Positions 1-64,000 of a DNA stretch of 64,000 nucleotides are shown here, piece by piece; the first letter of the stretch is position 1; every line of letters starts with the position of its first letter. This stretch comes from Incurvaria masculella. Its lineage: Eukaryota; Arthropoda; Insecta; Lepidoptera; Incurvariidae. The position numbers and the translations under genes are program-made. The notes under the pieces were generated by a model. It had not been told where the DNA came from and searched no databases. It saw only the letters and a list, made by a program, of their open reading frames with translations. The stretch is taken from assembly GCA_946894095.1 (NCBI GenBank), contig OX335641.1, positions 17,688,501-17,752,500 on the forward strand, in the 5' to 3' direction.

Positions 1-837
1 TTTTTCAACAAGGTATATTGCAGGGCATTTAGTTTTCTGTAACTCGTGTTCATAGAAACAGCCCGATATAGGCCGATTCCTTAAATCATGTATCAGGTAT
101 GTTGGAGGAGTTTTAGTTTTAATTTCAGTTATTTTAAATATTTCCGTTGACCAGTTAGGAGTAAACCCTTTATCGAATTGCCCTTTTAATTTGCTAATAC
201 GAACAAAATCGTTAATTTTGAGTTTTATTTTGATTTTTTTATTCAATACATTTTGATTTTTTTCAATTCTTTTCCTAATTTTTTCTTCATTACTTTTGTT
301 CACTTTCGAGGGCTCGCACTGGATGGTGCGATGTTTTGCGTTATTATAGTCATATAAAGCATTTGTAAGAGTCTTACCAATCCATTTATATGATCCTTTT
401 AAACTGAATTGTTTGTACAATTTACTCTTTAGTGTTCTAATAAATCGTTCAACTATAGAAGCTTTCTTTGTGGAGTAAGTTGAATAATGATTTATCGAGT
501 ATTTATTCATGAGTGACCGAAATGAATCATTGTAGAATTCAGTACCTCTATCAGTTTGCAGATTTTTTGGCGAGCGACTGTTCTTAAGTATTGATTTCAT
601 AGCTTTCATCACATCATTTTTGGATTTGGTTTTTAAAGGCACTGCCCATGCATATTTGGAGAAACAATCGATAACAACTAAAATGAGAGCGTAGCCTTTA
701 TTAGTTGATGTGTAGTTTCTCATTTCAGCAATATCAGCCTGCCATAAATCGCCGATGCTGTACAAGTTCACATGCCTTCGTTTAAAATTTCTTCTTACAG
801 GTTTGTGCAACTCATTAACAATAATGGATTTACTCAT
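1..837 (-). CDS. INT: Polinton DDE integrase, C-terminus cut by window edge
   Basis: Minus-strand frame open from ATG at 837 to base 1 (279 codons, no stop seen). The core begins with 'LWQADIAEM', holding the first catalytic Asp (residue 35). It continues with a 'VVIDCFSKYAWAVPLK' segment, 'QTDRGTEFYN' with the second Asp (residue 96), and 'ASIVERFIRTLK' with the Glu (residue 130). Near the C-terminus 'FTPNWSTEIFKI' and 'YLIHDL' match the SH3/chromo-like tail typical of Polinton integrases. The enzyme joins the element's ends to host DNA in the nucleus. Oddity: family members usually carry about 60 residues, including a zinc-binding part, before the 'LHKPVRRNF' segment seen here at residues 10-18; upstream of 837 the frame closes at 862-864. 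Either a first exon is not recognised or the N-terminus is lost. Confidence 0.93.
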   Translation of the reverse strand, partial: MSKSIIVNELHKPVRRNFKRRHVNLYSIGDLWQADIAEMRNYTSTNKGYALILVVIDCFSKYAWAVPLKTKSKNDVMKAMKSILKNSRSPKNLQTDRGTEFYNDSFRSLMNKYSINHYSTYSTKKASIVERFIRTLKSKLYKQFSLKGSYKWIGKTLTNALYDYNNAKHRTIQCEPSKVNKSNEEKIRKRIEKNQNVLNKKIKIKLKINDFVRISKLKGQFDKGFTPNWSTEIFKITEIKTKTPPTYLIHDLRNRPISGCFYEHELQKTKCPAIYLVEK

Positions 838-966
838 TTTTAAAACGGTTTTATAATAGATTTACAGAAATTTCAGTTCCTTTCTACAATATTTCTTTAT
901 AAGTAATTATTATTTCCAAGCGATTTCTTAGACTTTCTTTTAAGACTCTTATAAAAGTAAAAAAGT

Positions 967-972
967 TTTATT
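967..972 (-). terminator. Poly(A) signal for the minus-strand gene ending at 1091
   Basis: TTTATT on the plus strand reads AATAAA on the minus strand, about 120 bp downstream of the stop codon at 1091-1093 and before the integrase start. It would end the message of the Polinton-associated protein separately from the integrase. Confidence 0.45.
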
Positions 973-1090
973 TTTATAATAAAATATATCAAAAAATACT
1001 ATTTTAGTCAATAGTTACTTGCAATACGAGCGTTTGAATGAGATTCATGCGATCGAATACCCGACTGTAACTATTTACAAATTATTAATA

Positions 1091-2071
1091 TTACTTTATG
1101 ATACCTGCTTCCCTAAGCTCTTCTAATATAGATATGATTTCGTTATCGAGACCTGTGTTGCCCGCATCTCGAGAAGCCAGCAACAAACGCAATCTATCTA
1201 CTAATTCATTGGGATCATTCCAATAAACCAATTCAATTCTATCTTTAACCACCTTCATATTGGGCATTCCTTTGCCTGAGACATTGGCGCAATGGTTAAA
1301 CAATGGTTTGATAATTTTTAGATATTTTTCGCCTTTATTACTTTTAATAGGTTTACTAGGATCAAAATCTCTACGGTGAGCATTAGTTTGCAAAAGTATT
1401 CTTTTGTACATCCTTTTATCATACGGATTAATTAGTTCAAGATTAGGACTTTTTTTAAAAAGAAGTTCTTTAAGCCCTGTCGTAAGCTTTAAATTCAAGT
1501 CACCTACAGATATTTCGCTTTTATTAAAAATTATTTCAGCGTTTCCAATATGAAATAAACCATTTACTTTTCTAACACCAAATGGAATATCTAAAATTTC
1601 AGATGCAGACGCTACACATGATTTTGAAGAAGTTTCAGGTAAATGAGACGGTTCACATTGCATTGATTCCGCAAATCGTCCCGGGCTCGATATTGGAGAT
1701 TGAAAATCATCATCATCATCATCTTTGTTTTCAATTGTTGTGTTATTGGTGTCTTCAGATTTGAGATTTTCTTCAATACGGCAATCTTCAGACCCGTTAC
1801 TATCATCTTCACTTGCAGCCCCCTCCACTATTAAATCTTTTGTTTCTTTATTATCACTATTTTTCGCAGAGGCATGAAACATTAGCGGGTCGATATTGCA
1901 AGTTTTTTGTCTTGTTTTTTTATGAATTAGTTTTTGCAGTGGTTTTGTAACCGGCTGCAAGAATTCCGCAAACAATGCTTCATTATCTTTTCTATTATTA
2001 CGTAACGTCTTAACCTTATTTTTTACATTCTCCACTGACTTAATTATTTGCAATTTCAACTCTTTTTCCAT
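1091..2071 (-). CDS. Polinton-associated protein of unknown function (DUF8207-like)
   Basis: 326 residues from the first ATG (2071). The frame is open further upstream to 2161 but without ATG, so an upstream exon is possible. Residues 1-60 are charged and likely coiled-coil. Residues 85-125 are acidic with a run of six Asp (117-122), a low-complexity linker. Residues 155-326 form the conserved part and hold 'YWNDPNELVDRLRLL' (283-297) followed by 'NEIISILEELREAGII'. I recognise this ending as a family frequent in arthropod Polintons, listed from memory as DUF8207; its role is not known to me. The stop of the ATPase gene lies only 80 bp upstream of this ATG on the same strand. A structural or DNA-binding role is possible but nothing in the sequence proves it. 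Confidence 0.8.
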   Translation of the reverse strand: MEKELKLQIIKSVENVKNKVKTLRNNRKDNEALFAEFLQPVTKPLQKLIHKKTRQKTCNIDPLMFHASAKNSDNKETKDLIVEGAASEDDSNGSEDCRIEENLKSEDTNNTTIENKDDDDDDFQSPISSPGRFAESMQCEPSHLPETSSKSCVASASEILDIPFGVRKVNGLFHIGNAEIIFNKSEISVGDLNLKLTTGLKELLFKKSPNLELINPYDKRMYKRILLQTNAHRRDFDPSKPIKSNKGEKYLKIIKPLFNHCANVSGKGMPNMKVVKDRIELVYWNDPNELVDRLRLLLASRDAGNTGLDNEIISILEELREAGIIK

Positions 2072-2150
2072 GGTGTCAAATTGAATTACAACTGCTTCGC
2101 GCAAAGACCAGCAATGGAATGAATTCGAATTTATAGTTTTACTTTTTTTA

Positions 2151-2843
2151 TCAATCTTGATCTAATACAAGGAAAGTATCAAATCCTTTTCTATAAAGAC
2201 CATTATTTTTCTGACAGTCTTTATTTATGACCACGAAGTCATACGGAGTCTTCCAGATATCAGCACAAATATTTTGAAATTTTTTCCAGGGCATATCTGT
2301 ATTAACGTGTTCTGTCCACACATGCTTCAAATTTATAGCATCTTGACGGAATAAAACTATAAGGTTTGAATTATCCCTTATCAGCTGTTTAGGTATTTTG
2401 GAATAAGTCTGACCCAAATAAAAACAGTCAATAAAATTATGTCTCCCCATTGCAAAGTAATCGCGAATATTATTTTGATTTTCACATGCAACATCATCAA
2501 ATATAATAATAGAGTTCTTCGAAGCATCCGAAGGACTTATCAAATCATCATTTTGGCGGAACTGGTGCAACATTGTCTTTGAAACCTTCCCTAGAATCTT
2601 GCTTAATAAAACATATTTAGGCTGAAATAGGGATTTTGCATATATGTAGACGTTTTCAAATTTCAATCCATTCTCGTGTAAAAGCAATCCAACAATTAAA
2701 TTTGTTTTACCGCAGTTGGAAGGTCCACAAATGATGCATCGTATAGTATTCGGCAAAAGGCTGCTATGTCTAAAAGACTGTTTAGTAGACTCGGAACAAA
2801 TGTTAGGTAAGTTCAATCGCTCTTTTTGCTGAATAAGCTTCAT
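2151..2843 (-). CDS. ATP: A32/FtsK-HerA-type genome-packaging ATPase
   Basis: 230 residues from ATG at 2843. Walker A is 'GPSNCGKT' (40-47), Walker B 'SIIIFDD' (111-117), then 'RDYFAMGRH' and a Gln-bearing sensor segment 'GQTYSKIPKQLIRDNSN' (144-160). This set is diagnostic for the packaging ATPase of Polintons and adintoviruses, relatives of poxvirus A32, which pumps DNA into capsids. The frame stays open to 2918 and has an earlier ATG-like start. I chose 2843 because a TATA-like box (2907-2913) lies inside that extension and the known family begins with the 'KLIQQKERLNLPNIC'-type segment. Intact, with no stops or frameshifts. Its presence implies capsid genes belong to the full element. Confidence 0.95.
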   Translation of the reverse strand: MKLIQQKERLNLPNICSESTKQSFRHSSLLPNTIRCIICGPSNCGKTNLIVGLLLHENGLKFENVYIYAKSLFQPKYVLLSKILGKVSKTMLHQFRQNDDLISPSDASKNSIIIFDDVACENQNNIRDYFAMGRHNFIDCFYLGQTYSKIPKQLIRDNSNLIVLFRQDAINLKHVWTEHVNTDMPWKKFQNICADIWKTPYDFVVINKDCQKNNGLYRKGFDTFLVLDQD

Positions 2844-2906
2844 TGCAACACCTGCGTTTACCTCGAAAATGTGTGTAAGTATACAGACATGTAGTTTCAG
2901 CTCGCA

Positions 2907-2953
2907 CTTATATTTCACCGACTTTGCCCCTCCACCCTCCTACTGTATAAATA
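2907..2953. promoter_or_regulatory. Divergent promoter between ATPase and small plus-strand gene
   Basis: On the plus strand TATAAATA at 2946-2953 sits about 70-80 bp before the ATG at 3025. On the minus strand ATATAAG (plus 2907-2913) sits about 65 bp before the ATPase ATG at 2843. The 30-odd bases between them are pyrimidine-rich on the plus strand. Two TATA boxes facing apart within 47 bp suggest one compact promoter serving both genes. Seen: the motifs; inferred: their use. Confidence 0.5.
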
Positions 2954-3024
2954 AGGCATGTCTTAGGAGATCTTGATTCAAAACACGTTTCTCAGCAGGA
3001 AGAGCTGCACACTCCCGCCTCGAA

Positions 3025-3467
3025 ATGGTAAGTAGCCAGATCTAATTCGTGGAATTCTGATTAAATCAATCCATTCAAAGTATTACATGTTTGAACAGGA
3101 TCCCACCTTTCACTGCTAATAAAGAACGTTTTTATTTTTTCAGAATTTTTACCGGCAAGCTGATGATCCGACTACTGGACGCGACGTGGCAGGAAACTAT
3201 TTCAATCCAGAGGATGGCAAAACAAGAAAATCTCGAAGGATAAAGAATAAATCAGCAGCGAGCCCGCCCGCTCCATCTTTTGTCTTCAGTCCTTCAAATG
3301 CCCCACCTAAGAAAATTATAAAAATAGAAATACTAAATGATAAAAACGAGCTAGAAATTCAAGCACAATATGCTGTATTTTATGATGGAGATGAAACACT
3401 AGATCAAGTAGAAAATATAGTCAGAAAAATTTCTGCGAAAGTTGCAATTGTACCTTTTGTATTGTAA
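3025..3467 (+). CDS. Small basic Polinton protein, two exons, first exon possibly only ATG
   Basis: Probable join of 3025-3027 with 3144-3467, giving 108 residues. The ATG at 3025 is followed at once by a consensus donor (GTAAGT, 3028-3033). A pyrimidine-rich stretch and CAG (3141-3143) precede the open frame, which begins with AAT. The downstream frame has an in-frame TAA at 3120-3122 and no internal ATG, so splicing is the simplest way to give it a start. The protein has a hydrophilic N-terminus, a basic patch at residues 27-37 (KTRKSRRIKNK), a Pro/Ser-rich linker and a folded-looking C-terminal 55 residues. A TATA box (2946-2953) lies upstream and AATAAA (3494-3499) just after the stop. 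I do not recognise the family; a small core or DNA-binding virion protein is conceivable but unproven. Confidence 0.65.
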
Positions 3468-3493
3468 GCAATAATATTAAATAAGAAATTTAA

Positions 3494-3499
3494 AATAAA
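3494..3499 (+). terminator. Poly(A) signal of the small plus-strand gene
   Basis: AATAAA 27 bp after the stop codon of the 108-residue gene. With the TATA box and splice signals it completes a compact transcription unit of roughly 0.5 kb. Confidence 0.5.
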
Positions 3500-4388
3500 A
3501 GATATCAGTTAGTAGTATACTCGTTTGTTTCATTGAAATTTCCAATTTTCACAAATGTTTTATTGAAAATGTAATCAATTTCAATTTAACTAAATATTGA
3601 ATAAAAAATATTCCATAACCATAGATAGATAGATATTGCGATATTTTAAACAATTCATGCACTCCTTAGACGGTGTCATGTTTTACTTTCCATTTGCCTC
3701 TGCTCCTCCTCTATTTAAGGAAGGAAATGTAACAATCATTTGAAAAACCTCATTAATTCAATGGATTTTTATAAAAGTTTACCCGCTCAATATTTACGCC
3801 TCCCTTTAATTTATTTTGAAAAATAATTCCTATTGAAACCGCTACGAAAATGTCTTTGCCGGTTTTATTTTCCAATATCCAAAAACATGCAGACGTAGAT
3901 AATTATTAATTGATATTCTATTAAAATTAGGTTAATGGGCAGAGTGGTTTTTTAAAATGATCTTTTAACTATGTTTGTACTGAGAACATCGCTTACTGAC
4001 TCGACTTAAGAATGGTCCGGCAGCTATGATTCCTAATTGTAAGTAGTTAGACACTGAAGAAGTAATCTGAGCATTATCAGCTGTTTAAGATTTTTTAGTA
4101 AGGCTGCATATTTTTAACTTTAAATGTATAATTTCTATAATATGAGCTGTTCAAAACTGTTCAAGTTATATTTTCTTCATTTTGAGCTCTGTTCATCAAT
4201 CCCCCATGGCTTTAAGTGATCTAGCTCTACATTCGAGACCTACTCATCTAGATGTTCCGACTGCACATGCGAATATAATAGCTCCATTAAAATGTCTTTA
4301 AATCTGGAAAATAACACAAATAAAACACAAAATTAAGACAAAGAGTTTATTTTCTATAGTTAAAAACGATGATTACATATATCTTAAG
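3500..4388. other. Intergenic spacer inside the Polinton
   Basis: No convincing ORF on either strand. The only clear signal is TTTATT at 4346-4351 (AATAAA on the minus strand), 38-43 bp past the polymerase stop, the likely poly(A) signal of the polymerase message. The small plus-strand gene and polymerase gene therefore converge on this spacer. Confidence 0.6.
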
Positions 4389-7300
4389 CTATAATAATGA
4401 TTTATAGTGGCCATAAGGCAAGGTTGTGTATTTATTTGTACACATTATTCGTTTCTCATCACGATTACATAGAACTAATTTATTTATTTTCTCTGTGAAT
4501 ACTTTATGTTTTCTTGATCGAATAACACACATATTTTTACGAACTGAAACGCCATTATCTAAGGCATTTTTAAATAGTTTGGCATCGATTGTTTTCAAGG
4601 CAGCACATTTTACACCTTTAGCTTTCTTAATGGTTTCATCAGCAGTTTCAATGCAGTACAGTTTCGCCCGCAATCCTATGAATTCTGAGATTACTTTGCC
4701 GCCTAATTCATCCTTAAAAAAACCCGGAATTTTCATGTTAACCGCAGGAATTTCGTAAATATTATCGGCAGGAAAATTGCTGGTATCAAAATGGGAAATG
4801 TTGTTTTTTAGATCTGCATAGAAATCGGGGGTTCTCACGAAGTACAATAAGCTGTCAGTATCTGTGTAACAAAGCTTTATATTTCTACCGTATTTTTCTT
4901 TCATAACTGAATAGTGGAAATTGTACAAATGACTTTTTGATAGCTCTAACACAGAAAAACCAATATAAATCGGTCTATCCAAATATATTTCTTGTTGCTG
5001 TAACTGTACAACCGCTAAATTTTCTGATAAAACTGAGATGCTTTTGAAATTTGGAAGTGATATCAGCTTCTCAGCTCCTACAGATTTATTTGTTTTATTA
5101 GTAGTGTCTTTCCATTTATTTACCAACTTTATATTAACTTGATTTCTTTTATTTTCAATAGTTTTTCCGAAAATTGCATTGTTTTGCTTTTTAAAAAAAT
5201 CTCTTTCAAAATCTGATGATGCCAATTGTCTCAGCTTAGTATTTAATTCAATGTAAGGCTGTAAATAATTATCTTGCTTGAATTTAATGATAGAATGAAT
5301 TTTTCTTACAATTAAACCATGTGCTATACATTCTTTAAGATGTACGTAATGAATGATGTAGTTATATTTATCATACAAATTGGCAATTAATTTGGAGTTG
5401 GTACAGCCTGGAGGTACAAATTTTTTTGCTGCAAAAGGCAAGTCAGAGTGATCATCGTGCAGTTTAGTCGGGTACGCCAAATCTACTTCCAATACAAATC
5501 CAATGTCGGAATCATTAGATATTTTGCAAACATCAAAATATTTTATATCCTCACTTGACAAAAATGTAAAACCGGAACATGGAAGTTTTTTCATCATAGC
5601 AAAACCATATAAATTTACGCAATCCAGGTAAATTAGGAACGTGCTGTCATAGTTTTGGTCAAAATCGGGTAAATACTTATTGTTAGCTTTAGCGTAACGA
5701 TGGCTACATTGAGCAAGACCCCCTCTTATTCCCTTTTCAAACATTTTAAACATGTCGAAATTACTTATTAGTTCAAGTTCTACTTTTGTATAGTGCAACA
5801 TCGCGTCCCAACTAAGCGACGGTGATGACACATAATAAGCAGGATCTAATTTGTAATGAGTAAGACTGATTTCTCTGAAATTTTCGAATATATCTGCAAG
5901 CAATAATACATCACACTTCATGTACAAGTCTGTATATTCCCCAAGATTTTTAATATCAAACGCTTTCCAAATTTTACAAGCATGCGAATAATCCTCATTT
6001 GATATCGAAGTGGATGTGAGCGTATTATAAAAATCCTTGCGATTAGGCAGTGTACCCTCGTTGTATCGAGTCCAGGAATCTATATAATCATAAGGGTATA
6101 TCCCTTTTTGTTTTATCATTTCAAGTCGAGAATCGTTACGAATGTATTTTTTTAAATGGAAAAATTTCTCTCGAGGCAATGTTTTAGCAAGTTTTTCAAG
6201 ACTGGAAGTTAAAAAGTTCAAGGAATCAATAAATTTTATTTGCGATAATCCTTCAGGATCTGCTAAAATAAATTTTGTAAAAGAAATGTATTTTTCCTTG
6301 TTCTTAGCTATTATCGTCATACGACCGGCAATAGTTGCGAGTTCTCTGATGAACAAATGACAGTCATAACCTGCCAGGTTATGGAAAATAACTGGTAGGA
6401 ATGGGCATTTCTTTGCAGTCAGGTTGCAATGGGAATGAGCAGCCCCTCTGTACATGCCAGTGAAGTGATCATGATCCATGACGATATCATCCAAAAGCAG
6501 ACCATTACAGAAGTGACAGTGTGCTGCAGTCCTATGCAATCTCCTTTGTTGACAAGTGAGCGCCTTGATAGGAGCATCTTTACTCAATAAATTAAGCAAT
6601 AATTCAGAATCTTCTACGAGGCTATCTACAAATTTCTGGCCGCAATTGGGACCTCTGTACGAAACGAGCTTATTTAATTCTGGCTTTGATTTGCAACAAA
6701 TGTAGTATGAAAAACTAGTCGCCTCATGTATTTGGACGCGCTCTGTATGTCCGGAGTTACTCCTAACCGAGCACTCGCGAAGCAAACTCTCAAAATCGCC
6801 ATAAATAACTATCGGAATTCTCTGAGTTCTCTCGTAGTGCTCAAAACTCACCCATGTGTCTGGCGGAGGTAACACTGTACGAACTCTGGCACACTCATGA
6901 CTTTTAATTTTTTCTTCATTGCAAAAATATACGAGACATTTATCACAAATAAACATTTTAGATTTATGTTTCGTGACTTGATGGCGAGTTAATTTACACA
7001 AATCTTTAATAAGACAGAAATGACTCTTGCCGCATCGTTCAATATACAGAAGATTAACGTGGCATTCTTTACGGGATGGTGTCAAATACAGAGGACCATT
7101 TACATCATTGTTGCGATCAAGACCATACACATTTATACTAATTGCGGAATTGTTTAGCTCAAATAAAGCAACATCATCAAACGAAACCGGAAATTTCATG
7201 CCCTTAATGTTTATCATATTCTTAAAATGGGGATAGGAGGATAGCTTGCAAACATTTCGTTTAGCAGGGTGCAAGTGCGCCATTATACACCAAATAAAGC

Positions 7301-7886
7301 AATAGCCATCGAAAGTCTTAAGGTTTAAGCAGCTTTTTGTGGCCTGTATTTTTTTCGGAAGTTCTAAATACGTACCTCCTCTGAAAGGACTGTATTTATT
7401 TACATTCACTTCTAGGTGGCTTGCCTCATCAAAAGACCAGCCAGACTCGCACAATTCAAATTCCGATGTTTTAGTCTTCATTTTATCAATTAAACGCGTG
7501 TACAAGCCTTCGATATCAGTACTACGTAATATTATAACATTCTTTGTTTGAAAAGATTTAATTTCTCTCTTATCATTTTTCGGTAAAACATAGAACGCAA
7601 ATAGTTCGAAGTTAACTTTAACAGAACAGTGAGTGCGCACGCTGCGCTGAATGATAGTGCAGACTTCGAACGATATATTTTCTAAGAATGTTTCTGGGGT
7701 ATTCGCATCTGTTCCTTCACGCGGAATTATTTTGAAGCTGCTTATTCTGCGTTTGAAAGCGGAAGATATCAACTTTACATTTTCTAAATCAGTGTCGGTT
7801 AAACATTTCGATTTATGCAAAAGACTCCTCTTGTGAGATGCGAATTTATTGGGAGGAATATCATAACCACAAATACTACAGTACAT
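4389..7886 (-). CDS. POLB: Protein-primed family-B DNA polymerase of Polinton type
   Basis: 1,165 residues from the first ATG (7886). Order: C2H2 finger (C3, C6, H18, H24). A cysteine-rich 'CFIWCIMAHLHP' segment near 190-300 follows, typical of animal Polinton polymerases. A second finger has 'CDKC', and an endonuclease-VII/HNH-like block 'DHDHFTGMYRGAAH' with Cys pairs lies near 450-485. Exonuclease motifs: 'YGDFE' (D364, E366), 'HNLAGYD' (N503, D508) and 'YMKCD' (D659). Polymerase motif A is 'YLDCVNLYG' (D755), motif B 'KKQNNAIFGK' (near 900), motif C 'YTDTDSL' (from 1007). All catalytic acids are present and the frame is unbroken. The enzyme replicates the element's linear DNA in the nucleus from a protein primer. 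Length fits animal Polinton polymerases. Confidence 0.97.
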   Translation of the reverse strand: MYCSICGYDIPPNKFASHKRSLLHKSKCLTDTDLENVKLISSAFKRRISSFKIIPREGTDANTPETFLENISFEVCTIIQRSVRTHCSVKVNFELFAFYVLPKNDKREIKSFQTKNVIILRSTDIEGLYTRLIDKMKTKTSEFELCESGWSFDEASHLEVNVNKYSPFRGGTYLELPKKIQATKSCLNLKTFDGYCFIWCIMAHLHPAKRNVCKLSSYPHFKNMINIKGMKFPVSFDDVALFELNNSAISINVYGLDRNNDVNGPLYLTPSRKECHVNLLYIERCGKSHFCLIKDLCKLTRHQVTKHKSKMFICDKCLVYFCNEEKIKSHECARVRTVLPPPDTWVSFEHYERTQRIPIVIYGDFESLLRECSVRSNSGHTERVQIHEATSFSYYICCKSKPELNKLVSYRGPNCGQKFVDSLVEDSELLLNLLSKDAPIKALTCQQRRLHRTAAHCHFCNGLLLDDIVMDHDHFTGMYRGAAHSHCNLTAKKCPFLPVIFHNLAGYDCHLFIRELATIAGRMTIIAKNKEKYISFTKFILADPEGLSQIKFIDSLNFLTSSLEKLAKTLPREKFFHLKKYIRNDSRLEMIKQKGIYPYDYIDSWTRYNEGTLPNRKDFYNTLTSTSISNEDYSHACKIWKAFDIKNLGEYTDLYMKCDVLLLADIFENFREISLTHYKLDPAYYVSSPSLSWDAMLHYTKVELELISNFDMFKMFEKGIRGGLAQCSHRYAKANNKYLPDFDQNYDSTFLIYLDCVNLYGFAMMKKLPCSGFTFLSSEDIKYFDVCKISNDSDIGFVLEVDLAYPTKLHDDHSDLPFAAKKFVPPGCTNSKLIANLYDKYNYIIHYVHLKECIAHGLIVRKIHSIIKFKQDNYLQPYIELNTKLRQLASSDFERDFFKKQNNAIFGKTIENKRNQVNIKLVNKWKDTTNKTNKSVGAEKLISLPNFKSISVLSENLAVVQLQQQEIYLDRPIYIGFSVLELSKSHLYNFHYSVMKEKYGRNIKLCYTDTDSLLYFVRTPDFYADLKNNISHFDTSNFPADNIYEIPAVNMKIPGFFKDELGGKVISEFIGLRAKLYCIETADETIKKAKGVKCAALKTIDAKLFKNALDNGVSVRKNMCVIRSRKHKVFTEKINKLVLCNRDEKRIMCTNKYTTLPYGHYKSLL

Positions 7887-8047
7887 TTTAGATAAAATCA
7901 ATTAATTCTAAGAGCTATATTTAAATTATGTAAAAATATTATATTTCTTTTAATTTGGTGTTGTTAAAAAAATATCAAATTAATAATTCTCAATATATTG
8001 ATATTCTTAATAGTTGGGATAGGTTATAATAATGTTATGTTAAATTT

Positions 8048-8602
8048 TTAGTTCGCATCTTCATACAACACGGGGGTTATTTCATCGAACTCTTCCTTGA
8101 CAGACTTGACGAATGTTTGCAATGCCCTCAACGCTAAACAATCCTCATCTAATCGTGTCCGCACGGCGAATACTGCCCTGCGCCAGCGATCTACTGCAGC
8201 CACCCGCTCGACCTCCGATGCCTTGTAAATGCGCGTCTCTACATAATATGCGCCTGCCCGCCGGGGATCTTCTTGTTTAGTATAACCGGCAGCTACTCGC
8301 TTCGTCAGCACTGAGGGCAAGACAGGCGCCTTCACCGGTGACGCGCGAGCCTTGCGCTCTTTTAGAACGCTAACCCCGTCTTCGTCTTCGGAAAAAATTG
8401 ACTTCTTTACCAAGACCGCAGATGTAGATTTCTTGCAGCGTTTGGTGGCCGCCGGCATAGAGACCGCCTCATCTTCTGAATCTGTTCCGAACAGGTGATG
8501 GCTCCGTTTCTTCAGCGTCGACTGCTTAAAACGCTTGTCCTTCTTTGCAGATACCTTCGACTGAACAGCTCCGCAGTTGTCGTCAGACTCGAACTGATTC
8601 AT
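8048..8602 (-). CDS. GC-richer ORF of unknown function beside POLB
   Basis: 184 residues from ATG at 8602. The ATG is preceded on the minus strand by a strong 3' splice site (plus-strand 8610-8630: polypyrimidine, ending TTCCTTAG), so a 5' exon upstream is likely. Residues 1-110 are hydrophilic and Lys/Ser-rich with two acidic-serine sites, 'TDSEDE' (40-45) and 'FSEDEDG' (70-76), of casein-kinase-2 type, and several basic NLS-like clusters. Residues 120-175 look helical ('VERVAAVDRWRRAVFAVRTR'). Codons are clearly richer in G/C than in the AT-rich polymerase next door, which suggests another origin or different constraint. I do not recognise the family. It may be an accessory gene of the element or a host-derived gene; stop and strand match its neighbours. 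Confidence 0.55.
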   Translation of the reverse strand: MNQFESDDNCGAVQSKVSAKKDKRFKQSTLKKRSHHLFGTDSEDEAVSMPAATKRCKKSTSAVLVKKSIFSEDEDGVSVLKERKARASPVKAPVLPSVLTKRVAAGYTKQEDPRRAGAYYVETRIYKASEVERVAAVDRWRRAVFAVRTRLDEDCLALRALQTFVKSVKEEFDEITPVLYEDAN

Positions 8603-8639
8603 GGAATTCCTAAGGAATATAAAAATACTAGTCAGCAAA

Positions 8640-10080
8640 CATTATATTGACATAAAATTACATAGCCTGATGATGTAACCGACAATCGGATTACTTAAAT
8701 CTGGCAAAACCATCGACCAATACTTCAGTATTATAAGATAAAATAAAAGAGGCCGAGTTTATAAGTAAAATTAAAATCCATGGCACGAATTTAATAATAC
8801 GTATAATGAATCTTAATAAAAAAATTACATTCCATTCAAAACATGCATTGCCGTTCAGTAAATATTTATCTAAAAGAAGGGATTAAATGGATTTTCTAGT
8901 TTGTATTTACAATTACATCTGTACTCCTGAATCTATATAACTAGTAACAAAAAATAATACATACATACTCGTTAACAGCTCTCTGCAGGATACTTTCAGT
9001 TCACTTGTACTTATACTTTTCACTTTATATTTACTGTTTGATGCACTCGTTGCAAGGATGTAAAAGCTTATGATCAGTTCTCAAAGACACTTCTCGATTT
9101 ATAGCAAATTTTCGTGACCGATTAAAGTTGTTTTACACTAGGCGGAACAGATTTTCTGACCGAATAATCGGCAACCCGATAAAAGAGAGGTGTGCAATTA
9201 TTAACTGTCGACGCTGCTAGCATAGAGCCGAGAATAAGAAACAACTGGATGACCAGATCGCGTATCGCGTGCGAGCGCCCTCACCCCCATATTTGGCGAC
9301 ATTCGATTCAGCGATCGCCGTATCGAGTCCGGAATTTGTTTTGATAACAAGATACATGAGACGAACATTTTAAAAGGTAGTGCTTCTCTCGTACGAGACC
9401 GATGCGACGTAAATATGTTATGAAAGTGAGACCTTATGATGATATCCTTTGAGTCTTCAATAGAAATGAAACCCTATTCTAAATAAATCATTATTGTATT
9501 TCGCTATTAATCTGCTCCGAGACCTCCCATGCACTATTTTTTGGATGCGGTATAGTCCGGGCGACGACAGCATGCATTGATGGCGACACAGTGGGCGCAG
9601 CGCTGCCTTGTAATATTTTCTCACTTTACATTTGGAATACTTACTCCTGGTCTATGCCCAAATAATAACAATATCGGCTAACGACAGCTGCGGCGGGCGG
9701 CGAGGGAAATAAATGCTGACATTGGCAGGTTCAAGGTCCAAGAACTTGTAAGTATGTGTTAAAGAATACGGATTTTACACGGCCTTGTATGCAGATTCAG
9801 AACACTATAAGTGTCGGAGCTGTCGCAGAAGACTAAACAGTTCCTTTTCATTACCGGCTGCAGCGAACTTCAGTGTGTATTTTGAAATTGGTGAGCTATT
9901 TATAATTATTTTGCAAGACTGTGTATTACTAGGAGGCCACTTTAGTTTCGTTAATGGTGACAAACCATTTTCGCTTTGGGACAATGCCAGATTACTCGCG
10001 TATGTTTTTTACTTGAAACGAGTTGGAAGTGCAATATATTTTAACGTTTTAGGGATGAGTTTTTAAGAACTGGCGAAGCA
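8640..10080. other. Non-coding flank right of the Polinton genes
   Basis: No supported gene. The right terminal inverted repeat of the Polinton should lie here if the element is complete, but without its left partner I cannot point to it. Local composition rises in GC around 9,200-9,340 and 9,540-9,730. A possible donor on the minus strand (GTAAGTATT, plus 9,634-9,645 region) could belong to the 5' exon of the gene ending at 8048. Confidence 0.4.
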
Positions 10081-10095
10081 GCTTGCTGCCTGCAG

Positions 10096-10216
10096 GTGGA
10101 ATATGGGGATTTATGAGCGTGCGAAATATCCAGGATCCCCATATTACACCTACTCATATTATTCCCGACTACGAGCTCCCCCCGGCTCAACCTACCCAGT
10201 TAAAGACCAAAGCTGA
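10096..10216 (+). CDS. Candidate terminal host exon (weak)
   Basis: A pyrimidine-rich tract ending in TGCAG (10091-10095) precedes a short frame of 38 codons ending at TGA 10214-10216. Its translation is tyrosine- and proline-rich ('YPGSPYYTYSYYSRLRAPPG'), unlike random translation of AT-rich DNA. A second frame over the same bases is also open, so the reading frame is uncertain. No partner exon is identified. Confidence 0.18.
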
Positions 10217-11039
10217 CAGTATTTATTTCAGATTTCTTGTACATTACATAAACGTGATCGTTCTACTTTCAGATCTTTTCAGTTTTGTTCATAATAGCAT
10301 ACATTCATGTGTTTCAGTACTTTCGGGTGCACCCTTACAAACTAGCGCCGCGCGGCTATTTTTGGCAACAATAATAGAGCTCTTAATACATAATGTGCAA
10401 TTTATTTACAACTTAATTCGAGCTTATATCTATATTTACATATGTGTTGTTCTGTCGGCGACAATATTGTCTTAACCAAAATTATTTTGCCGAGGATATA
10501 ACTAGGCTAGTAGTTAATGGTCTGTTCGGCTCATGCGTACAGATTTTATTGGAGGAATGTGAAGGCAGAAAGAGATAATCGAATATGGCAGGAAATGTCG
10601 TAAAGTCAAATGGTTTTCCAAACTTCTATATCGCACGGGCGCGAGGGTTGGATTTCCTTATTTGTAACTATCTATATTTTCCAATAAATGTTGGTCTTAC
10701 CAGTGAATAAAATGAAGCAAGAAAAAAAATACACCAGTATTCTTAGCGTATTTTTTACGGATTCGCTACGTTTGGTACCATTTAGACATAATTATATAAT
10801 ATTGTAATAAAAATTGTTTCACAATTTTGTGCCACGAAATTTATTAAAATGTTATAACCCTTTTAACAAAATTCATAGCAACTCAAAGTTTTATCTATGT
10901 ACTTATAATGTCCTCATCTGCCTCACAACTTACTCCTACTTATTTTGTGGCTGGACATACATTTTGGTGAAATTCTTTTCCGATGTTCCAATAGCCCCTT
11001 GGAAATGCTTCCATAATATTTAAAAGTACTAGCGTTTTC

Positions 11040-11345
11040 AGGGTTCCGTACTCAAAGGGTGCTAACGGAACTCTATTAGTAAGCCGCCGCTGTCCGTCCG
11101 TTTGTCTGTCACAGGGCTGTATCTCATGAACCGTAATTGTCTTCTTCTTCTTTACTGGGTTAATCGAATCCGCGGGTATTTGTGACGTATAATAGTGTAG
11201 TTTGACTACCAAAAAGTTTAATTAAATGAAATAAAAATAGATAGGCAGTTTACATTTTTACAGAGTATGTATTTATTTCGATTACCGCTATAACAACACT
11301 TTGGAAATATTGAAACAATATACCCCCCATAAAAAAACGGGATTT
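11040..11345 (+). repeat. Lepidoptera-type 'agggttccgtac' repeat, interrupted copy
   Basis: Starts 'agggttccgtactcaaagggtg', continues with 'ctgtccgtccgtttgtctgtcacagggctgtatctcatgaaccg' in two blocks and 'taccgctataacaacac'. The same blocks occur in the same order at 26,540-26,850. About 100 bp of unrelated sequence separates the 'catgaaccgtaa' and 'cgctataacaac' parts here, so the copy is interrupted and its 3' end is lost. Confidence 0.7.
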
Positions 11346-11456
11346 TGTTGCTAGATCTGAGTTCATTGAGTGTGAATTACTATAGTCACTATATAATGCT
11401 ACGATAAAATTAAAATAAATTAAAAAATCAAAGGCGGTACCCATCGAAGGCATTCT

Positions 11457-11640
11457 GCAGGCCTATTCCTGTAATTCCGTAATCAGGAATCAGGAATATT
11501 TTTCGACCGAAAATCTTTATTGAATTAAAACATTATGCTCCGGAATCGTTTCGTCAAGAAAATCGCTTTGAAAACCTCCATAAAAGTGGTTTTCTAGATT
11601 CAGGATTCCTGATTCCTGATTACGGAATCGCGCAAGAGCG
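11457..11640. mobile_element. Foldback MITE, copy 1 (right end eroded)
   Basis: Inverted arms 'ttccgtaatcaggaatcagg' (from 11476) and 'cctgattcctgattacggaa' (to 11627) flank a core with 'cgtcaagaaaatcgctttgaa'. The same core and arms occur in the full copy at 31,796-32,026. No ORF; non-autonomous. Confidence 0.8.
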
Positions 11641-13430
11641 CGCGTCTGAGCACCCAATTAGTTGCAACGATTTTGAGTAGAGTATCTTCACTCAGAAATT
11701 AAGTGTCAATATCACCATCGTAGATTGGAACGACTGTAGTTGCATCTAGGAATATTTTCAGCAAATTTAGATTAATTTTAACTATCTGACCCATCGAGCC
11801 CGACTCTGCGAATGTGCCACCTCTTTCGACGTGGTTTTCTTTGCGGACCATTCGATAACTAAAGAGCGCTGGGCCCCCTAGGACTGCGGGCCCTGGTGCA
11901 CTGCACCACCACCTTGCAAGCATAGAATATCAGTTGAGACTAAAAAAAAATACTACTTAGACAAAGAATATATACTAAGATTAGTTACACATAGCTTATA
12001 TATGTAAGCTAGATCTAGGAGCAGCCGCTCTTCAGGTATCAACCGAAATATTTACATTTCAATGCAAAGGTATAATTTTGTATTTGCTCAAATTAATTAT
12101 GGAAGTTTCTAAATTCTCTTTACGTGAAAATTTACATACATATTACGAATTAGATACATTTTAATGTATGATTACTCCTTAGATAATATTTTACGATTTG
12201 ATATATTAAGCTTCGACGAGGAGTCTGTGTGGAAAATACAATATAAATACGACCCATATTATTAATGCAATAGCAATTTTATATTTCATTTCCCTTTTGA
12301 CGATACAGGGTCATAGCCTTAACCGGAAAGGCGAGGCTAACGGCGCCGTAAGGCTTGTCAATAAAGCGACTCAATAAAAAGCCTGTTCATCCATCAAACG
12401 ATCGCCCTATACAAACAAGTCGACAGTAATCGGTAGGCTTCTTCAGGCCATGTTCAGTTAAGATATATATCAAACTAGATGAGTGATACTTTGACAATTT
12501 TGGAAGAAATAACACGAACACAGGAACAAGTATAATCTGAATGTATAAAAAAAAGAAGTTGTCGGTGCTTTTAAATATGTTGGCTATTTAAGATTGTTTT
12601 GCACGTTTGGAATTTTTTTATTTAAATTCTTGCTCAGGTTCCCAGCTCCGAGCGGGTACATTTTGGAAATTCACCGAAATGGAGCCCTAAAAAAATGTGG
12701 TCAAAAACCTACGTGCGTACAAATAACCCCTGAATAAACTATGTAAACATTTTCGATACATTTGGGCTTTTTTAATAATTTTTTGACGTGGGTTCCATTT
12801 TTAACCGAGATCATTTAGATTTTAATCTCTTATAAGGCCTGTGTTTCACGCAAATGCCACATGTTTAGTCAAAATACAGCTTCCGAAAAAAAAAACATGC
12901 CATTCTAGACCACAACAATATTTGACAATTAAAAAAAAATACAATTATAAGTTACAGTATTTATTTAGAGAAAATTAACAAAAAAAAATAAGAAAATTAA
13001 ACATTTTCTTAAATAAAGAAAAACACAAAAGGGTTTTTATATCAAAAATGTCCCGACTTAAATCAAAGTTCGTTCCACCCGTATCTCTTCAGAATGTGTC
13101 CCTCCAAAACTATAAAGCGTCGACTGGACGCCGCCGGCCAATACAACTCCTGAACGATTGCCAACGTTATCGGCCAAGCCGCCGGCGCCGCCAGGCTGCC
13201 AACCGCGATACATGCTCGCGGCAAGATGGCCGAACTTTCAGTCGTTATGTCTAAACATTTCTGTGGAACGTGTCTGCGGATCTTTTGCTAGTTCTTCGTT
13301 TTTGGAGAATGTGGAGAATATTAATAACTTTATCTTATCTCAGAATATACTAAATATATTATATTATAATTTGATAGGATAATAGGATAAAACAGAAATA
13401 AGGAGAAAAAAACAGAGAATATAAAACTAA
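11641..13430. other. Intergenic sequence, no supported gene
   Basis: AT-rich with homopurine runs; only short spurious frames. A GC-richer patch at 13,120-13,250 has no recognisable product. Confidence 0.5.
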
Positions 13431-13434
13431 ATAA

Positions 13435-13650
13435 TTAAATTAAAATAAAAAGCTCCTCCATTGGGACTATTGGCATTGTCCCAATGACCGAATCAGCGTT
13501 CCCTCGCTGAATGGCCAAGCTTATATTTTGGGTAAGGAACGCTCTGGCACGACGGTCTCCGGACTCCTCAATAACCGGTTTGCCCAACTGCTGTACCAGT
13601 TCTTTGGCATCCGGGCTCCATGCCCAGTTCGCAGACAAACTCAGTCAGAA
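13435..13650 (-). pseudogene. Non-LTR retroelement C-terminal scrap
   Basis: A minus-strand frame of 67 codons ends with 'AFLTQNISLAIQRGNADSV'. I recall a near-identical ending ('QRISLAIQRGNAAS...GTLP') at the C-terminus of many repetitive lepidopteran ORFs of non-LTR type. Only the tail is present, with no upstream reverse transcriptase in view, so it is a fragment. Family assignment is from memory. Confidence 0.45.
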
Positions 13651-14748
13651 TATTATGTTGGCGTGACAAACACCAATTGATCAATAAAAGATAATTTAAT
13701 TTGAACTACGAGAGGATGTTTTGTTTCAGGTCAAACCCGATTTTCGGACCAACTGATTTTGCATAGGCCAAGCTCAATATGCGTTTTTTTAATATTAAAC
13801 TAAAAGTTAAATATTATGAGTGGTAATATAAATGTTAAGCTTTCCTGCTGCATCCCTTTTTATTTGTAGAGATGGTCAAAATCAACCGCACACCAATCAA
13901 TCACCTGGCACGTGACCATTTGTTCAGAACATGTTGAAAAGTAAGTGCAACATTAGAAAAACTAAATCACTGAACCGGAACATCTCAGTGGCAGCTTTAT
14001 CGTAACCTTCAGCTTTTTAGAATTTCTTACTTTTAATACCTTATGTCACTTCTTCCAACAAAGTTCACCTGTTAAAATAAAGTCTGGGAGACTTTACAAG
14101 GTTTTTTTGTTAATAACAATGCTTACACGTTTAAAAGTTTTCTACTTTTCTAACAAGGTAAAGGCTTACAAGTAACTTAAAAAGTTCACACCTTACTTCA
14201 ATTGTCAACCTGTTACTAATACGGTTCACGTTTTACTACCAAAAGTTACTTGTAGCTAAAAAGTTTAAAATTCAGGTCAAAGATACCATAACTTATAGCT
14301 TACCATATAGCTACCTACTTATAGATACTTATAGCTACCATAACATAACTTAAGACACCAGACCTAAGAGAACTATATCAGCTACAGTTCTTATTTTTGT
14401 GACTCCATCGATCCGTCGAAGTCGTACGAAGCCGCGACCTCTTCTCCAGGTTTATCTGAAATGACCGTAATGCAACCCAGTTTATACGTTCTGAAAGTGT
14501 GCTTTATGAGTTGCTATTAAATTCACAATGGCCTGATCACGTGACACGCATTCGACTTATAAAGACCGAAAAATGTTTAGGTGGAAGTCACTGTCCTTAA
14601 ATAAGCTTGAAATCAGAAACAGAGAAGGAGACATTTAACCAATACGCAGGGCAATTTTCGTTATAGGTTTAAAATTTACTTCACAGAAATCTAACATAAG
14701 ACAAAACTTAAATCGAAACAATAATCATTATAACATTTTACTGTTTTA
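13651..14748. other. Intergenic sequence with short degenerate repeats
   Basis: No gene seen. At 14,280-14,345 short units such as 'cttatagctacc' recur in a degenerate array. Confidence 0.5.
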
Positions 14749-15009
14749 AGTATTTTGTCTCAATATTACTCTTGGGCTAACATCGACACAGTATGAGCAA
14801 GAAACAAACTCGTTTGGGACTAATCGAGCGCACGGGCAAGTGAGTGGCTAAACCAGCATTATTATTGAATAACATCTAGCAGCGTCCCGAGTATTTTGGC
14901 TCACAACTACTCTTGGGCTAACATGACACAACATGAGTAAGAAACAAACTCGTTTGGGACTAATCGAGCGCACGGGCAAGTGAGTGGCTAAACGAGCATT
15001 ATTATTGAA

Positions 15010-17426
15010 CTAGCTGAGGTACCCGGCTCCGCTCGGGTCAATGTGTTTTTGGACTGATGTCGGGCTGTAACCCAAAGGGCTGGCCCAAAAGACTAGTCGA
15101 AATACTTTACTAACAGAAGATTAAACAATCTATCTACCAAAAAAAACTGGACCGAAATCCGTTGAGCCGATGTGGCATGATTGAATAAGAAAACATCCAA
15201 ATACTGCCATTTATAAATTCAGTGGAAGGAATGTACTTGAATATATTGCAAAACATTGGGGCCAATTAATTAATCGTTCTTTAAAAGCATTTGTCGCCGC
15301 GCTGGGACGATCCTGCACGGGCACTACTACACATTGCCATGGACGGAAAACACGGACATTTTTTTCTGCCGCTTCGACCATCTATCATGCAGTGCGATTG
15401 AACGTAACAAGTCGGGTGGGATTAACCTTAAAACCTAGTTTGTAAGAAAGGGGAGCTAATTTTTTAAGTGGAATCCGTACCACAACCAGCCTTAACATCG
15501 AAAACGGCCACCCATCCAAACCCCGACCGCGCCCATAGTTCGAGTGAGTAGTTCGTAAGTTATGAGCCTATAATCGCACCAGTCACCCCTCTCGTGATTT
15601 AGAGTGATGTACTCTGCCAATTTCCACATGCAGGAGCAGTCCACTTATTGTTTTGTTATAAATATGTAACCCTCCCTTCTCACTCCTCTGGTAAGTTAGA
15701 GTGATGTTAAGTAACTCATACGGCTAGACTTAGATACAATCCTCATCTAAATCGGGTAATTGGTTCTCATGTTATAAGCATTTCATACTACTGGTCACCT
15801 CTCTGGTAATTTAGCGTGATGGTTAGTAGCCCTAAAATTGCGGAAATAAATCGAGCTATACGTAGGTACAATTATGTAGCATCAATAAATGGATGAACCA
15901 GACGAAGAGCAACACAGTTTTTTAGTATTCAAATGACGAAATCAGCTGCCTACTACTCAGAATGTATTCTTCTGTAGGCAGCAATACACTGTAATACATA
16001 CGAGTAAACTTGTTGAATATATGTGACTTTTAGATATAAGTATGTTATATATATACTTTTCTTTGCATTGTATGTACTTTAGAGAATATGTTTTAAGAAG
16101 AAATAAATAAATACAAATGGTCACCCCTATATCACCCCCTTCATAGTGACTATAAATTGCATCGTTGTAATCAGATTTGTTTAACATTGTGTGAAGAAGC
16201 ACCTTGCCGGCCAAACAGTGCTCGACGGATCATTATAACGCTGTCCCTCCGTCCCCTTTCTACAATCGCTAAACTCGGAACAGGCAGGCAATGCACCCAT
16301 TCCCAGCCGACACTTAAAAATAAAAACCATCCGATCCTTTTGATCCTTATTTATAGGGTCGGTAAACTATGGAATCGACTCCATACCGATATATTTCCCC
16401 CAAAGTCCCCCGGGGTCGTTGAAACATGGGGTAAAAGAGGACCTGGCCGGCCGGCATGGTTTTCGTATTCCCCGTGAAAGTTCGAAATGCCGCGCTTGGC
16501 TTAGTACCTACTAATCTACCAAACAAAAAATAAGAAACCATTCAACTGAATCCGTAATCTTAACAATACGCGTTTAAACAATCAACCTAAAAAGCCCAAA
16601 CAAATGCGTGTAGCTAGGACACGGCTGTCGCGAAGTTAGCGGACCGCGCGGGTTGGTAGAAAGAATACAAAGAATTTACGTAAAAAATCTCATACTTATC
16701 CGTGTACCACACGACCACGGAGCGCCACTGCGCGCGTCTTGACTGAGGCGGCGCGGGCACTGCGGCGAGACGTGGCCGATCGCTCCCCGATTCCCCGAAT
16801 CACGGGAAATTTGAGGTATTTCGGGGAAAATGGTGGGGAATGCAAGCGTTGGGAAATTTGCGGGGAATCGGCCAATCCGTGGGAAATTTAGTTTTTTGGC
16901 CTTTTTATTTATCTTTTTTTCTTTGCTTATTCGAAAAATATATCGAACATTAAAGGAATCGGGGCAACTTTGGATTTCATCTTTTCCCGAAAGTTGTTCG
17001 GACGGCCGTCGACTGCACGACCTTTTTTTTGGTCATTCGAAATTTTCGATGAATATTTGGTTCCTATTCCGGATTTTTACGGAATTCCGGGAATACCAAG
17101 AACGTTTTTGGGGAATTGGAGGAGTGGTTATCGGCAACGCTGGTCGCCGTTTCGCGCGCTCGCGCGTAGGTACCTTCGGCTCGACTCGGCAATACTCGGT
17201 CCTCGTCGGGTGGCCGAGCCCTCTGACTATTTTTCTTTTCGTTCGGCTCCTAAGGGTCGTTACGTGATGTTCAATAGCTTAAAGCCTTCCTCAAGAATTC
17301 GGCTATCGAATGTAAAAATATAGTTTCAAACCTGACTGGTAGGTCCAGAGATTAGGGCGTTCAAACAAACAAAAAAAACAAAAAAACAAAGAAACAAACC
17401 CTTCAGCTTTATTATATTAGTATAGA
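15010..17426 (+). mobile_element. Composite retroelement unit E1
   Basis: Head 'ctagctgaggtacccggctcc' and tail 'cttcagctttattatattagtatagata' match the ends of a common lepidopteran RTE-type 3' family. Inside are a minus-strand SINE body piece (15,295-15,540), a short 'ggtaatttagngtgatg' repeat set (15,590-15,830), a decayed CR1-like reverse-transcriptase tail (16,225-16,480) and a GC-rich block with 'ggggaa' repeats (16,780-16,900). E1 carries about 290 bp near 15,890-16,180 that E2 lacks. Confidence 0.75.
16225..16480 (+). pseudogene. CR1/Jockey-like RT C-terminal relic in E1
   Basis: Reads 'YRVGKLWNRLHTDIFPPKSP' in one frame, the ending of CR1/Jockey-type reverse transcriptases, parallel to the better preserved copy at 18,457-18,909. 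Upstream residues are scrambled. No catalytic domain remains. Confidence 0.7.
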
Positions 17427-17567
17427 TAACGTCTAGCAGCGTCCCGAGTATTTTGGCTCACAACTGCTATTGGGTTAACAACGACACAGTATGAGTAAGA
17501 AACAAACTTGTTTGCCACTAGTCAAGCGCACGGGCTAGTTCGTGGCTAAACGAGCATTATTATTGAA

Positions 17568-19693
17568 CTAGCTGAGGTACCCGGCTCCGCTCGGGTCAAT
17601 GTCGTTTTGGACTGATATCGGGCTGAAACCCAAAGGGCTGGCCCAAAAGGCTAGTTGAACTACTTTACTAACAGAAGATTAAACAATGTATCTAACAAAA
17701 AAAAACTGGATCAAAATCCGTTGAGCCGATGTGGCATGATTGAATAAGAAAACATCCAAATACTGCCATTTATAAATTCAGTGGAAGAAATGTACTTGAA
17801 TATATTGCAAAATATTGGGGCCAATTACTGAATTGTTTTTTAAAAGCATTTGCCGCCGCGCTGGGGCGATCCTGCACTGGCACTACTACACATTGCCATG
17901 GACGGAAAACATGGACATTTTTTATTGCCGGTTCGACCATCCATCATTCACAGTGCGATGGTACGTAACAACTCGAGCGGGATTCACCCTACAACCTAGG
18001 TAGTAAGAAAGGGGAGCTATTTTTTACGTGGAATCCGTACCACAACCAGCATTAACATCGAAAACGGCCACCCATCCAAACCCCGACCGCGCCCATAGGT
18101 CCTGTACGTAGATGCAATCCACATATTAATCGAGTGAGTAGTTCGTAAGTTATGAGCCTTTAATCGCAACAGTCACCACTCTCGTGATCTAGAGTGATGT
18201 ACTCTGCCAAATTTCACATGCAGGAGCAGTCCACTTATTGTTTTGTTATAAATATGTAACCCTCTCTTCTCACTCCTCTGGTAAGTTAGCGTGATGCCTA
18301 TACGGCTAGACTCAGATACAAACCTCATCTAAATTGGGTAATTGGTTCTCATGTTATAAGCATTTCATACTACTGGTCCCCTCTCTGGTAATTTAGCGTG
18401 ATGCTTAGTAGCCCTAAAATTGCGGAAATAAATCGAGCTATACGGAGGTACAATTATCAGCTAAGTATCTGCTTGGCTCCCTGGACTCGATACAGCGTCG
18501 GGCCGTGCGTCTTGTCGACGATCCCAAGGTATCCCTTAATTTAGAGACCCTTCAACTCCGAAGGGATGTAGGTTCTCTCGATATATTCTATCGTCTTTAT
18601 CATGGAGAGTGCCCTTCGGAGCTGCACAACGCTGTCCCTCCGTCCCATTTCTACCACCGCACAACGCGGAACAGGCAGGGTATGCACCCATTAACTGTCG
18701 ACATTCCCAAAATAAGAACCCACCGATCCTCTATATATTTTTTCTATAGGGTCGGTAATCTATGGAATCGACTTCATACCGATATATTTCCCCCAAAGTC
18801 CCCCGGGGTCGTTCAAACATGGGGTGAAGGAGCACCTGGCCGGCCGGCATGGTTTTCGTATCCCCCGTTGAAAGTTCAAAATACCGCGCTTGGCTTAGTA
18901 CAAATCTAACAAACAAAAAATAAGAAACCGTTCAACTGAAACCGTAATATCTTAACAATACGCCTTTAAACAATCAACCTTAAAAGCCTAAACTAATGTG
19001 TGTAGCTAGGACACGGCTAATTGCTAAGTTAGCATACCGCGCGGGTTGGTAGAAACAATACAAACAATTTACGTAAAAAACCTCATACTAATCCGTGTAC
19101 CACACGACCACGGAGCGATGATCTCTGCAACCGCGTCTATCGTTAGCAATCGCGGGAAGCCGACTGGCGAGGGGCGCGGGCAGCATTGCCGATCGCTTGA
19201 AGCAATCGGGGACTTTGGATTTCATCTTCTCCCGAAAGTTGTTCGGACGGCCGTCGACTGCACGAACTTTTATTTTGCTCATTCGCATTGAAAATTTCGT
19301 TCCTATTCCGGATTTTTACGGAATTCCGGGAATCCTAAGAACGTTTTTGGGCAATTGTGGTTATCGGCAACTCTGGTAGCCGCTTCGCGCGCTCGCGCGT
19401 GGTACCTTCGGCTCTTCTCGGCAATACTCGGTCCTCGTCGGGTGGCCACCGCCGCCGTCTCGGCCCTCGCCGCGCTATCATTTCGTTTTCGCTCCGCGCC
19501 CTGACTATTTTTCTTTTTGCACGGCTCCTAAGGGTCGTTACGTGATGTTCAATAGCTTAAAGCCTTCCTTAAGAATTAGGCTATCGAATATAAAAATATG
19601 TTTTCAAACCTGACTGGTAGTTCCAGAGATTAGGGCGTTCAAACAAAAAAACAAACAAACTCTTCAGCTTTATTATATTAGTATTAGTATAGA
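17568..19693 (+). mobile_element. Composite retroelement unit E2
   Basis: Second copy of the composite unit, 2,126 bp, with the same head, SINE body piece (17,850-18,095), short repeat set, RT tail (18,457-18,909) and RTE-type 3' tail. Relative to E1 it lacks the ~290-bp segment and much of the 'ggggaa' block but keeps a longer RT fragment, so neither copy derives simply from the other. Confidence 0.75.
18457..18909 (+). pseudogene. CR1/Jockey-like RT C-terminal fragment in E2
   Basis: One frame reads through about 150 codons: 'LDSIQRRAVRLVDDP', 'LQLRRDVGSLDIFYRLYHGE', 'HRTTRNRQGMHP', 'YRVGNLWNRLHTDIFPPK'. These are the conserved C-terminal blocks after the polymerase domain of CR1/Jockey-clade LINEs. 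The catalytic 'YADD' region and the endonuclease are absent, so this is a 5'-truncated dead copy, as is usual for LINEs. Confidence 0.85.
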
Positions 19694-20097
19694 TAACATC
19701 TAGCAGCGTCCCTAGTATTTTGTCTCTTGGGCTAACATCGACACAGTATGATTAAGAAAGAAACTCGTTTGGGACTAATCGAGCCCACGGGCAAGTGCGT
19801 GGATAAATGAGCATTATTATTGAACAAAATCCAGTAGCGTCCCGGCCTGCGGGACCTGGATCGGTCTGAAATTTCCCAGGATTGTATGCCCGGAGAAACG
19901 ATGGAGCCCAGCGAGAAAATAAATATACTACCCACAAAAATGACCCTAAAAGAACACCTTTCATCATTCCTATATATCTGATTAGTATGCGGGTCAATAT
20001 TCTCAATTATTAGTTCTCAGAAATGTACTTACTATGAGTTCAGAGAAATACTTCTAAGAGATCTATTTTTATTTCGGCGGCACGGACTTGGACTTTA

Positions 20098-20380
20098 TTT
20101 GGCACTAGCTGAGGTATTCCGATTCGCTCGAGTAAATGTCGTTCTGGACTGATGTTGGGCTGAAAATTTTCCTGTATATTATATGAATTCCTCATACAAA
20201 TTTTCATCCCCTATTTCAACCCCTTTGACTTTAAATTTCGCCATAAAAGGTAGCTTATGTCCTTCAAAGTCTATGCCGAAATGAATAAAAATTAGTTCTG
20301 CTGTTTGGACGTGAAAACGCAACAGACAGACACAGTTATATTCGCATTTAAATATAATATTAGGTTTTTTTTGGACACTG
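20098..20380 (+). mobile_element. RTE-type 3' tail/SINE-like relic
   Basis: Starts 'actagctgaggtattccgattcgctcgag', matching the head of E1/E2 with changes, then 'cctcatacaaattttcatcccctatttcaaccccttt', a segment typical of lepidopteran RTE-related repeats. The tail dissolves into T-rich sequence. Confidence 0.6.
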
Positions 20381-20775
20381 GACATGGCTGGCTAATCCCA
20401 TACTGACCATCAGATATTAGCACATCCCATGGGAACTAGGTGCTATGCCAGAACCTTCCTTATATTGCTCGGCTACATTGAACTGGATGGAAAACACGGA
20501 TTTTTTTATTGCCGCTTCTACTATCGTTCATTCAATGTAATGGTACCTACCTGGGCGGGATTTATCCTTCCACTTACGCCCGGGACACACTTCAGGTTTC
20601 CTGATCAGGATTCAGTATCACCAATCAGAACCAAGAAGTATCAATCCAGTATCAAGAAACTGCCTTTCCGGATTGCTCGGGACACACATTCGGTTTTTTC
20701 CTTCCGGAATGTTGCGGAATTTTGCGTTGAATCGAATCGCTAGACGTCGAACCACTGAGCAACCGAGGCTGACGA
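20375..20775 (-). mobile_element. tRNA-headed SINE copy (minus)
   Basis: Body block 'gggaactaggtgctatgcc', 'ccttccttatattgctcggctacattgaactggatgg' in parts, and, at the far end, the reverse complement of an A box ('ccactgagcaaccgaggctgac', 20,745-20,766 region). About 120 bp of other sequence separates body and head. Confidence 0.8.
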
Positions 20776-21704
20776 CGGTAGGTATGAAAGTATGGATTTA
20801 GAGCGTTCCTTGGTTAGCGGTTTGGGGCGGTGCCTCTCAACAGGAAGGAGAGAGTGTAATAACCGTTAGCTGCACCATTTTATTTTTCGTTTAGTGTTTG
20901 TCTTGTGCATTCCATCATATGTAACATATTGACATGTTTTATGGTGAAGAAAAAACATCCCGAAACATTATGTGGGGTTCGTAAATAGCTAGAAGATTTT
21001 ATCACTCACTACTCATTTCGTGTGCCTTAAAATAACGTTGGGCTAAACGAGGTTGACAATAGTCAATATCTGGGTATCAGGAGACCGTATATCGGTTTTA
21101 GGGAGACAGGAAAGGCACCGTGATTATATTTGTTTGTTTTGTTTTGGAATATTTAGGAACTTAAAACAACCTGTGAGTTTCCGGTTTTAAGCCGCTCTAA
21201 TCTGTAGGTTATGGATAGGTTGTGTTTAAACATATGTTGCCTATTAATTAACTTGGCCTTTAACTGCGCGACCGAAAGCAAAATTAGCGGCAGAAAATCA
21301 TAAACATTTTAAAAAACAGCATCCTTATGAAATACAAAATGAGAATCTAACTTCAGCGCGTCGGCACCCGACCCTTATCCCCTGAAAAGCCCTTCGTCAG
21401 GAGTCGCGTTGTGTTTGACAATGATAAAGAGAAAATAAAAATTGCGCTCTGTATCTAGTAATAGCACCACTTAAGCCCCGATTCCCAAGAGGATAGAACG
21501 TCACATAGGCTTTTATTTTGTTTTCCTCAAAAATTCATTGAAATATTTAAGATCTAACATAACATTTGTGACGGTGTGTATCTAAGAACATGTTATAAAT
21601 TCACAAATAAAAAAAAATATACGTTGTTTGACAGTTCGACAAAAGATAATTAAATTTATTTTGTAAGCTACGGCAGGTCGGTAGCTAGGTGGCAAGCAAC
21701 GAAA

Positions 21705-21765
21705 TTCCTTCGGGAATGCAGCGTGTTAAGCTAACATCATGACCGTAGGTGTGGTGTTAACCAAT
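21705..21765 (+). mobile_element. SINE 3' piece (plus)
   Basis: 'ctaacatcatgaccgtaggtg' with 'gtgttaacca' matches the last third of the SINE body. Confidence 0.6.
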
Positions 21766-22911
21766 ATTGTCTAATACTCATTATTGTTCTTTGCTTCACA
21801 CTCTTTCAGATATCCAACCTAACAATCATATTTTTATAAATTAAGAAAATATATTTATATATTTTGACAGTGTTCATACCACCAAAACACAAGTGATAAC
21901 AATATAATCGGTTCATTAATGTTTTTCTGTGGAAATTTTCTAAAAATTATTCACGCTTTAATACATAATCAAACAAACCATATTTTGCGCCAACAAATAT
22001 TAGAACAAAGAAATATTAGATGTTCTAACTATAAAAACTTATCGCGAGATCGTAAATGAAGGTGATTAAAAATTTAAAAATACATTATATTTATACAGAA
22101 ACCGGCTAAATAAAAGAGAGTTAGGTTTAAAATCAACCCGTTGACGTAAGAAGTCGATTGCGTTTGCTATAGTTTTTCTTAATGCACCACTTTCTCGTTT
22201 CAGGATCCCCTTTTTCTTCTTTTCTGTGGTCTATCAATGAATAAGTACACCCACAGACAAATAGACGGACGCGTAGGCTTACTGTGAGAGTTATTTCTTA
22301 CGTACTAAGGCGCTCCAAATTTTTAATTTAATACATATTTAACCTTAGAAGAACGGTCGGACGCAGAATGTCATTCCGCACTCATCCAGTTAGTTTAATT
22401 ACTTTAAGTGTACATCAAGTTATAATACAATGAACAAATAAAGTCTACTGACCCTTTGAGCTGTAGACCTCATGAGTCTGTTTTTTTGAACATTCGATAT
22501 TTAACACTTTATTTGTAAATTTTAAAAAAAATTCAGAAACTGGCTCTAATGAAAAAAACGACAATTGGTTGAGAATTGCCACTTATAAAGTAAAACAGAC
22601 ATACGAAAGTCTTTTTGACCAATCTGAAACGGAGGAGCCATGTTTGAGCTTCGCTCTTCGCTCTTCGGAATGTAAAAACTACAACATGAAAAATAAAGTA
22701 AGAATCTCTGATTAAAAAAATGTTAGGTATTGATAAAATAACGTCCCACCAAATTTTCTGCTAATATTAAAAAATGCAATGCTATAACATTAATAGTCAT
22801 GACTTTATTTCTAACGATATGTCCTTAAAAATCTCGCAGACTAAAACACGAAAAATCGCGTACGGAATGAGATACTAACGGAACGGGTAGGTCACCCAGC
22901 CACACTGGCAT

Positions 22912-23195
22912 GATCTTTTTTATGTAACTGGGCATGGATGGATAAATACTACACCTACCCTCATGATATTAGCCCAACACACTGACACTGCACTGAAAGA
23001 AATTGTATGCCATGACAGGACCTTCCCTTTATTAGCACGATTAAATTGAACTGGGTAGAAACATGGTCAAATTTTTACCGAGTTTTCATCCAAGTCGATG
23101 GTACCAAACCGGGCGCGCTTAACCCTACCACCTAGTAGGGGACGGGGATCTAAAGTTTATCATGGATTCCAAAACATGGAACAGCTCGCATTCAG
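22912..23195 (-). mobile_element. SINE copy (minus)
   Basis: Begins 'ttatgtaactgggcatggatgg' on the plus strand, continues 'catgatattagcccaacacac', 'catgacaggaccttcc' and 'cctaccacctagtagg'. The tRNA-like head is missing. Confidence 0.8.
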
Positions 23196-23469
23196 AGAAA
23201 GGAACATTAACGAGAGTAGGGCGCCGTGCATTAAAACAGGGAAAGAAATATTTTTTTTAAAAATCTAAATATTCAGTACAACATTCCGTATTCAACCCTT
23301 GCAGGGTTTAAGAACTCAGGCAAATATAAAAAAAATACCGTCAGTGGACTTCTTGCTGATATGTTCCTGTTCTCAATCTCAGGGCACCGAGGTTAATTAA
23401 TATATATTTCTCAACGAAGCGGTTCAATGTTTTAGGATAAACGATTCACTGGAAACATGTTCGAATTGG

Positions 23470-23660
23470 AACCGATCCTGTAAATAATTCATTTTAAAAT
23501 TTTGTAAGATTTGGAATGAACTCCCAGCCAACGTATTTCCCCCAAATTACAACTAAGGATCTTCAAATATGGTGTTAAGAAACACCTGGTCGGTTCTAAA
23601 GCTCATGAGTATCGACTGACAACATTTATGTGTGGGCTTGAAGTACGACATATATAGCGC
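23470..23660 (+). pseudogene. CR1-like RT C-terminal relic
   Basis: Reads 'IWNELPANVFPPNYN' followed by a stop and 'SSNMVLRNTW', the ending blocks of a CR1/Jockey-type RT ('WN.LP..VFP'). It is a second, differently diverged family member from the one in E1/E2. Confidence 0.6.
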
Positions 23661-23781
23661 TTAACAAAAAAAAAAAACAAAATTATTGAAGGGCGTAATA
23701 GCAATAATTGGTAGAAATATTGCGTTTAAAATATAAAAATAAACATCGTTAAAATAATTGTATTTTATAATACGAAATAAT

Positions 23782-24035
23782 GGCGTCACGTAGCTCAGGG
23801 GCATGTGAACTTGGCAATCATGCCAGAGGTCATGGGTTCAAATCCCATCTCTTCAAGATTAAGTTCACCTGGTCTGATGCTATCGCATTGGGCGAAAAGA
23901 TGGGCGAAGCGAAAATTCAAAACTGTCCGTGTTATTCATTCAGTTAAATGTAGCCGTGCTCGTAAAGGGAAGGTCCTGGCATAGCACGATGGTAGGTGTT
24001 GTATTAGCCATCTATGTCCAGTTAAATAAAAAAAA
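23782..24035 (+). mobile_element. Best preserved tRNA-derived SINE
   Basis: The 5' part holds a Pol III A box ('tagctcagggg', 23791-23801) and B box ('ggttcaaatcc', 23835-23845) at tRNA-like spacing. Body blocks follow: 'cattcagttaaatgtagcc', 'gggaaggtcctggcat' and the 3' end 'attagccatctatgtccagt', then an A-rich tail. This copy defines orientation for all other SINE pieces in the window. The acceptor stem does not pair, so it is not a functional tRNA gene. Confidence 0.88.
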
Positions 24036-24600
24036 TCGTTCGTAGTGAAGAAAAAACATTATTTTATGCATATACAGTTATCAGTTATGTAGGAAAATAA
24101 TAAAAAAAAAACATTTATTTTAAAGTAATCAGTATTATAAAGTAAGTAAATTACACTTTCTCTAAAAGCTACCAACTGTATGGTGCAAACAAATATTTTA
24201 ATAACAGAAAAAATAGTTATTTTACATAAATACTTACAATTCGTTTCTTAATATTTTATCATGACACGTAAATGTTTTCAAACACCTTATTACATATGTG
24301 CAATTATTATTAACAGTTATTTATTTTCATAAAATAGTGTTCATATTGATTATTTAACATTGTTTACACTTCATTAAAAAATATTAACTTTTCAAAAGCT
24401 ATTAATTTCTATACGAATTTGAATTAATAATCGTTCCAGATCACTTTATTTTATGTTTTAATAACCTTTGAAAACAAAAGAGGAATAATATTTTTTTCAC
24501 CACAAACGATTATGACTTATAAAATCTTATATCATTTCACTCGCTGAATGGAAGAATCCCGATACAAGATTTGCCACATTTTATCAAACGCACAAGTTCA
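24036..24600. other. AT-rich intergenic sequence
   Basis: No ORF or repeat recognised; very AT-rich up to the edge of the GC-rich block. Confidence 0.5.
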
Positions 24601-24694
24601 TGAAAAATGCGCGAAATGCATTTTTTTTAATGTTATTAGCCGCACAAATAAACGCACTGAAAATCCGATCTAAACTTTCACGTGACCGAGTAAT

Positions 24695-25000
24695 GAAGAG
24701 TGGCGGCGGCGGGCCGGCCGTCCGCAAACTTTTTGTCATAACCTTGTGTTTTTGTTTGGATGCTTTCTGTAGAGATAAATCAATTATTGTGACGCGCTCA
24801 GTGCGGTTAGCGCGGCGCGGGGTGTGCGGGTGGGCGGGGGCGCGGGGGGCGGTATCGACCGACGCGGTCGCTCGGGCGGAGGCACCGCCGACTCTGTTGG
24901 GCGCTACGGCGGCCGTAGCCTGCCACTCACTGCGCACGCGCGATCTCGTAGACCTGCTACGCGGCGTAGAGACGCTAAAATAGAAAGTGTCACCGTCTAG
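24695..25000. promoter_or_regulatory. CpG-rich block, possible host promoter or first exon
   Basis: About 300 bp of very GC- and CpG-rich DNA ('gtgcggttagcgcggcgcgg', 'gacgcggtcgctcgggcgg') stands in otherwise AT-rich sequence. Long frames on both strands here (127 codons plus, 152 minus) follow from the composition and neither product is recognisable. In insects such isolated blocks often mark 5' ends of genes; no splice donor I can see decides the strand. Confidence 0.35.
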
Positions 25001-25227
25001 GCGTTTGGAGCTTTTTCGTATCTGTTTTATTGCAATGGGCACTGAATCGCGACGATAAATAGGAATTATTCAATGGGAATGCTACATTTTACTTCTTGTT
25101 ATCACAAGAAAATATTTACAGATAAAAGGTATATGGAGTTTTGGTTTGCAGAGTTTTAACTGTAAATGTGCATATAATATTAACCGGAATTTTTAGTTAT
25201 GTAAAAATTTACATGTTTTTTTGTATT

Positions 25228-25450
25228 TTGTTATGTAACTGGAAATGGATGGCTAATAAGTCAGATATTAGCCTAACACACTACATGGGAACTAGGTGCC
25301 ATGCTAGGACCTTCCTTATATTGCTCGGCTATATTGAATGAATGGTGATTGTCCTTTCCGCTTCATCTATTCTTCATTCAATCCAATGATTCCAATTCAG
25401 ACTCGAAAAATCCTACTATCTATTAAGTAACGAACCTACAGTTCACGTGG
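25228..25450 (-). mobile_element. SINE copy (minus)
   Basis: 'tgtaactggaaatggatggc', 'ctacatgggaactaggtgcc', 'ccttccttatattgctcggc' in order; diverges after 'cttcattcaatccaatg'. Confidence 0.82.
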
Positions 25451-25734
25451 AATTTTAACAACGACCTACTTCTTGCTTCCTAATTACTTAGTCGCCTCTT
25501 ACGTGACGTGGCCGATGAAACCCACGGGCTTTCTAACTTTTCCCATGTCGCGCGTCAAGCGGGCTTTTTATTCGTCGTTTCATCGGTAACAGGTTAAAAG
25601 GCTTTAGGTATTGTGATTAATCAGGCTATTCAAATAAACAAATAACGGGCATGTTATTCTCAAGTTAAAAGCAATTTGCCCCACAGCGCGTTCGTCAGTT
25701 AATTTAGTAAAATGTTAAGTAAGCAACACATACG

Positions 25735-25880
25735 TTTCCATCAAGTTCAATGTAGCCGTGCTCACAAAAGAGAAGGTACTAGCGTGGTACCTCATTCCTT
25801 GCTTTCTTGGGCTAATATCATTACGGTAGTTGTGTGGTATTATTCATGCATGTCAGGCTGCATAAAAAAAGGTGTAAATC
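25735..25880 (+). mobile_element. SINE 3' piece (plus)
   Basis: 'caagttcaatgtagccgtgc', 'gggctaatatcattacggtag' in parts, and an A-run after 'catgtcaggctgcat'. Head missing. Confidence 0.75.
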
Positions 25881-26539
25881 GAATTGTAGTTCTGAAGGTA
25901 TAACAAATAGATGGATGGATTATTTAAGGTCCGTTTGACCTAAGATTACTTAAGCGTTTGCGATTGATTGCAGACTTACGTGTCACCAGTACCTTTTCGT
26001 GTAAACAAAACAACTGAGTTACAAAAATATTTCTATAAGATAAAGTAATTCAATAATTTTAAAAAAATATGTAGTTTTGTTATTGATATTTTTATTTACT
26101 TTGTGATTATCTTTAATATTAAAATATATGTATATATTTATGAAGATTTTTTTCATTTATATAAATATATTTAGGTGTTATATTTACGTTTTGTATATTG
26201 TCTCAAGAATTGCTATTGGTGCCGTGGTGGCTAACGATACTTAAAAATGCTTACTATATTCCGAGCAATATTTCTAAAGAATAAAAAAAAATTAGTAAAT
26301 AAGCATCAAATTTGTACAGTCTCAAAATCGAAGACCGCTGATAACTTATATGATTTTTTCCTTTTGAAATTGGCGTCCTTCGAAATTTCGTTTGGCTCAC
26401 AGATAAACAGTGATACAAACATTAATCGTTTGCCAAAATCTTCACCTGATCAAATATTATCCAGCGGTGTAATCCGGAACTGACGTGATCCGAATTCGCA
26501 GATTTATTTTGCTCTAGGCTATTTGTCTTGGAGTGTTTT
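25881..26539. other. AT-rich intergenic sequence
   Basis: No gene recognised; AT-rich runs at 26,030-26,170. Confidence 0.45.
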
Positions 26540-26850
26540 TTAGGGTTCCGTACCCAAAGGGTGAAAACGGAACCCTATTACTAAGCCTCCGCTGTCCGTC
26601 CGTCCGTCCGTCCGTCCGTCCGTCCGTCCGTCTGTCACAGGGCTGTATCTCATGAACCGTAACTGGTAGGAAGCTGAATTTTTCACAGATTATGTATGTA
26701 TTTTGCCGCTATAACAACAAATACATAACATTATAAAATAATAATAATTAAAGGGATCCCCATACAAAACGTGTTTTATTTTGTAAATCTTGAGCGATGG
26801 TACGGAACCCTTCGTGTGCGAGTCCAACTCGCACTTGGCCGGTTTTTTCA
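26540..26850 (+). repeat. Lepidoptera-type 'agggttccgtaccc' repeat with (GTCC)n
   Basis: Starts 'agggttccgtacccaaaggg' and near its end has the inverted 'ggtacggaaccct' segment, then 'cgcacttggccggtttttt'. A (GTCC)n tract fills 26,594-26,632. I know this arrangement as an abundant repeat of moth and butterfly genomes. No coding capacity. Confidence 0.8.
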
Positions 26851-27700
26851 TTAGTATAAGATGACAGCTAGAGGACAGCAAATATAAAAAAACATATTCA
26901 CATATTTGTAGCATTGCTGAAAATCTGCTGAATGTTGTAAGATACATATTTGATAGTTTTTTGGATAGTTTAAAGGTTTGAGAACCTATTTGACACCCTG
27001 TTAGTTTTTAAAAGAGCGGCTCGCCTTATACATTTTGGCAGCATAATGAAAGTTTGTTCTCCTTCATCCTGGAACTATAATATTGGGTCCTTTACATCGT
27101 TCGTGTTAAAATATTTCAATGTAATAATGAAAATTAAATGATAAAATATCAAAAAAAATATTTCGAATAGCTTCAGAAACCAGTTATTTAAGTATTTAGA
27201 AATTATATGCTATTTTAATGATAAGGTCGAAATTCAGAAGTAATACTGAATGCGAATTAAAGCTATTGTGTAAAGTTTAAATAAAAATGTGTTTGCTTGT
27301 CATGGAGGTAATTTCCTCACCTCCATGTTGCTTGTGAACATAATAACGATTAGATATACAAAAAAAAATGCCAGGTAAAATCCAGCACCTATGTAGCTGT
27401 AGGTAGTACTGACTTCTTAAGAATTATGCTGAGTTAGTACCTTTTTTGTTGCCAATAAAGGATTTAAATTTGAATTTGAATTAGAACATTAAATAAGGTA
27501 AAGGACATAAATGATGATCCAAATGATAATTTATGATCACTGTTTGTTAAAAATGGCTGACTTAAGATTACTGTAATCAACCAGCAAGCAAACTTTTCGC
27601 TTTTCGCGGGCACTGCGTCTACCGATCACGCCACCTGCTCTATATATAATTATGAATTATTTTATCCTTCCTTAATCATTACCTCCTACTAACAAACAAT
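26851..27700. other. Intergenic sequence, no supported gene
   Basis: AT-rich; a short 'ggtaatttcctcacctccatg' inverted pair near 27,305 is the only visible structure. Confidence 0.45.
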
Positions 27701-27722
27701 ATTTAAATTTAAATAAATAAAT

Positions 27723-28075
27723 CCACTCGAAATGAATACTTTCCAAAGGGCAACGAAAATAACCATGTTAGGCCGAACGCTTGCACACAGGAAACGAAAT
27801 ATCAGACGACTCACAAAAATACGCGACGCACTGACAACAGCGAGGCATATGAAATGGAAATGCGCAGGACATATATAAAGAATGGAAGATGATCGTTGGA
27901 GTGCCATAGTGAGATCTTGGTATATACGTGATGGCAACCGAGGTCGTGGTAGACCCAGGAGGCGCTAGGGCAGACGACATCACAGCGATACGGCAGGAAT
28001 AACATGGTTGCGACTAGCAAGAGAAAGAACTCACTGAGAGTTGATGAAGGAGGCCTATATTCTAAAAGGATCACC
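27723..28075 (+). pseudogene. RTE-clade LINE C-terminal relic
   Basis: The plus strand reads 'MLGRTLAHRKRNIRRLTKIR', 'TARHMKWKCAGHI', 'DDRWSAIVRSWYIRDGNRGRG' in part and ends with 'LRLARERT'. This is the 'K(W/L)KWAGH...R..D.RW...GRP..RW' tail found after the RT domain of RTE-type LINEs. In-frame stops after 'GHI' and after 'PRRR' show it is dead. Confidence 0.82.
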
Positions 28076-28284
28076 TATTCTTCCATAAATTATATAATAT
28101 TTAATGTATAATTAAATTTAAATATATATTAAGAAATATTATTATCTTAAAAATACCTTTACATACATACTAACTTTTGCTCGCGGCCTCGCTCGCACTA
28201 GAAACCGTTGATTGATTTTGAAAATCATTTTTGTAAATCAACTTCCTTAGAATTTTCAACAACTGCACCCATACCGATTTTAGG

Positions 28285-28360
28285 CTTATTTACAAAATGT
28301 TAGTACACCGGCAAAGTACCGGCATGGTTTTCGCATCGCCCCTGAAATTTCGAATTCACT
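28285..28360 (+). repeat. Fragment of the E-unit 3' region
   Basis: 'accggcatggttttcgcatcgcccctgaaatttcgaa' in parts resembles 'gccggcatggttttcgtatcc' next to the RT tail in E1/E2. Confidence 0.5.
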
Positions 28361-29439
28361 TATAAACTTGGTGAAATCTGCCGATTTAGCATGTTGCAAA
28401 GTAGTCCTGAAGTTGCGGGAAATACCAAGCCATACTTCGGTACAATTAGCGTCAATTGCAAAAGCAAATGCCTAAATATGAAGGATTTATGATCCCTAAC
28501 TTGATATCTTTCAAACTATTATTTTCAAAGATGTAGTGAGAAATATACAGATAAGAAAAAAAAACTATTATTAAATGCAAAAGGTAAGCGACATATGTAT
28601 CTGAATAAGAATTAATAATGAATCGTAGAAAAAAGTTTCGCAAATAACCTTGTTCTATTTTTAATCTATACTAATAATAAATCTGTAAGGGCTGTTCTAA
28701 TTTAGTTTTAGTATCATATATAAAGTCTACAAATGCAGTATCATAGAAAACAAAGCAACTTACTCCATGAACCCCTTACGGATTGATTATTACTATAGAT
28801 AAATCCATTTAAGTCAAATGTGTCCCAACCAACTCCATGCAATTGCAATATGTCACGGTTACTTTTCATCAATTTAGTTGAAATATCACCTCCGCCGTGC
28901 TGAGGGCGCGACGGGGTGATGTTGAGCCGCCACCGAATATTGAACGTGTAAATCACGCAGATTGGCCACGTTCGCAAACTGATAAATCATGATGATGTAA
29001 AGCGAAGTTCGTCACGAGGCCTGCGGTGGTTGCGGCGAGGCTTTTCGTCAATCGGCATCGCTTGTGATAGCCTCCTTACCATGTTGCACGGAAGCTAGGA
29101 ACAGACTAGGAAAAACTGTAGGCCCAAGTTAAGAGCCTACATTTTTTAATTGAAACGCCTTTTATGTACCTACAAAGAGGGCGCGCAGCTACTCTCAGGA
29201 AAAATCGATTAAATTTTGCATACTGTTCAATACAAAATGTTTAATATAAAACTTTTAATACCGCTAAATAAAAACATGTCGATATTTTTCAAAAATGGGT
29301 TTGATTATGTTGTTGGCATAATTTTAACTTAATATTTTGAAATAGAGTGGGAAATAGCTTTCACTTTTTTTATGGACCGAAAATAAAATATATACCCTTA
29401 TAATATGGTTAATCCCGCCCATTTTAGTGCCCCGACATT

Positions 29440-29530
29440 TTATGAAAGATGAAAGAAGCGGCAATAAAAAATCTCTGCTTTTTCTATCTAGTTCATTGGA
29501 CCCACAGTCTTATATGGGTTCCGATGTATG
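29440..29530 (+). mobile_element. Degenerate SINE scrap
   Basis: 'gaagcggcaataaaaaatctc' and 'tctatctagttcattgga' match the middle of the SINE body in plus orientation; both ends lost. Confidence 0.4.
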
Positions 29531-29659
29531 AAGTTTTTCCCATTCACAAGGAAAATTTACAGTTCTTTCTCGGAAGAGAAAAAAAGTAAATTAAGGATAT
29601 CTCCTATCGGGATTAGGACTCGGGATCAAAGTGGTATGAAATTGTCTTTTTAAACCACT

Positions 29660-29725
29660 TAAAAAAAAGGAGGAGGTTCTCAATTCGTCGGAATATTTTT
29701 TTTTACTGATTCACTCATTTTTTTT
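29660..29725 (+). repeat. 'aaggaggaggttctcaattcg' repeat fragment
   Basis: I recognise this short block followed by a T-run from a widespread lepidopteran repeat; only one end is present. Confidence 0.45.
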
Positions 29726-30764
29726 TTTATTTTCACCATTATAAACCACATATAAATATATATGTTATCCATATCTCACTCATAAATATGTTCTCCCAGT
29801 TATGCCACACGAATATCTGCAACTATACTCGACTGATATAACATGAACCGAGAATTCACTATAACATAAACCTAGTTATACTTCATGACTTAATACCATT
29901 TAAATTTTAAAGTAAAGGTAACATATTTGTGTATGGAATACACATAATATAATAATTAAACTCTGTAGTTATTTTGGGTAATGGGGTAAGGGATTTTGAC
30001 GGAATTAATGAGAGGGAAAAATATTGCTACGGGTGTTAACGTCTCTATTATTATTTTTATAGAAAAAAATCAGGAATTTAAAAGCGCGCATAAGGCTAAT
30101 ATGGCGCCATAATAAAGCGACGCTTATTAAGTTCTTCAGTAATTGAAAAGTCTGTTCACAGCGCACAGTCTATTACTCATAGAGCAGGGGCGTGAAGAAG
30201 ATTGATGCTTTACACACGTTAAGTAATGCCGATGTGAAAACGTCGTAAAGTAATAGAATTACGAAGCGAAAATCATCTCCGCTCCATGATAATGTTGTGG
30301 TTGTGTATTTTGAACTGTAGCGTATTGGAGTTAAAACCTAAATTTGTGTAACTTTGCGCGAGGTTGTTTGGTTTTAATGACACAGACGCTATTATAAATG
30401 TGGATGGTCTGTAGTGATAACGTCTTAATAATTTTACTAATGGCTTTCATGAGATAATACGCATAATTTGTTAGAAGTATGCAAGAATAAAGCAAATTGT
30501 TCGTTTAATTTGCTCTATGGTTGGTATTATACATATCTATGATACATATTTTCATTTATGCATTAAGCTGAATCAGTATCGATGCAATTCCAAATTTAAA
30601 TTGACCCAATAGAGGTAGAAAGAAAATACAATTTTTCGTTTCGGACAATCGCCATAGCGCAACCCAGTAAAATTCGCCCCCATCCCCCGATCCGGCCGCC
30701 GCTCCACCGCGTCGCATCGCCCGCTGACGCTATTACATCGTTTACACTTAGCGTTCTTTGTTTT

Positions 30765-31270
30765 TTTTTTGTTTTTGGTCGGCTTCTAAGGGTTGTAGCG
30801 TGAAGTTAAATAGCATTTGACCTTCCATAAAAATTGGGCTATTAAATGAAAAAAGGTTTTTTTGTATATAAATAAAATAGCTTGTTTTCAATGTAAACGC
30901 GTTCAAAAGAAAAAAAAAACAAACTTTTTTTGGAGAACCTCCAACCACGTAGAGATCTTGTAGAGTATAACGAAGAAGAATGCTCTTCGGATCTGTATCA
31001 TGCAATCCCTCCTTCTCCTTCTATCACTCAACAAGCAACAGACAGGAAAAGTATCTGCTTGGTGAAGAAATTCCAAATTAATAAACAACCGGTCCTCTAG
31101 ATCGTTTGTCGATAGGGTTGATGAACTGTAGAGTATACTCCATAATTATAAATATAATTTCATTGTTTATAATTAACTGCGATATTATTGTTATTCGGGC
31201 GCTTACTCAAATGTCGTTAAATATGGACCACCACCAAGTCTGGAAGCTTCCTATAATTTGCTAAAATATT
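30765..31270 (+). mobile_element. Decayed RTE-tail plus CR1-like RT scrap
   Basis: 30,775-30,860 resembles the 3' tail of E1/E2 ('tcggcttctaagggttg', 'gcgtgaagttaaatagc'). It is followed at 30,975-31,130 by a frame reading 'EECSSDLYHAIPPSPS', matching 'GECPSELHNAVPPSHF' of the RT relic in E2. The order is reversed compared with E2, so at least two insertions or a rearrangement are involved. Confidence 0.6.
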
Positions 31271-31474
31271 CGTAGATCTTTGTTTGACTTCTACGATCTC
31301 ATCTCTAGACTACTTTCAGATACTTTAAAAGCTTTACAGATAGTAATCATCACTGAGTGAGCCAATGAAATGGATAATAATTTAGTGAAATAGTTTTTTT
31401 GCAGCATGACTGTGTAGATATTTCAGTGAATTTTTTTTTAGACTTGGAAACTAGATCTGAGTGCGGTGATAATG

Positions 31475-31725
31475 ATGCAACACATAGTTTCCGAGGAACT
31501 AGGTACAATTCTTAGGGTTTCCTTTCATTCAAGGACCACTACATATAATTCTGAATCAGAAAAGCAGAAGCAATTTTAAATTGCCATTTTTTATTTCATT
31601 AAATTCATTTGAATTATAGTAATATGAGTGGGCTTAACCACGCCACCTAGTAAGGGCAAAAGAACTTTACTCTTAGATATTAGTGTCTTTTGAGTGGGTA
31701 AATGTAATCCGGTTAAAAGCCATTA
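31475..31725 (-). mobile_element. Degenerate SINE (minus)
   Basis: 'gaggaactaggtacaattc' and 'gggcttaaccacgccacctag' are separated by AT-rich filler; corresponds to the body and mid-part of other minus copies. Confidence 0.5.
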
Positions 31726-31795
31726 ATTCATTTTAGGAAATGGCGCATATGTACACATACATACACGTAGGTAAAGCTACATATGACTTAGTCCT

Positions 31796-32026
31796 GCAGG
31801 TCTATTCCTGGCATTCAGTAATCAGGAATCAGGAATCCTAAGTCTAGAAAACCGCTTTTATAGCGATTTTCACAGCTAGTTTTTCTACGGAAAACCTTGA
31901 TTAATTAAAATAACGATGCTCCAGAATATTTTCGTCAAGAAAATCGCTTTGAAAAGCGCTACATAAGCGGTTTCCTAGACTCAGGATTCCTGATTAATTA
32001 TTACTGAATGCCAGGAATAGACCTGC
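31796..32026. mobile_element. Foldback MITE, full copy
   Basis: 231 bp. The first ~60 bp (from 'gcaggtctattcctggcatt') are nearly the exact inverse of the last ~60 bp (to 'aatgccaggaatagacctgc'). The core has 'cgtcaagaaaatcgctttgaa' as in the copy at 11,457. No coding capacity, and no autonomous partner in view. Confidence 0.9.
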
Positions 32027-32029
32027 TGC

Positions 32030-33000
32030 TTGCTCGCTATGCACATATTTAAACATTGGTGCATCGAAAAAAAAACGAATACGAATAATTTATGGAGAAG
32101 TATTTTAATAACGCATGCTCACTTACCGTAAATAATACACAATATGAATTTAACTTCAAAATCGTGGCAAAACAGCATGTCTCGCAATTTACTACATAAT
32201 TGCTTTTCTAACAAGAGCAACAATAAGCAGAATATTAAGGAGCTTAGAATCCACTCGCAAAATTTGTACAGAAATAGATATCATATATAACTTAGACTGC
32301 GTATCAATTACTATTGTTGGCATTTTTTTATATTTAAAACTGAAAAAATATGAGGCCGTCTGGAATCCAGATTATGTTATAGTCAAATGAACTATTTTCT
32401 TTACAAAATTTGGTAAATATGTTACATAAGATTCCGATGGATTCAAATTATGCATAATTTTTTTCTTTATACGATCTAAATTATTGTGTTAAATAGAAAC
32501 ACACGAACTATCATTATTAGTATTCATACTATTTATACTTTCCATCACAATGTTTGGGAAAATATATTTTCAACACATTATCAACTTCCAATATTCTATT
32601 AAATATGTATGGAACTAGAAAAAATAAATTAAGAATATGTTTAATAAAAATGTAGGTGATATTAAGAATAATGTATTCTGTAATCGTTACAAGGGGAACG
32701 TAATTTGAGGGCAATTTCGCCTCAACAGTAAGTAATTTGCCAGCACTATTAACCGCGTTTTCGGTGAGTTTATATTAATAATTTCCCGCGCGTCGTCGGC
32801 TCCTCCGCACGCTCGATTGTTTCTTCAGATGCTCGGTTAATTTGTAGTACACTTGTTATTCTGTGTAAGATAACCGCAGATTAACAATAAACAATGAAAT
32901 GGGATGTTGTCGACTGTGATAATGTATGGTATGGAGGCAGCGTATAGGCAATTTATATTATCACGAATTGCTTCCAGCTTCAATTATCGTATAATATTCG
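32030..33000. other. AT-rich intergenic sequence
   Basis: No gene or repeat recognised. Confidence 0.45.
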
Positions 33001-33009
33001 AGTTTTTTT

Positions 33010-33185
33010 TGTTGTAACGGACACGGCAGACCAGACATGGGCACTAGGTGACATGTCAGGAACTCACTTATACTTCAGCTTCATTGAACTGGATGGAAAA
33101 CATCCACAATTTACGACGCTACGACCATCTTTCATTCAATACGATGTTCCGAAAGCAGGTGCGATTAACCCTAACACCTAAGCTT
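33010..33185 (-). mobile_element. SINE copy (minus), first of two adjacent
   Basis: 'catgggcactaggtgacatg', 'ttcattgaactggatggaaa', 'cgattaaccctaacacctaa'. It abuts the next SINE in the same orientation. Confidence 0.75.
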
Positions 33186-33187
33186 TG

Positions 33188-33545
33188 TTTATGTAATAAC
33201 TGTAATAGCTAATACCGACTGTCATGATATAAGCCTAACACACGACATTGGAATTAGGCGCCATGTCAGGACCTTCCTTACATTGCTCGGCTACTTTAAA
33301 CTGGATGGAAAAGACGGAGAATTTGCATTGCCGCTTCGACCATCGTTCATTCAATGCGATGGTACTAACCCGGTTGGGATTAACCCTACCACGTAGTAAC
33401 GGACCCACAGTTTCACGTGGAATCCGAACCACGTCCAGCGCCAGCTTAATCGCACTCAGAGTTTCTTCACCAAGTTTATCGAACCGCAAGGCGTCGCCGT
33501 GTCGCTGAGCTATCGCGGTAGGCCGGTAATCCGGTCCATGGCTAA
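33188..33545 (-). mobile_element. SINE copy (minus) with tRNA-like head
   Basis: Body as in other copies ('ccttccttacattgctcggc', 'cggttgggattaaccctacc'). The head end at 33,455-33,530 includes the reverse complement of an A-box region ('gtcgctgagctatcgcggtag'). Nearly full length. Confidence 0.82.
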
Positions 33546-33549
33546 TATC

Positions 33550-33667
33550 AACAGTCGAACAATCATAAACCAACCGCACCCAGTTTTGCCTAACCCCACG
33601 ATTGAAAGGATTAGAGGCGTCACGCCCGTTGAATATATATCTCAATATTTTGTCGTAAACACGTTTG
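33550..33667 (-). CDS. Candidate host exon or scrap with a PaCCT-like motif
   Basis: On the minus strand an acceptor-like site ('tttattttatatcatag') precedes an open frame that reads 'ILRYIFNGRDASNPFNRGVR' and then 'QNWVRL'. 'NPFNRGxxxNW' resembles the PaCCT motif near the C-terminus of DHHC palmitoyltransferases. The frame runs into the SINE at 33,545 and no clear donor is seen. It could be a real exon beside a SINE or a fragment. The DHHC domain itself is not in view. Confidence 0.25.
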
Positions 33668-33871
33668 CTATGATATAAAATAAATCTGACTTTTAGAACA
33701 AATAAATTGAATGTAAATTTTAAACGTTTCATTATATACCAAGAAAAAGTATATTTTATTGCAATTCATAATCATGCTAACGAATTCATTACTGAACATA
33801 CTGAATATTTTTCGTATTTTCTGAAAATCGTTTAATCGGTCAGTATACATCATATCAACCGGCAGTTTAAA

Positions 33872-34180
33872 TCAGAAATTGAATAATTTACATGTCAAAG
33901 CGGTCTGTCGCCTAAAGCCAACGCAATATCTAGGCGGTGTGACCCATATCCTCGAGGTAAACGAGTGTAGTTTCTTGTATGAAAGAGGGTATGCACATCT
34001 TATTTTCTTATGCAAGGCGGAAATATGCTGTTTCGTTGAAAATGCGGGCACTCCATAGTTCAAGATGTATACAAGTGTAGGTCTCTTCTTACTTGCCAGG
34101 GCTTGAGCCCGCTTATGTTGATACCATGAAATCGGATTAAAATGTTCGGGGTGACAATCAAAATTTACATTATCTTCCAT
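33872..34180 (-). CDS. 102-codon ORF of unknown nature
   Basis: ATG at 34180 to a stop at 33872. It begins 'MEDNVNFDCHPEHFNPISWY' and is less biased than random AT-rich frames. A donor-like 'GTAAGA' inside (about plus 34,095) could end a shorter exon after 'RAQALA'. It is bordered by a MITE at 34,193. Not recognised; may be chance. Confidence 0.2.
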   Translation of the reverse strand: MEDNVNFDCHPEHFNPISWYQHKRAQALASKKRPTLVYILNYGVPAFSTKQHISALHKKIRCAYPLSYKKLHSFTSRIWVTPPRYCVGFRRQTALTCKLFNF

Positions 34181-34192
34181 CCAGGGGTTAAT

Positions 34193-34368
34193 TATGGTAA
34201 ATTAACTCGACGGGTGAAAATACGAGTGAGTTATAAAACCAGTAGTGTTTTTGCATTTCGTGACCATGCTGTCAAACGACGTGTTATTTGGCCAAGTGAA
34301 GTGAAATTCACGAGTTAGCATGGTTCTTCACTCATTTGTTTATTCACCCGTAGTATTTATTTACCATA
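34193..34368. mobile_element. Short foldback MITE
   Basis: 176 bp with ~47-bp inverted ends: 'tatggtaaattaactcgacg' with 'ggtgaaaatacgagtgag' at the left, and their inverse ending 'tatttaccata' at the right. TA at both borders fits a TA target. Non-coding. Confidence 0.85.
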
Positions 34369-34379
34369 GTAACCACTTC

Positions 34380-34510
34380 GTAGCCATAGGTCACGGCTAC
34401 TTTAAAATGCTGGCGAAGCCATTTTATTGCACTGGAATGCGGTGTGTTGGGCTAATATCATGACGGTAGAAGTAATATTAGCTATCCATATTAACTTACG
34501 TTAAATATTG
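34380..34510 (+). mobile_element. SINE piece (plus)
   Basis: 'gtgtgttgggctaatatcatg', 'acggtagaagtaatattagc'. The middle is replaced by other sequence. Confidence 0.65.
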
Positions 34511-35384
34511 CAACTGCTAGTACCTTTAACATGTAGTCCATCGATGTGCATACATATTTTTTCTTGCAACATCTAAAATTGTTTTTCGCAGTGAAGTTCT
34601 GTTGTTAGCTCAATTTGTCAAGTTGCGACAAGTTTGTATCAGGGACGACTGCTCTCTACAGTATGTAACATGTAATGGTGCCATACGGAAACATGTGTTA
34701 AACATTTGAAATCATTGAATACATATTTGTTAATACATATGACTAAAATAACCAACCCACAAAGTGCCCAGGAGCCCATCGACAATTCCTCCAGGGAGTA
34801 TACATTTGTAACTTCTCCAACGAGCTATATTGAAAGGACGCATGCTTAGCTCGATGGGAATTGATTAGAAGCGGGATGATGGATTCGGCCCACCAGATCC
34901 ATGCTCGCTCTAGTTCATGGCCCGCGCGTTATGCGAGCACATTTGTGAGGGAAATCTCAGCTCGTTTGATCTTGCCCGCAGTTGATGAATGCCGGTCCGA
35001 GAGCGACCGACGCGCGAGGCCGATCGCCTCATAAATGTTTTCGAATTACGATACAACCCCTGATTTATAGACCCGGATCGACCATTAATATCGTGATATG
35101 AATATTGTGTCCGTTCGCCACTTTGTACATCGACAGAAGATTATGCTTCCGTTGAGATTTCATTATTATTGCTCGCAGGTCTTGCTTGATGAGCGTGCTG
35201 CAATTTTTACGACAAATTGGACGAAATATTATGTAATGAGCGTACAATGTAATGTTTTCATGTACTTTGTATGTCAAAATGAAAAGAAAGAAACCTCTAT
35301 GGCTGTACGTTTATGTGTTTTTTATATATGAGAAAGCTGACAAAAATCAGTGTAAAAAGATAAAGATCGTATTTTTATTGCAAT

Positions 35385-38300
35385 TGTGGACGGCCAGCCT
35401 CCACACTCAAAACATGATATATAAATACAACAAAGTAGCATCCTATAGGCATATGAAAGTTGCGTCGCGATGCCGCTTAGCGACAAGTAAAAATAATACT
35501 TTTGTTTTACGCACATCTGACTAAACATAAAATCAAGGTCATCGCAGGCTGAGGGGCGACGGGGGGGTCTGAGGTATGACCCTGAGCGACTGCGCAGGTA
35601 CAACGTTCGAAAGTACTCGAATAATGCTCTGCTTAGCGACAGGTAAATAATAATAAAATAATAAGAACACGACTCACGCGCCCAAGGCCAACGCCGGGCG
35701 AGGGGTGGAGAGCGGGTACAGAGGGGAGCCGGGAGGAAAGATGAGCGGGGGAGAGGGGAGAGTGCGCATGACCACTCGAAAAATGGCGGGATTCCAAGGG
35801 AGGGGCGAGGGGGATCAGAGCCTAGAACAGAAAAGGCGCGCGCGTCCCTCGTCAGTCGGTGGCGAGCGAGTCTCTGGGGCAGTATGCCTCTATTCAGGGC
35901 TTACGGCACGTAGGTTGAATACGCGGAAGTGTTTTACTAAGGAATTTGCACCTGCAAAGTCTTTTCCCTCGTTTAGATTTTATTTGGTGACATTGAAACG
36001 AGTCATTGAGTTTGAGAAAGTAGCAAAAGTGCAAATTTAGGAACGAGATGAGTTAGCTAAATAATCTATGTTTTCTTGCAGAGTAGGTAGATTTGCAAAC
36101 AGCTTTTGTTAAAATAGAGTGAAAGAATGGACGGCACTGGACCTTGGTAAGTCTGTACATATTGTTGGGGACCACAAGCGGTAGCAAACTGCGATGAGGA
36201 GCCTCGTGTGGGTGAGCCGACGACATATGTATTGATTGTATATCGAAGTTCGCGCGGCCTGTTAGATGTGCAAGCGCATTGGATGAAGGATTAGATATGC
36301 GGGTGTACTGCATTTTGAATTACGAATTGTATGAAGAGAGACTTTATAAAGTTCAAGGTAAGATTTTACGTGGAATAAAATCTCTGGTTATAGTGGGGGG
36401 GGGAGGATTATTTTGTGCTCAGATATTTTGTAATATATTCAGGAAAGACCTCGCGTGTGAAATGATGGTTCGTCGACTCGGACGAGGGTACAGGATGTGG
36501 TTTTACATGGAATAAAATCTTGTACTACAGGAGGAGGGTTTTCTGTGTTCGAATAATTTGTACAGTATTCGAGGAGGGGGCTTCACGTGGGTATTAAAGG
36601 TCCGATGGCTCGGATGAGGGTTACAGGCTGTGGTTTTACGTGGAACAAAATTTCGCCTCACAGGAGGATGGGTTTCTGTCTTTGATTTATATGGACTATA
36701 TTTAGGAAGGGCTTAGGAGTGTTTGGGTGTGAGTGAAATGAGGGAGTGCGTCAGCGCACGCTGAACCAGAAAGATATTAAATTCCTAGGATCAGTGTTGA
36801 ATAGTAGGACCTGGAGTCTATAGTGGGGGCGACGGAACAGTCACGTACACCGGTTCGCTTTTTCTAGATAAAATCTATCTAGCTAGCTACAAAAGAATAA
36901 AACGATATTTCTTCACAGAAATGTTAAGGCGATGGATGTTGAGTTGTGGGAAGCATGTCTAATCCACATATTTGTGCACGCTATGTGGATTTTTGTTTGC
37001 AGTGCAGCCAGAAAACGAGGCATTACGGGACATTCGGTCGGGTCTGGGATCTCTATGAGGTTCCATGCCAGATTGATTGTACCTTAAACGTAAATGTAGC
37101 ATCACTAACGAACATTCCGAGAAGCTGCGGATCCTGAATTTGAGCCTCAAGTTAGATTGGGCGGTACCCCTTTATACTGAAAGGAGCCGGAACCCATTAA
37201 GACTTTCATACTCAGTCAAACTCTAGAGAACCTTGAAAGGAAAATATAGTATTGGCATTATCGCACAAAACTACACTACGATAATACAATACATACCAAA
37301 AATCTCTCTGAACATAAATGACACTATGACACCGTATTTTAAATTGTTGTCATTTAGACCTTGGAGTCATGTTCCAATATTAAAATGTTACCTCGCTTGA
37401 GAGGAAGGCGGAGGCCATACTCTGGTTCGCTCGACAACCGGCGACCAGGTTGACTATCTTAATAAATACAAAATCTGAAGGCATATCCATCTTGGATTGA
37501 CCTCAGTGTACATTTCGCAGGCAACTTCCTGTTTCCCTGCTTAAATTAGTCGACAACCTTGAGGGTTTGTCATGACTGCGGATAACCGCTTATCTTGAAC
37601 TGCTGTTTCTATCAGCTCTTCTGAAAGCCTTTATTGGCTTTACCACGATCTGCCAAGTGCCGGAACCGTGAAAATGTGGAGACACTCTCATGACCTACCC
37701 TGAGTCCAGGAAAGGCTTGGCAACGCGTGTGACTAATGTCACTAGACGCGAAAATCTTTAAAGTGACTACGCTTTGGTACGTCCGGAGCAGTTCACGAAA
37801 CTACCCTTATGTCCATGCATTAGTAATGGCAGATGGGAGGGTCTGAGGTATGTCCTACATTCATGTGGGCTGGTACAAGACAGATTCGTAACTATGGTCA
37901 CCCGCCGTAGTTTTCCGTCACCGTTTGATCGGCTGACAAAACGAACATTCTTGTGATACCTAATGTGTCGTACTTGACGTTGTCAGTGGACACTCAAAAT
38001 ATATAGTGGTCATGTTGTAAATCCAATACCCCAATTGGTATATAATGAACCACATAAACTCATATTTCCCTACACGGGAATTGAACCTTGGTGTTCAGAG
38101 GCTCTATCTTCAGGATGGCTGGCCGCCGCTTTTTGAAGCAGAGGTCGCATATACAGCCTGAAGGCAGGAAGGCGATCATGTGGGGACGCGGGATAACAGT
38201 GCCATGGATGGACCTTGGACTGTGAGGGGCGTCACCATTACCCCATGGGGTAAAAATTTTTTTGAAGTTCTGGGCATGCTGAAATGCTCTATTCCAATCA

Positions 38301-38760
38301 ATTCAGATTTGTGTTAGTATGTGAGAGCGCGTGTATGAGAGAGAGCGAGATTATGTATCAGGTTAGGATAGGGAGAAAGGAACCGGTTAGAAGAACCGAA
38401 AGAGACAGACAGCTAGGTACAGGAGGAGGGCATAGCACCAATGAGGATTTGACAACAATATTCAGGAGAATACATGTTACCTAAGCAAGTAATGTAGTAA
38501 AATAACTAGATTTAACGTGAGCAAATCAGGAAACAGTAAATGGGAATATATTAGACGAATGGTTATGTAATGTAAATAATGAAAGCATATAGGACGATCA
38601 CGAGCCAATGGGGAGAACAAATGGGACGAGTGGATACATGGTAAATAGGTAATTAATGTAGGATGTATCCAAGGGAAATATAAGGTACATAACTTAGGTT
38701 AGATATGTATAAGCTAATGTAGGCTAGGAGTCTATTTAAGGGGGGGTCTGGAGGTTTACA
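35385..38760 (+). repeat. Left LTR (5' LTR if plus-oriented)
   Basis: 3,376 bp, TG...CA ends. Notable parts: TATATAAATA at 35418-35427; a GC-rich block at 35,680-35,900; splice-like sites at 36,081, 36,147, 36,358, 36,918 and 37,002; three degenerate ~135-bp tandem units from 36,364; AATAAA motifs within those units. Frames of 111, 86, 78 and 66 codons occur but are repeated unchanged in the other LTR and match nothing I know. Confidence 0.92.
36364..36765 (+). repeat. Three degenerate ~135-bp tandem units inside the left LTR
   Basis: Units begin at 36364, 36501 and 36634 with 'ttttacgtgg', 'ttttacatgg' and 'ttttacgtgg'. Each continues 'aat/caaaat...', a G-rich stretch, a 'ttcg/cagg' segment and 'cggatgagggttacagg'-like ends. 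The same array is at 46,168-46,569 in the right LTR. Confidence 0.75.
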
Positions 38761-39142
38761 GATGTTGCCGTGACCACAGGATGATTGTTGACAAGGACTT
38801 GTTTATATCTTTAAGCAAATCCTACAATTAAAAAGAACCAAGGTTACTAAAGGACACAACAAAGAAAATGGGTCAAATAGCGTAGTCATATTATTCGTAT
38901 TTGTTCACGAAAAATAACTAAGAAAATACTTGAAGCAAAAGAATAAAAATATATAAAAGTAATAAGACGTAAAATTGTCAGCAGGGAAATAGTTAAACGC
39001 GGTTAGTCGGTTCACGGAAAAATAAAATCATGTTTGTAAACAATTCTTAACATATTACATTGTTGTTGTAATTTATTAATGTATATTATGAAACTATGGA
39101 AAGAGATTAGGGAGTATAGGATGTTTCAACAGCACGAGAGCG

Positions 39143-39208
39143 GTTGTGTGATTACGCCACCAGCGCATTGAATGCGTTGTGTGATCGCGCCACTAGCGCA
39201 TTGGATGC
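39143..39208 (+). repeat. 33-bp tandem duplication
   Basis: 39143-39175 and 39176-39208 share 'gttgtgtgat', 'cgccac.agcgcattg.atgc' with four or so changes; followed by a GC-rich 'gatcgcgcgagcgcgacg' palindromic stretch. Confidence 0.8.
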
Positions 39209-42200
39209 GTTATGAGAGACGCGTTGATCGCGCGAGCGCGACGCCGAACGTCTACCTCTGGGAATGCTCAGAGGTACCTACCAGGTAAATTGTTTGACTA
39301 CAGTTTAGAATGTGTGAAAACTATTGCTCATGGGTTCAGAATTACTTTAAAAAAATAGTACAAAGGTTAGTACCTTAGGAAATTGTTAATTATGTGTTCT
39401 GAAATGTTTTATCCGCAGGTAAGTCGGTATAAAATTGGTTGTGCTAATGAATTGTGTACTAAACAGTGTTATGAGTTTCAGCTTAAATTAAGTTCTGTAC
39501 CATTCTTCAATAATCCACTCTTATGGTGATCTCCATCTTATATGTATGTGTTACTCTCGTACCATTAACATTTTAATAATTGTAATTACACACGCACGTT
39601 AAAGTCGGCAGAAATAAAAATAATAAAACCTAACTAAATTACGTCTCACTACGGTAAACAATCAAGGAAGTGAGATCTTTTAGGTTTCTTTAAATAGAGA
39701 ACCAATTTTCCACGAACGAAAATCGGTCAAAGGAAGATTTGCATTTAGGATCGGTTGGTTCCGTTGAGCTGATAGAACTGAATAATGTCTCCTCAAGGCG
39801 AACGTTGTCTTAGTATTTATATTAACATAGATTTCTATTTTACTATAGGAAAATTACGGATTACTAGACGAAAGGGTTGGCTGAAGTCAGGACCGATTAT
39901 ATGGGGGGCCGATTGGGGTCCGAGGGATGGGGGCAATGTTGTGGGGGCGACCAAGCCTAATGAAATTATGTTTTAATTACTATTATTGACTACGCTTGCT
40001 GTAGATTTACCATTTCACTTTAAATTATTTCGTTAAAACATTAATTAAATGTTCGTACCCTGTCGAAATTATGGGGGCGACTGATTTAAAAGTGAACCTG
40101 AATTACCGAGGCGTCTGATCCACCGCTGAGTATTAGAGAGATCATGAGTCGAACACGTGGCGGAGATTGTAGAAGTATCGTGTGCGTAATATTTGCGTTG
40201 ACCATTGGTCACGGGAAAGTATTGATAAAGTGCACTGGTCATATGTAATATATTAATAGAAACAAAGGTAAAGAGTGATAGGGTAAATAAGTCGTTGTGC
40301 GGAGAGGAATATTTTAAAATGAGGTATGAGCCAAATTGAACTTAGTTGGGTAACATTTAGTTGATATATAATATTTTGGTTGTCGCATGGGGTCCGTAAC
40401 GAAGACGAAGTCTGAGAGTAGGTATAATATTAGTATTAAAATGGAGTGAGTAGAAAAACATGGGAACTTAGTTTGTAAACCATCATGTAACTTAAATATT
40501 GGTTAAAACTTTTGTGACAGCAAGAAAGGAAATAATAATTATTATATTTTTTATTACAGTATTACATATTTTGTGAGGTTATTATAATATTGAAAGGTAA
40601 CATTGATTTAGATGGGGGGGCGCGGGGCGGTCCCGGCCGCTCCAACCGTCGTTCGTTCAGAGCGGTTGTGCCGACTCGGGCGGGGTCAACTCGCGCGCCG
40701 GACAGCGGGTGTACATACCTATACAGCCACATGGATTGGTGGCGCGAGCGACGAGTCACGTGATACGTGCGTCTCGGGTCACAGAGGGAGCGTCATGGAA
40801 GATATTATTATTGAATAACGGAACCGCGCGCGCTTATTACCATTATTCTAGAGATTGTGTTTTAAAGATAGATTAATTATGAATGAAGGAATGATTAGTT
40901 ATGTAGTTATGGATGTTAGATATTAAAGAAGACAGACTCTTTGAAGGTTACGATATACCATCGGGGTTTAGTTATTTTTTTTTTAGTTTAAAAGTTGGTG
41001 TTATTTGATAGGAATAAGGGATTAAAATTTTGCGGCTTATAGTGCAATTACTTAGACATGTTTACAACAATGAAGTGCAGATAGCCTTGAGTGAGTGAGG
41101 AAGATTCGAGAACAAAACGAGAATTAGTAATGACTATGAGGTTATGTAAGGATGAGATAAACTAGAGTTAGGGTTCCGTAGAGATTGAAAAAAAAAAGGG
41201 GGACGAGTACTAGGAGTGAATTTGTTGTTACAGTCTATTCCGATGAAATCTGAGATCTGAATGTTCGGGTCGGAGGTGCATATTAGTACGAGTGTTGGAC
41301 TTAGGGAGGATAAAATGATGTGTGGGTGGCTTCGCGATAACGAGTTGTGGATATTTTATTGTATGAAGGCGGGGGCGAACGTTGTGCTATGATGCGATAT
41401 CATGATGTTTGGATGTTAGTCGGGGTGATGTTTGCATGCGTTTTAGCCACAAGAAGGTTGACGTCATTATCGTATACGAGAGCGAGAGGTGTGGAATGGG
41501 AAATATTTAGTTAGGGATGGGTCGGTTACTGTATATAGGGGATCCCGTCGCTGACCGTGTTGATAGTGGGCGATGGTGTATTACCTTTTGGAGAAAGATA
41601 ATAATAATAATTTATTTAACAATTTTTTATTGATTTCTTTTAACAATAATGTTGACGGGTATTTAAAATTTAATACAATTCGGTGAATACTATTTTCGTA
41701 TTTTGAGATTATTCGGACACAAATCTGAATTTATTTAGATTGACATAGTATTGACGGCCAAGTATTTTGGCTTGCGTTTTGAGTATTATTGTAACGTAGT
41801 TCGAGCAGGTGTATCATGCAAGTGGTAGGGTTTTGAAAAAAAAAATAAAGGCAAACTGGAGAAGGGGAACGCGTTGCGGTATAAATAAATATATATATAT
41901 ATATACATATACGTATGGTATTAAGTGAATGAAGGTATTGTTTAATTATCAAAGAGTGGCAATTGAAATCGTTGTTTCATTTCAATTGGGATCAAGAGAA
42001 TCAAGGTTATCGTTAAATATGTGTTTGATTTCAGGAGTCGGGTTAAAAAAAAAAAAAAAAAAAATTTTTAAAAAAATTTAGGAAGAAGATAGGGTTACAT
42101 TCTGGGGGAGGGGGGTATTACGAGTGATGATGGCATAGGCTATTTAAGCGTGTCCCTTTCCCTAGAGTTCAACTTTAGTGTAAGTGAAATAGTATTAAAA

Positions 42201-44784
42201 GTGTGGATAGACTTAGTGAACGGGAGCATTGAAACGGTCTTATTGTGAGGTGACGACGGGTTATCTAAATATTTTCAGAAGTAGACAGGAAAATTGCGAG
42301 TGGTTCTAGCAAGTAGGGAAGTGAACTTAAATTTGAACTTGAGCGAACGTTGTTGGAAGATTGCGCGGGAAATTTCGAATACTTAGTTCAGTGTGACCAC
42401 GGAATTGGAAAATAAGTTAGAAGTGACAGTTGCTCCAATATTGGCGACGTACTACGACCAAGGAGTCAGTATACGAGTTTGCGGCGGTGTTTCGCGGGAC
42501 CACGGAATTGGGGAAAAGGTGGAAGTGATATTTCCGCTATGGCTGAGGGGGGGATCAGAGACTAGGAGGGCGTGGGGGCGATCGTATTCGGCTACATATA
42601 TTTATGATAATCAGATAGGGGGGGGGGGGGGTAGAAGGATAATGGGGGTTTCGGTAAGTTAAGGGTAGAGGTGTTTAGAATGGGGGGGGGGGGGGTTAAA
42701 AAAAAAAGGGGGATTAGTGTAAGAGTGTGTTTGAGTGGATTCAATGGTATAGTTTTCTTTGATATTTTGTGTGATTTATTATGATTATTAAATTGATTAT
42801 TGAAAGAATATTTAGTGAGACAGAGTGTGAGCCATGGGTGTGTTTGATTAGGTTTTTCTTTGCTGAGCAGTAATTGAAATATCGTAAATATAAATCACTT
42901 AGTTTTTTATTACCATAGATATGAAGCTTAAATAAGGTTCTCTGGATTATTTGATTAAATCATTCATTTATTAGACTTTGTTTTAGATTATAAATTATTA
43001 CATTTGATTTATAGTGATGATTTCACTGTGATGGTTTGTTAAAAAATATTCGAGGACAACATCAAATAATTACCTTGATATTTTGATGGTTTCAGCGAGT
43101 TGCCAAGGTTGAAACTAAATAATCTGCTGATGGTAAATATACAATGAACTACATACAAATGCACTTAATAAATTGTGGTTCAAGGAATTAAATATATTTT
43201 TATTTTATTACTTTAAGCTTCAAATCAGTAAATTTCAAATCATGTAGATTTTGAAGAGGAAAGGCTTTGATGTGTTTCAACCAATATTTTCAGAACATCT
43301 TTTGTTCAATGTATTCTCTACTCGTTTGAGTTGTCTTCGATCACGATATATGTGAGATAATTTTCACATACGTTTTCCAAACGTTTGATTTATTAACGAT
43401 CTATACTTCCTGCATTTTATGTTGGTGGTTTTACCAACTTTAAATTGATTCTTGGTATGGATTATGAGGTCGGCTACGATTCAATTTAACTGAATTGTAG
43501 AATACCTGTCTTGATTAAAGTAAAATGACATGGATTCTGTGGAGATCTCAATAAAATAACAAAACAAATAGAGTTCATCCACATTGCTAGTTGACCGTGT
43601 TGTCTGATGGCCAATTATGGAGATATGAGTGCCTTTTGTGTTCATGGCTTAACTAGTTCTGGAAAGTCGTTTATGAAGAAGATCCTTAGCTGAATAGCGG
43701 GTGACTTCCACCGATGGATCAGTTGTCAAGATGGGAACTTGCATACTGCAACGTGGGAAGTATTGGTTAACCTTCAAAACCACACACTCACCCGGAGTGC
43801 AACGTTGACGAGTACTACTAGTGAATTGACCATGAATACATAGGGTAAACATTGTTCATATTGTTCCCAGAGAACAACTGAAAACACCATACAATTTCAA
43901 TGCGAATTTGAGGTTCGGTCATTGTGTATTTCAGACTATAAAGTTTGAATTGCTTGAATACATTAAACAACTTCCTGAACCATTCCATATTAGGGCATTG
44001 TGATCATATAATGACTGTGTTCACTAAATCAGCCCAATGTCAGAGGAAAAATGCCAGAACCACACCTATTTATTAATGGCGAGTACAGGCATTTGCAGGG
44101 TTTAGCACGCTGCTGCGTGACGCTGAGGTGGCAGTAAAATCCAACCTTTCATAGTTGGTATGCTCTATGTACAACAATAATCCGAAAATGACCATGTCAT
44201 TCATGCAGTAACATCCAACCTTCATGGTTGGTATGCAAATAGATTCAATCAAGTTATTTGATCATATCATAAGCTTGACCTCCCTGTTGGCAGATGTAAA
44301 GTAGAGATCAGTAATTTGGATCTCTTTATACTTTGCTAAATTTTGAGCATGGAAATTTCTTCAAAATTTGTAACAACAAAGAGGAGAAAGCGATTCGAAT
44401 ATTTAGGCAGGTTTTCACTTGGTTGAGCGGTGGAGAACATTTTTAAATTTTGAATGGGGCTCTACTATTGGGGCCTAGCTCAAAATCGTCTTAATTTTTA
44501 TAATTCTTTTAAATTTCCGCGAATTTTCATTTTATTTGTTTTTATCGAAGTTTATTGAGCAGCAATATAATAACTTCTGCTGAAATATTTGATATTTTCT
44601 TAGTTAAAGAATAAGAGAAGAATATATACAATATAGTATGGGTGAGTAATATTTTAGTTGAATACTTAGGAAACTCTATTTGAGGTTAAGTATAAATGAT
44701 TGGATTAAAATTAGATTAATAATACTAGACGAACACGTGCCTTTATTAGTCATTATTATTATTATTATTAGTCTTTATTGGTAG

Positions 44785-44930
44785 ATAGGTATAGGTATGC
44801 TAGGTTAGGTTTGGGCTGTAGGTGGTTATAGTTAGATTAGATTGGGTTAGGCTGGTAAGATTAGGATAAATTATGGATGTAGGTTAGGTTAAATAAGTTG
44901 ATTACTTTGGAGGAGGTTAGATTAAGTTTA
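44785..44930 (+). repeat. Degenerate TTAGG-like stretch
   Basis: Many 'ttagg', 'ttaga' and 'ttgggttagg' words in one orientation on the plus strand. The insect telomere repeat is TTAGG. This may only reflect the G/T/A bias of the element. Confidence 0.4.
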
Positions 44931-45188
44931 AAAAAAAAAAAAAACAAAAAAAACAACAACTACAAAGTTAGGTAGGAAACGAAACAAAAAAAAATATGGG
45001 AAATTCACAGTAGATAAAAGGATGTTGATGGTAATTTTGAGTTGGGGGCGTGGTTGAGGTTTCCTTAATATGGAATAAAGACATTATTTTATTTTATGTT
45101 GTAACAATTGTCCTTACCTTATTGAATTAACTGCTTCCCTGCGTGTGGCATCGTGTGCCATGTGCAGTCACAGTTAATTGGGGGCGGC

Positions 45189-48100
45189 TGTGGACGGCCA
45201 GCCTCCACACTCAAAACATGATATATAAATACAACAAAGTAGCATCCTATAGGCATATGAAAGTTGCGTCGCGATGCCGCTTAGCGACAAGTAAAAATAA
45301 TACTTTTGTTTTACGCACATCTGACTAAACATAAAATCAAGGTCATCGCAGGCTGAGGGGCGACGGGGGGGTCTGAGGTATGACCCTGAGCGACTGCGCA
45401 GGTACAACGTTCGAAAGTACTCGAATAATGCTCTGCTTAGCGACAGGTAAATAATAATAAAATAATAAGAACACGACTCACGCGCCCAAGGCCAACGCCG
45501 GGCGAGGGGTGGAGAGCGGGTACAGAGGGGAGCCGGGAGGAAAGATGAGCGGGGGAGAGGGGAGAGTGCGCATGACCACTCGAAAAATGGCGGGATTCCA
45601 AGGGAGGGGCGAGGGGGATCAGAGCCTAGAACAGAAAAGGCGCGCGCGTCCCTCGTCAGTCGGTGGCGAGCGAGTCTCTGGGGCAGTATGCCTCTATTCA
45701 GGGCTTACGGCACGTAGGTTGAATACGCGGAAGTGTTTTACTAAGGAATTTGCACCTGCAAAGTCTTTTCCCTCGTTTAGATTTTATTTGGTGACATTGA
45801 AACGAGTCATTGAGTTTGAGAAAGTAGCAAAAGTGCAAATTTAGGAACGAGATGAGTTAGCTAAATAATCTATGTTTTCTTGCAGAGTAGGTAGATTTGC
45901 AAACAGCTTTTGTTAAAATAGAGTGAAAGAATGGACGGCACTGGACCTTGGTAAGTCTGTACATATTGTTGGGGACCACAAGCGGTAGCAAACTGCGATG
46001 AGGAGCCTCGTGTGGGTGAGCCGACGACATATGTATTGATTGTATATCGAAGTTCGCGCGGGTTGTTAGATGTGCAAGCGCATTGGATGAAGGATTAGAT
46101 ATGCGGGTGTACTGCATTTTGAATTACGAATTGTATGAAGAGAGACTTTATAAAGTTCAAGGTAAGATTTTACGTGGAATAAAATCTCTGGTTATAGTGG
46201 GGGGGGGAGGATTATTTTGTGCTCAGATATTTTGTAATATATTCAGGAAAGACCTCGCGTGTGAAATGATGGTTCGTCGACTCGGACGAGGGTACAGGAT
46301 GTGGTTTTACATGGAATAAAATCTTGTACTACAGGAGGAGGGTTTTCTGTGTTCGAATAATTTGTACAGTATTCGAGGAGGGGGCTTCACGTGGGTATTA
46401 AAGGTCCGATGGCTCGGATGAGGGTTACAGGCTGTGGTTTTACGTGGAACAAAATTTCGCCTCACAGGAGGATGGGTTTCTGTCTTTGATTTATATGGAC
46501 TATATTTAGGAAGGGCTTAGGAGTGTTTGGGTGTGAGTGAAATGAGGGAGTGCGTCAGCGCACGCTGAACCAGAAAGATATTAAATTCCTAGGATCAGTG
46601 TTGAATAGTAGGACCTGGAGTCTATAGTGGGGGCGACGGAACAGTCACGTACACCGGTTCGCTTTTTCTAGATAAAATCTATCTAGCTAGCTACAAAAGA
46701 ATAAAACGATATTTCTTCACAGAAATGTTAAGGCGATGGATGTTGAGTTGTGGGAAGCATGTCTAATCCACATATTTGTGCACGCTATGTGGATTTTTGT
46801 TTGCAGTGCAGCCAGAAAACGAGGCATTACGGGACATTCGGTCGGGTCTGGGATCTCTATGAGGTTCCATGCCAGATTGATTGTACCTTAAACGTAAATG
46901 TAGCATCACTAACGAACATTCCGAGAAGCTGCGGATCCTGAATTTGAGCCTCAAGTTAGATTGGGCGGTACCCCTTTATACTGAAAGGAGCCGGAACCCA
47001 TTAAGACTTTCATACTCAGTCAAACTCTAGAGAACCTTGAAAGGAAAATATAGTATTGGCATTATCGCACAAAACTACACTACGATAATACAATACATAC
47101 CAAAAATCTCTCTGAACATAAATGACACTATGACACCGTATTTTAAATTGTTGTCATTTAGACCTTGGAGTCATGTTCCAATATTAAAATGTTACCTCGC
47201 TTGAGAGGAAGGCGGAGGCCATACTCTGGTTCGCTCGACAACCGGCGACCAGGTTGACTATCTTAATAAATACAAAATCTGAAGGCATATCCATCTTGGA
47301 TTGACCTCAGTGTACATTTCGCAGGCAACTTCCTGTTTCCCTGCTTAAATTAGTCGACAACCTTGAGGGTTTGTCATGACTGCGGATAACCGCTTATCTT
47401 GAACTGCTGTTTCTATCAGCTCTTCTGAAAGCCTTTATTGGCTTTACCACGATCTGCCAAGTGCCGGAACCGTGAAAATGTGGAGACACTCTCATGACCT
47501 ACCCTGAGTCCAGGAAAGGCTTGGCAACGCGTGTGACTAATGTCACTAGACGCGAAAATCTTTAAAGTGACTACGCTTTGGTACGTCCGGAGCAGTTCAC
47601 GAAACTACCCTTATGTCCATGCATTAGTAATGGCAGATGGGAGGGTCTGAGGTATGTCCTACATTCATGTGGGCTGGTACAAGACAGATTCGTAACTATG
47701 GTCACCCGCCGTAGTTTTCCGTCACCGTTTGATCGGCTGACAAAACGAACATTCTTGTGATACCTAATGTGTCGTACTTGACGTTGTCAGTGGACACTCA
47801 AAATATATAGTGGTCATGTTGTAAATCCAATACCCCAATTGGTATATAATGAACCACATAAACTCATATTTCCCTACACGGGAATTGAACCTTGGTGTTC
47901 AGAGGCTCTATCTTCAGGATGGCTGGCCGCCGCTTTTTGAAGCAGAGGTCGCATATACAGCCTGAAGGCAGGAAGGCGATCATGTGGGGACGCGGGATAA
48001 CAGTGCCATGGATGGACCTTGGACTGTGAGGGGCGTCACCATTACCCCATGGGGTAAAAATTTTTTTGAAGTTCTGGGCATGCTGAAATGCTCTATTCCA

Positions 48101-48564
48101 ATCAATTCAGATTTGTGTTAGTATGTGAGAGCGCGTGTATGAGAGAGAGCGAGATTATGTATCAGGTTAGGATAGGGAGAAAGGAACCGGTTAGAAGAAC
48201 CGAAAGAGACAGACAGCTAGGTACAGGAGGAGGGCATAGCACCAATGAGGATTTGACAACAATATTCAGGAGAATACATGTTACCTAAGCAAGTAATGTA
48301 GTAAAATAACTAGATTTAACGTGAGCAAATCAGGAAACAGTAAATGGGAATATATTAGACGAATGGTTATGTAATGTAAATAATGAAAGCATATAGGACG
48401 ATCACGAGCCAATGGGGAGAACAAATGGGACGAGTGGATACATGGTAAATAGGTAATTAATGTAGGATGTATCCAAGGGAAATATAAGGTACATAACTTA
48501 GGTTAGATATGTATAAGCTAATGTAGGCTAGGAGTCTATTTAAGGGGGGGTCTGGAGGTTTACA
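45189..48564 (+). repeat. Right LTR
   Basis: Partner of the left LTR, offset 9,804 bp, same length and ends. All frames and internal repeats are reproduced; the only change I noticed is 'gcggcct' to 'gcgggtt' near 46,060. Confidence 0.92.
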
Positions 48565-48969
48565 CAATGATCGGCTGTTACCTACACTCAGACAATTAAT
48601 AAATAAAATCATAATGTCCATTCTTCAATTCAATTTAATTAAAATCAATTTGTGTATGCTGCAAAAGATTAGCAGATTTTCATAATGATTTTTCATGTTG
48701 AGCTTCATAAAGCAACGGACGATCATTTGCACAGTTTGAATATCGCCGTGATTTAAAATCTAAATATAACAGTTTATATTGGAATCGCCTAAAGAAGATG
48801 ATGCTGACTTTGTCTAAAAATTGTTTTCTGAAAGATAGTCCAGAACCTCGTCTAGCTCAATATCATTAAGACACAGTCGAATGTATCTAGTGCGAAGGGG
48901 GCATAACTCTGCAAACTGGAATTTTCGATTTCTACCTGATTCATAAAATTCTGGGTGTCAGTATATAGT

Positions 48970-49150
48970 GGACAGTGACCAAATTACAGTGCTGTGCCTT
49001 GCGTTTCGTCGATGATCCCAAGAAATTAAAAATGTATACAAAATGGATGTAGGGTCTCTCTGTGCACTAACAATCTGTACCAAGGCTCTTGGGATTCTAC
49101 CATTAGAAACAACCATTTTCGTAGATCCTATAACTAAAGTTTCGGTTAAC
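48970..49150 (+). pseudogene. CR1-like RT scrap
   Basis: 'FVDDPKKLK', then 'ggatgtagggtctctctgtgc' parallel 'LVDDPKVSL' and 'RRDVGSL' in E2. Several stops; very short. Confidence 0.5.
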
Positions 49151-51800
49151 TTTGAAATTACTCCCGCCCGTGTTGGTGAATGGTACTTAAAATTTGATTT
49201 ACAGTTTTCACTTTAATTCCTTGCTCTTTATTTTTGGTAGTCGATGATGATTTCTATTACAATTAACGCCTAACCAAACGTAAGGAGTTTGAGCTCTTTC
49301 CAGCCGTGTAGGGCCGTAATTTTGAAGCCGTGTAGGGTTCTGAGAACCTGCTCCATCTTATCGAATTTATCTTTGCTTAATTAAGTGGGACTTATGACAA
49401 AACCGAAGACTAAGAAACTAGAAAGTATGTACTTAAAATTGTTTTAATAATGTTCTAACAGCTTAACTTTTTATATTTTCCCAAAAGTAATTAATTCTAT
49501 AATTAGTTTAAAGAAGATGCATAAAAATCGAAGTTTTTTAAATATAAAATATTTGTTTATTAATCAAAATAGATTATAATAAAAAATAACAAATAAGTTC
49601 TACTGATGAAACAACCAAGCCATCAAACATTTATATTGCAATTCAAACTTTTTTTTCTTATAAAAACTTCAATTTAACCATTATTTTAGATATTTTTAAC
49701 GCGTTAACAAAAATATTTATTCATTGCATTGTTCACCTAGCTAGGAGAACTATGTACATACGCGTTATTGATGTAAGCGTTGCATTACAAATTCGCCTCA
49801 ATTAATCTCGTCACTTCCTTTGTTTCCAGTTGGCAATGCTTCTGCGTGCATATTACTATGCCACGGACGAGAACATGGGAACATCAATATTGGCAATACA
49901 TAAATTTGAAAATATTGAATTGGAAAAAACTAAGCTAGTTTAAAACGTAGCTTATGATGTAGTCTGCATAGTGGTAATATATTAATAAATATTTGATTCT
50001 CAAATATACATCTATTAAGTTGCAATTAAAAATTATATAGAAGGATGTCATAATTCCTGAACTTACATCATAACTTCTGCTGTCTTATTGAAAGAGTAGG
50101 TAATAAAATCAATAAGTTGTTACGAACATATTTACCGCTTTTTGCATAGATTTTTATTATTATAAACACAGAAAACATAAAAATACACACACAAGAAACA
50201 GATACATATGAAAAAAAATGAACATGACAAAGACAATACTATTTAACCCTAACAAACAGTAATCATAAATAAAAAAGTTCTTTAAAGTCAGCCGAAGCTG
50301 CTATGGTCCCTAAGACACTTATTGCATTGCCCCTTTGCATCTCTAGCCTAATGCCTGTACCGCTTGGTTAGAAAATTAACCTTCTATTTACAGGCTCTTA
50401 GAATTAGCTAATATATATTGCAAGGGCGTAGAAACTCAGGTCACATATCACAGTATTAGAAATTCCACAAGCATAACTTACTGAAGAGAGACCTAGGCAT
50501 ATTCTGGGAACAGTCGTCAAGCCGAATCTGGCGCACTATTCATCACGGCTGGCTGTCTCGAATACAGAGAACGCGACATATGCGGGCGGTACTGGCGGCT
50601 GTAAGGCGGCTGCGAAGGCGGCGGAGGCGTTTGCGGAGGTAGCGACGGTTAAGGTGGGCCATTAAACATGCGAAAATTAAGCTGCCTATAAACCACTTTG
50701 TCGTTGCACCTGTTTTTTTCAAGAGTATTCATTCAATATCTGTGTCTCACAATTTTAGTTTTTTTTTAATCACTCCTGGGTCAAACCCCTGCAACAAAAA
50801 ATTGTTTTTTGTTTAATTTTATCTGGAACTTCTTAGGGATTTCACAATAAAATAAAATAATCACAGGTACAGATATTTATTGACTGATGCCACATATTAA
50901 ACATGAAGTGAGTATGTATACAGATTTTTGTAAGTTGGGTATGGTTTGTGCCATTCTTGCGAAGGGTCTAGTCTTGCTTCCTGAGCTAATGTAATTTCAA
51001 AATAGTTTGAAAATTACAGTACCAATAAGGTTTATTAATTGTATTTAACATAAGTCTAATATCTGTATCTGCCACTGACATTTACCAAACCGCCTTTAAA
51101 AGGGAATGGAATGCTTTATCGGATGCTAACGGACTTACCTTAAGCTACCGAGAGCACGGTTGTACGCACACAGCGTGATAATGAAGAAGGTGCATTTACT
51201 TTGAGAGACAGCCGGAGCACAAGAGTGGTAGAGTTTGCATTGTAAACTCGCAATTCGTATTTGTACCATGTTAATGTTTAAAGTGATAATAAAAGGAAAA
51301 TGATCGTAAGGAAACCCATAACTTCGTTAGTAAGCCCCAATCGAGCACTATACTTTTCAATGACAGAGAACAGTTATCTCCACTAATTCGCAGTGACTAA
51401 ATTCACCATTTGTCAAAACGTGTCCGCGCCAACCGCAGTGAGCTCTAAGATTAAATATTCAGTTACATATTCAGTCAGGGAATCCAAATTTTCACTAGTG
51501 AACGTGGTAATATTTTTTCAATATAAAAACAAAACAAAATTGCCCCGTTCGCTAATATATACAGGATAGTTACATACTTGAACGATTGTTATTTTATTAT
51601 GGCTTAACCGTTAAACCGATTTGGATAAATAATCTGTAAGCACGTATGTTAGTCTATTTTGCGAGTTAAAACAAGAGAAAACTAAAATTTTGCGCCGCCG
51701 ACAACATCTTGTGATGTGCTTAAGCTTATTCTCGCCAAAATGTTGTAGAACGCCTCTGTTATCAAGACTAAGAAAACAAATGGTATTTTTGTATTGTATG
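49151..51800. other. Long AT-rich span without a supported gene
   Basis: No ORF or known repeat recognised. The GC-rich patch at 50,500-50,660 ('aaggcggcggaggcgtttgc') has open frames on both strands but no recognisable product; it may be a host exon or CpG patch. Confidence 0.45.
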
Positions 51801-51819
51801 ATAGCATAAAAATGTATAC

Positions 51820-51937
51820 CGAAGGTATGCTGTAGCGTAAGCAGCCAGCCTGTAGACTCGCAGGCGGGCGGCGTATCCAGAGGCGACACGATAGGCGTCG
51901 CTTCCAGTCGCCACACTCGCTCCATATTCATGGCGAC
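51820..51937 (-). CDS. Candidate 5' coding exon (host gene)
   Basis: On the minus strand 'ttttaacag' forms an acceptor, followed by GTCGCC and ATG (51931). The frame then reads 'MNMERVWRLEATPIVSPLDT' and 'PPACESTGWLLTLQHTF' with balanced, GC-richer codons up to a weak donor (GTATAC, 51814-51819). Past that point the frame turns AT-rich and random-looking. No family recognised and no partner exon found. Confidence 0.3.
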
Positions 51938-52919
51938 CTGTTAAAATGCATATCGCCTTAAAACTCCAACTAATGCATCGTTACACGCCCGTGGGCGTGA
52001 GTTGCCTGAAAATTTAATCATTTATTCATTTCGCTGCTCATAAATATTGAGGACACCACGATGTGCTCACCTGAGATACAATTTATTAAATTTGCTGCGA
52101 GTACAAAATAAACCGCGATCTTAAATAATGGGTTTCCTTTGGTTTTAATTAGGTTTGTGACACGATGAAAAATATGCGACTATATACTATATACACGAAA
52201 AAAATTGGTTCCTGCTTGTTATAAGAACATTTCTTAAGATTAAATTTATATCTTAAAAACGTCTGAATAAAATTCATCTTCTTTTTACCCGACTGCGCAA
52301 GAGGGCTATGTTTTTTGAGCGTATGCATCCTTAACGACTCGATGGATTTTAGCTTTAAAGGTGTCGTTACATTTGTCTAATTTGTGAGAGTGACGCTGGG
52401 CACATCAAAATTATTAAAAAAACATGGCCGATTTTTGGCGCCAAATTAAATATTTTCAAAAATTTTATTTTTAAAACCGATCGAGTGCGTTATCAAAATA
52501 AAGGGTTTTGTAAATAGTTAACAATAAGAGATGCAACCCATATGTTGAAATGTAATTTGGAATGAGATTTTTTTTTTAAATTTACTTAATAAATGAACTA
52601 AAAAATAGAGAAACAAGTTGAAAAATGAAATATGTTTTGTGTTTTGAATGATCATAGTTTGACAGTGTTCTATGATTTATATTTTTTTATCAAATCCGTT
52701 TATGGGTGTGCCCATGAAAATTTCATGATGATTAGTGAAAATGAATGAATGAAAACGAGAAAAAAGAACCTCAATTAGGTTATGAAATATGAAAATCAGG
52801 ATATTAGAACTTCTCCCACCACGTATTTTCTTGCTTCACCGAATTAATCAATATAATCGCTAGTTATTCATGATGGAACGTATTGTGAATATTCAATGCC
52901 TTCGACTGCGTTTGTGAAC

Positions 52920-53045
52920 CCCTCTACTAAGTGATATGGTTGAGCCCGACCAGGTTGGTGCCAGCGAATTGGATAAATCTATGGTTGAAGCGGCGATGAA
53001 ATTTTTCCCGTGTTTTCCATCCAGTTCAGTGTATGCTACGCTCTT
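52920..53045 (+). mobile_element. SINE piece (plus)
   Basis: 'ttgaagcggcgatgaaattt', 'cgtgttttccatccagttca' match the body; 3' half lost. Confidence 0.7.
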
Positions 53046-53299
53046 TGAAAATTGTGCTTTTTGTATAATATAATTAAGCAAAATTTGTTCTTAATTTTTT
53101 GAATGGAACCTACGTTCATCTGATCACAAAAACCACTCAGCCCAATAAATTGGAAAATATGCTTTTTGGTTTTAGTTTTTGCTTCATATAATAAAAACGA
53201 AAAATACATAAAGTTTTGGATAATAAGGGTTTTTGATCTTAGGTTTTTTGAGCTCCGGGACCCATCCAACCAAGGTTGAATCAAATCAACCGCTCGGGT

Positions 53300-54380
53300 G
53301 GATAACCACAGGATTATTCCACCACTAAAGAAAAAGGAAGGAAAAGTGACATGCGCTCGACATCGCGTCTAGACTCTATAGACGAAATTAACATATGGTT
53401 GTATGGAAATCGACACATCGCCAACGCTCGCAGATGTGCTCTAAAATAGCGTTCATGCCAGTTCCCATCCACACAAACACTCCAATACGTCTGCGACTAT
53501 GTTTACATGTGGCATGTACGTTTAAGGTGGATTGGTAGTTTTTGAAAATTGGAGACAGCGAGTCCCATACTAGGCGCGCTCGATGCTATGATTGCTGCTC
53601 GGTAATTTGAAATAGCATCCGTTATGATGGTTGCTTGTCTCAAAACGAAAATAAAAATGTGTTTATTCGAATCGTGTCACCAAGAACGCAATTCAGGAGG
53701 AACAATTTTTAAAAGTTGGTCACAGCGTAGAAACAATAGCATTTAATTTTCGCGCCAGTTTGAATTGCAAATTATTTAAATAACCAAAGTTATAAACAGA
53801 TAACAAACACGGCTCTGCGGCGGGACATCGTTCTTAAAGCACACGAATATTTACAGTTATTTCCAAGTTGGATAATTGCTTCGTTCGTGTCTTAGAGGAT
53901 AGGAAGTCGTTTGGTTTATGGTTTGTGGGATAATAACACGCGATACTTCAGCTTGAAATACTTCTTTGGTATAAACGGAATATTATTTTCAAATTAAAAT
54001 TCTCTACATATAAACTCTTTATATAAATTAGGCATAATAAAGCGACTTATGCTGTGAGACCTCGTTTTTTTTCAAATTTTATGATTCTGGGTAAACGGGA
54101 GTTTCATAGGTTTTTATTTATTTGCTAGTGCCAATATATGCGGCCATAAACTTTATAATTAGATATTGAATCACACGTTTCTGCGAAAAAGGGTTTCCAC
54201 AGACAGATAGACGAAACAAGAAGTGATCCATCCTAGAGTGTTCCTTTTTTATTTTTGAGATACGGAAACCTAAGAATAACAAATACAAAAAAAACTTGCA
54301 TTGATATTTCCAAAAGATCGCTCTACTCGAAACGTCTACTTCTCGGCAGGAATGTTACCCTACATCAAATGTTTCATCAA
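53300..54380. other. Intergenic sequence, no supported gene
   Basis: No recognisable ORF or repeat. Confidence 0.45.
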
Positions 54381-54384
54381 AGTT

Positions 54385-54530
54385 AGGTCATGTCCAGATA
54401 TTAGCCCAACACGCAACATGGCAACTATTTATCATGCCAGCACATTTCTTAAGTTATTCGGTTACAATAAACTTGATGGAAAATTAGAGTTATTTTCTTT
54501 CCCGCTACAATCGCGATAGCTACAACGCTC
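54385..54530 (-). mobile_element. SINE copy (minus), partial
   Basis: 'tgtccagatattagcccaac', 'catgccagcacatttcttaa', 'aataaacttgatggaaaa'. Confidence 0.72.
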
Positions 54531-54844
54531 TTTGCGATTGGGGGAATGACCCTGGTATAGGAAATATGGAAGTTTTACTCTGGTCATCCCAAGCTCTCAA
54601 TACGTTGGTATCGCTCTACGTAACTACAGTTTATACTGGCTTTGTAGTTCCTAAAAGAAGACTAATACAATAGCCTGCATCTTTGTAGTTGGGACAGCGT
54701 CTGAGACTTTTATCGGCATTTCTCATGATTCCTCATTTTACGGTGAAGTTGCCCGTTCGCAGTGATTGCCCCGCGCTTTACGGCCACTCTTCTTGCGTTT
54801 ATTTTACAACTGCTATCAAATTACATTCTTCAATTATCTCATTT

Positions 54845-55100
54845 TTTATGTAACTGGACATGGATGAATACCACATCTACCGCCACGATGTTAACACAAC
54901 ATATCTCATGGGAACTGCCTATTCCAGAACATTCTTTTTATTGCACCGCAAAATTGAACTTGATGTAAAACTCGGACAATTTTCATTGCCGCTTCGACAA
55001 TCATTTATTCTTGAGATAGTACATACCAACAAGACGGGATAACACCACATAGAAAGTAAAGAGGTTCCCCTACAATATTTTGTGGTGTCCGAATCCTAAT
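54845..55100 (-). mobile_element. SINE copy (minus)
   Basis: 'ttatgtaactggacatggatg', 'tctcatgggaactgcctatt', 'cattgccgcttcgacaatc'. Head missing. 54,385 and 54,845 are separate insertions in the same orientation. Confidence 0.8.
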
Positions 55101-57630
55101 TACAAAAGCTGATTATAATTTATTGACTAAAAAATATTAAATAATTCTAACATTACATATAGCAATTAATAATTGTACAACTTCATTGTCATTATGTGCT
55201 TTATATTTGGTAGAGAATATCAGGCAACATATATCTTTATCTGTATGTTTTTGTCTTTTCGGTAAATGCGTACAGAGTCAAACCACAGAATTTATATAAA
55301 AAATTGCTTTTACCTTTCATTTAATTCGGTTTACATTTTTCAAAAAAACCAATGGCGTGCAGACAAATATATTTGTTGCTTGATATTTGATTTTAAATAT
55401 CAATTTAATTAGAACAGTGGTTTTCAAATAATTAGTAAACAACGTTTGTATGGGGAGCATAGCTTAGGGGCCACTCTTAAGTCCATTATTCACTTACGTT
55501 CAGTAACGTCTGGCATCGGTCTGTCTGTGCGGTTCTAAGTTGAAAACAATGAACCCGATTTTTATGTGGATTTTTTATTCATACCTTAAATTTTTGATCA
55601 AATTAAGGCAACTTATCATCGCGCTTAACTATCTGAATAGTATAGGAGTAGGAGAAAAGCCGACTATTTTAATTGAATTTTATCAGGCGCAAAGCCTGGG
55701 CACCATATTTTTTTTATTATTATTTTGATTAATGCTACAATGTTTTTTCTTGGTCAGCAATGGAATACACAATCAAAGGTTGGGAATTAAATTCAGGCAA
55801 TAATAAAAAATCTTCTTAAGCTGGAAGGCGGAAAATAAATTGTACTAAATCCCTCATTGATTTATGGCTACGAGTGAGACATTTTGCTAAAAGAAAATGT
55901 CCAAATAAAAGGAAAGAGGATTCATTAGAACTGTAATCAGAATGTTTTATAATTGCATCCAAGTATCATTCTAACTTTTACGAGTAAAGTGAATGGAATT
56001 GCAGTTTTATTTAAAGCATAATCACATTTGACTCGCGGACATTGTTCGAGTTTTATGATTAAGTATATCAGAGCAAACCATACAAAGTAGATTAATTTAG
56101 CTTCCTTGGAAATCCTATTATAGGCAAGTTTATCCAAATCTAACGAGCATGCACTTGGCTGAATTTAACCGTTCGTTGAACATCGAACTTCAATAATCTG
56201 TTAAGTAAATCCACGGAGATCGACGATCTCCGTGAGTAAATCTATCGATTCCCTGGTGGTTGGTTTACGAGTATGTAACACCTAGAAACGTAGAAAAATG
56301 TGGCTAACTATACTGCTGTTGTATAGCAAATATGTGTAGGGATACAAGTACTGAAAGCTCAAATAGACAATATATGTATGTATTCTTCCACTTTTTCGTG
56401 TTTCGTTTCGAATTATTTCGAAAGACATTTTTTATTCCAATGACCTGCAGAATATATCAAAACATTTATTTTTGTGTGTGTGACTGTTAAATGAATATTC
56501 AAATGTACTTAGGACCAATAAAGTAACTGGTAAGATGTGCCCAGATAATGTAGAATGACAGCATTTACAGATTTCTCCAGTAGAGCAAAACGCTAATTTT
56601 GTTTATTAATTGTACTTTAAATTTAAGGGATGAAATGACTCCAATAACTTCAAGCGAAGAACTCAAAATCGAATGACGCAATGTTTCGACCCAGACACTC
56701 GCTCCGGATGCACCGCCTCCCTCGGCGGCGCTCACTCCTAATCTAGATAGATACACTATTGTATATACATATTCATTGCTATTGTTCAGTTTGCATATAG
56801 CTGCAGAGCCGGCACTGAGCGATGGACTTTTCTATTTACGGTTCTGAAAAGACGAAGCATCAAGATTCGAGCTCATAGATAACAATACTTATCTCTTTAA
56901 CAGTAAAATGTTAACGCTGTAAGTGGATCAATTTAAGTATAGACTACTATATAAACACGGTCGAACACTGGTAAAATCCTGAAGCATGCGAAGGGGTGAT
57001 ATACTTTTGGTATTTTGTCAGTATCGAACATTTTATTATAACAGGCTAAAAAAGTATTTACATAATAATTCAGTGTGATTTCCGGCGTCGAATATTGTTA
57101 ATTATTTTAAAAAAGATTTAGTTTGATTCTCTGATTACATTACATTAAGTTAACGGAAGAACGGTAATCTTATAACCAAGCCCCGAAATGTACTTTTCAC
57201 TGAATAATCAGAATCGTTTATTTTTTCAATGATGACATTCTCCACAACTGTAGCTAAAAATATGTAACTAACCTAACCCATTTTACGCCTGAAAAGCCAA
57301 GCTGCCGAGCGTTACAAAATACGAGACCTCCACGGCATTCATTTACGATCCCACAAAGGCCCATCCAGAATCCTAAATCAAACGAGGGCGCTCGATCGTG
57401 CGGAGGGCGACAGCACAATGCGAGTAGCATTTAACTTTCAAGAGCCGACTCCTCATTTGGTGCAGGCGGGGGAGGTCCGCTGTTTGCTTCGCTTTGTATC
57501 AGCGTTTCCGAAAGTCGGCTCTGAACTTCGAGGAGCCGAGTTAGCGACTACATTCAGTTTATTCTGTCACTATTTGCTGTTTCTATTAGAGATAGCATGA
57601 GATTTGCCGTCTCTTTTGTTAGACATCAGC
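55101..57630. other. Intergenic span; palindrome at 56,212 and GC-rich patches
   Basis: No gene is firmly supported. 56,660-56,745 is GC-richer, and a minus-strand frame there reads 'SAAEGGGASGASVWVETLRH' after an acceptor-like 'tctagattag'; weak exon candidate. 57,360-57,560 is another GC-rich patch with inverted words 'agagccgac' (57,441) and 'gtcggctct' (57,514). Confidence 0.4.
56212..56234. repeat. 23-bp near-perfect palindrome
   Basis: CACGGAGATCG, one A, then CGATCTCCGTG: 11-bp arms pair perfectly. It is flanked on both sides by 'gtaaatc'. Could be a hairpin or a target for a dimeric DNA-binding protein. Confidence 0.85.
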
Positions 57631-57639
57631 CTGCGATGT

Positions 57640-57915
57640 TTTTTATGCAACTGGGCATGAATATCTTGTACTACACCCACCGCCATGATGTTAGCCTATC
57701 ACACCACATTCCTGATGGAATTAGGTTCCGTTTATGAGCACGGCTGCATTTAACTGGGTGGAAAACACCGGCAATTGTGAATTGCTGCTTCCACCATATT
57801 CTCATTAAATATGATGCTACCAACCAGGGTGGGCTTAAATGTAGGTAAAGGGTAAAACCTATAGGTGCACATGGATTCCAGAACCATGGAACAGCTAGGA
57901 ATCGTGGAAATATCC
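57640..57915 (-). mobile_element. SINE copy (minus)
   Basis: 'ttatgcaactgggcatgaat', 'gccatgatgttagcctatca', 'catttaactgggtggaaaac', ending 'ccatggaacagctagg'. Confidence 0.8.
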
Positions 57916-58955
57916 AACCCATAAAAAGAAAGAAAGTGAATGAAATAAATGAGGCAGGGATTTTACCCATGACCGTAGAAATCTGAAGTCGTGTTAAGAA
58001 AGTCGCTTAGCAAAATATACCATTTGAATCCTTCAACAATTCTCAAATATTGCATTGAAACAAAAATAGATTTGCATAACGCTTAGATTAGGGCGAAAAC
58101 TACAGAATTTTCATGGTATATTTAAAAAATATATATTTAAATAGATAAGAGAAGGCTTAATAATTTTGAGCCAACGTTTTGAATTTAAAAGCTATTGACA
58201 GAAAAGTTATTGATATGGTATTTTTAAATGGTTGCGTATATCATTTAAAAATCGGTTGAGGATTTTTAATTTCATAAAATAAAAACAGATCGTGATTAAA
58301 CAGATTGGAACAGGTGACACGAGGAAGTAGCGAGCGCAGCGTGGAAGCGGTCCGGAAGCCTCCTTTGGCCTGCGCAGGCGGCGGAGGTGATTCTGTTTGT
58401 ATGCCAGGAAATGCTCGCTTCCACTCTCTAAGTGCGTTCAGGGGAGAAGTGTTGATGCTTTCTATGGAGGGGGATATTTAAATAAAGTGAGCGTCTGCAT
58501 GATGCCTCCTTTCGTGAATAAAGTAAGAATTAGATGCAGTTAAATGTTTCACGGCTATTTAATATTTGAGAAAATGTAGGCTTTTTATTATGTTAGCTAT
58601 TAACTTCATAAGTTTACGTTAACAAATAATACATTTTCTTTAAAAGGACGGCTCAGATCGAAGCATCCGAATGTTCATTCAGATGGAAGCAATTTCGGGT
58701 TGGGTTTAATGGGCATATGAAAACACATGTCATCAAGTTTTTGCATTCTTACAAAAATACCTGCAGCACACATTTGTGCCTGCTACACACACATGTATGC
58801 CAGTGGCGCGACGCTTCAGTTTTAGATGATTAAGGTTAAGTAACACTGGACACAGTGGGAACCTGGATAAGTGACCGTTCGACCGCTGAGGGCGTCCGTA
58901 GTTTGGTTTCCACATAAAACATTTAGATCCTCCTTCATTATTTACTTGAAGCAGG
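57916..58955. other. Intergenic span with one GC-rich patch
   Basis: 58,310-58,400 is GC-rich and reads 'SSERSVEAVRKPPLACAGGG' in one frame after an acceptor-like 'gattggaacag'. No donor or partner is certain. The rest is AT-rich and empty. Confidence 0.35.
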
Positions 58956-58959
58956 AATG

Positions 58960-59045
58960 AAACATATTTGCATTTTTTATCTAGTTTAATGTATGTGCCC
59001 AACAAAGTTAAGCCCTGGGATGGCACCTAGTTCCCATGTGCTGTA
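58960..59045 (+). mobile_element. SINE piece (plus)
   Basis: 'tctagtttaatgtatgtgcc', 'gggatggcacctagttcccat', 'gtgctgtattgtgcgactag'. Confidence 0.7.
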
Positions 59046-59924
59046 TTGTGCGACTAGTTTAATGGAGATTTTATTTATTTTGTGGAATTGATAAGGTATA
59101 ATAAGCCGTCCCTGAAAGACTGATCGTTTTTTCATGGTCTTGGTTTTCAAAATGTTTTAAGTAAACATAATTATTGTAGACACGTCTTTGCATGCACGTG
59201 TAACCGTCAATCAGTGTTTGTTGTTGTTTTATTATGGTAATATTTGTGATATTTATGTCTTTAAATTTATATTTTTTATAAATCTAGATTTACATTAATA
59301 ATATAACATTATATAATAATAACATTAATAATAATACAATAAAAAATACAAAAAAAAACCTACCATGTATTTTCTATATTATATATTATTTTCTAAATCA
59401 AATCATATTTTTTAAATCGAATATTATTTTGTTTATTTAATTATTTCGATTTTCTTGGTTTATCGGTAAATAAAAGACAACAAAAATAACAAGAAGTCAC
59501 ACAGCCACCAAAAAAAACTTGACATTTTATATTCATTTAAGTAACCTTCTCCCTCGGTGTAAAAAAAAACATCGGTAAAAAATTTACTTGCTTTTCCCCT
59601 TGGGAATTTCCTTGACTTTATTTTAATTTCTAAGAAGCCGATCCAAATTGAGGACAGCCTTAGAAAAATCGGGATAGGGTCAAGTAAATAAATAAATTTG
59701 AATACTTAAGCAGTTTTCTCGTTGACCTCCGCCTATCCGGAGCTGCCGCAGCCACCTCGACTCGTTTTGTCCTTAGTTTTCTGGCTGCACAGTGGATTGC
59801 TCTCAACAACTCCAGGAATAAAACAAAAGGTTTTGCTAATATTTATATGCAACTAGTAGAAAGATTTGAACTGTTTATGTGTGACGTCATAATTTAACCC
59901 TCGGCCGTAAATGAAGTTTTTTTA
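59046..59924. other. Very AT-rich span
   Basis: Low-complexity A/T runs, densest at 59,230-59,460; no gene. Confidence 0.5.
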
Positions 59925-60275
59925 TGTAACGATATGGATGGCTAATATGTACTGTCCGACAGATATTAGCCTTAGAGACTACATTAAAACTGGGTGCCAT
60001 GCCAGGAACTTCCTTATATTGCTCGGCTACATTGATCTGAATGGAAAACGCGGACAATTTCAATTGCCGCTTCGACCATCGTTCATTCAATGCGGGCGGG
60101 CAGCATTTAACCTACCACCTAGTAAGTAAAGAAGGGGACCTAAAGTTTTACGTGGAATGCCCCAGCTAGCCTCAATGGTTGAAAATAGTCACTCCTCCAG
60201 AACCTAACCGCGCTCAGAGGTTATCGATTCGCAAGGCGGCGCATACTGAGCTACCGAGGCTGACAGTTCTCTAAA
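59925..60275 (-). mobile_element. SINE copy (minus), near full length
   Basis: Body blocks 'gatattagccttagagacta', 'ccttatattgctcggctaca', 'attgccgcttcgaccatcg' in order. The head end shows the reverse complement of an A box ('catactgagctaccgaggctg', 60,243-60,263). Confidence 0.85.
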
Positions 60276-60708
60276 ACTAGCACATTAGAAGAAGAACAGC
60301 CGGACCAGACTTACCAAGGTAGAAATTTGCAGCTGAAATAATGGTGCAGCTGTAACATTGTGTGCTGAAGAGTGTAATGCACCAAAGCTGCACTCAAATG
60401 CGCAGTGCTCTGCTTCTGTTCTGGCGATTGTTAATTTTATTTCTCGGTAAATCAAATCATGTGTTAGTATTTTTTTTGGTATTTTATGAAGACATACAGC
60501 AAATGTTACCTTGTATTCTGCACCACTTACTTTTGCACCAAAAAATATTTCAAAGTAAAAATTTGTATTTATTTCGCTCGACTTTTTGTCTAACGGCGAA
60601 CATCGTAAGGTTTCGTAACGTAATCTGGAGGACCTCGAATACCTCATCAAGTCAGATGTAATAGGTGAACGAATCCTTGAGTCAAGTGAGCTGAACACTG
60701 TGTATCCG

Positions 60709-61290
60709 TATACAGGATATTTGGTAATTCGATACATTCCTTCTAAGGGGTCATTCTAGAGCTAATTTTAAATTTTTGAGTTATTTAAGTTTTAATTTTT
60801 TTTGCATTCTTTCTGTCTTGTTACCAAAAAATATTTTTTAATTGGTGACGCATGAGAGACAAACATTATGTGACCTCAATATTTCCATAATCTCAGAAAT
60901 AAAAGGTCATAAATCACAATTTATGAAAAAAAAACACAAAATGTATTTAAATCGAAGAAGATTACTAAAAAAAAATATGATGGGAATAACTTCATAAGCT
61001 TTCAGAAAATGTACAAATGTTTTACAGTTGCACACAAGTAATTTTTATTTCAAATATCAAGTATCAGAGTCGTGCTCAAAATTAATTAAGAATTAAACGT
61101 CTGATACAGAGAGAACGTTTACTCGGGATCGACCGTTTCGTCTCCCGCCCAAATTCAAATTTGGAACACCGCGATAGAAAATTTCCAAAAAAAATGAAAA
61201 CCTAAATAACTCAAAAAATAGTTATTTTCCCTAGTTGATTTAGAATGAACCCTTAGAAGGAATGTATGGAATTACCAAACATTCTGTATA
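60709..61290. mobile_element. 582-bp foldback DNA element
   Basis: The left ~95 bp (60,709-60,804: 'tttggtaattcgatacattc', 'ttgagttatttaagtttt') is the inverse of the right ~95 bp (61,195-61,290: 'aaacctaaataactcaaaa', 'gaaggaatgtatggaattac') with scattered changes. The core has no ORF. Best explained as a MITE or solo-ended foldback element of unknown family. Confidence 0.85.
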
Positions 61291-62530
61291 TTAGAAATAT
61301 AATAAATGGGATCATACCGTATTTGGGTCTTAAAAGGCTATGTGAGAGTGAGAGAGCTTATAGTGAGTAGATTTTATTTAAAAAAATATTATCGTCCTTA
61401 ATAACAATATAATTTAAAAACATTTTTGGGGTTACATCGATGCGAGGCCTTTTCTTAAAATACATAGATACTACATTTTGAGGGATATATTTTTTTAATC
61501 ATTGTTTTTTCCGATTTCTTGTGATTACTCCATAGTAAGTAATTAGAAGATTTTTTTAAATATAATTTCCAATAAATATCTTACAAAATTGAAAAGTGTT
61601 TCCAACAGTAGCAGAATGTGCCACAGCGCGAAGTTTCCGGGACCCTCCTCCAACGTAAGCCGGTATAGCGCGTATAAATAAATCATACGTTTTATTGAAA
61701 TCTCCCGCAGTCTTCAGGTCAGACTATCTCTTTATATTAAAACGTTACCTTTTTAGCGCCCCTGCTTTTAACTTTCCGGTGACTTCCGAAAACTTGAGAC
61801 GAGGCGAAGGTAATTTTTGGGGCGGTTTAAAAAACTCGTGGAGGCGAAAGCCTGTATTATTTATGAGCGGGGATTTTTATGTTGAAAACATCTTTGAAGG
61901 TGTAAATAAATAATGAATCTGTTATCCCTCAAAATGAAAATATAAACCATTTAAAATGTGAAGATGTTTGGAAATACACATTCAAATTATGAAATGCCAT
62001 GCATATTTTGAGTTTTAACGGAGACATTGTTTGGCTTAAATAAGAAATAGTGGTCCGGAAAGGTGTATTTGCCTCTCCACACAATGTGACGATCACCCAA
62101 TAGAAATCCAGTAGCATAAGATTAGTATTATCAGTCATTATTTAATAACTTCTTTTGGTCAGCAGCTAATCGAGTCAGTGCTTCACCCTACAGTCTTTTT
62201 TGTGTACACAAATGTCTGTCAAGTTTGGTGCTTAGACAAGTCAGTGATTAGACGACTACTTGATTACTTTCTATGTATTGAAAAATAGCCCCCATCAAAA
62301 GTTGAAGATTTATTGGTTTGTGCTACATTCTGTTATTGTTATTTTATATGTACGTTAGGTAATGGTTTTCTTCGGAAAAAATAACATAAAAGTAATAAAC
62401 AAAAAACTTAATAAAGTAAACAATATTTATTTAGATTGAATAACTGAGTGTTGATATCAACTTGCTTTCTTTGATCTACAATTCAAATAAAAACCTCGAC
62501 ACACAATTCAAAACATAAATCATTCCAAAC
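61291..62530. other. Intergenic sequence, no supported gene
   Basis: AT-rich with a GC-richer patch at 61,740-61,870; nothing recognised. Confidence 0.45.
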
Positions 62531-62632
62531 TAATAGTGCTTGCAGACCGCTCTACCGAATTTAATATAGGAGAGGAGCACTTCATTAATATTTCGAACCC
62601 ACGTCCCACCAGCTCACCAGTACTTATTCCTT

Positions 62633-62811
62633 TCCCGCAGGCCCAAGCTGCGAACATGCCCCGTAATTCCGCAGATAAATCTGTGTTATCAGGCCTCACA
62701 CATTACCAACGCTGGCGACGTATTACACGGGCTAAGGGTTGTGCATCGCGTGAAAACCGAATTTATAGACAAGGCCATTTTCCACAAACTCAAATTTGTC
62801 ATGAAGTCTAA
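62633..62811 (+). CDS. Candidate host exon (weak)
   Basis: 'ttattcctttcccgcag' (to 62640) is a good acceptor. The frame after it reads 'AQAANMPRNSADKSVLSGL' and 'THYQRWRRIT' and stops at 62,811. No known domain. The acceptor is convincing, the exon much less so. Confidence 0.2.
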
Positions 62812-62899
62812 ATGTAATGGTACCTTCAACCATCGCGTTAAGTTATCTCTTCATCTACCTTGTTATGTTAATTTCTCTTTCAACGCAGGTAAATAAACT

Positions 62900-62924
62900 A
62901 TTTCTTTCTTTCTTTCTTTCAGTT
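62900..62924 (+). repeat. (CTTT)n microsatellite
   Basis: Five or so CTTT units ending in 'cag'; resembles a polypyrimidine tract but reads as a plain microsatellite. Confidence 0.7.
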
Positions 62925-63399
62925 TTTTAAGGTTTCGGTTATGCGTGCGTTAAATTAAAAATTTGGTGCAAATTGACTTTTTTATGTTTTATTGGTCACA
63001 TCATTGCCTTTTACACCGTTAGTTTTAAGTTAAAAAGCGATGAAAATTTTCTGATTATTATTATTAATCAGCAGAATATTTTTGCGGTAGATACTTATTT
63101 AAGGCGCGCTATGAAATCTGTGTTAACAAATAAGCTATTCGGGTGATCATATCAGCTAACAAATGTATTCCTTATTTTCTATGATGAGACACTTGTAATA
63201 GCCCCATACTTTTTCTGTCTGCTTCGTGACATTGACTTTAGTATTTATCTCAGGATCCATATTTACTACGAAACACATCACTGCATCAGATTTAATCAGC
63301 AAAATTTTTTTATCCAAAACATTTTACAATCTAAGGATTGCCTGTTAGTCAATTGAGATAACTTATCATAAAAACTTCAACAGAGAAGACTCGTTCGGG

Positions 63400-63710
63400 C
63401 TTTCGAAATGGAATTCCGTGCTCGCGCCTTTACGACAAAGCAAGTTCAAACCGCGGGAGGACATAGTGAGCGCTTGCTGCTTGTCAACAGAAGTGCAGAA
63501 CGCAGCTGAAACAAGTTTGCAGACTACGCATAGCCATCGATATTAACTTCGTATCCACTTGCGGTCTGCAGATAGTGTTCTGCCGGCCGCGGGCCTCGCC
63601 GCACGCAGCCACTCGCCCTGATGATGGACCGCACGCGGCGGTCTGTATGGTCGGCCAATATGAACGCGAAATACCACTGTGGTCAGCCAAGCTGAGATAA
63701 AATGTCTAGC
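63400..63710. other. GC-rich patch near the right edge
   Basis: 'gttctgccggccgcgggcctc' and surroundings are CpG-rich. A 68-codon minus-strand frame results but is not recognised. Could be a host promoter or exon continuing outside the window. Confidence 0.3.
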
Positions 63711-64000
63711 TCGGGTACTGCTTAACTTTCACCTTACTTATTACATATTTAATTCATTTGGCATTTAAATCCGTAAAATAACAGTCGGTAGTTATCAAAG
63801 TTGATTTTTGTATTTGAATCAACATATCATGGAGTCAAATCTCATCTTTATTAAAATATTCAATTTCTTACATCGGCTCTACCGAAGTTATGCCTGTAAA
63901 GAGCCGCAAAAAAGCCTCCCAGGTACTTCAGAACTTTCAGATTAATCTATATCCCACTACATAATTTATTCTTAAATAAGTATCTAATGCTAGGAACGAG

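What the first reader, a model, noticed from the sequence alone, without database searches (positions are those of the whole stretch)
35381..48568. Recent LTR element with 3.4-kb LTRs and a 6.4-kb non-coding interior in an insect
Direct repeats with TG...CA ends, a 4-bp duplication CAAT, and near-identity show a recent integration by the retroviral route. The interior nevertheless lacks any long ORF. Large non-coding LTR elements (LARDs) are known mainly from plants; an animal one with LTRs over 3 kb would be unusual. It must depend on a partner for reverse transcription and integration.
Basis: partly seen in the sequence, partly recalled or inferred. Interest (0 to 1): 0.88.

Follow-up and report, generated by a model that had tools for sequence, protein, structure and literature searches.

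The report
Non-coding jumping element with giant ends
This is one of about ninety copies of a young insect mobile element that seems to encode no protein and probably borrows the enzymes of a related, protein-coding element in the same genome, an arrangement best known from plants and the mouse.

Summary
35385-38760 and 45189-48564 are 3376-bp repeats with 2 mismatches, TG...CA ends and a CAAT duplication. The longest stop-free frame of the interior, 100 aa, is within chance. It is a family: 83 junction pairs, 77 with interiors of 6.15-6.74 kb; none of 89 located interiors has any of the 121 listed pol hits in it or within 6 kb. Eight of 11 copies examined have exact 4-bp duplications; 9 of 10 LTR pairs differ by 0-4 substitutions. 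A subfamily has LTRs of about 5.45 kb. The primer site is of tRNA-His type: 11 of 84 copies carry its exact 14-mer, the window copy an altered one. A second family, B, shares primer site, leader, LTR tip and tract form; 9 of 18 near-full B leaders are followed by pol, 8 in an intact 1198-aa frame. The window element's interior holds about 2.1 kb of B-like LTR. Verdict: a real, recent, non-autonomous LARD-type family, with B (Ty3/Gypsy) as candidate helper; help in trans is inferred.

The parts
35381..35384 (.). target-site duplication CAAT, left copy
35385..38760 (+). 5' LTR, 3376 bp
   Evidence: 2 mismatches to the 3' LTR, no gaps
38763..38782 (+). primer binding site of tRNA-His type, altered in this copy (one substitution and two extra bases against the exact 18-nt site of other copies), after a 2-nt spacer
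38763..38863 (+). start of leader, about 70% identical to the leader of family B
38761..45188 (+). non-coding interior, 6428 bp, shared by the other copies
42722..44833 (+). stretch related to the last 2.2 kb of the LTR of family B (main blocks 82-86% identical), up to the end of that LTR
45174..45188 (+). polypurine-tract-like sequence TTAATTGGGGGCGGC
   Evidence: 85 of 89 listed junctions match the 26-nt pattern exactly
45189..48564 (+). 3' LTR, 3376 bp
48565..48568 (.). target-site duplication CAAT, right copy

Best explanation
A recently inserted copy of a non-coding, non-autonomous LTR retrotransposon family (called A here). Its LTR would drive a non-coding RNA that carries a tRNA-His-type primer site just after the LTR, a leader, and a purine tract just before the 3' LTR, so that Gag and Pol made by another element can package it, copy it and insert it with a 4-bp duplication. 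The best candidate helper is family B of the same genome, a Ty3/Gypsy element with 3.7-kb LTRs, the exact primer site, a related leader and LTR tip, and copies with intact pol frames. Shown: LTRs, duplication, family, lack of long frames, primer site and tRNA-His genes, mosaic copies, coding and non-coding forms of B. Inferred: transcription, packaging, help by B, and common descent of A and B.
For: LTRs, ends and duplication; 83 junction pairs, reversed controls 0; exact 4-bp duplications in 8 of 11 elements; 0-4 substitutions between LTRs in 9 of 10 elements; interior shared by the copies read, without long frame, no pol hit in 89 interiors. Mosaic identity along copies. tRNA-His genes: 10 pattern matches, 3 of 3 fetched confirmed by ARAGORN. 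Family B: same primer site, leader and LTR tip 70%, gag-like, protease and RNase H/integrase frames, 8 intact 1198-aa frames.
Against: No expression or movement was seen. In 73 of 84 copies the primer site has a mismatch at its third base, though copying from tRNA should tend to reset it. Three of 11 elements lack an exact duplication. One of 10 LTR pairs differs by 27 substitutions and 11 gaps. Most of the A LTR and leader do not match B. Only the 121 best pol hits of 1499 candidates were listed, and only 100 of 220 LTR starts, so a distant coding element with A-like LTRs is not excluded. Mismatches among copies are uneven by codon position (643, 789, 603), though not independent counts.
Confidence: 0.85

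Rival explanations
1. Family A is non-autonomous as stated, but its helper is not B: another Gypsy element supplies Gag and Pol, and the likeness to B reflects descent and captured sequence only.
For: Many other Gypsy pol genes with open frames exist, next best 42-47% identical to B. Forty of 100 listed tRNA-His 14-mer sites fell outside A, B and the contig-end class; most were not examined. Most of the A LTR does not match B.
Against: No other family was found that shares primer site, leader and LTR tip with A; of the 40 unassigned sites none had a listed pol hit within 12 kb downstream, with 49 of the 121 pol hits tested.
Confidence: 0.3
2. A is a relic class: a once coding element that lost gag-pol, spread in the past, and keeps its LTRs alike by gene conversion rather than by recent copying.
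For: Several A lineages exist, up to 102 substitutions from the window LTR (304 for the long form), and mosaics could come from conversion.
Against: Intact 4-bp duplications together with LTRs that differ by 0-4 substitutions at separate sites; non-coding interiors with the same junctions in 83 pairs.
Confidence: 0.08
3. Assembly error or segmental duplication.
For: Head-to-tail arrays sharing LTRs and one copy near a run of N are places where assemblers can err.
Against: Different duplications in different places and the same internal junctions on 21 contigs.
Confidence: 0.01

Closest known systems
LARDs, large retrotransposon derivatives (barley and relatives; Kalendar 2004 as cited in PMC3532108, passages read)
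   Same: Kilobase-long LTRs (about 4.4 kb there, 3.4-5.5 kb here), conserved interior without protein-coding capacity, many copies.
   Different: Animal host; interior longer (6.4 kb against about 3.5 kb); a coding family with the same primer site lies in the same genome and part of its LTR lies in the interior.
ETn/MusD and VL30 of the mouse (recalled, no call)
   Same: Non-coding LTR elements of an animal that depend on a coding relative.
   Different: Short LTRs; helper shares most of the LTR; retrovirus-like elements, not this Ty3/Gypsy group.
PbTRIM of the harvester ant (PMC3532108, passages read)
   Same: Insect, non-coding LTR element.
   Different: Under 1 kb; no partner identified there.
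Helenus and Ajax (PMC10886601, passages read)
   Same: Non-coding LTR elements, animals included; helper inferred from shared primer site, some of them tRNA-His.
   Different: Their LTRs derive from tRNA or 5S rRNA; no such likeness was found here.
Cassandra tandem arrays (PMC7215508, passages read)
   Same: Head-to-tail units that share LTRs.
   Different: Plants, small elements with a 5S rRNA domain in the LTR.

Membership tests
LTR retrotransposon | near-identical direct LTRs with TG...CA ends and a short target duplication | tested here: met
   exact duplication in 8 of 11 elements
LTR retrotransposon | tRNA primer site after the 5' LTR and purine tract before the 3' LTR | tested here: met
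   exact 14-mer in 11 of 84 copies, altered in the window copy
LARD | long LTRs and large interior conserved among copies, without coding capacity | tested here: met
LARD | moved by another element's proteins | not testable with these tools
   candidate helper only
Ty3/Gypsy (family B) | pol with RT/RNase H and integrase of Gypsy type | tested here: met
   RT_RNaseH E 2.1e-30, RT_RNaseH_2 E 2.1e-28; Integrase_H2C2 23.6 bits is under its cut-off of 25.5; RVP 22.7 over 20.7
Ty3/Gypsy (family A) | own pol | tested here: not met
   no pol hit in 89 interiors; A is tied to Gypsy by inference only
TRIM | under about 1 kb in all | tested here: not met
   13.2 kb
Helenus / Ajax | tRNA- or 5S-derived sequence in the LTR | tested here: not met
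   the only match at E 1 or better is SNORD81 in the interior, 25.5 bits against a gathering score of 50

The most novel reading that the evidence does not exclude
Family A is a parasite of family B that has taken about 2.1 kb of its helper's LTR into its own body as a working part (promoter, packaging signal, or pairing sequence for co-packaging with helper RNA), has exchanged the front part of its own LTR (3.4- and 5.45-kb forms), and keeps moving with a drifted primer site. With B itself split into coding and internally deleted forms, one insect genome would hold a three-tier chain of autonomous, deletion-derived and wholly non-coding elements evolving together.
Probability: 0.2. Interest if true: 0.65.

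Novelty: new variant of a known kind. Interest (0 to 1): 0.5.

Why it matters
A large non-coding LTR element with a coding relative in the same animal genome makes testable which short cis-acting parts suffice to be copied by another element's enzymes. The parts found shared by A and B are few (LTR tip of about 100 bp, 2-nt spacer, tRNA-His site, about 100 bp of leader, tract form), while most of the LTR and much of the interior differ. LTRs of 3.4-5.5 kb are, as I recall, very long for an insect.

Tried and rejected
Self-priming by an LTR stretch complementary to the first 40 interior bases: no complementary word of 8-10 nt was printed. Small-RNA origin: nothing near an Rfam threshold. A hidden coding version among oddly sized A interiors: the six outlier pairs were fetched and compared. 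Three hold insertions (about 3.9, 2.3 and 0.6 kb), one a tandem duplication, one a deletion, and one is an A element nested in another. Pieces of B gag, protease and pol found nothing in them at E 0.01. A gene in the LTR: the 172-aa stop-free frame is whole in 3 of 10 LTRs read and shifted in 7, and its first ATG is at residue 125. A PDB search with the 1170-aa frame at 4389-7901 gave nothing. Literature; none of their listings shows an animal LARD with a named helper, but the library holds open-licence papers only.

Limits and corrections. An earlier count said that the long-LTR copy C6:12815941 has the exact primer site; it has the altered one. One search tested 49 of the 121 pol hits; one search repeated the test for family A with all 121. 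The 83 pairs use 82 distinct 3' junctions, because two 5' junctions on C12 were paired with one; the true 3' end of the outer C12 element is one of the 7 unpaired. The LTR-start pattern had 3 reversed-control matches and the tRNA-His 14-mer 1. A join in the C7 copy of B lacks one base, so its computed spacing of 7685 is really 7686.

Full report
Observation. The 6428-bp interior has no stop-free frame beyond 100 aa; 234 of 300 first-order Markov sequences reach that. The LTR has one of 172 aa, which only 10 of 300 reach, but it is whole in 3 of 10 copies' LTRs and shifted in the other 7. Five frames of the element had no Pfam match at E 0.01, and the one Rfam match at E 1 or better is far under its threshold.

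Family. Patterns across the 5'LTR/interior and interior/3'LTR junctions match 84 and 89 places in the 552-Mb genome (up to 3 mismatches, reversed controls 0). They give 83 pairs on 21 contigs, 77 with an interior of 6153-6736 bp; the others are 4749, 7103, 7696, 8736, 10446 and 13073. Six of the 7 unpaired 3' junctions have a primer-site match about 6.5-6.6 kb away, so 89 interiors were located; the seventh fits the outer element of a nested pair on C12. The LTR-start pattern has 220 matches (control 3), the first 100 listed. None of the 121 listed pol hits lies in or within 6 kb of the 89 interiors.

Recent and repeated movement. LTR pairs of 10 elements were compared: nine differ by 0, 0, 0, 1, 1, 1, 2, 2 and 4 substitutions; the tenth, C6:0.33M, by 27 and 11 gaps, and a run of N stands before the next LTR there. 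LTRs of the nine other elements differ from the window LTR by 12 to 102 substitutions, 304 for the long form, so several lineages have been moving. Of 11 elements with both flanks read, 8 have exact 4-bp duplications: CAAT, TACC, AGCA, TACT, AGTT, CGTT, CGCC, AGTG. One has 3 of 4 bases alike and two have none. With 2.9e-9 changes per site and generation (a butterfly rate, recalled), the window copy would be about 100,000 generations old.

LTR forms. For 41 elements of contigs C1-C10 whose listed LTR start I matched to a 5' junction, the 5' LTR is 3.22-3.43 kb in 33, 5.43-5.48 kb in 7 and 9.67 kb in one. In the one long form read, the LTRs are 5471 and 5470 bp with 1 substitution and 1 gap. It matches the window LTR at 76% in the first 1.3 kb and at 96% in the last 2 kb, with about 2 kb between them that the window LTR lacks.

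Mosaics. In 400-bp steps, C14:12.34M is 98.9-100% identical to the window copy in the LTR but 90-96% over 39161-41560; C10:11.69M is 90-99% up to about 41960 and 99.5-100% after it. Template switching between co-packaged RNAs would give this; gene conversion could too. Of 312 indels among the interiors read, 59 are multiples of three in length; mismatches by codon position are 643, 789 and 603, uneven but not independent.

Primer. Two bases after the LTR, 11 of 84 copies read TGGTGCCGTG and 73 read TGTTGCCGTG. The 11 hold the tRNA-His 14-mer. Five distinct copies of these were read further, and all five continue GGAT, an exact 18-nt complement of the tRNA-His 3' end with CCA; one other, on C15, continues with the extra bases; the remaining five were not read. 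The window copy has the altered site. Ten places match 22 nt of the tRNA-His gene, and 3 of 3 fetched are tRNA-His(GTG) by ARAGORN. Both leader subtypes occur with both site types, as copying from the tRNA, or recombination, would give.

Family B. The 14-mer led to a second element. Its copy on C7 has LTRs of 3721 bp (6 mismatches in 3552 compared), TGTGG...TTACA ends, a 2-nt spacer, the exact 18-nt primer site, AGGAGGCGAC before the 3' LTR, and an interior of about 4 kb with a relic of the G-patch/protease frame. Its longest stop-free frame is 109 aa, reached by 28 of 300 Markov sequences. The B leader has 20 matches, 18 of nearly full length. Nine of these have B pol 5.46-5.80 kb downstream, 8 in an intact 1198-aa frame and one with a stop; the other 9 have none there, one of them a 36% identical pol hit 9.7 kb away. 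Three pieces of a coding unit on C16 show a 287-aa gag-like frame (Arc_capsid_dom, 18.7 bits, under its cut-off of 27), a 218-aa frame with G-patch and RVP, and a 333-aa frame with RNase H and integrase zinc-binding matches. Four such units stand head to tail there at 12.12-kb spacing.

A and B. The last 108 bp of the A LTR, the primer site and the start of the leader match B at 70% (E about 1e-8). The rest of the A LTR shows no match to B. Instead, window 42722-44833, inside the interior of A, matches the last 2.2 kb of the B LTR, main blocks 82-86% identical, up to its end. So A and B look related at their cis-acting ends, and A carries a B-type LTR piece inside. The order of events is not known.

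Arrays. By the junction coordinates, A forms head-to-tail arrays with one shared LTR between units: four units on C18 at 0.73-0.77 Mb (3383 bp between interiors, three times), two on C18 at 15.08 Mb and two on C9 at 17.04 Mb. Such arrays are described for Cassandra in plants (PMC7215508, passages read).

Mechanism. The most likely course: A RNA starts in the LTR, carries in cis what reverse transcriptase and integrase need, and takes the proteins from elsewhere, B being the best candidate (my odds 0.6 for B, given that A is non-autonomous). All that is shown is at the level of DNA.

Comparison. By structure this is a LARD. PMC3532108 (2012, passages read) says LARDs had been reported only from plants; later insect papers hold the term (listing only). 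ETn and VL30 of the mouse are animal parallels (recalled). It is a known kind, unusual in host, size, and relation to its candidate helper.

Noticed in passing
window 1091-8638, minus strand: Frames of 337, 255, 1170 and 196 aa; the 255-aa one matches Pox_A32 packaging ATPase (25.5 bits, cut-off 22.8), the 1170-aa one weakly Endonuclease_7. It may be a Polinton/Maverick or adintovirus-like element (a reading of mine, from memory of those elements); a PDB search with the 1170-aa frame gave nothing.
   Followed up: partly
contig ends, e.g. L031, L039, L040, L052: Units of about 37 bp next to TTAGG-type runs contain the tRNA-His 14-mer, often followed by GGAT; 42 of the 100 listed 14-mer sites lay within 60 kb of a contig end whose length I knew or of base 1. 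Why a primer-site-like word sits in subtelomeric repeats is unexplained.
   Followed up: no
window 38763-38782, and 73 of 84 copies of A: The altered primer site (third base T) persists in most copies of a family that moves, although copying from tRNA-His should tend to restore it.
   Followed up: partly
L063:846-1499: The protease frame of family B begins with a G-patch domain (49.1 bits), which I recall from betaretroviruses.
   Followed up: no
window 14749-19844: Several related repeats of 0.1-1 kb, 79-93% identical, in direct order, with frames of 145 and 134 aa.
   Followed up: no
window 36364-36711 and 46168-46515: A diverged tandem duplication (about 71% identical, offset about 137 bp) inside each LTR.
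   Followed up: no
interior positions 3140-3200 (window about 41900-41960): Three separate A copies (C22:11.19M, C10:11.69M, C12) have insertions at nearly the same place in an AT-rich stretch.
   Followed up: no
L045 and L048 (C5:24.55M, C6:4.06M): Two near-identical sites with LTR-end-like sequence before an exact tRNA-His 14-mer, with no stop-free plus-strand frame of 90 aa in 3 kb; perhaps a third family.
   Followed up: no
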